A stretch of DNA of 32,761 nucleotides from Alphaproteobacteria bacterium (lineage in GTDB: Bacteria; Pseudomonadota; Alphaproteobacteria; ATCC43930; CGMCC-115725). The stretch lies in contig JAFASL010000859.1 of assembly GCA_019244535.1 (NCBI GenBank), forward strand, positions 1-32,761, written 5' to 3'. The position numbers and the translations under genes are program-made. The notes under the pieces were generated by a model. That model saw nothing but the letters and a program-made list of their open reading frames with translations. It searched no databases and had not been told where the DNA came from. How positions within the stretch are numbered: the first letter of the stretch is position 1; every line of letters begins with the position of its first letter. Positions 1 through 32,761 of the stretch are shown here, piece by piece.

Positions 1-81
1 CTCTCTCCTCCGCGGATGTGGTTAGTTCATTGTGCGGCCATTCTCGGCCAAGCGCCAACACCGATTTTCGACGATAGCGGA

Positions 82-894
82 TCAGACGCCGAGCCCGAAG
101 CGGCGACTGAGGAAATCGAGTACGTCGCCGGTGCAGCGGTCGGGGAAGGCGTCGCAGATGTTGTGCGGCGCGCCCTCGTAGACGCGCATCTCGACACCTT
201 TGACGTGCCTGCGGAACGGCTCGTAATTTGCCGTCGAGCCGATCGGCTCGGCGCCCGGCACGACGACAAGCGTCGGACAATTGATGCGGTGGAGCTGGTC
301 GCTCCAGTCGTAGCTCGCCATCAGCAAGACGAATTTGCCGATACAGGCCGGATCGTTTTTCGCGGCTTCGTCGAGAAACCATTCGACGAGACCCGGATCG
401 ACTTGGTCGAGCGGCAGGCGTTCGGCGATCGTCTCGGCGAGAAAGGCGCGCATGCCTTTCGCTTGGATCTGCGGGATCCAGCTCGGCGCCTGACTATGTT
501 TGAGCCCCGGCGTGGAGCCGAAGAGCATCAGGCTGCGCACCCGCCCGCCATGGTTCATCGCCAATTGCTGGCCGAGATAGCCGCCCGCGGAATTGCCGAC
601 AATGTGGGCGCTCGGGCAGCCCAGATGATCCATCAGCTCGATGACGTCACGCACCAGCCGGTCTAGAGTAAGCTCGCGCTCGGGCGGCGGAACCGGTGAA
701 TTGCCATGGCCGCGCAGGTCCATCCGCACCACCCGGTAGTGCCGGCTGAGCGGCGGGACCCAGGCATAATAGCGGCGCATGCTGCCCATTGCGGCGTGCA
801 GCAGCAGCAAAACTGGCGCCTCTTTCCACGGGTCGGTGAAGTCGTCGATGCGATAGGCAAGGCGCAGACCGTCGCTGGCACTGAAGCTGTCCAC
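82..894 (-). CDS. alpha/beta-fold hydrolase
   Basis: This 270-residue protein reads as a cytoplasmic alpha/beta hydrolase. It has an oxyanion-type HAAMGS segment (about 33-38), the nucleophile elbow G-N-S-A-G-G with Ser102, and a C-terminal catalytic His244 in GAPHN. The usual acid position near 213-217 reads PGAEP, so Glu216 may replace the more common Asp; this is inferred by eye. The GTG start at 894 is chosen because a strong GGGAGGAGGA ribosome site lies just upstream; the frame stays open further upstream but there it runs antisense to the neighbouring oxidoreductase. The gene is divergent from the flavin monooxygenase at 979, with about 84 bases between them. Substrate is unknown; esters, lactones or ring-cleavage products are typical for the family. 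Confidence 0.85.
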   Translation of the reverse strand: MDSFSASDGLRLAYRIDDFTDPWKEAPVLLLLHAAMGSMRRYYAWVPPLSRHYRVVRMDLRGHGNSPVPPPERELTLDRLVRDVIELMDHLGCPSAHIVGNSAGGYLGQQLAMNHGGRVRSLMLFGSTPGLKHSQAPSWIPQIQAKGMRAFLAETIAERLPLDQVDPGLVEWFLDEAAKNDPACIGKFVLLMASYDWSDQLHRINCPTLVVVPGAEPIGSTANYEPFRRHVKGVEMRVYEGAPHNICDAFPDRCTGDVLDFLSRRFGLGV

Positions 895-978
895 TGCACT
901 TCCTCCTCCCTTGCCTCGCTGCGGGCGATCATCTACGAGCTTGTCGGACGAGGCAACCTGTCGAGGTTGGGAGGGGTC

Positions 979-2004
979 ATGAAGGTCGGGATCTTTCTTA
1001 CCTGCCAATACCCGCCGGGGAGCGACATGATCGCCGCTCTCGAGGCGCAATACGCGATGACCCGGCTGGCGCGCGACCGCGGCTGGGATGCCGTCGCGAC
1101 CGGCCAACATTACCTGAGCGAAGGGGTGCGGCAGGTGCAGCTCGTGCCGTTTCTCGCGCGCCTGGCCGCCGAGGCGGGCGAGATGACCGGCATCTCGGGT
1201 GTCTTGCTGACGACATTGCACAATCCGGTCGAAGTCGCCGAGCACATCGCCTCGCTCGATGCAATCTGGCGCGGCAATTTTGTCTTTGGCGTCGGGCTCG
1301 GTTATCGCGATGTCGAATTCGACGCGTTTGGCGTGCCGCGGGGGCACCGGGTGCGCCGGTTTGAGCAATGTCTCGAAGTCGTCAAGCGGCTCTGGACCGA
1401 GGACAATGTCAGTTTCGAGAACGACATCTGCAAACTGGCCAATGTCACAATGACCTCCCGGCCGGTGCAGCAGCCGCACCCGCCGATCTGGTTTGCCGCC
1501 AACAACGACCGCGCAGTAAAGCGCGCCGCCCGGCTCGGTGACAGCTGGTTTGTCAACCCGCACGCCACGATCCCAGAGATCACGCGGCAATTGGTTCTGT
1601 ATCGTGCAGAACTTGCGCGTCTGGGCAAACCGTTTCCGCGGGTCCTGCCCTACGCCCGCGAGATCTATTGCGCCAAAGACAAAAGAACCGCCCTCGAAAT
1701 GGCCGGTCCCTATCTTGCCGAGAAATACCGGACCTATGCGACCTGGGGCCAGGACGAGGTCTTGCCGGGCGAGGACTCGTTCTCGCAACCCTTTGAATCA
1801 CTGCTGCGCGACCGGTTTGTCATTGGCAGCCCCGAAGAGTGTTACGAGCAATTGCGCCCGTGCTGGGAAGAAGCGGGTGCGAATTTCCTGATGTTCCGCA
1901 CGCACTGGAGCGGCATGCCGCTCGGCCATGCATTGGCCAGCATGCGCCTCATCAGCGACGAGCTGCTGCTGGCATTGCGCCGGATCACGCCAACGCCGGC
2001 TTAG
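979..2004 (+). CDS. LLM-class flavin-dependent oxidoreductase (luciferase-like monooxygenase)
   Basis: The 341-residue product has the bacterial luciferase-like TIM-barrel pattern. It starts MKVGIFLTCQYPPG, has an RDRGWDAV helix, a GVLLTTLHNPVEVAE strand-helix, the FGVGLGYRDVEFDAFGV segment typical of F420/FMN enzymes, and RPVQQPHPPIWFAAN near the middle. Such enzymes use reduced FMN (or F420) and oxygen to oxidise small organic substrates. The ATG at 979 follows GAGGGG and fits the family N terminus; the frame is open back to 706 but that part is antisense to the hydrolase. It is divergent from the alpha/beta hydrolase and convergent with the CmcJ-like gene. The substrate cannot be deduced. 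Confidence 0.88.
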   Translation: MKVGIFLTCQYPPGSDMIAALEAQYAMTRLARDRGWDAVATGQHYLSEGVRQVQLVPFLARLAAEAGEMTGISGVLLTTLHNPVEVAEHIASLDAIWRGNFVFGVGLGYRDVEFDAFGVPRGHRVRRFEQCLEVVKRLWTEDNVSFENDICKLANVTMTSRPVQQPHPPIWFAANNDRAVKRAARLGDSWFVNPHATIPEITRQLVLYRAELARLGKPFPRVLPYAREIYCAKDKRTALEMAGPYLAEKYRTYATWGQDEVLPGEDSFSQPFESLLRDRFVIGSPEECYEQLRPCWEEAGANFLMFRTHWSGMPLGHALASMRLISDELLLALRRITPTPA

Positions 2005-2095
2005 CCCTCTCCCGCCTCACTACGCTCGGCGCCCTCTCCCGCACTGGGGGAGAGGGGGACACGACGCGGCAGCGTCGGGTGGGTGAGGGTCAGGT
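2005..2095. repeat. palindromic CCCTCTCCC-type intergenic repeat
   Basis: The whole gap between two convergent genes is a hairpin-rich element. CCCTCTCCC at 2032-2040 pairs with GGGAGAGGG at 2048-2056, and a second CCCTCTCCCGC copy starts at 2005. This style of element is widespread between genes in alphaproteobacteria. In this position the stem could also act as a bidirectional terminator, although there is no T-tract. A related hairpin occurs at 27423-27446. Confidence 0.7.
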
Positions 2096-2941
2096 GCCCG
2101 GTGTGAAGAAGACGAGAGTGCGCACCTCGAGGCTCTCGCGCGGCGGCGCGTCGGGTGGCGAGGTCGGGTCGTCGAAGCCGGTATGGGCGGAGAACCGGGC
2201 GGCTCCCTCGGGTGCCGAGTCGAAGCAGCGGATCAATACGGCCTCGTCGGCCTGCATCTTCGGGAAATAGTAATAGCGTTGGTCGGGATTGTAGGTGATC
2301 GAATAGGTCTCGCCGGTGCGGTCGGGGTATTTGAGGTCGCTGGCGATCAGATTCTTCTCGGAGAGGCTCTGCGCATCGCACAATGTCAGCGGCGATTCCA
2401 GCACCGGCCCGCGGATCGGCCGCCACAGATTGATGATCGCATAGCGGTGTTTCAACAACTTCTCGGCCTCGTCGCCCATCAGCTGGCGCACGCGCATCGG
2501 CGATGACCAGGCGGTGTAGTCGTTGTGCACACGCTTTGCCGGGATCTTTATCGTGTTGGCCTTCGCCGACATCGCCGCGTTGCGCACGATATGGTCAAAC
2601 GCGATAACGCGCGCCGCGCCCGTCGCTTCTTTGATGACGCGCTCGCACTCGGGGTAATAAACCGCGGCTATTTCGTCCTCGTCGTAAAAGTTTTTCACTG
2701 CGCTCTGGTGGTGCAGCAGTACAAACCCTTCCTTGTCCAGGGAAAGCCGGCCGATCAGCGGGCGCGCATCCCGGATCGGCACCTGGTGCTCTTCGCTTTC
2801 GCCCGTCCGCACCGGAACACCCGGCGGCGGTTCGTAATTGTAGGCGACCGGCTTTTCCGCCATCGGAACCAGGAAGTTGAGCGGCGCCAGGACGCTATTC
2901 AGATCCGCGCTCCTCAGATCCGCGACCGCCAAACCGCCCAT
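2090..2941 (-). CDS. CmcJ/NvfI (AsaB)-family oxidoreductase
   Basis: The 283-residue protein resembles the CmcJ/NvfI/AsaB group, often annotated as hydroxylases, desaturases or methyltransferases of secondary metabolism. Visible hallmarks are RVHNDYT with an H139-x-D141 pair, NLWRP followed by PLTLCDAQS (about 171-192), RYYYFP (222-227), and a late AHTGFDDP with His253 followed by PRES. H139, D141 and H253 could form a 2-His-1-carboxylate iron site, but this is inference. I chose the second of two adjacent ATGs (2941) because GGAGG lies five bases before it; ATG 2944 and an upstream TTG at 3007 are alternatives. It lies 72 bases after the small hypothetical gene and probably shares its transcript. 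Confidence 0.72.
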   Translation of the reverse strand: MGGLAVADLRSADLNSVLAPLNFLVPMAEKPVAYNYEPPPGVPVRTGESEEHQVPIRDARPLIGRLSLDKEGFVLLHHQSAVKNFYDEDEIAAVYYPECERVIKEATGAARVIAFDHIVRNAAMSAKANTIKIPAKRVHNDYTAWSSPMRVRQLMGDEAEKLLKHRYAIINLWRPIRGPVLESPLTLCDAQSLSEKNLIASDLKYPDRTGETYSITYNPDQRYYYFPKMQADEAVLIRCFDSAPEGAARFSAHTGFDDPTSPPDAPPRESLEVRTLVFFTPGT

Positions 2942-3013
2942 CATGTCCTCCGTGATTGTAATAAAGCTGTCGTGCCGAGCGTAAGATGAAGTCTTGCTGA
3001 GGGTCAACCTCGG

Positions 3014-3379
3014 CTATGGCGGGGGCGGCCGTTCGGTCAGAGGCACGACCTCGATCGTCATCGGCAGATAGAGCTTTAGAACGTCAGTGGCGAACTCGAC
3101 CTGCTCGTCATCGAGAGCGCGGACGAACACCGCCGTCTCGCCATTGCGGATAAAACGCGCGAAGGTCTCGCGGGCATTGCCGATCACCAGTGGATCGACA
3201 TCCAGCGCCGCGAGTTCGGGCTGCAGAACCGGCGGGACAGAGCCGGCCTCTTTCAGCACACGATGCGCGATATCCCGCGCCGCGACACCCTCGGTGATCA
3301 GCCGGTGAACGGCGTCCTCAGCGATCCCGCTCGAATAGAACAGCCCGATCACCAGGCGGGTCGGCGTGCTGCTTTCCAC
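3014..3379 (-). CDS. hypothetical protein, 121 aa, coupled to the TPP enzyme
   Basis: I do not recognise a named family. The product begins with a beta strand LVIGLFYSS followed by a helix with EDAVHRLITEGV. It later contains ETFARFIRNGETAVFVRA and DEQVEFATDVLKLYL, an alternating strand-helix layout reminiscent of small ferredoxin-like stress domains. There is no signal peptide or membrane segment, and it ends in a proline run. The GTG start at 3379 directly abuts the TAA of the TPP-dependent enzyme (TAAGTG), so translation is probably coupled. Its tight linkage suggests a helper or regulatory role for that enzyme, which is inference only. Confidence 0.7.
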   Translation of the reverse strand: MESSTPTRLVIGLFYSSGIAEDAVHRLITEGVAARDIAHRVLKEAGSVPPVLQPELAALDVDPLVIGNARETFARFIRNGETAVFVRALDDEQVEFATDVLKLYLPMTIEVVPLTERPPPP

Positions 3380-5071
3380 TTACGCACTCCTCGCCGGCGA
3401 CCACGGTTCGGGAGCGCGCGGCTCGAGATCGGTCACGACGTCGACGACGATCGGCTCGCTCGCACCCAACGCCTCGGCGAGGGCAGGGGCGACCTCGGCG
3501 GGATGCTCGACCCGGATGCCGCGCACGCCAAAGCTCCGCGCCACAGCGGTAAAGTCGGTCGGGCCAAAGCGGATCAGCTCCTCTCCCCGGCCTGGCCGGT
3601 TGCCGGCGACGCGGCGCACGCCGGTCAGGTTCTGGCCAAAACCGGAATTGTTATTGACGACGACTGCGACGGCGATGCCGCAGCGCCGCGCCGATTCCAA
3701 CTCGGCGAGGTGGTAATAGAATCCGCCATCGCCGGTAAAACACAGCACTTTCCGCGCCGGAGCCGCGCATTTCGCGCCGAGCGAGGCCGGAAATGACCAG
3801 CCGAGGGAGCCGGCCGCCCGCAAATAGGTCTGCCCGGCGCCGTTCAGATCGATCATCGTGCCGGTCCAGATCCCCGAGTATCCGGTGTCCGCCACGAGGA
3901 TCCCGTCGGCTGGCAGGGCGCGGGTAATCTCGGCGCAGAGCCGCTCCACGCGGATCGGCGCGGTGTTGTTCTCGATGAGAGGGGTCATCGTCGCGCGCCA
4001 GTCCGCAACGATGCGCGCGGCTTCCTCGGCAAAGCCGGCATCGCGGACCGGCTTGCCGATCGCGTCGTTGAGCCGGGCCAAGGTCGCCTTCGGGTCGCCG
4101 ACAAGGCCCGTCGTGTTCGGGTAGCTGCGGCCGATCTCCAGAGGATCGGCATCGATCTGCGCGATTTTTGTGTCGATCGGCGGCACGGTCCAATTCAACG
4201 TGACCTGGTCGCCCGTGTCGCAGCCGATGAACAGCACGAGGTCGGCACCGTGGACGATGCGGTTAGCGGGAGGCGCGGAGTAGCTGCCGGCGACCCCGAT
4301 GGAGAGCCGGTGCCGCGTCGGGATCAGACCACGCGCGCCGAGCGTCGTGGCGACCGGCGCCTGCAGCGCCTCGGCCAAGGCGAGAACCTCCGGTCCCGCT
4401 TGTGAGGCGGCAGCCCCGTCGCCAGCGGCGATCACGACACGGCGAGCCGCGGTCAGCGCGGCGGCGGCGCGCTCGACATCCGCGGCGTGGGCGGCCGGGC
4501 GATGCGCAGGGATGCGGCGGCCTTCCGGGTCAATGACCGGCGGCTCGGCGGTTTGGCCGAGCTCGATTTCATCCCCCTGATGGCCGGAGAAGTCGAGATG
4601 CGTTGGGCGCGGCGTATCGGCCAACGCGGCGCGCCACGCGTGACGCATCAGCCGCGGTAAGTCAGCCGTCAGGTCGACGGTGGTCGAGAACTTTGTCACT
4701 GCCGCAAAGAGCGGCGCGTGCAGAATTTCCTGGTACGCGTTGCGGTGCTGGAAGGCCGGCGGCTTTCGTCCGGTCAGCGCGATGACCGGGCTGCGTCCGA
4801 GAAACGGGTCCTGCAATCCGGAGGCGAGGTTCGCCGCGCCGACCGCCTGCGCCATGCACACTCCAGGCCGCCCGGCAATGCGGGCATAGCCGTCGGCCAT
4901 GTAGGCCGCCGCCTTTTCGGTGTGCGCGAGCACCGGGGTGACGCCGAGGTCCTTCAATTGCAGCAACGTGCGGCGCAGCACCGACTCGACAAAAAACACA
5001 TGCGTTGTGCCTGCCCCGGCCAGCGCCCGCGCGAGCCATTCGGCGCCGTTCATCGATCCGCGTTCACTCAA
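3380..5071 (-). CDS. thiamine pyrophosphate-dependent enzyme, acetolactate synthase-like
   Basis: The 563-residue protein has the three-domain layout of the acetolactate synthase/benzoylformate decarboxylase superfamily. The N-terminal pyrimidine-binding domain carries Glu52 in AHTEKAAAYMADGYAR. A central domain spans about 190-340. The C-terminal diphosphate-binding domain carries GDGG (447-450) and the metal-binding NNN (473-475). Such enzymes decarboxylate or ligate 2-oxo acids. The neighbouring Frc-like CoA-transferase recalls the oxalate Frc/Oxc pair, but the N terminus does not look like typical oxalyl-CoA decarboxylase, so I leave the reaction open. The TTG at 5071 has GGGAGGA eight bases upstream; ATG 5053 is the alternative. 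It is 20 bases downstream of the CoA-transferase. Confidence 0.85.
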   Translation of the reverse strand: MSERGSMNGAEWLARALAGAGTTHVFFVESVLRRTLLQLKDLGVTPVLAHTEKAAAYMADGYARIAGRPGVCMAQAVGAANLASGLQDPFLGRSPVIALTGRKPPAFQHRNAYQEILHAPLFAAVTKFSTTVDLTADLPRLMRHAWRAALADTPRPTHLDFSGHQGDEIELGQTAEPPVIDPEGRRIPAHRPAAHAADVERAAAALTAARRVVIAAGDGAAASQAGPEVLALAEALQAPVATTLGARGLIPTRHRLSIGVAGSYSAPPANRIVHGADLVLFIGCDTGDQVTLNWTVPPIDTKIAQIDADPLEIGRSYPNTTGLVGDPKATLARLNDAIGKPVRDAGFAEEAARIVADWRATMTPLIENNTAPIRVERLCAEITRALPADGILVADTGYSGIWTGTMIDLNGAGQTYLRAAGSLGWSFPASLGAKCAAPARKVLCFTGDGGFYYHLAELESARRCGIAVAVVVNNNSGFGQNLTGVRRVAGNRPGRGEELIRFGPTDFTAVARSFGVRGIRVEHPAEVAPALAEALGASEPIVVDVVTDLEPRAPEPWSPARSA

Positions 5072-5091
5072 TTCCGGTTCCTCCCGCGAAC

Positions 5092-6300
5092 TCAGATGAC
5101 GTTGCTCTCGCGCAGCCGCCGGATTTCGTCCGCCGTGTAGCCGGCGAGGCTACGTAATATATCCTCGGTGTGCTCGCCCTTCAGCGGCGCGCGCTTGGCG
5201 GTGACTGGCGAATCCGAGAGGCGCACGGGGCAGCCGATCACCGAAAAGCGCCCGCGCGTCGGGTGCTCCAGGTCGAAGATCGTCTCGCGCTCGCGCAGAT
5301 GCGGGTCGGCCAGCACCTCGGCGGTGTCGAGCACCGCGCCGCACACGATGCCGCGCCCGGCAAAGGCCTTCATGACTTCGCGCTTTTCGCGTCCGCTCGT
5401 CCAGCGCTCGATCTCCGCGGTCAATGCCGCTCCGTTGCGGGCGCGCGCCGCAGGCGTCGCAAAGCTGTCGTCATTGCGCAGATCAGGGCGGCCGATCACG
5501 TCGGTCATCGCCTCGAACATCTCCGGGTTGTCGGGCGGGATGATGATATAGACGTAATCGTTCGAGCCGTTGCCGGCGCAGCGCAGCAGATCGGACCAGC
5601 CGCCCGTCGCCGAGCGGTTGCCGGTGCGTTCGAGCGGTTTGCGGTTTGCGAGGGTCTGCGTGTATTTGACCCGGGTCAGGTTCAATACCGCCTCCTGCAT
5701 CGCGACCTCGACAAGCTGGCCGCGGCCGGTGCTCTGGCGCTGCACCAGGGCGGCGAGGATCGCGATCGTCAGATGCATGCCGGTGCCGGAATCGCCGATA
5801 TTAGCGCCGTTGACCATCGGCGGGCCGCCGGCTTCGCCGGTGACGCTCATCGCGCCGGAGGTCGCCTGCGCGACCGGCTCGAAACACTTGAACCCGCTGT
5901 AGGGGCCATAGGAGCCGAACCCTTTCACCGAAGCATAGATCGCCCGCGGATTGAGGGCCTTCACCGCCTCCCAGCCGAGACCCAGCCGTTCCATGACCCC
6001 GGGTCCAAGGTTTTCCGCGACGATGTCGGCGCTTTTGATCAGGCGCCGGGCGATCTCCTTACCCTCTTCGGTTCGCAGATTGATGACGGTGCTGCGCTTG
6101 TTGCTGTTGAGCAGCAGAAAGAAAAAGCTGTCGAGATCCGGGTTGTCCATGTTCCACAACCGGCGCGCCCGGTCGCCGTGCGGCGGGCGCTCGATCTTGA
6201 TCACGTCGGCGCCGAGCCAGGCCAGCATCTGCGTGCAAGAGGGGCCAGCCTGGTCGTGTGTGAAGTCGATGACGCGAATACCTTCGAGCGCCTGGGTCAC
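5092..6300 (-). CDS. class III CoA-transferase (CaiB/BaiF, formyl-CoA transferase-like)
   Basis: At 402 residues this is the usual family length. It opens with LEGIRVIDFTHDQAGPSC and continues LGADVIKIERPPHGDRAR, DSFFFLLLNSNKRS and INLRTEEG, all classic CaiB/BaiF landmarks. Asp170 in NIGDSGTGMH matches the catalytic aspartate (Asp169 in formyl-CoA transferase). The enzyme moves CoA between a thioester and a carboxylic acid. The GTG at 6300 is preferred because GAGGGAGAA precedes it and the family N terminus starts here; an in-frame ATG at 6411 would overlap the divergent VOC gene. It heads a minus-strand run with the TPP enzyme, the hypothetical protein and the CmcJ-like gene. Confidence 0.9.
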   Translation of the reverse strand: MTQALEGIRVIDFTHDQAGPSCTQMLAWLGADVIKIERPPHGDRARRLWNMDNPDLDSFFFLLLNSNKRSTVINLRTEEGKEIARRLIKSADIVAENLGPGVMERLGLGWEAVKALNPRAIYASVKGFGSYGPYSGFKCFEPVAQATSGAMSVTGEAGGPPMVNGANIGDSGTGMHLTIAILAALVQRQSTGRGQLVEVAMQEAVLNLTRVKYTQTLANRKPLERTGNRSATGGWSDLLRCAGNGSNDYVYIIIPPDNPEMFEAMTDVIGRPDLRNDDSFATPAARARNGAALTAEIERWTSGREKREVMKAFAGRGIVCGAVLDTAEVLADPHLRERETIFDLEHPTRGRFSVIGCPVRLSDSPVTAKRAPLKGEHTEDILRSLAGYTADEIRRLRESNVI

Positions 6301-6397
6301 CTGCAATTCTCCCTCAGAAACCGGCCGCGCTTGGCGGCGCCGCGCGAGGATGGGATAATCACCCCTCGACGCATCGCGGGCAAGCGAGGGATCGACC

Positions 6398-7618
6398 ATG
6401 TCAGCCGTCACGCAGCGCTACAACGTTGGCGGAATATACCTGCAGCGGCCGTTCAAGATCCGCCGCCTCGGGCATTTCGGGTTCAATGTCGAGAAATTGC
6501 CGGAAGGCCGCGAGTTCTATGGCGACCTGCTCGGCTTTACCGCTGCCGATGCACTGGATTTCTCCAGGGCGCCGTGGTTCCCCAAAGACGCCGATCTGGG
6601 CGACCCGCGCGGCTATTTCATGCGCTACGGGACCGACCATCACGCCTTCGTCTTGTTCCCGAAGCGGGTCATGGATCATCGCGCCGACCGCAAATTTGCG
6701 CCCGAGGTGACGATCAACCAAATCACCTGGCAATGCGGTAGCCTCAAAGAGATCGTTGACGCCCACACCTATTTCGAGGAACAGCAAGTCCGCATCCAGC
6801 GCGTCGGCCGCGACATGCCGGGAAGCAACTGGCACGTCTACGTCTACGATCCGGACGGGCACACTAATGAATTCTATTACGGTATTGAGCAGATCGGCTG
6901 GAACCGCCTCAGCAAGCCGCGCGACATGTATTACCGCGGCTTCAACGAGAAGCCGGCATTGCCGCAGATGTCGGAAGCGGCCGAAGTAGCCGAGGCACAG
7001 CAGAAAGGCATCGACATCTTTTCCGGCCATCGTCCGCAGCCGCCCAACGGCGCCCATTATGATGTCGAGGGCGTCCTGTTGCCGCGGCCGTTTAAAATAA
7101 CGAAAGTCGGCCCGGTGGGCTTGTTTGTCGAGGACGTCGAACGCGCGGAGAATTTTTACACCGAGCGCCTCGGCTTTGTGCGCAGTGAGGAGAGCGTTTA
7201 TCGCGGCGCCCGCTGCGTCTTTCTGCGCTGCGGTGCCGAGCACCACAGTGTTGCGCTCTATCCAAAGGAATTGCGGCGCATATTGGGGTTCAGCGAGCAC
7301 ACGACGTGCATGTCGTTTGGCGTGGAGGTCGGCAGTTACAAGCAATTGCGGAAGGCGATCGAATTCTTAAAGGGACACGGAGTCACCTTTGTCAACTCGA
7401 TCCCGCCCGAGCTCCACCCCGGCATCGATTACACGGCCTTCGCGCTCGACCCCGACGGCCACTGCATCCAGCTCTATTATTACATGGAGCAAATCGGCTG
7501 GGACGGCCGGGTCCGCCCGGCCTCGGAGCGGCGGCGCGTCAACGGCCAATGGCCGGAGGCATTGGAGCCGCTGTCCGACACCTATGTCGACCAGGTCTTC
7601 CAAGGGCCGCTCGGATAA
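6398..7618 (+). CDS. VOC-family protein with two extradiol-dioxygenase-like domains
   Basis: The 406-residue protein contains two clearly homologous VOC (glyoxalase/extradiol dioxygenase) halves, about 18-170 and 229-371. Each starts RPFKI and ends DPDGH...EQIGW. The first half keeps His26 (LGHFGF), a His-His pair at 81-82 and Glu158 (NEFYY). The expected second metal His appears as Gln108 (INQITW). The second half has Pro239, Ser306 and Gln358 at those positions and keeps only the His-His pair (282-283). It is therefore related to ring-cleaving dioxygenases, but its metal site is atypical. ATG 6398 follows GCGAGGGA. It is divergent from the CoA-transferase, which suggests a shared catabolic theme. 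Confidence 0.85.
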   Translation: MSAVTQRYNVGGIYLQRPFKIRRLGHFGFNVEKLPEGREFYGDLLGFTAADALDFSRAPWFPKDADLGDPRGYFMRYGTDHHAFVLFPKRVMDHRADRKFAPEVTINQITWQCGSLKEIVDAHTYFEEQQVRIQRVGRDMPGSNWHVYVYDPDGHTNEFYYGIEQIGWNRLSKPRDMYYRGFNEKPALPQMSEAAEVAEAQQKGIDIFSGHRPQPPNGAHYDVEGVLLPRPFKITKVGPVGLFVEDVERAENFYTERLGFVRSEESVYRGARCVFLRCGAEHHSVALYPKELRRILGFSEHTTCMSFGVEVGSYKQLRKAIEFLKGHGVTFVNSIPPELHPGIDYTAFALDPDGHCIQLYYYMEQIGWDGRVRPASERRRVNGQWPEALEPLSDTYVDQVFQGPLG

Positions 7619-7620
7619 TC

Positions 7621-7690
7621 GTCGTCCCGGCGCAGGCCGGGACCCACGCCGCAGCGTTCTGAGCAGCGGGTCAATGGGTCCCGGTTCGCT
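7621..7690. repeat. palindromic intergenic repeat (GGGACCCA type)
   Basis: CCGGGACCCA at 7637-7646 is exactly inverted at 7675-7684 (TGGGTCCCGG). A nested hairpin, CCCGGC-GCAG-GCCGGG, lies at 7626-7641. This matches the style of abundant GTCGTCCCGG...GGCCGGGACCCA intergenic elements in alphaproteobacteria. It sits directly after the VOC stop and just before the broken gene tail, and could act as a terminator or mark the site where that gene was truncated. Confidence 0.75.
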
Positions 7691-7719
7691 ACGCGATCGC
7701 CGCCAGGCAAAGGCCAAAC

Positions 7720-7899
7720 TGCATTCCGGAAGCGCTTTTTCCCCGGCTTCGCGACTATTTCAGTGAGGTGCAGCAGGTCGAGCTGACCTTGCGCATTACA
7801 CTGTGCGGGTTTTTCAACAAGTTCAATGACGCGCTCAGCATCGAGGAAGAGCCTGAAGCCGCCGAGCGGTCGGCGGCAGTCAGCGCCTCCGCAGAATAA
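7720..7899 (+). pseudogene. remnant of a carboxymuconolactone decarboxylase (AhpD-like) gene, C-terminal part only
   Basis: This frame reads IPEALFPRLRDYFSEVQQVE followed by LTLRITLCGFFNKFNDAL and an acidic tail to TAA. It resembles the last helices of carboxymuconolactone decarboxylase/AhpD-like proteins (a yFs..e.vEL motif, then an NkfND-type helix). There is no plausible start: an in-frame TGA lies at 7660-7662, within the palindromic repeat. The piece therefore looks like the 3' end of a gene whose front was lost. It overlaps the end of the convergent methyltransferase by 20 bases. A complete member of the same broad family lies at the right edge, but it is not a close copy. Confidence 0.5.
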
Positions 7900-8632
7900 C
7901 AATATGACGGCCTTCGGGCTTCAACTCCGCAGTAAAACTGAAATCGTTGTACCAGCCGATAAAATCGAACTGCCTGCTGAGCTCGACAAGGGACAGAAAT
8001 TCCTGCGGGAAAAATATTTTAACGGGAACGCGGCCGTTGATGACCACAGTCCTGCCATGGTCGTCCACCGTGAAGGTCAGACACTCCTCATAGGTTTGCG
8101 CCACCGGATCAGTCAGCTCGGCGCGGTAGCGCGTATGGACGGTTACCCCACTTTGGCGCCGCGTCCAGCTCCGCTTGTAGTCATGAAAAATGCGAAACCA
8201 CACAAAGCTGTCCAATAAGTAGAGACTTCCCGGCGCCAGCACAGCGGCAATGCGGTCGAGGTGATCGACGAACTCGCGATTGGACCGGACGTAGAGTGAG
8301 CCGAGCAAGACATAGACGAGATCGAATGGGCCGAGAGCGCGATCGAGTTCTCGCATGTCGCCCTGGACAAACTCGGCGTCGATGCCGAGGCGACGCGCCT
8401 TCTCGCGGCCAAACTCGATCATCTCCGGGCTCAGGTCGAGCCCGCAATAAGCGTAACCCCGCTGGTGCCATTCCTCCAGATAAGGCGCGGTTCCGGCGCC
8501 GAGCTCGAAGACCCGGCTAACCTCGGCTTGGGAAAACCTCTCGATTGCGGCTTCGAAGAAGTCGATCTCGCCTGCCGGGTCGGTTGGGGCCAGGGCGATC
8601 GCGTAATAATGCGGGTAACGATACGCCTCCAT
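7880..8632 (-). CDS. class I SAM-dependent methyltransferase
   Basis: The 250-residue protein has a standard Rossmann methyltransferase fold. Motif I is VFELGAGTAPYL (41-52), the acidic end of strand 2 is in CGLDLSPEMIEF (63-74), and FVQGDMREL (88-96) marks the adenine-binding region. DLVYVLLGSLYV follows as motif IV. The C-terminal half is a beta-rich substrate domain. The acceptor is unknown. ATG 8632 lies eight bases after the stop of the GST-like gene, so the two are probably co-transcribed, although the ribosome site is weak. The long frame continuing upstream is antisense read-through of the GST gene. The 3' end overlaps the gene remnant on the other strand. Confidence 0.85.
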   Translation of the reverse strand: MEAYRYPHYYAIALAPTDPAGEIDFFEAAIERFSQAEVSRVFELGAGTAPYLEEWHQRGYAYCGLDLSPEMIEFGREKARRLGIDAEFVQGDMRELDRALGPFDLVYVLLGSLYVRSNREFVDHLDRIAAVLAPGSLYLLDSFVWFRIFHDYKRSWTRRQSGVTVHTRYRAELTDPVAQTYEECLTFTVDDHGRTVVINGRVPVKIFFPQEFLSLVELSRQFDFIGWYNDFSFTAELKPEGRHIVILRRR

Positions 8633-8640
8633 CGGGCCGT

Positions 8641-9606
8641 TCAGGCCGCTTTGGCCAATCGGCCGCGGTCGTGCGGTGCCGCAAAATCCAGTTCGGGGCC
8701 AAGCGGGATGATGCCGCTGGGATTGAGATTCCGCATGCCGCCGTAATAGCCGAGCTTGATTCGAGGAATGTCGACGGTCTCGGCGACCCCTGGCACCTGG
8801 TAGATGTCGCGGGTGTAATTCGACAGATTGTAATAATCGGCGAGCCGTCGCAGGTTGCATTTGAAATGGCTGTAATAGACTGCGTCGAAGCGTACCAATG
8901 TCGGGAACAGCCTCAGATCGGCTTCGGTAAATCGGTCGCCGGCGAGATAGCGCTGACGCCTCAACCGCGCTTCCAGGCTGTCGAGCGCTGCGAACAGCTT
9001 GCGAAAGCTGTCCTCGTAGGCGGCTTGGGTCCGGGCGAAGCCGCAGCGATAAACCCCGTTGTTGATCGCGTCATAGACAAAGGTGTTGGTCTCGTCGATC
9101 ACGCTGCGTATTGGCTCGGGGTAGAGATTGAGCGCCGCATCACCAAAATCGTCGAACTCGGAGTTCAGCATCCGAATGATCTCGGACGACTCATTGTTGA
9201 CGATTGTGCGGCTCTGCCGGTCCCACAATACCGGAACAGTGGCCCGGCCGGTGAAGCCGGAGCGGGCCGCGCTGTAGACTTGATGAACGTGGAAAATGCC
9301 ATTGACCGGCCGGAGATCATCGAAGCCGCGCGAATATGCCCAGCCCTGCCCCTTGGGCAGGTCGGACTCGAGGATGGGGATCGTATCCGCGAGGCCCTTC
9401 AGCTTGCGCATCAGCACCGTGCGATGCGCCCACGGGCATGAGGGAGCGGTGATCAGGTAGTAACGGCCGGCTTCTGCCTTGAAGCCCGAGGTTCCGTTGC
9501 GGGTCACGCGGTCACGGAACCCTGATTCCGGCCGCACAAAGCTGCCGTCGCTGCCAGTCATCAACGGCTCGTCATCGTGCCAGATGCCATTTACGAGCAT
9601 GCCCAT
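8641..9606 (-). CDS. Xi-class glutathione S-transferase, glutathionyl-hydroquinone reductase-like
   Basis: The 321-residue protein matches the Xi-class GSTs (YqjG/PcpF/ECM4 group). It has a long N-terminal extension beginning MGMLVNGIWHD and the catalytic PSCPWAHR motif with Cys57. The segments TVPVLWD and NNESSEIIRML form the glutathione-binding strand and helix. An all-helical C-terminal domain contains GDRFTEADLRLFPTLVRFD. These enzymes reduce glutathionyl-hydroquinones to hydroquinones, often in aromatic or quinone metabolism. ATG 9606 is preferred because GAGGGTGAG precedes it and MG-LVNG-W is the usual start; ATG 9624 is the alternative. It is followed by the methyltransferase. Confidence 0.9.
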   Translation of the reverse strand: MGMLVNGIWHDDEPLMTGSDGSFVRPESGFRDRVTRNGTSGFKAEAGRYYLITAPSCPWAHRTVLMRKLKGLADTIPILESDLPKGQGWAYSRGFDDLRPVNGIFHVHQVYSAARSGFTGRATVPVLWDRQSRTIVNNESSEIIRMLNSEFDDFGDAALNLYPEPIRSVIDETNTFVYDAINNGVYRCGFARTQAAYEDSFRKLFAALDSLEARLRRQRYLAGDRFTEADLRLFPTLVRFDAVYYSHFKCNLRRLADYYNLSNYTRDIYQVPGVAETVDIPRIKLGYYGGMRNLNPSGIIPLGPELDFAAPHDRGRLAKAA

Positions 9607-9724
9607 GCCACTCACCCTCAACATCTACTGATCGCGTTTCCCGTGCTTGACCCGGCATCATGGGCCAGGATACCTGATCGGACCATGACCGCGGACCGCC
9701 GCAGTTAATTGGGGTTACGCCAAA

Positions 9725-10555
9725 GTGTCAAACTCACCGCCAATTCTGGCCGGTAAGGACTTTGCCGCGCCCTCGGTCTTCGCGCCGGAAAATCTGTTGC
9801 GTGAAGCGCGGCGGCAGAAAAACCTGCAGGGCTCCGCGATACCGGAAGTCTGTGTGCTCGACCCGGACGGCGATATCGTCCGCGCGCTCGCCAAGACCGG
9901 ACGCAGCGTCCGGTCTGCTGGGTGGGCGTGTTATCACACCGAGCTCTACGAATTCGAAGAGGCGGGCGGGGATTTCGGGATCATCGGCTGCGCTGTCGGT
10001 GCCCCGTTCGCGGTTTTGCTCGCCGAGCAGCTGTTTGCCTCGGGATGTCGCCTGCTGATCAGCATGACCTCAGCCGGACAGATCTTAGAGGAGGGGCCGC
10101 CGCCCTATTTTATTCTGATTGATCGCGCTTTGCGCGACGAGGGTACCAGTTACCATTACTTGGCACCCGCGGAGTTCGCCGAAGCTGACGGGATGCTCGT
10201 CGAAGCTGCAATGAGCGCGTTTACGACGGCCAAGCAGCCCATGACGCGCGGCGCCAGCTGGACGACCGATGCGCCGTTCCGTGAAACCGCCGCTGCCATC
10301 GAACGCGCCCGAGCGTGCGCCATTCTAGCGGTCGAAATGGAAGCGGCGGGCCTTTACGCCTTCGCCAAGGCACGCGGCAAACCGGTTTTGTGTTTCGCCC
10401 ATGTGACAAACCAGATGGCGGTCAGCGAAGGCGATTTCGAAAAAGGCGAGGCTGACGGCAGCTCGGCTTCACTTAGAGTGATCGCGATCGCTGCGCAGGC
10501 GTGGCGCGCACTCTCCTCTCGCGGCGGATCGCAACTCCATTCAGTGCAAGATTAG
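9725..10555 (+). CDS. nucleoside phosphorylase/nucleosidase family protein
   Basis: The 276-residue product has the PNP_UDP_1 fold pattern: IIGCAVGAPFAVLLAEQL (86-103), a LISMTSAGQI strand (111-120), TTDAPFRET (180-188) and the base/ribose-binding AVEMEAAGLYAFA (202-214). The family cleaves the N-glycosidic bond of purine or pyrimidine nucleosides, or of MTA/SAH. The two visible signature regions favour a uridine/purine phosphorylase-like activity, but the exact substrate is open. The start is GTG 9725 with only a weak GGGG upstream. The gene stands alone and converges on the anion permease 24 bases later. Confidence 0.82.
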   Translation: MSNSPPILAGKDFAAPSVFAPENLLREARRQKNLQGSAIPEVCVLDPDGDIVRALAKTGRSVRSAGWACYHTELYEFEEAGGDFGIIGCAVGAPFAVLLAEQLFASGCRLLISMTSAGQILEEGPPPYFILIDRALRDEGTSYHYLAPAEFAEADGMLVEAAMSAFTTAKQPMTRGASWTTDAPFRETAAAIERARACAILAVEMEAAGLYAFAKARGKPVLCFAHVTNQMAVSEGDFEKGEADGSSASLRVIAIAAQAWRALSSRGGSQLHSVQD

Positions 10556-10579
10556 CGGCGAACCGCAATTGAACTGGCT

Positions 10580-11974
10580 TCACGAGATTGAGAGCCAGAA
10601 CGCGCCAATCACGATCGTCAGCACCGTCAACGGCGCGCCGACCTTGAGGTATTCCCAGAACCCGATTTCGACACCTTGCGCCCGCGCCCGTTGCACGACG
10701 ATCAGGTTGGCCACCGAGCCGACCAGAGTGAAGTTGCCGGCGAGGGTCGAGGCCATTGCGACAGTCAGCCAAGCCTGCTGTTGTGATGGCAATGGGGCAA
10801 TGAACGGTTTCAGCACAAGCACTGCCGGAACGTTGCTGACGATGTTCGAGAGAATTGCGGTAATCCCACTCAACACCGGGACTCGCTCGAGATGCAGATG
10901 CCCGACACGGCTGAGGGTTTCGGGTGAGAACACGCTCCGCTCGAGCCCGGCAACGACGATGAACAGCCCGGCGAACATCAACAGCAAAGTCCAGTCGATC
11001 TCGGCATAGACTTTCTCCGATTTGATGCGCCGGGTGAGCAGGAGGATGGCGCCGGCGACAATCGCCGCTTCGGCGGGCGGAATGCCGGCAAAAAAAGCCG
11101 CAATCATTGCGAACGAAACCGCGACCGATTTGACGACGAGCGGACCGTTGGCATTGACCCGCTCCGGTTTGCCGCTCAGCGGCTGACGCGTCCAGAATTC
11201 GGCGCGATAGACGAGGCCGATCATTACCGCGGTCAGCACCAGTCCGATCCCGGCCACAGGCGCTAGCGCTGCGGCGAAAGTGCCGTAGGGGATGTGCGAC
11301 AGACTGCCGATGATCATGTTCTGCGGATTGCCGGTAATCGTCGCAGTGCTGCCGATATTCGAGGCCATCGCGACCGCGAGCAGGTACGGTACGGCATTGC
11401 GCCGGAGCCGCGTGACGAGCTCGAGGACGAGAGGCGCGAGCACCAAGCAAACGGCGTCGTTTACCAGAAACGCCGAGAGGACTCCCGAGACAATAATGAT
11501 CGTGCTGAGCAGCACGGTCGGGTGCCGTGCGCGGGTAACGACCCAGCCATTGACGAGACCGAAAAAGCCCGAAAGCCGCAGATTGGCGACGACAATCATT
11601 ACCCCGAGCAGCAGGATGATCGTGTCGAAATCGATCGCCTTGGGTGCTTCCTCGAGCGGCAGCGCACCGGCAGCGACCATCAGGCTCGCGCCGACCAGCG
11701 CGGCTCCGGCCCGGTCGAGCTGGAAGCCCGGCAACCGTCCGATCGCGATCACGAAGTAAGTCATCGCGAAAATGCCTGCGGTAACGGCCTCGGGAAGGAG
11801 AGACGGTAGCCCCGTGGTCAGTACTCTGGATCGCCACGCAAAACCGATACCGGTAAGGCCACCGGCTGCCGCGGCGATTGCGATCACGAGCCAAATCCAC
11901 CGCTGGACCCGTCGAGACCGACTGTTGGGGGTAGCGCGTCCGGTTGGATCGCCCGCTCGAGCTCGGGTAGCCAT
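10580..11974 (-). CDS. ArsB/CitMHS-type anion permease (SLC13/IT superfamily)
   Basis: This is a 464-residue, strongly hydrophobic inner-membrane protein with roughly 11-12 membrane segments. It shows the two inverted-repeat hairpin regions of the ion-transporter superfamily: FLVNDAVCLVLAPLVLEL followed by ASNIGSTATITGNPQNMIIG in the first half, and SNIVSNVPAVLVLKPFI plus NFTLVGSVANLIVVQ in the second. Proteins of this type carry citrate, arsenite, silicic acid or other anions, usually with Na+ or H+. The substrate cannot be read here. ATG 11974 lies 24 bases after the MFS gene stop, so the two transporters are likely in one operon. The ribosome site is weak. Confidence 0.88.
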   Translation of the reverse strand: MATRARAGDPTGRATPNSRSRRVQRWIWLVIAIAAAAGGLTGIGFAWRSRVLTTGLPSLLPEAVTAGIFAMTYFVIAIGRLPGFQLDRAGAALVGASLMVAAGALPLEEAPKAIDFDTIILLLGVMIVVANLRLSGFFGLVNGWVVTRARHPTVLLSTIIIVSGVLSAFLVNDAVCLVLAPLVLELVTRLRRNAVPYLLAVAMASNIGSTATITGNPQNMIIGSLSHIPYGTFAAALAPVAGIGLVLTAVMIGLVYRAEFWTRQPLSGKPERVNANGPLVVKSVAVSFAMIAAFFAGIPPAEAAIVAGAILLLTRRIKSEKVYAEIDWTLLLMFAGLFIVVAGLERSVFSPETLSRVGHLHLERVPVLSGITAILSNIVSNVPAVLVLKPFIAPLPSQQQAWLTVAMASTLAGNFTLVGSVANLIVVQRARAQGVEIGFWEYLKVGAPLTVLTIVIGAFWLSIS

Positions 11975-11998
11975 CTGTCAATCGGCCGGGGCCGCTGC

Positions 11999-13219
11999 CT
12001 ATCTTTCGTTCGGCGCCGCCGCGCGCGAAGCTCGGCCGTCACTGGTCTCCGGCATCGCCGTCCAGAACAGCAAAAGCGCCGCAAATGCGCAGCCAGCCAG
12101 AAAAAGGAACGCCGCCGAGTAGCCGGCGCCATCGACGATGTAGCCCGCGACAGAATTGCTGAGCGCAGCACCCAGGCCCCAGGACGCCGATGCCGCCCCT
12201 TGAGCGAGGTTGTAGCGCCCGGTACCCTTTGTCAGATCGGCGATCACGATAAAAAAGAGCGCACCAAAGATGCCGGCGCCGACGCCGTCAAGCACTTGGA
12301 TCGAGACGAGCGCGTACGGGTTTTGGGTGAGTGTGTAGAGGATGCCGCGGACCGGCAACACCGCAAAGCCGGCTAGGAAAATCGGCTTGCGCCCCCAACT
12401 GTCGGCCTTGTGGCCGACCAGTATCGCCATCGGCACCATGACGAGCTGTGCGGTGATGATGCATGCCGCCATGAACAACGTTTCGGCGCCTGGATAGCTT
12501 TGAGCAAGCTTCTCGCCGAGCAGCGGCAACATCGCCGCATTGGCGAAATGAAACAATGTGATCGAGGCCGTGAAGATCAGCAGCGGTTTGCATTCCAGGA
12601 TGAGCCCCAAGCCGCTGGGCTGCCCGTCACGCTCCCGGTCGGAGCCGCGTGCGAGGCTGTGATCGATCGAGCGGGAATTGACCGTGAGGACGGCAAGAAC
12701 ACTCAACGCCGCAAGCGCCGAGACCAGCCAAAGAACAGCGCGAGGCGTCGATAGCCAGCCGGCAATCCCTGCGGTGATCGCCGTAAAGGCATTGCCCGCG
12801 TGGTTGAATGCCTCGTTGCGACCGACCCTTCGCGTGAAGAACTCAGGCCCGACAATGCCAAGCGAAATGGCCCCAACCGCCGCCGGGAAAACTGCATCGG
12901 CGCTGCCGATCACGGTCTGTGCGGCGGCGACCAGCCAGAAATTTGGAAGCAGCGAGATTGCGACCGCGCCAACCGCGACGGCGACTGCCGCCATGACGAT
13001 CAACGCTCGCTTCCCATGTGTCCAGTCGATCAGGGCGCCGAAGGGCGCACGGGCTGCCACAGTAGCAATGCCCGCCATCGTCATAACTACGCCGATTTCG
13101 CCGGCGTCCCAGTGCTGGCTCGAGAGCAGATAAATGGCGAGAAATGGGCCGAGTCCATCTTTGACGTCGGCCAAAAAGAAATTCAACCAATCAAGCGGCG
13201 CCTGGCCTTTCATTGGCAT
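11999..13219 (-). CDS. MFS transporter
   Basis: The product is about 406 residues with 12 predicted membrane segments. A loop-2/3 motif resembling the MFS signature is seen in APFGALIDWTHGKRALI, and again in the second half as GHKADSWGRKPIFLAGF. The central cytoplasmic loop is polar (DHSLARGSDRERDG). It begins at MPMKGQAPLDWLNFFLAD; ATG 13219 is chosen, with ATG 13213 and ATG 13243 also possible. It probably exports or imports a small molecule by proton coupling; the substrate is unknown. It is co-directional with, and 24 bases ahead of, the anion permease. The 230-base gap upstream shows no further gene. Confidence 0.86.
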   Translation of the reverse strand: MPMKGQAPLDWLNFFLADVKDGLGPFLAIYLLSSQHWDAGEIGVVMTMAGIATVAARAPFGALIDWTHGKRALIVMAAVAVAVGAVAISLLPNFWLVAAAQTVIGSADAVFPAAVGAISLGIVGPEFFTRRVGRNEAFNHAGNAFTAITAGIAGWLSTPRAVLWLVSALAALSVLAVLTVNSRSIDHSLARGSDRERDGQPSGLGLILECKPLLIFTASITLFHFANAAMLPLLGEKLAQSYPGAETLFMAACIITAQLVMVPMAILVGHKADSWGRKPIFLAGFAVLPVRGILYTLTQNPYALVSIQVLDGVGAGIFGALFFIVIADLTKGTGRYNLAQGAASASWGLGAALSNSVAGYIVDGAGYSAAFLFLAGCAFAALLLFWTAMPETSDGRASRAAAPNER

Positions 13220-13449
13220 TGCCTCGGCTCTGAGTCCCGCCATAGACCAAGGCCGCGTCGCGAACGATGGACAGCCCCAGCTGCGTTCCGTCCGCACATC
13301 CGGTCACGAATGGTTTGCATAGCTTCTGGCGGATGGTCCTGAAGGTCGTGGTCGCGCACCTGTTCCGGTACTAACAAACACCTTCGCCGAGTGATGGCGA
13401 CAGTGGTGCTTCTTGAGACCGAACACGCCCATAACGCGTTTACTCCCGT

Positions 13450-14379
13450 ATGGAATTATCGAAGAAGGTCAAGACCGCGCTTGACGAAACTCGGATCTTG
13501 ATCCTTGGGGCGCAGGTCCTGCTCGGCTTCGGTTTTCGTGGGGTGTTCAGCGAAACCTTCGCCGGGCTCCCGGCGCATGTCCGCTATATGGACGGGGTCG
13601 GGCTCGGGCTGCTCGTCTGCACGGTCGCTTTGCTCATTGCTCCCGGGCCTTATCATCGGATCGTCGAGGGGGGCCAGGACAGCGGCCGGCTTCATGCCTA
13701 TACGACCGCGATAGCCGATCTGGCCTTGCTGCCGTTCGCATTGGCGCTGGGGATCGGCCTGTTCGTCGGCACGGAGGGGATATTTGCCGACAACGCGCTG
13801 GCGCTAAGGGCGGGCGCGGCAGGAGCCGGTCTGGCCCTGGCTCTGTGGTATGGCCTGCCGCAATTGCGTCGGAGATTTGTCGGTGAGAGGGAACGCATGA
13901 TTACTCGGGGCCAACGCAGTGAACGGGCCGATACGCCATTGCCGGCCAAAATCGAGCAATTGCTGACCGAGGCGCGCGTCATACTACCCGGCGCACAGGC
14001 CCTGTTCGGCTTTCAGCTTGCGATCGTGCTTACCCAGGCATTCGAGCAGCTTCCGAGAACATCGATGGTGGTGCATGCCGCAAGCCTGTTTCTGGTCGCG
14101 CTCGCCGTCGTGATGCTGATGGCGCCCGCTCCCTATCACCGGATTGTCTATGCCGGCGAGGACACCGAAGATGTGTACCGGATCGGCAGTGCACTCGTCA
14201 CTGCGGCAACCGTTCCGCTCGGTTTGGGTTTGGCGGGCGATGTCTACGTTGTGATCGCGAAGATCTCCGGATCGGCCGCCGTCGGGTCCGCAGCCGGCGC
14301 GTCTGTTTTCGTGGTCGTCAGCGCACTCTGGTACCTATACCCGCTTACTGTGGCTAGAACCCGCGGGCAGCGCCGTTAG
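13450..14379 (+). CDS. DUF6328-like membrane protein, tandemly duplicated
   Basis: The 309-residue protein consists of two homologous halves, about 6-140 and 166-300. Each has an ETR/EAR-x-ILxxGAQxLxGF start, a central APxPYHRIV motif (64-72 and 225-233), four hydrophobic segments and an ALWY end. The motifs match the DUF6328 family as I remember it, which is usually a single copy of about 150 residues. Function is unknown. The two copies would give about eight membrane spans, joined by a basic linker around 141-165. The ATG has no strong ribosome site. Its stop overlaps the convergent ribD stop by three bases. Confidence 0.75.
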   Translation: MELSKKVKTALDETRILILGAQVLLGFGFRGVFSETFAGLPAHVRYMDGVGLGLLVCTVALLIAPGPYHRIVEGGQDSGRLHAYTTAIADLALLPFALALGIGLFVGTEGIFADNALALRAGAAGAGLALALWYGLPQLRRRFVGERERMITRGQRSERADTPLPAKIEQLLTEARVILPGAQALFGFQLAIVLTQAFEQLPRTSMVVHAASLFLVALAVVMLMAPAPYHRIVYAGEDTEDVYRIGSALVTAATVPLGLGLAGDVYVVIAKISGSAAVGSAAGASVFVVVSALWYLYPLTVARTRGQRR

Positions 14380-15521
14380 CCGCGAACCCGGTAGACAGTC
14401 ATCATGTCCTCTCCAACAGACTCCGCCGAGAGGCGCTCAAAACGCGGCGCCGCCGAGAGCATCCCGAGCCCGAGTTCGGCGATTGCCGGAACGCCGTCGC
14501 CGCCGATCAGCATCGGTGCGTGCGCCCAAACTACCCTGTCGACCAAACCGGCGCCGACAAACGCGGCCGCCAAACGCCCGCCGCCTTCGACGAGCAGCCG
14601 CGTGATTCCGCGCTCGCCGAGGGCCGCGAGAGCGGCGGCGAGACTGCCGTTGCCGTCGGAGCCGGGATCGATATCGATCACAATGGCACCGGCGGAGAGA
14701 AGCATTTGCCGCCGGGCAGGATCCGCCGAAGGCAGGGTCATCACCCAGGTTGGCGCCATTCGGGGGTCGGAAAAGAGGCGCATCGTCGGCGGAACGCGCA
14801 GATACCGGTCGACGACGACGCGCACCGGCGAACGATGAGCCAAGCCGGGCAGCCGGCACGTGAGCTGCGGATCATCGGCAATTACTGTCCCGACGCCGAC
14901 CATGATCGCGTCGTGAGCTCCCCGCAACGCATGCGCGCGGTCTCGAGCCGGCGGGCCTGTGATCCACTGGCTCTCGCCACGCCCGGTCGCGATGCGGCCA
15001 TCGAGCGAGGTAGCAAGCTTCAACGTAACGAGCGGCCTGCCGTTGCGGAGGCGACAGAAGAAGCCGGCGTTGACTTCAGCGGCCTCGGCGGCGCAGAGAC
15101 CGGTCTCGACATCGAGGCCGGCAGCGCGCAGCCGCTCCATCCCCTCGCCCGCGACGCGCGGGTCGGCGTCCTCAACAGCGACCACGACCCGCCCTATTCC
15201 AGCGGCGATCAACGCATCGGTGCAAGGCGGGGTGCGGCCCCAGTGGCAGCAGGGCTCCAGACTGACATAAGCGGTGGCGCCCCGGGCAGCTTCGCCCGCC
15301 CGGCCGAGAGCTTCGGTTTCGCCATGTGGCCTCCCCCCGGGCTGCGTCCACCCGCGGCCGACTACGCGGCCTTCCTTGACGATGACGCATCCGACCGCCG
15401 GGTTTGGCCAGACAGCGCCCAATCCGCGGCGGGCGAGCGCCAGCGCGGCGCGCATCATGCGCAAATCGAATTGCCGATCGTTCGGTAAGTTCGCGATAAC
15501 CGGTGCCGGATCAGTCGCCAT
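14376..15521 (-). CDS. ribD: bifunctional riboflavin deaminase/reductase RibD
   Basis: RibD performs the second and third steps of riboflavin synthesis: deamination of the pyrimidine and reduction of the ribosyl side chain. The 381-residue protein has the N-terminal zinc deaminase domain with His66 and Glu68 (PHGETEAL) and [11 protein letters not shown] (Cys91, Cys100). The C-terminal NADPH reductase domain (about 155-380) shows [47 protein letters not shown] and [16 protein letters not shown] 15521 overlaps the nrdR stop by 11 bases, which implies translational coupling. No rib genes other than ribD are in view. Confidence 0.95.
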
Positions 15522-15969
15522 CGGCGGCGATGCGCCCGACAAACTCCCCGAAATCCTTCGCCTCGCGGAAATTGCGGTATACCGAGGCGAAACGGATATA
15601 TGCGACCTGGTCGAGGCTTGCCAGCGCCTCCATGACAAGCCCGCCGATCATATCGCTTGGGATATCGGTCTCGCCCGAACTCTCCAGCTGACGCACGAGC
15701 GAATTGATGATGCGCTCGACGCGATCCGGCTCGACGGGCCGCTTGCGTAGCGCGATGTAGATGGAACGCGCGAGCTTGTCCCGGTCGAAGGGCTCGCGTT
15801 GGCCGTGCTTCTTGACGACCGTCAACTCGCGCAATTGCACCCGTTCAAAAGTGGTGAAGCGGGCCGCGCAATTCGGGCAAAAGCGCCGGCGGCGGATTGC
15901 GCCGCGGTCATCGGTGGGCCGGGAATCCTTCACCTGGGTGTCATCGGCTCCGCAAAACGGACAGCGCAT
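15511..15969 (-). CDS. nrdR: transcriptional repressor NrdR
   Basis: NrdR represses ribonucleotide reductase genes in response to (d)ATP. At 152 residues it has the expected length. The N-terminal zinc ribbon uses Cys3, Cys6, Cys31 and Cys34 (MRCPFCG and FCPNC), with the diagnostic DSRPTDD and RRRRFCPNC segments. The ATP-cone follows, with [16 protein letters not shown] and later [13 protein letters not shown]. The start is supported by GGGAGGAG immediately upstream. It sits 14 bases after glyA and overlaps ribD, the common alphaproteobacterial glyA-nrdR-ribD arrangement. Confidence 0.97.
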
Positions 15970-15983
15970 ATTCTCCTCCCGTC

Positions 15984-17309
15984 CTAGTCGGCCAGGTTTC
16001 TTGCGTCACCTTGCCCGCCATAGATCGGGTACCGGGCACAGAGATCGCGCGCGCTGCTGCGCACTCGCGCCTCAGTGGCGCCATTGTCGCCCGGTCCGCG
16101 CGCAAGGGCGCGCAAGACCTCGACGATGTGGCACGCGATTGCGCGAAACTCCTCGGGACCAAATCCGCGAGTCGTTGCCGCCGGCGAGCCGAGGCGAATG
16201 CCGGAGGTCACGGTCGGCTTCTGCGGGTCAAATGGGATGGCATTCTTGTTGCATGTGATGCCGGCTCGCTCGAGACTGACCTCGGCATCACGGCCGGTTA
16301 CGCCGAGGGATCGCAGGTCGACAAGCATCAGATGCGAGTCGGTCCCGCCGGAGACGATGTCGAGCCCGGCTTCGATCAGTTTCGCCGCGAGTACTTTGGC
16401 GTTCTCGACGACCGCTGCGGCATAGTTTTTGAAGCTCGGCTGGATCGCCTCATGCAGCGCGACCGCTTTGGCAGCAATCACATGCATCAGCGGACCACCC
16501 TGCAGCGCAGGGAAAACGGCTGAATTGATCCGCTTCGCGACTTCTTCATCATTGGTGAGAACCAGCCCGCCTCGCGGGCCCCGCAGCGTTTTGTGCGTCG
16601 TGCTGGTGACGACGTGCGCGTATGGAAGCGGGCTCGGATAGGTGCCGCCGGCGACGAGCCCGGCAAAATGCGCCATGTCCACCATAAGGCAGGCGCCGAC
16701 ATCGTCGGCTATGGCCCGAAACCTGGCGAAGTCGATGATCCGCGAATAGGCGCTGCCACCGGCAATGATCAGTTTTGGCCGATGCTGCCGGGCGAGTTCT
16801 TCTACCTCGTCAAAATCGATGCGGCCGTCTTCCCGGCGGACGCCATAAGCGATTGCGTTGAACCATTTGCCGGACAGATTCGGCCGCGCCCCGTGTGTCA
16901 GGTGGCCGCCCGCGGCGAGCGCCATTCCGAGAATGGTGTCCCCCGGCTGGAGCAGCGCAACGAGCACCGCCTGATTGGCCTGTGCGCCGGAATGGGGCTG
17001 CACATTGGCGAACCGGCATCCAAACAGGTGCCTGGCGCGCTCGATTGCCAGCGTCTCTGCAATATCGACGAATTGGCACCCCCCGTAATACCGGCGGCCA
17101 GGATATCCTTCTGCGTATTTGTTCGTCAGCAGCGAGCCTTGGGCTTCCAATACCGCGCGCGAGACGATGTTCTCGCTGGCGATCAATTCGATCTGAAATT
17201 GCTGCCGGTCGCGTTCCCGGTCGATGGCTGCGGCAATCTCCGGATCGGCTTCGAACAATGTGTCGCAAAAGAAATCGTCAACGTAGGCCAAGGAGCGGGT
17301 CGAAGACAT
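15984..17309 (-). CDS. glyA: serine hydroxymethyltransferase GlyA
   Basis: GlyA interconverts serine and glycine while charging tetrahydrofolate with a one-carbon unit, in the cytoplasm and with pyridoxal phosphate. The 441-residue protein has [49 protein letters not shown], and the PLP lysine Lys240 in [13 protein letters not shown]. The length is slightly above the usual 415-435 residues. ATG 17309 is preferred; a GTG three codons upstream is in frame and neither has a clear ribosome site. It leads the nrdR-ribD run. Confidence 0.97.
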
Positions 17310-17662
17310 AAGAATCACTTGTCGTCGGAAATCAGAATAATTCGCGGCCCACCGACCGCGCCGGCCCAGCGCAACTCTCCCTCGCCCTATACCCTGCGGC
17401 GAGCTCTGGATAGTCTACAAGATTTCGCTCCGTAGCACCAGCCGCCTACCATAAATCGCGGTCGGCGGCGCTCACCAGCAGCTCGGTATCAGCATAGGCG
17501 CCGAACAGTTCGATCGCATTTGCTAGCGTCCTGTGCTTGTCCGGTCATTCGCCAAGTCACTAATTCTGATTGCTGTCCTCCCGTTAAAGTTTTGGTTGAC
17601 ACAAGAAATTCGTGCATCAATTATACGGCCGGTTCGGATTCTAGGACTTCCCGGGGCGAGAA
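17310..17662. other. 353-base intergenic region between divergent glyA and mucR
   Basis: No convincing gene is present. The right half carries the mucR promoter (TTGACA at 17596). On the minus strand a stop-to-stop frame at 17446-17544 reads as a plausible but very short peptide tail (...NAIELFGAYADTEL...), possibly a decayed gene end; I do not call it. The left half should hold the glyA promoter, but no clear -35/-10 pair was recognised. Confidence 0.6.
17596..17625 (+). promoter_or_regulatory. sigma-70-type promoter of mucR
   Basis: A perfect -35 TTGACA (17596-17601) is followed after 18 bases by ATTATA (17620-17625), in an AT-richer patch of an otherwise GC-rich region. Transcription would start around 17632, giving a leader of about 30 bases. 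MucR-family regulators often repress their own gene by binding AT-rich upstream DNA, so this patch could also be an autoregulatory site (inference). Confidence 0.6.
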
Positions 17663-18130
17663 ATGGCAGAATCGGCACCGCCGAAAATGGCGGAGGAAGA
17701 TTTGCTGAGGATGACCGCCGATGTTGTTGCCGCCTATGTGAGCAACAATACGCTGCCTACCGCGCAGTTGGCCGAAGTAATCAACGCCGTTTACAATTCA
17801 CTCAGATCGCTCGAAGGCCACTCGGCGGAGCCCCAGGCGGAGCCGCTGAAGCCGGCGGTGCCGATCCGTAAGTCCGTCACGCCCGATTATCTGATTTGTC
17901 TCGAGGATGGCAAAAGGCTCAAAATGCTGAAGCGGCATTTGAGATCGACCTACAATATGACGCCGGACGAATACCGCGCGAAATGGGGCCTTCCGACGGA
18001 TTATCCGATGGTGGCGCCTAGCTATGCCGAGCAGCGGTCGGAATTTGCCAAGAAAATCGGGCTTGGCCGAGGCACCGGTCGCCAATCGGCTCGGCGGTCT
18101 GCCGGCAACGGAGCAAGCACAAAGAAATAG
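17663..18130 (+). CDS. MucR/Ros-family transcriptional regulator
   Basis: The 155-residue protein matches MucR/Ros regulators, which bind AT-rich targets and control surface polysaccharide, motility and cell-cycle genes in alphaproteobacteria. The N-terminal oligomerisation helix region (about 12-50) is followed by the DNA-binding core TPDYLICLEDGKRLKMLKRH and the conserved MTPDEYRAKWGLP and DYPMVAPSYAEQRS. The zinc-finger positions read C79-x2-D82-x9-H92-x3-T96, so the second Cys and second His of Ros are both replaced, as happens in some family members that fold without zinc. It has a basic, Ser/Gly-rich tail. ATG 17663 follows GGGGCGAG. It is transcribed alone from a TTGACA promoter and converges on recR. 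Confidence 0.93.
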   Translation: MAESAPPKMAEEDLLRMTADVVAAYVSNNTLPTAQLAEVINAVYNSLRSLEGHSAEPQAEPLKPAVPIRKSVTPDYLICLEDGKRLKMLKRHLRSTYNMTPDEYRAKWGLPTDYPMVAPSYAEQRSEFAKKIGLGRGTGRQSARRSAGNGASTKK

Positions 18131-18142
18131 AACCGCGCGGCT

Positions 18143-18733
18143 TCAAGTTCGTGCCAGCGCGCGCCGCGCCTTGAGGGCGGCGGCCAGGGTTCCATCGTCG
18201 AGGTAATCGAGTTCACCCCCGATCGGCACACCCTGGGCAATCCGGGTGATGGTGATATCCCTCCCGGCTAGCCGGTCCGCAAGATAATGCGCCGTCGTCT
18301 GACCTTCGACTGTCGCGTTTAGTGCCAAGATCAGCTCTTGGCCGGGCTGCAGCCGCGCGAGAAGCCGTTCGATATTGAGATCGTCCGGGCCGACACCATC
18401 GAGCGCCGATAATGTCCCACCGAGGACGTGATAACGCCCACGAAAGGCCCCGGTGCGTTCGAGAGCCCAGAGGTCTGCGAGATCTTCGACAACGCAGATC
18501 GCCGCTATATCCCTCTCGGGGTCGCGGCAGATCGTGCAGGGTTCGACTGTGTCGAGGTTTCCGCAGGAAGGGCATGGACGGACAGCGGCCGCCGCCTTGG
18601 CCAATGCGCCTGCGAGCGGTTGGAGCAGGGTTTCGCGCCGCTTGATCAGATGCAACGCGGCGCGCCGCGCCGAACGCGGGCCGAGGCCAGGCAGCTTGGC
18701 GAGCAATTGGATCAAGGTGTCGAGTTCGGACAT
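18143..18733 (-). CDS. recR: recombination mediator protein RecR
   Basis: RecR acts with RecF/RecO to load RecA on gapped DNA. The 196-residue protein has the helix-hairpin-helix [19 protein letters not shown] (11-29), a zinc finger with Cys54, Cys57, Cys66 and Cys69, a Toprim domain starting [13 protein letters not shown] (80-92), and a C-terminal Walker-B-like [18 protein letters not shown]. It is the last gene of the dnaX-ybaB-recR run, about 61 bases after ybaB. The ATG start follows GGACGAGGG. Confidence 0.97.
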
Positions 18734-18794
18734 CCCTCGTCCCCGGCGGCACTCCGGACCTCACCTGCCACAAGCCAGGTAAGCACGACAGGTA

Positions 18795-19118
18795 TTAGAA
18801 CGGGAGCTTCATACCTCCTGGCAATTGCAAGCCGCCAGTAAGCTTCTGCATTTCCTGTTCGGCGTGAGCAGAAACTTTGCCTCGGGCATCGCCGAAGGCG
18901 GCCACGATCAGATCTTCCAGCACCTCGCCCTCTTCGGCGACGAGCAGGCTTTTGTCGATCTTGATCTTCTTCAGGTCACCCTTGCCGTTCAATGTCAGTC
19001 GAACCATGCCGCCGCCGGCTGCGCCGTTAATCTCGACGGTCTCGAGTTGGGCCTGCACTTCGGCCATCTTCGCTTGCATCTCCTGCGCCTGCTTCATCAG
19101 CTGGCCGATGTTCTTCAT
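18795..19118 (-). CDS. ybaB: YbaB/EbfC nucleoid-associated protein
   Basis: The 107-residue protein is a typical YbaB/EbfC family member that binds DNA as a dimer. It has the long N-terminal helix MKNIGQLMKQAQEMQAKMAE, the central strand segment GGGMVRLTLNGKGDLKKIKID, a LEDLIVAAFGDA helix, and a terminal LTGGLQLPGGMKLPF. Its ATG overlaps the dnaX stop (ATGA), so translation is coupled. The dnaX-ybaB-recR order is conserved in many bacteria. Confidence 0.97.
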   Translation of the reverse strand: MKNIGQLMKQAQEMQAKMAEVQAQLETVEINGAAGGGMVRLTLNGKGDLKKIKIDKSLLVAEEGEVLEDLIVAAFGDARGKVSAHAEQEMQKLTGGLQLPGGMKLPF

Positions 19119-20902
19119 GATCCGTCCTCTCCTGCATCCGCGTCGTCTCCGGGGTCTTCTGGAGGCGCCTCATCGGCATGGTCCGCCGCCGCTAACCGCT
19201 CACGGACCGCGGCGATCGTCGCGCCTGGGAATGTCTCGAGCACCGCTTGCACCAACGGATGGCTCGTGACCTCGTTCCGCAGATCCCGCTGACGGCGCTC
19301 CTCCTGCTCGCGCAAGGTCGGCTCCCCAGCGGCCTCCGAAACTGCGATCAGCCACCGGCTCCCAGTCCATTCGCTGAGCAATTGGCCAAGCCGGTTAGCC
19401 AGATCGCGCGGCGCAGCGGTAGCCGGGCGAAACTCGATCCGCCCCGGTTCAAAACGGACAAGATGAACGTCGGACCACAGGTGCGATCGAAGCAGCGGCT
19501 CACGCCTTTTGTCGCACAACGCGACGACGTCGGGAAAACTCTGCGGCATCGGGTCCGGCGCGGATTCGATGGCAGCGGCGGGGACTTCGGCGACGGCGCG
19601 CAACGCGTTCCCAGCGGTGGGCCGCGATTGGGCGCTCGCGGGGGGCTGGATGGCAGTGATCGCCGGCGAAGCGGAAACCGCGTTCGAGCGGCTGGCGTCG
19701 CCGTTACCTCGGCCCGCGGCCGGCCCCCCAGGGAGGCCGGAAACCGCCGCGACCGAGCGGACCAATTCCGCAGGAGGGGGCAGATCGGCGACGTAGGCGA
19801 TACGGACGAGCACCATTTCAGCTGCCTGGATCGCCGATGGTGCAACCTGCACCTCTTCGAGGCCCTTCAGCAGCATTTGCCAAAACCGGGCGAGAGCCGG
19901 GATGCTCAGCTTCTCGGCAAGCGGCCGAACCCGTTCCCGGTCGCCCTCGGCGATCGGATCACCCAAGCCAGCCTCGGGCGCGAGCTTCAGCCGGGTGATA
20001 AAATGACCGAGGTCGAGGAGATCCTGCAATACCATCAGCGGGTCCGCTCCGCCCTGGTAAAGGCTCCCCATCTGCTCGAGCGCGGCCGGGGCGTCGCCCC
20101 GCAACACGCTCTCCAGCAAGTCGAATACGAGACCGCGATCGGCGACACCAAGCATGTCGCGCACCGCGCTTTCCGTGATCCGCCCGGCTGCAAGAGCGAT
20201 CGCCTGATCGAGGAGGGACAGTCCATCGCGCACCGAGCCGTCCGCTGCTCGGGCAATCAGCGCAAGCGCGGTCGGCTCGACTTCGACGCGCTCCGCCTCG
20301 GCGATCCGCCGGTAGTGCGGGATCAGTTGTTCGACCGGGACCCGCCGCAGCGAAAAACGCTGGCAGCGTGATAGAACGGTGATCGGAACCTTGTTGATCT
20401 CGGTCGTTGCAAACACGAATTTGACATCGGGCGGCGGCTCTTCGAGGGTCTTCAACAGAGCGTTGAAGGCGTTCTTCGAGAGCATGTGCACTTCGTCGAT
20501 GATGTAAACCTTGTACCGGCCGGAGACCGGCCGGTAGCGCACACCCTCGGTCAGATCGCGGATATCGTCGACGCCGGTGCGGGATGCGGCATCCATCTCC
20601 AGCACGTCGACATGGCGGTCCTCTGCGATTGCGAGGCATTGAGCGCACTTGCCGCAAGGCTCCGCCGTCGAGCCGCCAGCGCCGTCTGGCCCGATGCAAT
20701 TGAGCGCGCGCGCCAGGATACGGGCAGTCGTTGTCTTGCCGACGCCGCGCACGCCGGTGAGGATAAAGGCGTGGGCGATCCGCCCGGTCGCAATCGCATT
20801 CGACAAGGTGCGGACCATCGCCTCCTGACCGATCAGCTCGGCAAAGGTCGAAGGCCGGTATTTGCGGGCGAGGACGCGGTACGCGGTCGCCGAATCGCTC
20901 AT
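19115..20902 (-). CDS. dnaX: DNA polymerase III subunit gamma/tau DnaX
   Basis: DnaX is the clamp-loader ATPase and replisome organiser. The 595-residue protein begins with YRVLARKYRPSTFAELIGQE. It has Walker A GVRGVGKT (50-57), a zinc site with Cys69, Cys83, Cys86 and Cys89, Walker B IIDEVHML (134-141), and the SRC motif (178-180). Domain III spans roughly 240-370, a Pro/Ala-rich linker follows at 390-450, and the tau-specific C-terminal domain runs to the end with an acidic tail. I saw no obvious A-rich slippery site for a gamma frameshift. The start lies about 20 bases after the SRP RNA. No strong ribosome site is seen. Confidence 0.97.
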   Translation of the reverse strand: MSDSATAYRVLARKYRPSTFAELIGQEAMVRTLSNAIATGRIAHAFILTGVRGVGKTTTARILARALNCIGPDGAGGSTAEPCGKCAQCLAIAEDRHVDVLEMDAASRTGVDDIRDLTEGVRYRPVSGRYKVYIIDEVHMLSKNAFNALLKTLEEPPPDVKFVFATTEINKVPITVLSRCQRFSLRRVPVEQLIPHYRRIAEAERVEVEPTALALIARAADGSVRDGLSLLDQAIALAAGRITESAVRDMLGVADRGLVFDLLESVLRGDAPAALEQMGSLYQGGADPLMVLQDLLDLGHFITRLKLAPEAGLGDPIAEGDRERVRPLAEKLSIPALARFWQMLLKGLEEVQVAPSAIQAAEMVLVRIAYVADLPPPAELVRSVAAVSGLPGGPAAGRGNGDASRSNAVSASPAITAIQPPASAQSRPTAGNALRAVAEVPAAAIESAPDPMPQSFPDVVALCDKRREPLLRSHLWSDVHLVRFEPGRIEFRPATAAPRDLANRLGQLLSEWTGSRWLIAVSEAAGEPTLREQEERRQRDLRNEVTSHPLVQAVLETFPGATIAAVRERLAAADHADEAPPEDPGDDADAGEDGS

Positions 20903-20921
20903 AACGAAGAACCGTATCGAG

Positions 20922-21024
20922 GCAAGGGAGACCGGACGAACGACCCAGATCGGGGCTCGTTACGGCTGCTTCCTTCCGGACCTGACCGGGTTGGCGAGGG
21001 ACCTGTCCGCCGCCGGCCTCCCTC
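20922..21024 (-). ncRNA. ffs: small bacterial signal recognition particle RNA (4.5S)
   Basis: The minus strand contains the near-invariant Ffh-binding loop GGTCAGGTCCGGAAGGAAGC followed by AGCC. It lies inside a long hairpin whose ends pair: GGGAGGCCGG near 21023-21014 with CCGGTCTCCC near 20935-20926. Intermediate pairing such as CCCTCGCCAACCCGG against the distal arm is also evident. The RNA binds Ffh to target nascent membrane proteins. Ends are approximate by a few bases. It lies directly upstream of dnaX. Confidence 0.93.
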
Positions 21025-21027
21025 GGC

Positions 21028-21033
21028 ACTATA
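21028..21033 (-). promoter_or_regulatory. candidate -10 box of ffs
   Basis: TATAGT on the minus strand ends about 6-7 bases before the predicted RNA 5' end at 21021-21024, which is the spacing expected for a -10 element. A weak TTGCCC lies 19 bases further upstream, so the -35 is poor. The leader of dnaX would come from the same promoter. Confidence 0.4.
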
Positions 21034-21087
21034 TCAGCTGTCAGCACCGCGAGGGCAAGCGCCGCCTGTGCGCTAAGGCGCGCGTGA

Positions 21088-22224
21088 TCAATGGCGCATG
21101 AAATAGACGCGATAGAGCTGGTCGCGGAAGCTCTGGCTGGTGGCGAGCGCGGTCTGGAAATCGGTCTTGCCGAGCACGTAGGTGTCCACCTCGCCTTCGG
21201 CGACGACGGTGGCGTTGCGAGGTTCGCCGCTGATCAGCGCTACCTCGCCGAAGAAGTCCCCCGGCCCCAGCCGCGCCACTTCGTGATCGGCCCGGATGAC
21301 TTCGACCTCGCCATCCGAGACAAGAAAGAACTCCTCTCCGGGCTCCCCCTCTCGGATGATCGTCTCTCCCGCGGGGTAGTGGCGCTTCTTCATATGTTCG
21401 GCGACATCGGTGAGCTGGCGCGGCGTCAAGCTCTTGAACAACTCGATCGGGCGCAGGAATTCGCAAATCCGCAAAGCGTCGTGCAGAACCACGTCGGACA
21501 TGATCCTGCCGTCCACCATGTGGACTAGGCGGTCGGCCGAATCGATGATCCGGTGGTCATGCGTGACCATCATGACGGCCGCGCCATAATCGATCGTGGT
21601 CTGCTTGAGCAGATTGATGACATTCATCGTCGAATCTTTGTCGAGCGCGGCGGTTGGCTCGTCGGCCAGGATCAGCCGCGGCTGATTGACGAGGGCGCGG
21701 CCGATCGCCACCCGCTGGCGTTCGCCGCCCGACAGAAACCTCGGCTTGTATTCGATGCGGTGGCCCAGCCCGAGCCGCTCCAGGATCCCGACGCAACGCT
21801 GCTGCATGTCGGGGAGCGCACCATTTACGAGCTGCGCCGCCATCTTGACGTTTTCATAGGCCGACAGAGCATCGAACAGATTGTGCATCTGGAAGATGAA
21901 ACCGATGTCGCGCCGGACATCGACGAGTTCGCCGCCGCTGAGCCGAGACAGCTCGCGGCCGAGCACATCGATGCGGCCCTCGTGAGCCGAGCGCAACGCA
22001 CCAATGAGGGTCAATAGCGTGGTCTTTCCCGCTCCTGACGGGCCGGTCATCACGACGAGTTGACCCGCGGGGATCTCGATCGAGTTGCCGAATAGGACCT
22101 GGTTGCGGGCTTCGCCTTCCCCGTAATAGTGATTCAGACCGTGGACCCGCACGACGGGTTCCGGCGGGGAGGACAGCGCGGCTGGCGGCGCTTCGGTTCG
22201 CTCCGCGACAACGGCGGCGCACAT
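21088..22224 (-). CDS. ABC transporter ATPase (MacB/LolD/DevA type) fused to a cyclic-nucleotide-binding-like domain
   Basis: The 378-residue protein is longer than the usual 220-250 residues of DevA/LolD ATPases. Residues about 23-250 form the ATPase: Walker A GPSGAGKT (61-68), Q-loop Gln112, signature LSGGE (164-168), Walker B LILADEP (184-190) and H-loop His222. Residues about 255-375 form a Crp/cNMP-type beta-barrel. It has GETIIREGEPGEEFFLVSDG and the phosphate-cassette-like FGEVALISGEPRNATV, including Glu327 and Arg336. The domain may gate export in response to a nucleotide or another ligand (inference). Its ATG overlaps the stop of the upstream permease (TGATG). Earlier in-frame starts exist but only within the permease gene. 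Confidence 0.9.
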   Translation of the reverse strand: MCAAVVAERTEAPPAALSSPPEPVVRVHGLNHYYGEGEARNQVLFGNSIEIPAGQLVVMTGPSGAGKTTLLTLIGALRSAHEGRIDVLGRELSRLSGGELVDVRRDIGFIFQMHNLFDALSAYENVKMAAQLVNGALPDMQQRCVGILERLGLGHRIEYKPRFLSGGERQRVAIGRALVNQPRLILADEPTAALDKDSTMNVINLLKQTTIDYGAAVMMVTHDHRIIDSADRLVHMVDGRIMSDVVLHDALRICEFLRPIELFKSLTPRQLTDVAEHMKKRHYPAGETIIREGEPGEEFFLVSDGEVEVIRADHEVARLGPGDFFGEVALISGEPRNATVVAEGEVDTYVLGKTDFQTALATSQSFRDQLYRVYFMRH

Positions 22225-23378
22225 CAGAACACCTCGGCCGGATCGGCGGTGATCACGCGGCGGACAGCAAGCGCCGCCGAGACCAGGCACATCCCCAAGG
22301 TCAGCCCGAGACTGACGAGCGCCACATAGGCGCTCATATGGAGCGGCAACAGCGCAAGCCTGCCAATCAGGTAATAGAGCAATATGCTCAGCAGCATCGC
22401 CGGCACCCAGCCCGCCAGCGCGTTGAACGCCGCTTGCCCGAAAACCACGCGCAGCAGATAGCCGGTTCGATAGCCCATCGCTTTCAACGTCGCATATTGC
22501 GGCAGCTGGTCCGAAAGATCTGTGTAAGTAACTTGATAAGAGATCAGCATTCCAACCACAAAGCCGACAATCGTGCCCATCGCAAAGATCGGCCCCGCGG
22601 AAGACACCGCCGCCTGGAAGTTGCGCTCGAACTCGATGAGCTCCGGTTTCGTGAACACGGCGATCGTCTCGGGTAATGCCTTTCGCAACGATTGCTGGAC
22701 CATCGCCGGATCATCCCCCGGGCGTACTTTGACGACGCCGACATCGACCGCAGAGGGATTGCCGGCCGGGCCGCGGAGCAGGCTGGTGAAAGTGCGGTCG
22801 CTCATGACTACGGTGCCGTCGCTCTGAAAATCGGGACCCAGGGCGAAGTCGCCAACAATCTTGACCTTCACGCCGTTGAGTTCGGCTTCCGCCGCGCCGC
22901 TGTCCATTCCAAGAAAGCGTCGCGCCCGCCGATCGACGAGAACAGAATTCGTTTCCTTCAATTTGTCGCGGCCGGCGTTCACATCGGCAAATGAAAAGAC
23001 CGGCGCGTCGGGGTCAAAGCCAAAGGCGCGGACCAGAAAGATTTTGCCGTCGGCCGGGCTCCTCCAGAAAAAGTTGAACCAATCCGCGTAAAGCGGGCGG
23101 ACGCTTGCCACCCCCGGCACGTTGCGCGCCTGATCGAGTTCGGCACGAGGAAACGGGTCGCGTGTGGCGAACTGATATTTATGGGCGCTCTGCAACACAA
23201 TGTCGGCGTCGAGGCCGCGGATGACCACGAGCGCGCTTTCGAAAAATGCCTGCTCGAAGCCGAGCTGCATCAGCATCAGCAGCACCGCAAAACCGATGCC
23301 GCCAGCGGAGCGCAGCAGCCGCGATTTGTTGGAAACGAGATTGCGCCAGGCGAGCGGCACCGAGCCCGGCCGCACCAT
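22224..23378 (-). CDS. ABC transporter permease, DevC/FtsX-like
   Basis: The product is about 384 residues with the MacB/FtsX-type layout: one N-terminal membrane helix (about 25-50), a large periplasmic domain (about 55-250), then three C-terminal membrane helices. VPLAWRNLVSNKSRLLRSA at the start and LPQYATLKAMGYRTGYLLRV before the last helices are DevC-like. It is homologous to the next permease upstream and of the same length, so the two probably form a heterodimer. ATG 23378 is chosen because it aligns with the start of its partner; a GTG four codons upstream is possible. It is coupled to the ATPase gene by a one-base overlap. Confidence 0.88.
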   Translation of the reverse strand: MVRPGSVPLAWRNLVSNKSRLLRSAGGIGFAVLLMLMQLGFEQAFFESALVVIRGLDADIVLQSAHKYQFATRDPFPRAELDQARNVPGVASVRPLYADWFNFFWRSPADGKIFLVRAFGFDPDAPVFSFADVNAGRDKLKETNSVLVDRRARRFLGMDSGAAEAELNGVKVKIVGDFALGPDFQSDGTVVMSDRTFTSLLRGPAGNPSAVDVGVVKVRPGDDPAMVQQSLRKALPETIAVFTKPELIEFERNFQAAVSSAGPIFAMGTIVGFVVGMLISYQVTYTDLSDQLPQYATLKAMGYRTGYLLRVVFGQAAFNALAGWVPAMLLSILLYYLIGRLALLPLHMSAYVALVSLGLTLGMCLVSAALAVRRVITADPAEVF

Positions 23379-23440
23379 TCCGGCAAGCACCGTTGTCGGA
23401 TGTCGGACAGGGGAGGAAGCGGTCGCCAGAACCCGCCTCT

Positions 23441-24595
23441 CTAGAACACGTCGGCGGGCGCTGCGCGGCGCAGAGTGCCGACCGAGAGCAGCGCCGAAAT
23501 CAAGGCCATCGCCACAGCGGCTACAAGCACGGTGAAAAGGCGCATTTCACTCATCGCCACCGGCAACAATGTCTGCCGGCGGATGACCGAGTAGAGCCCC
23601 ACGGCGGCACCGAGGGCGGGGATAAACCCGGCGACGACGATCAGCAGCGACATCGCGCTGACTGTGGCGGCGAGTGACCTGTCAGGATAGCCGATCGCCT
23701 TCAATGTCGCGAATTGCGGCAGCTGCCGGCTGACCTGAGTCGAGACGATCTGGTAGACGATCATGATCCCGACCACAAACGAGATCAGCAGCCCCGAGCC
23801 GAAAATGATCCCGACCGAGGTGCGCGTCGTCCAATAGGCTGTCTCGTGCGCCTCCAGCGACGTGCGCGTGAACACCTGCAGGCCGGAGCCGAGGGTCTTC
23901 CGCAACTCGTCGGCGGCGTGGTCGGGGTCCACCCCGGGCTTCAGCTGGATGGCGCCGAGATTGACGATGCTGAGGCCGCGCTGCGGGAACAGCCGGGCAA
24001 AATTGGCCGCGCTCGCCAGCACGACGCCTAGGCCCATGAACCCCGTGCCCAGCACGTACTGCCCGCCGATCGTAATTTTTCGATCACCGATTTCAACCAC
24101 TCGGCCGGTGTCGAGCGGTCCGAACATCGGGCGGGTGGCGCTGTCGACGAGCACCGTGTCGGCGCGCTCGAGCACACCAGTCTGCCGATTGATGCTTTCG
24201 GGAACGAACACCTGGCTGGCCGGGTCGAAGCCGATCACGAACACGTCCGGCCATACGCCGTCTTCGCCGCTCTTCCATTTCGCAAAACCGAAATAGATCG
24301 GCGTCGCCACTTCCACATCGGGCGAGCGCCGCGCCGCATCGAGACGGTCGAGCGGAAAGGTCCCGGGCTGGGCCTGATACTCGTATTGGTCCGAGGCGAG
24401 CAGCAGGTCGAACCGCATATTGTCGTAGAGCAACAGTCCTCCTCGAGGCACGGCATAGAAAAAGCCGAGCTCGATAAAGACAAGGAGGATCGCCATGAAA
24501 ATGCCGATCAGTGCGAGCCCGGTCCGTCTCTTGTCATAGGTCAAAATTCGCCAGGCGAGCGGAACGGTCGGGCGAAAATGAAACAGGCCGGTCAT
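23441..24595 (-). CDS. ABC transporter permease, DevC/FtsX-like (first of pair)
   Basis: This 384-residue protein has the same design as its neighbour: FRPTVPLAWRILTYDKRRTG leads into a first membrane helix with AILLVFIELGFFYAV, followed by a periplasmic domain and three C-terminal helices. LPQFATLKAIGYPDRSLAAT corresponds to the LPQYATLKAMGY of the partner. Both proteins end in a (P)A-(D/E)VF tail. ATG 24595 fits the family start although the ribosome site is weak. It heads the three-gene export operon and is divergent from the sulfur/molybdenum operon. No membrane-fusion (HlyD/DevB) gene lies next to it. Confidence 0.88.
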   Translation of the reverse strand: MTGLFHFRPTVPLAWRILTYDKRRTGLALIGIFMAILLVFIELGFFYAVPRGGLLLYDNMRFDLLLASDQYEYQAQPGTFPLDRLDAARRSPDVEVATPIYFGFAKWKSGEDGVWPDVFVIGFDPASQVFVPESINRQTGVLERADTVLVDSATRPMFGPLDTGRVVEIGDRKITIGGQYVLGTGFMGLGVVLASAANFARLFPQRGLSIVNLGAIQLKPGVDPDHAADELRKTLGSGLQVFTRTSLEAHETAYWTTRTSVGIIFGSGLLISFVVGIMIVYQIVSTQVSRQLPQFATLKAIGYPDRSLAATVSAMSLLIVVAGFIPALGAAVGLYSVIRRQTLLPVAMSEMRLFTVLVAAVAMALISALLSVGTLRRAAPADVF

Positions 24596-24681
24596 CGCGG
24601 CTCGGTTTGTACGCGAGCGGCAAAGGATCATCAACTTCCCGGTGCCGGCAGGCAGTTTTAGCCGGCGATACGAAAGGGTGA

Positions 24682-24711
24682 TTGGGGTGCAGGCGGCTTG
24701 CCGCCTATAAT
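24682..24711 (+). promoter_or_regulatory. promoter of the ior-fcc-sox operon with an inverted repeat in the spacer
   Basis: TTGGGG (24682-24687), an 18-base spacer and a perfect TATAAT (24706-24711) form a good sigma-70-type promoter. The predicted start is near 24718, about 47 bases before the first ATG. The spacer contains the perfect inverted repeat AGGCGG-CTTG-CCGCCT (24691-24706), a natural operator position for a repressor or MerR-type activator. No regulator gene for it is in the window. Confidence 0.55.
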
Positions 24712-24764
24712 CACCGACGACACTCTCCCGGCGAGGTGCCGCGAGCCGATCGAGGAGTAGCCTG

Positions 24765-25214
24765 ATGCCCCGTCTCATGATCAACGGACAGACACGAGAG
24801 GTAGAGGTCGATCCCGACACACCGTTGTTGTGGGTCCTGCGCGACAGTTTGGGTCTGACCGGCACCAAATACGGTTGCGGCATCGCTCAGTGCGGCGCTT
24901 GCACGGTTCATATCGACGGGGTCGCGACCCGCTCCTGCTCGGTCCCTGTCAGCGCCGCCGAAGGCACCCAGATCACGACGATCGAGGGTCTCCCCGCAAA
25001 TGGCGGCCTGCACCCGGTGCAACGAGCGTGGATCGCCCATGATGTCCCGCAATGCGGGTATTGCCAGAGCGGCATGATCATGGCGGTGGCCGCGCTCCTC
25101 AAAGATAAGCCGCAACCGACCGACGCCGAGATCGACGCTGCGGTGACCAATATTTGCCGTTGCGGCACCTATGCGCGCATTCGCGCGGCGATTCACACCG
25201 CCGCGCAGGCGTGA
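24765..25214 (+). CDS. (2Fe-2S)-binding subunit of a molybdenum hydroxylase (IorA-like)
   Basis: The 149-residue protein is the small electron-transfer subunit of the xanthine oxidase family, as in isoquinoline 1-oxidoreductase. A plant-type [2Fe-2S] domain uses Cys38, Cys43, Cys46 and Cys58 ([10 protein letters not shown]...SC). The second, helical domain uses Cys97, Cys100, Cys131 and Cys133 (QCGYCQSGM and NICRCGTY). It has no signal peptide, so it would be carried out folded with the Tat-exported large subunit (inference from the family). The ATG follows a strong GAGGAG. It is the first gene of the operon and lies 18 bases before the large subunit. Confidence 0.92.
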
Positions 25215-25232
25215 GCGGGAGGGGAGCACGCC

Positions 25233-27392
25233 ATGACACACATGCCGCAGATCAGCCGCCGCTTTTTCCTGACGACCGCAGCCGCGGCCAGCGGGGGGCT
25301 CGCGCTCGGTTTTCACCTGCCGCAAGGTGTTGCCGCGGCCGGCGCGGCGCCCGGTCCCGCCGAAGTCACTGCCTGGGTGGTAATTCAGCCCGATGATGCA
25401 GTGATCATCCGCGTCGCCCGCTCCGAAATGGGGCAGGGCATCACCACTTCATTGCCGATGCTGGTGGCCGAGGAACTCCAGTGCGACTGGAGCAAGGTGC
25501 GCTTCGAATTCCCCTCACCCGAAGAAAATCTGCGGCGCAAGCGCGCCTGGGGCGAGATGTCGACGGGCGGCAGCCGCTCCGTGCGCACCTCGCAGGAGTA
25601 CTTGCGCAAGGCTGGCGCAGCCGCGCGCGAAATGCTGATCGCCGCGGCGGCGGCGCAATGGGGGGTTCCGGCTGCGGAGTGCCAGGCTGCCAACAGCATC
25701 ATCACACATAAGGCGAGCGGCCGCACTCTGCGCTACGGCGAGGTCGCAGAGGCGGCGTCCAAGCTGCCGCCCCCGTCCGAGCCGAAGCTCAAGGACCCGA
25801 AGGACTGGACACTGCTGGGAACGCCGCAGAAACGGCTGGACACCCTCGAAAAGGTGACCGGGAAGCCGATCTACGGCATCGATGTCCGCGTGCCCAACAT
25901 GCTTTATGCCGCCATTGTCCAGTGCCCGGTGTTCGGCGGGACACCCAAATCCTACGACGAGACGAAAATCCGCGGCCTCAAAGGCGTCCGACAGGTCGTG
26001 CAGCTGCCCAACGCAGTGGCCGTGGTCGCCGACAGCTGGTGGCAGGCGAAGACCGCGGTCGACGCGCTGCCGGTAACCTGGGACGAAGGGCAGAGCGGCA
26101 AGGTCTCGAGCACCAGCATTGCTGAGTTTCTGCGCGCCGGTCTTGCCGCTGCGGACGCGGCAGTGATCCGCAAGGATGGCGATGTCGATGCGACGCTCGC
26201 CAGTGCCGCGAAGCGCATCGAGGCCGAATATGGGGCGCCTTTTCTGAGCCACGCGACGATGGAGCCGCAGAACTGCACGGCGCATGTCACCCCCGACAAA
26301 GTAGAGGTCTGGGTTTCCACCCAGAGCGGCGAAGCGGCGCTCGCCGCCGCCGCGGCGGCGGCCGAGGTGCCGCCGGAGAAGGTGGTCGTGCACAAGACGA
26401 TGCTTGGCGGCGGCTTCGGCCGGCGCGGCGCGGTACAGGATTATGTCCATCAGGCGGTGTTGGTGGCGAAGGCGGTCGGGCACCCGGTCAAGCTGTTGTG
26501 GACGCGCGAGGAGGACATCCGCCACGATTTCTATCGTCCGGTGGCAATGGCGAAGTTCACCGCCGGACTCGACACTACGGGGATGCCCGTCGGATGGCGG
26601 GTGCGCGTGACCGGCCCGTCGATCCTCGCCAATTTGTTCCCGCAGCGGCTCACAAACGGCGTCGATCAGTCCTTTGCCAACGGCTTTACCGACGAGATGG
26701 CCTACAACGTGCCAAACTACGAGGTCGGCTACGCGATGCGCACGACGCACGTGCCGGTCGGCTTCTGGCGCTCGGTCAACCACTCGCAGAACGGCTTTTT
26801 CCGCGAATCCTTTATCGACGAGATGGCACAGGCCGCGGGCCAGGATCCATACCAATACCGTCGGAAATTGCTGAGCAAGGATCCGGTACGGCTCGCCGTA
26901 CTGGACGCGGCGGCGCAAAAGGCGGGCTGGGGCAACCCCACGGCTTCCGGGGTCTCCCGCGGCATTGCGCTGGTGGAGGCGTATGGTAGCCTGTGCGCGC
27001 AGGTAGCCGAAGTTTCGGTGGGAGGCAAGGGTGAGGTCCGCGTCCATCGTGTCGTCGCATCGCTCAACACCGGCCATGTCGTCAACCCGGAGATCCTGCG
27101 GGCCCAGACCGAAAGCGCTATCGTCTACGGATTGAGCGCAGCGCTGTACGGTGCGATCACAATCGAGAACGGCCGCGTCCAGCAGGGCAATTTCGACGAT
27201 TACGAGATGCTGCGGCTGGCCGATATGCCGGTCGTCGAGACGGTGCTCGCGCCGAGCGGCGGGTTCTGGGGCGGCGGCGGAGAGATCGGAGTACCGCCGC
27301 TGGCCCCGGCAGTCTGCAACGCGATCTTCGCGGCGACCGGCAAACGCATCCGCTCGTTGCCGCTCAAGGGCCAGGACCTCAAGCGGGTGTGA
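25233..27392 (+). CDS. molybdopterin-binding large subunit of a xanthine-oxidase-family hydroxylase (IorB-like), Tat-exported
   Basis: The 719-residue protein starts with a twin-arginine signal, ISRRFFLTTAAAASGGLALG (RR at 9-10), so it should fold in the cytoplasm and act in the periplasm. Landmarks of the single-subunit IorB/aldehyde-dehydrogenase type are RSEMGQGITTSLPMLVAEEL, GEMSTGGSRSVR, HATMEPQNCTAHV, GGGFGRRGAVQDYVHQA and the catalytic Glu684 in GGGGEIGVPPLAPAVCNAIF. The family hydroxylates N-heterocycles or oxidises aldehydes with water as the oxygen source, feeding electrons to cytochromes. The substrate here is unknown. Its stop overlaps the next cytochrome start (GTGA), tying it to fcc and sox genes. 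Confidence 0.92.
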   Translation: MTHMPQISRRFFLTTAAAASGGLALGFHLPQGVAAAGAAPGPAEVTAWVVIQPDDAVIIRVARSEMGQGITTSLPMLVAEELQCDWSKVRFEFPSPEENLRRKRAWGEMSTGGSRSVRTSQEYLRKAGAAAREMLIAAAAAQWGVPAAECQAANSIITHKASGRTLRYGEVAEAASKLPPPSEPKLKDPKDWTLLGTPQKRLDTLEKVTGKPIYGIDVRVPNMLYAAIVQCPVFGGTPKSYDETKIRGLKGVRQVVQLPNAVAVVADSWWQAKTAVDALPVTWDEGQSGKVSSTSIAEFLRAGLAAADAAVIRKDGDVDATLASAAKRIEAEYGAPFLSHATMEPQNCTAHVTPDKVEVWVSTQSGEAALAAAAAAAEVPPEKVVVHKTMLGGGFGRRGAVQDYVHQAVLVAKAVGHPVKLLWTREEDIRHDFYRPVAMAKFTAGLDTTGMPVGWRVRVTGPSILANLFPQRLTNGVDQSFANGFTDEMAYNVPNYEVGYAMRTTHVPVGFWRSVNHSQNGFFRESFIDEMAQAAGQDPYQYRRKLLSKDPVRLAVLDAAAQKAGWGNPTASGVSRGIALVEAYGSLCAQVAEVSVGGKGEVRVHRVVASLNTGHVVNPEILRAQTESAIVYGLSAALYGAITIENGRVQQGNFDDYEMLRLADMPVVETVLAPSGGFWGGGGEIGVPPLAPAVCNAIFAATGKRIRSLPLKGQDLKRV

Positions 27393-27751
27393 GCGCATCT
27401 CACCGCCGAACGCCCACCCTAGCCCTCGCCCGCGAGCGGGGGAGGGAATGGGAGGGGGCCGGGTGGCGAAGGTCGGCTTGGTTGCTGGCGATGCCGACGC
27501 TCTTTGCTTTTGCCGCAGCGGCGGCGGAGCCGCCGTCCGGTGCGTCTTCATGTTCGGGGTGCCATCCGCCGAGCGCTTCGGCGGACGCCAAAGTGGCACC
27601 GTTGCGCGGGCGAAACCCTGCAGAAATAGTCGCTGCGATGGAGGCGTTCCGCTCCGGACAGCGCCCATCGACGGTGATGGGGCGGATTGCAAAGGGCTTC
27701 TCGGAAGAGGAGATCCGGAGAATCGCCGCTTGGGTGGCGGAGCAGCCGTGA
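27389..27751 (+). CDS. fccA: flavocytochrome c sulfide dehydrogenase cytochrome subunit (FccA/SoxE-like)
   Basis: This monoheme cytochrome has the c-heme motif Cys55-S-G-Cys58-His59 and the family-typical STVMGRIAKGFSEEEIRRIAAW with a probable axial Met97. A signal peptide is clear (GWRRSAWLLAMPTLFAFAAAAA), so it acts in the periplasm, accepting electrons from the FccB flavoprotein. The only start lying before the basic region is GTG 27389, which overlaps the IorB stop (GTGA). This puts a palindromic repeat inside the leader (about residues 12-20). TTG 27482 and ATG 27491 are alternatives but would drop the positive n-region. Its stop overlaps the fccB start. Confidence 0.85.
   Translation: MSASHRRTPTLALARERGREWEGAGWRRSAWLLAMPTLFAFAAAAAEPPSGASSCSGCHPPSASADAKVAPLRGRNPAEIVAAMEAFRSGQRPSTVMGRIAKGFSEEEIRRIAAWVAEQP
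27423..27446. repeat. palindromic repeat within the fccA leader
   Basis: CCCTCGCCCGC (27423-27433), a GA loop and GCGGGGGAGGG (27436-27446) form a hairpin with one mismatch. It belongs to the same CCCTC(T/G)CCC style as the element at 2005-2095. Here it lies inside the likely coding frame of fccA, between the start codon and the signal-peptide core. Confidence 0.65.
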
Positions 27752-29007
27752 TCAGAACGACGCGGCGAACATTTCTGACCGGCGGAGCCGCTGCGCTGTT
27801 GCCGAAGCCATCGCTGGCGCAGTCGAAGCCGCGCATCATAGTCGTCGGCGGCGGCTTTGCCGGCGCGACCTGCGCTCGGGCGCTGCGGCGCGCCGATCCA
27901 CGGCTCGCGGTAACGCTGGTCGAGCCTAACCCGATCTTCACCGCCTGTCCGTTTAGCAACTCGGTGATCGCCGGCCTGCGCGATATCGCGGCACAGCATT
28001 TTCACTACGATGCGATCCGCGGTGAGGGCGTCGCGGTCCTGGCAGAACAGGCGACTAAGGTCGACCCGCAGGCTCGCCGGGTCACGCTGCGCGGCGGGTC
28101 GGGGCTGGATTACGACCGGCTGGTCATGGCGCCGGGGATTGCCATCCGCTGGGATGCGCTGTCCGGCTACGACGAGGCAGCGGCAGCCGTGATGCCGCAC
28201 GCCTGGATGGCCGGCGACCAGACGCTGCTGCTGCACCGTCAGCTCGAAGCGATGCCCGATGGCGGGACGGTCGTGATCTCCGTGCCGGCCAATCCGTTTC
28301 GTTGTCCGCCGGGCCCTTATGAACGGGCGAGCCTCATCGCCTACTACTTGAGCAAGGCCAAACCCCACTCGAAGCTGATCGTGCTCGACGCCAAGGACAA
28401 TTTTTCGAAACAGCGGCTGTTCCAAGACGCCTGGCGGCAGCTCTACCCGGAGCTCATCGAGTGGGTATCATTGTCGAGTGGCGGGAAGGTAGTCTCGGTC
28501 GATGCGAAGACCCGTACGCTAACGACCGATTTCTCCAGCTACAAGGCCGATGTGGCCAATGTGATTCCGCCGCAGCGGGCGGCTGGGATCGCCCAAATCG
28601 CGGGTGTAGCCGACAGCACCGGCTGGTGTCCGATCGACCCCGCAACCTTCGAGTCGCGACTGCAGCCGAACATTCATGTGATCGGCGATGCGGCGATCGC
28701 CGGCGCCGTGCCGAAATCCGCCTTCGCGGCCAATGCCGAGGCCAAGATGTGCGCCGTCGCGGTGAGGGCGCTGCTGCGCGGGGAGGCCCCGCCGCCGATG
28801 AAGCTGATCAACACCTGCTACAGCCTGGTGGCGCCTGATTACGGTATATCGATCGCCGGGGTTTATCACCCGTCCGGCGGACAGCTGGCCGATGTCGAAG
28901 GCGCGGGTGGAGTGAGCCCGATCGATGCGCCCGCCGGTTTTCGTGCCCTCGAGGCGGCTTATGCGCAAGCCTGGTTCCAGACGATCACGGCAGAGACGTT
29001 TGGGTGA
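27748..29007 (+). CDS. fccB: flavocytochrome c sulfide dehydrogenase flavoprotein subunit (FccB/SoxF)
   Basis: The 419-residue flavoprotein oxidises sulfide in the periplasm and passes electrons to the cytochrome subunit. It has a Tat signal (TTRRTFLTGGAAALL), an FAD-binding IIVVGGGFAGATCARAL (30-46), and Cys67 in TACPFSNSVI, matching the cysteine that covalently anchors FAD. The redox disulfide pair is Cys186 (FRCPPGPYERASLIAYYL) and Cys357 (INTCYSLVAPDYGISIAGVY). HVIGDAAIAGAVPKSAFAANAEA (310-332) is the second FAD contact. GTG 27748 overlaps the fccA stop (GTGA). The 3' end overlaps soxX by 47 bases. Confidence 0.93.
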   Translation: MIRTTRRTFLTGGAAALLPKPSLAQSKPRIIVVGGGFAGATCARALRRADPRLAVTLVEPNPIFTACPFSNSVIAGLRDIAAQHFHYDAIRGEGVAVLAEQATKVDPQARRVTLRGGSGLDYDRLVMAPGIAIRWDALSGYDEAAAAVMPHAWMAGDQTLLLHRQLEAMPDGGTVVISVPANPFRCPPGPYERASLIAYYLSKAKPHSKLIVLDAKDNFSKQRLFQDAWRQLYPELIEWVSLSSGGKVVSVDAKTRTLTTDFSSYKADVANVIPPQRAAGIAQIAGVADSTGWCPIDPATFESRLQPNIHVIGDAAIAGAVPKSAFAANAEAKMCAVAVRALLRGEAPPPMKLINTCYSLVAPDYGISIAGVYHPSGGQLADVEGAGGVSPIDAPAGFRALEAAYAQAWFQTITAETFG

Positions 29008-29446
29008 TGCGCTCGCCGCGGTTTTGGCGCTGTTGGCGTCGGCTGCAGCTGACGCGCAGTGCGAGGAACTGCGGCCCTTTAAGATCGTCGGCGATGCGAT
29101 CCCCGCCGCGCTGACCGAAACCGCCGGCGACGCGACGCGCGGCCGGGCGATCATCTTGGATCGCAGGCTCGGCGCGTGCCTGCTGTGCCACACCGGTCCG
29201 TTTCCCGAAGAGAAATTCCAGGGCACTCTGGCGCCGGATCTGACCGGGGCCGGCTCGCGCTGGTCTGAGGGCGAGTTGAGATTGCGTCTCGTCGACCCGA
29301 CGCGCCTCAACCCGCAGACGACTATGCCGGCCTATTATCGGGTGGAGGGGCTGACCCGTGTCGCTCAGGCGTGGCGCGGCAAGCCGGTCCTAACCGCCGA
29401 GCAGATCGAGGATGTGGTAGCGTTCCTGTCGAGCTTGCGTGACTGA
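28961..29446 (+). CDS. soxX: sulfur-oxidation c-type cytochrome SoxX
   Basis: SoxX pairs with SoxA to couple thiosulfate (or other sulfane sulfur) oxidatively to the SoxYZ carrier. The 161-residue protein has a basic N terminus and a signal peptide ending near ASAAADAQ. The single heme motif is Cys73-L-L-Cys76-His77, with a probable axial Met122 in NPQTTMPAYYRV. The region GACLLCHTGPFPEEKFQGTLAPDLTG is typical of SoxX. ATG 28961 lies inside the end of fccB; TTG 29000 is an alternative but would shorten the charged region. It is followed by soxY after 16 bases. Confidence 0.9.
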   Translation: MRKPGSRRSRQRRLGDALAAVLALLASAAADAQCEELRPFKIVGDAIPAALTETAGDATRGRAIILDRRLGACLLCHTGPFPEEKFQGTLAPDLTGAGSRWSEGELRLRLVDPTRLNPQTTMPAYYRVEGLTRVAQAWRGKPVLTAEQIEDVVAFLSSLRD

Positions 29447-29462
29447 CGGAGGTCATCCGGGA

Positions 29463-29969
29463 GTGGTGCGCGAGAGGTCCGGTCGATGCTCCTTCTCCGC
29501 CTTTGGGGGTGGAGAGGGCAGCACGTCGCCGACGCGGCGTCGACTGCTGTTCGTGACCGCCGGGGCGGGGCTCGCATTGTTGGTTCCCCCAGCAGACGCG
29601 ACCGAGGCGGCGATGGCCGAAGCCATCCGCCAACTCGTCGGCGAGGCGCCGCTCGAGCCCGGAAAGGTCAAGCTCGAATTGCCGTCGATCGTCGAAAACG
29701 GCAACACCGTGCCCTTGACCGTGTCGGTCGAGAGCCCGATGACAGAAGCCGACCACGTCGAGAGCATCCATATTTTCAATCAGAAAAATCCGCAGCCATT
29801 TGTCGCAGCGGTCCATCTCGGTCCGCGCACCGGCAAGGCTTATGTCGCCACCCGCATCCGACTGGCCGACTCGCAGCGCATCGTGGCGATCGCAAAGCTG
29901 TCGGACGGCAGCTTTCGTTCGGGCGGCGCCGATGTGATCGTGACCCTGGCGGCCTGTACCGAGCAGTGA
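29463..29969 (+). CDS. soxY: sulfur carrier protein SoxY with an atypical C-terminal tail
   Basis: SoxY carries sulfur intermediates on a C-terminal cysteine arm. The product is about 168 residues with a Tat-like signal (SPTRRRLLFVTAGAGLALLV). The body is recognisable from PGKVKLELPSIVENGNTVPL, VESIHIFNQKNPQP and TRIRLADSQRIVAIAKLSDG. The carrier Cys165 is present, but the tail reads VTLAACTEQ instead of the canonical GGCGG. GTG 29463 is chosen because GGAGG lies 10 bases upstream; GTG 29439, overlapping the soxX stop, is also in frame. soxZ follows after seven bases, so a SoxYZ heterodimer is expected. Confidence 0.9.
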   Translation: MVRERSGRCSFSAFGGGEGSTSPTRRRLLFVTAGAGLALLVPPADATEAAMAEAIRQLVGEAPLEPGKVKLELPSIVENGNTVPLTVSVESPMTEADHVESIHIFNQKNPQPFVAAVHLGPRTGKAYVATRIRLADSQRIVAIAKLSDGSFRSGGADVIVTLAACTEQ

Positions 29970-29976
29970 TGAGCCG

Positions 29977-30297
29977 ATGGCGCGGGTATTGATCAACCTT
30001 CCGCAACGTGCAAAACGCGGCGACATCATGGAGATCAAGACCTTGATCCAGCACCCGATGGAAACCGGCTATCGCCTCGACAACAAGGGCGTCGCGATCC
30101 CGCGCGACATCATCAACCGCTTCACCTGCACCTATAACGGCGACGAGGTGTTCCAGGCCGAGCTGTTCCCGGCGATCTCCGCCAACCCGTTCCTCGCGTT
30201 TTCGACGGTCGCAACGGAAAGCGGCGAACTGGTGTTCAGCTGGACCGACGACCGCGGCCAAACCCAGACCGAGACCCGCCAGATCACTGTCGAATGA
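29977..30297 (+). CDS. soxZ: thiosulfate oxidation carrier complex protein SoxZ
   Basis: The 106-residue protein has the full SoxZ pattern: RAKRGDIMEIKTLIQHPMETGYR at the start, PRDIINRFTCTYNGDEVFQAEL in the middle, and SANPFLAFSTVATESGELVFSWTDDRG near the end. SoxZ forms the immunoglobulin-like partner that stabilises SoxY in the periplasm. It lacks its own signal, as usual, and travels with Tat-exported SoxY. Its stop overlaps the soxA start (ATGA). Confidence 0.97.
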   Translation: MARVLINLPQRAKRGDIMEIKTLIQHPMETGYRLDNKGVAIPRDIINRFTCTYNGDEVFQAELFPAISANPFLAFSTVATESGELVFSWTDDRGQTQTETRQITVE

Positions 30298-31058
30298 ACT
30301 TCTTGCTCCGGCCGCTGGTCGCCTTGGCCACAACAATTGCGCTGGCGGCCGCACCGGACGAGAGGCGTTCGGGCTACGACATTGCCGGCCCCGAAATCCG
30401 CGCAATGCAGGACGACGATACAGCGAATCCGGGGAATCTATGGGTGTTGCAAGGCGAAACGCTGTGGGGCAAGCCGACCGGAGCCGCGGACCGGTCTTGC
30501 GCTGATTGTCACGGCGACGCGCAAATGACCATGAAGGGCGTCGCGGCGCGTTATCCGGCTTTCGATGCGGTGCTCGCCCGCCCCCTCGACCTCGAGCAGC
30601 GGATCAACCAATGCCGAACCGAACATCAGAAGGCGGAGCCGCTCGCCTGGGAGAGCGAAGATCTCCTGGCTGTGACCGCATTTGTCGCCCGTCAATCGCG
30701 CGGCCTGCCGATCACGGTGTCCGCCAGCCTCGAATTGCGCCCGTTCCTCGCCTTGGGCAAGCAACTGTTCGAGCAGCGCGAGGGTCAACTGAACCTGTCG
30801 TGCAGCCAGTGCCACGATGACAATTGGGGCAAGCAGCTGGCCGGCAATCTAATCCCGCAGGGACACCCCACCGGATACCCTATCTATCGCCTCCAATGGC
30901 AAAGCCTTGGCTCATTGCAGCGGCGTTTGCGCAATTGTATGACGGGCCTGCGGGCGGAACCCTTCGAATACGGCGCTCCGCAAGCCATTGCTCTCGAATT
31001 CTACCTCATGGAGCGGGCTCGCGGTATGCCGATGGACGCTCCGGCCGTGCGCCCTTAG
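30294..31058 (+). CDS. soxA: diheme sulfur-oxidation cytochrome SoxA
   Basis: SoxA with SoxX catalyses the first oxidative coupling of a sulfur substrate to SoxY. The 254-residue protein has a short signal peptide (MNFLLRPLVALATTIALAAA) and two c-heme motifs at Cys69-Cys72-His73 and Cys170-Cys173-His174. Cys107 (INQCRTEHQ) and Cys215 (RLRNCMTGLRAEPF) are the expected axial or persulfidated cysteines. It is thus the two-heme form. It is the last gene of the operon, coupled to soxZ by ATGA and convergent with the ECF sigma gene 12 bases on. Confidence 0.95.
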   Translation: MNFLLRPLVALATTIALAAAPDERRSGYDIAGPEIRAMQDDDTANPGNLWVLQGETLWGKPTGAADRSCADCHGDAQMTMKGVAARYPAFDAVLARPLDLEQRINQCRTEHQKAEPLAWESEDLLAVTAFVARQSRGLPITVSASLELRPFLALGKQLFEQREGQLNLSCSQCHDDNWGKQLAGNLIPQGHPTGYPIYRLQWQSLGSLQRRLRNCMTGLRAEPFEYGAPQAIALEFYLMERARGMPMDAPAVRP

Positions 31059-31069
31059 GCAATCAGGCC

Positions 31070-31600
31070 CTAAGCCGCGAGAGGCACGGATTCGCGGGGA
31101 TCCGTCCTTTCGATCTTTGCCGGCAGCCCCATCAGACGGCGCAGCGCGTCGCGGCCGCGGGAGAGCCGCGAGCGAACCGTGCCAACCGGCACGCTGAGGA
31201 CCTCTGCAGCAGTCTCGTATGACATTCCCTCAAGACCGACCAGCAGGATGACTTCGCGCTGCTCCTCAGGCAGGCGGCCGAGCGCGTGCTCGAGCTCGCG
31301 AAGCTTGGTCGAAGAAGTCGGATCCGTAACGGCGACGAGCGAGGACGAGATCTGATCGATATCGACCGCCGTCTCGTCGCGCATCGCACGCCGCACCATG
31401 TTGACGTAATGATTATGCATAATGGTGAAGAGCCAGGCGCGAATATCGGTTCCGGTCTGCCAAAGATGAGATTTGGAAATCGCGCGGAGCAATGTCTCCT
31501 GAACGAGATCGTCGGCGCGATCCGCACTGCGCGTAAGCGCGCGCGCATACCGCCGCAGCCGGGGTATCTCTCGCTCGACGAGACCATTAAATTCAGACAT
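31070..31600 (-). CDS. ECF-type RNA polymerase sigma factor
   Basis: The 176-residue protein has region 2 at about 8-72 (RLRRYARALTRSADRADDLVQETLLRA, then DIRAWLFTIMHNHYVNMVRR). Region 4 spans about 100-155 (LPEEQREVILLVGLEGMSYETAAEVLSVPVGTVRSRLSRGR). The region-4 sequence resembles EcfG-like and related alphaproteobacterial groups, but the group cannot be fixed by eye. ATG 31600 follows AAGGAAG. No anti-sigma, NepR or PhyR gene is adjacent within the window. It converges with soxA and is divergent from the glycine-zipper gene across a 281-base AT-rich gap. Confidence 0.92.
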   Translation of the reverse strand: MSEFNGLVEREIPRLRRYARALTRSADRADDLVQETLLRAISKSHLWQTGTDIRAWLFTIMHNHYVNMVRRAMRDETAVDIDQISSSLVAVTDPTSSTKLRELEHALGRLPEEQREVILLVGLEGMSYETAAEVLSVPVGTVRSRLSRGRDALRRLMGLPAKIERTDPRESVPLAA

Positions 31601-31820
31601 CGGTTCTTCCTTTAAAATAGATCCTAGCCTCCGGGCGTGGCGGAGAAACTTATGATCCAACTGTAATTGGCGTATGAACCGCCTTAGGGAATTTCGTAAA
31701 ATGTTGTAATCGGATTGTAAATACTACAGAGCCTGGATATGTTACATGATGTTGAAAATATTTTCCTTGTGTTTACAAATTGAGGCTTCATTTTCGGCTG
31801 GTTTACCCAAGAACCCGGCG

Positions 31821-31846
31821 GGAACCGCCGGATGCTTTGCTCCGTT
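31821..31846 (+). promoter_or_regulatory. EcfG-type general stress promoter
   Basis: GGAAC (31821-31825), 17 bases, then CGTT (31843-31846) matches the GGAAC-N16/17-CGTT consensus of the alphaproteobacterial general stress sigma factor EcfG/RpoE2. Its position, about 36 bases before the ATG of the next gene, is appropriate. Confidence 0.6.
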
Positions 31847-31881
31847 GGCTCGGGCAAACGGCCCGTCTCGAGGAGTTCCAA

Positions 31882-32160
31882 ATGAAAGTGTTAGTGTTGG
31901 CCGCCGCTTTTGCCATCGGCGCGACAGGAATGGGATGGACCTCAACCCCGTCTCACGCCAGCGGGTGCATAAAAGGCGCTCTGATCGGCGGCGCGGCCGG
32001 GCACTTTCTCGGCCACCACGGGCTGCTGGGGGCCGGAGCGGGTTGCATTATCGGCCATCACGAGGCCAGCAAGCACGCTCGGGAACATGAGCGCGCCGCT
32101 CGCGAGGGGTACGGCAGCAGCGCCCCGCCCGCTGATCGCGGCGGCTACGTGTATCGTTAG
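31882..32160 (+). CDS. small exported glycine-zipper protein
   Basis: This 92-residue protein starts with a signal peptide (MKVLVLAAAFAIGATGMGWT, cleavage probably after SHA). A glycine-zipper-like hydrophobic stretch follows (KGALIGGAAGHFLGHHGLLGAGAGCIIGHH), then a charged His/Arg/Glu-rich tail ending in YVYR. Two cysteines remain in the mature part. Proteins like this sit in the periplasm or envelope; the precise role is unknown. The ATG follows GAGGAG. The EcfG-type promoter just upstream suggests stress induction. Confidence 0.78.
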   Translation: MKVLVLAAAFAIGATGMGWTSTPSHASGCIKGALIGGAAGHFLGHHGLLGAGAGCIIGHHEASKHAREHERAAREGYGSSAPPADRGGYVYR

Positions 32161-32219
32161 CGGTAGCCGCCGCAAAGCGCTGCGTCGACCGCGGCAACCC
32201 TCAGGCCGATCGCAGGATT

Positions 32220-32761
32220 TCAGACCTGCAGGATTTCGGCGCCGGGGGCCGCCTCAAGCTCGCACGCGTTCACCGTCATCGCGAGCATGCTGTAATAGCC
32301 GATCGCAGCGGTAAGCTCGATGAACCCCTCATCGCCAAACCGGTTTCGCAGCGAGTCGGCGGCCTTGTCATCGAGGCGGTGCTTGCGGAGAAGCTGGCGA
32401 GTAAATTCTATTATTTCGGCGTCCTCGCGGGGTATGCCGCGCGAGTGGTTCTCGCGGATCGCCGTGATGATATCTTCCGATACGCCGAGCCGGCGTGCAC
32501 CGCCGGTCTGCGCCCCCCAGACATAGACCGCGTCCAGCTCGCGCGCGACCGTCATCGCGGCGAGCACCCGAGCACGCATATCGAGAGCGCCCTCGAAGCG
32601 CACAAAAGCGCCGAGATGGGCGACGCGGCCGGCCAGTTCCGGGCAGTGAAGAAACATCGTGAACGGCCCCTGAATAGCGCCGCGACTGCGAGTGATCGCT
32701 TCGATGATGTCGTGATGCTTCTCGGGGACGTCCTGCTTGCCAGTGATCGGCGGCAGTCTTG
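32220..32761 (-). CDS. carboxymuconolactone decarboxylase-family protein (5' end beyond the window)
   Basis: The frame is open to the right edge and reads as coding throughout (LPPITGKQDVPEKHHDIIEA, GPFTMFLHCPELAGRVAHLG and so on), so the gene's start lies outside. The sequence follows the AhpD-like/carboxymuconolactone decarboxylase pattern: LHCPELAGRVAHLGAFVRFE, MTVARELDAVYVW, LGVSEDIITAI and a C-terminal GYYSMLAMTVNA helix. The family's usual W-x-x-H motif reads WGAQ, with Gln (codon at 32508-32510) in place of His. There is no CxxC peroxidase motif in the visible part. The role could be lactone decarboxylation or an uncharacterised reaction. Confidence 0.82.
   Translation of the reverse strand, partial: RLPPITGKQDVPEKHHDIIEAITRSRGAIQGPFTMFLHCPELAGRVAHLGAFVRFEGALDMRARVLAAMTVARELDAVYVWGAQTGGARRLGVSEDIITAIRENHSRGIPREDAEIIEFTRQLLRKHRLDDKAADSLRNRFGDEGFIELTAAIGYYSMLAMTVNACELEAAPGAEILQV

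Follow-up and report, generated by a model that had tools for sequence, protein, structure and literature searches.

The glycolipid exporters DevBCA/HgdBC of heterocystous cyanobacteria combine DevC (TIGR01185) permeases with a DevA-type ATPase in one operon, and DevBCA transports glycolipids (PMC8277102). In type VII ABC proteins, ATP drives the movement of periplasmic domains instead of the passage of a substrate through the membrane (PMC5985334), and members of this type that work without an adaptor include LolCDE, which extracts lipoproteins, and YbbAP-TesA, which extracts hydrophobic compounds (PMC12646458). Regulatory domains on ABC proteins have also been described. The ATPase of OpuCA and BusA (OpuA) carries a second-messenger-binding domain that controls transport (PMC10243994), the ATPase Rv2564 of Mycobacterium tuberculosis carries PF00027 (PMC4886424), and the cyclic-nucleotide-binding (CNB) domain fused to HetC, a peptidase-containing ABC exporter of Nostoc, is required for function in vivo and in vitro bound ppGpp but not cAMP (PMC10986499).

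Here, we analysed a window of 32,761 nucleotides (the whole stretch of DNA under study) from a soil alphaproteobacterium, which encodes a three-gene membrane machine with a CNB domain on its motor protein. Compared to DevBCA/HgdBC, the locus has two different DevC paralogues rather than one, a CNB domain fused to the ATPase, and no adjacent DevB. It resembles LolCDE and YbbAP-TesA, which draw hydrophobic substrates from the inner membrane, in being of type VII without an adaptor, and its two permeases recall the LolC/LolE heterodimer; however, the ATPases of those systems have no ligand-binding domain, and the ATPase studied here scored only 202.6 bits against LolD (TIGR02211), far under the cut-off of 307.75. 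Rv2563/Rv2564, whose architecture is MacB-like, and Rv0072/Rv0073 share a MacB-like permease with the locus (PMC7761784), but have one permease gene per ATPase and are annotated as glutamine transporters. We likened these mycobacterial pairs to the locus by their published description; their ATPases were reportedly listed as cNMP-binding proteins by McCue et al. in 2000. HetC differs in the N-terminal position of its CNB domain, in its transporter type and in its in vitro ligand, and OpuCA and BusA differ as compatible-solute importers that use CBS domains and c-di-AMP instead of a CNB domain and a cyclic nucleotide (cNMP). The kind of protein in which a CNB domain is attached to an ABC transporter is already known; the combination of a tandem DevC heterodimer, a CNB domain on DevA and a lost DevB is new. 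A literature search covering few subscription journals found no paper describing this combination, and none on a type VII ABC machine that cAMP or cGMP controls directly by allostery. To our knowledge, such control has not been shown for any type VII machine.

Gene layout, permeases and ATPase

Three intact minus-strand ORFs, running in one direction with no frameshift and packed as an operon, encode permease 1, permease 2 and the ATPase-CNB protein, in that order. The features of the locus were as follows.

23441..24595, minus strand: permease 1 (DevC paralogue P1), 384 aa; TIGR01185 290.0 bits; FtsX (PF02687); P1 clade
22224..23390, minus strand: permease 2 (DevC paralogue P2); TIGR01185 309.2 bits; MacB_PCD 33 bits; P2 clade
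21088..22224, minus strand: ATPase-CNB fusion protein, 378 aa; ABC_tran and cNMP_binding; DevA-type
21502..22155, minus strand: DevA-type nucleotide-binding domain (NBD); TIGR02982 295.7 bits; invariant columns in 19 orthologues
21139..21384, minus strand: CNB domain core; PF00027 82.1 bits; fold match
21205..21252, minus strand: phosphate-binding cassette FGEVALISGEPRNATV, residues 325-340; conserved in orthologues

A gap of 50 bp separates permease 1 from permease 2, which is 388 aa long from a GTG or 384 aa from an in-frame ATG at 23378 and whose TGA is overlapped by the ATG of the ATPase gene. Both permeases matched the NCBIfam devC model along their whole length, permease 2 scoring over the cut-off of 290.35 and permease 1 just under it. 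FtsX was found in both and MacB_PCD (PF12704) in permease 2. Hydropathy predicted four transmembrane (TM) segments in permease 1, with a periplasmic domain of ~215 aa between TM1 and TM2, and permease 2 was alike. Both permeases are thus predicted to follow the type VII (mechanotransmission) plan, in which a protein of the FtsX/MacB fold family has four TM segments and TM1 is parted from TM2 by a large periplasmic domain.

The motifs of the ATPase, comprising Walker A (GPSGAGKTT), the Q-loop, the signature (LSGGERQR), Walker B (LILADEPTAALD) and the H-loop (THD), were intact, and their columns were invariant among 19 orthologues. The ATPase part, which matched Pfam ABC_tran at 108.9 bits, is similar to MacB, LolD, YbbA and FtsE; its best NCBIfam match, by 93 bits, was DevA (TIGR02982), at 0.1 bit below the cut-off of 295.8. 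Non-transporting type VII members such as FtsEX exist (PMC5985334), and the locus could encode an FtsEX-like regulatory complex that uses ATP-driven movement of its periplasmic domains to switch a periplasmic enzyme or partner. We regard this as quite improbable, as the proteins scored as DevC and DevA, with FtsE and LolD well under their cut-offs, and no conserved gene for a periplasmic partner was adjacent.

The two permeases were 35% identical. In a maximum-likelihood tree of 33 permeases, every P1 fell in one clade and every P2 in another (support 100/100 each), with the first planctomycete permease grouping with P1 (98/95) and the second with P2 (100/99). Because the planctomycete pair divides in the same way, the duplication predates the split or transfer between these phyla, and the retention of P1 and P2 together matches the prediction for an obligate heterodimer. 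The existence of two old, separate clades therefore supports obligate heterodimerization. A preliminary description of this DNA had called the locus an ABC exporter with two homologous DevC-like permeases and an ATPase and had implied a heterodimer; the intact ORFs confirmed the genes, the TIGR01185 and TIGR02982 scores support the DevC/DevA assignment, and a heterodimer agrees with the behaviour of the permeases as two fixed paralogues in the tree.

Several other features of the window were recorded. A small bacterial SRP RNA (RF00169, 56.9 bits; 20924-21021, minus strand) directly follows the ATPase-CNB gene and precedes a DnaX-like gene (20902-19115). A sulfur-oxidation cluster (27389-31058, plus strand) encodes a cytochrome c, a flavocytochrome c sulfide dehydrogenase, a SoxX-like cytochrome, SoxY, SoxZ and SoxA, and adjoins a molybdopterin aldehyde dehydrogenase pair (24765-27392). 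At 13450-14379 (plus strand), a 309-aa membrane protein contains two tandem copies of DUF6328 (PF19853, two stretches).

The CNB domain and its ligand

The C-terminal third of the ATPase, described earlier as cNMP-binding-like, matched PF00027 (cNMP_binding) well over the cut-off of 27.5 (E 2.9e-23; 85.4 bits for the same domain in the PF00027 search of the genome) and resembled in sequence cAMP- and cGMP-binding domains whose structures have been solved. When the domain was modelled alone (pLDDT 85.4), the top Foldseek match was the cAMP-bound CNB-B domain of PKA RI-alpha (TMq 0.86, rmsd 1.9 Å), with MloK1 of M. loti and PKG domains ranking close after it. A spurious or chance barrel is ruled out by the E-value, the sequence similarity and the fold match. 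The full-length AlphaFold model had a moderate pLDDT of 78.6, and the relative placement of the NBD and CNB domain was left out of interpretation.

The cassette FGEVALISGEPRNATV retained every cAMP determinant checked, and 19 full-length orthologues shared the consensus FGE-x-A-L-[IL]-[ST]-G-x-x-R-N-A-T. F325, G326, E327, L330 and G333 were invariant in all 19 fused orthologues, the phosphate-binding R336 was present in 18 (Cys in Nitrospina) and A338 likewise in 18, A329 was present in 17 and replaced by Ser in the other two (A or S in 19/19), and residue 337 was Asn in 17. The CNB domain overall was far more variable than its cassette (36-91% identity to the window's domain), and the conservation of the cassette rules out a degenerate pocket for the window's family. 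By position, E327, A329 and R336 match E200, A202 and R209 of PKA RI-alpha; judged by these residues, the cassette, with its ribose-binding Glu and phosphate-binding Arg, is that of a canonical CNB pocket. The lack of a ligand pocket in structural models had been named beforehand as something that would refute the preliminary description; the model instead matched cAMP- and cGMP-bound structures and the pocket residues were conserved, so that the description was not refuted on this point. A C-terminal Arg in the last helix, R377, was conserved in 18 of the 19 orthologues; from a hand alignment, we take it to correspond to the lid Arg in the last helix of MloK1-type domains, as a lead.

At the position of Asn337, PKA has Ala and PKG has Thr, which favours cGMP; with neither of these present, cAMP is the likelier ligand, weakly so. 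The predicted ligand is thus a 3',5'-cyclic nucleotide, more probably cAMP than cGMP. It is also conceivable that the domain instead binds ppGpp, some other nucleotide or a metabolite, or that it serves as a ligand-free structural dimerization module, given that HetC showed no response to cAMP and bound ppGpp with a Kd of 59 μM (PMC10986499), and that the Nitrospina fusion persists with Cys in place of the phosphate-binding Arg. We consider this unlikely, as the phosphate cassette of the window is canonical and conserved, and replacement of the A202 and R209 equivalents in kinetoplastid PKA is what converts the site from cyclic-nucleotide to nucleoside binding, so that the nucleoside-binding enzymes have lost exactly the Arg and Ala that are retained here (PMC10959531).

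A ligand source for a cyclic-nucleotide pocket exists in trans, since the genome (98% complete) contained 35 class III cyclase domains, along with 11 CNB-domain matches. A neighbouring cyclase was considered as a local signal source, and none was detected near the cassette or its orthologues at the searched loci, where only receiver-domain matches were found; any signal would thus act in trans. Elsewhere, on contig C221 of genome G000 (L149), a CNB-domain protein (match at 4853-5113, minus strand) is encoded next to a large gene for a class III cyclase (5447-8779, plus strand), with a second cyclase at 12381-12899. A few kilobases ahead of the cassette, G007 encodes an MloK1-like ion channel with a CNB domain, and G002 apparently encodes another (L031 1244-2494; L029 2-769).

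Distribution of the fusion and absence of DevB

A search for the ATPase-CNB architecture and its gene neighbours across genomes, as the preliminary description had proposed, showed that the fusion recurs. A whole-protein search of the order found it in 11 of 43 genomes, which belong to 2 of 12 genera; beyond the order, a phylum-wide sample of 398 genomes contained a single additional case, G274. A GTDB contig scan added fusions from a planctomycete, three Magnetospirillum, Azospira, one member of the Oxalobacteraceae and Nitrospina. All fusion ORFs that were kept were open, and the weaker matches (L051-L119) held only one further fused ATPase-CNB, L083, a duplicate of that in G007. Such a rare and patchy spread is what an accessory system that moves horizontally would be expected to show.

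Genes flanking the family loci, identified by eye from sequence, included GlnE, a ClC channel, a radical SAM protein, an amidohydrolase, PEPCK and an IorA-like protein. They varied by species, and no conserved neighbour hinting at a substrate was found across the family loci; with no cyclase detected at the searched loci either, gene context reveals neither signal nor substrate. Outside the family, an NTE-family patatin phospholipase with CNB domains is encoded directly downstream of the planctomycete DevB-DevC-DevC-DevA-CNB operon (L044 6328-9132). In two Magnetospirillum loci (L046 5875-8040; L049 9084-11294), an MsbA-like exporter that also ends in a CNB domain is encoded directly downstream of a DevB-DevC-DevA-CNB operon, such that two different CNB-bearing ABC transporters adjoin. 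The phospholipase and MsbA-like neighbours weakly point to lipids and a common cyclic-nucleotide signal.

Every locus was queried with two DevB-like proteins. No DevB adaptor gene was found in the window, and none of the 11 family loci gave a DevB-like match. The region upstream of permease 1 was readable in nine of these, all of which lacked DevB, and the contigs of G001 and G038 end inside the operon and give no view of it; the upstream stretch was short in some of the nine (~350 bp in G008 and ~630 bp in G037), with the gene there being a different one and not DevB. By contrast, the permease was immediately preceded by a DevB-like gene in G077, G057, G051, G274, the planctomycete, the Oxalobacteraceae member, Azospira and all three Magnetospirillum, Nitrospina being the exception among outside relatives, with a weak generic match only, on the opposite strand. 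An orphan DevB elsewhere in the genome was also sought, and no match exceeded the cut-off of 129, the best reaching 56.8 bits with partial coverage of the model; ten generic HlyD-like matches were found. As DevB was absent from all readable family loci and no match genome-wide was over the cut-off, adaptor loss is a trait of the family and not a contig accident. Tandem permeases occur together with DevB in the planctomycete and G274 loci, and the simplest reading of these arrangements is that the family lost DevB after the tandem arrangement arose.

An ordinary tripartite DevBCA-like exporter, with its membrane-fusion protein encoded elsewhere and a CNB domain that only tunes it, would be consistent with the HlyD-like matches and with the DevB-like genes upstream of the homologues in Planctomycetaceae, Magnetospirillum, Azospira, Oxalobacteraceae and G274, and there is precedent in Anabaena, where HgdD, the outer-membrane partner of DevBCA, is encoded apart (PMC8277102). 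We consider this unlikely, because the best DevB match in the genome was so far under the cut-off and adaptor loss is common to the whole family, across two genera. The preliminary description had stated that DevBCA/MacAB systems need a membrane-fusion protein, which is not adjacent; its absence next to the operon was upheld, but "need" was too strong, as the related LolCDE, FtsEX and YbbAP do without an adaptor (PMC5985334, PMC12646458).

Proposed working and significance

Overall, we lean slightly towards a type VII machine that is modulated by cNMP, works without an adaptor and extracts a hydrophobic substrate; cNMP gating and the nature of the substrate are the inferred parts of this view. 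The machine would be assembled from a heterodimer of P1 and P2 and two copies of the ATPase with its C-terminal CNB domain. The CNB domains would occupy the cytoplasmic, membrane-distal base of the ATPase dimer, the place also taken by the regulatory domains of MetN, MalK and OpuA-type ATPases, and would bind a cyclic nucleotide there. Movement of the C-terminal lid helix may then change NBD closure, such that the level of the second messenger would set the pumping rate. Without an adaptor, the assembly would probably not be a tripartite pump and would be more like LolCDE or YbbAP, with ATP-driven movement of the permeases lifting a lipid-like or lipidated substrate out of the inner membrane. 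A lipid-like substrate is the best guess because LolCDE, YbbAP-TesA and DevBCA handle lipoproteins, hydrophobic compounds and glycolipids, respectively. The observation in the preliminary description was sound and its reading largely reasonable, and the ligand or second-messenger gating that it suggested is plausible.

The more specific proposal, that the family is an adaptor-free and obligately heterodimeric DevC branch whose ATPase uses its CNB domain as a direct gate on the extraction of a membrane substrate, making it a type VII machine under second-messenger control, is put forward tentatively, with the odds somewhat against it. If true, the family would have changed, on losing DevB, from tripartite export to extraction from the inner membrane, and the family offers a natural comparison of DevC systems with and without an adaptor. 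The compact, conserved three-gene cassette with its textbook pocket is a convenient test system for cNMP control of type VII machines, and it could help to interpret the unexplained Rv2563/Rv2564 of M. tuberculosis.
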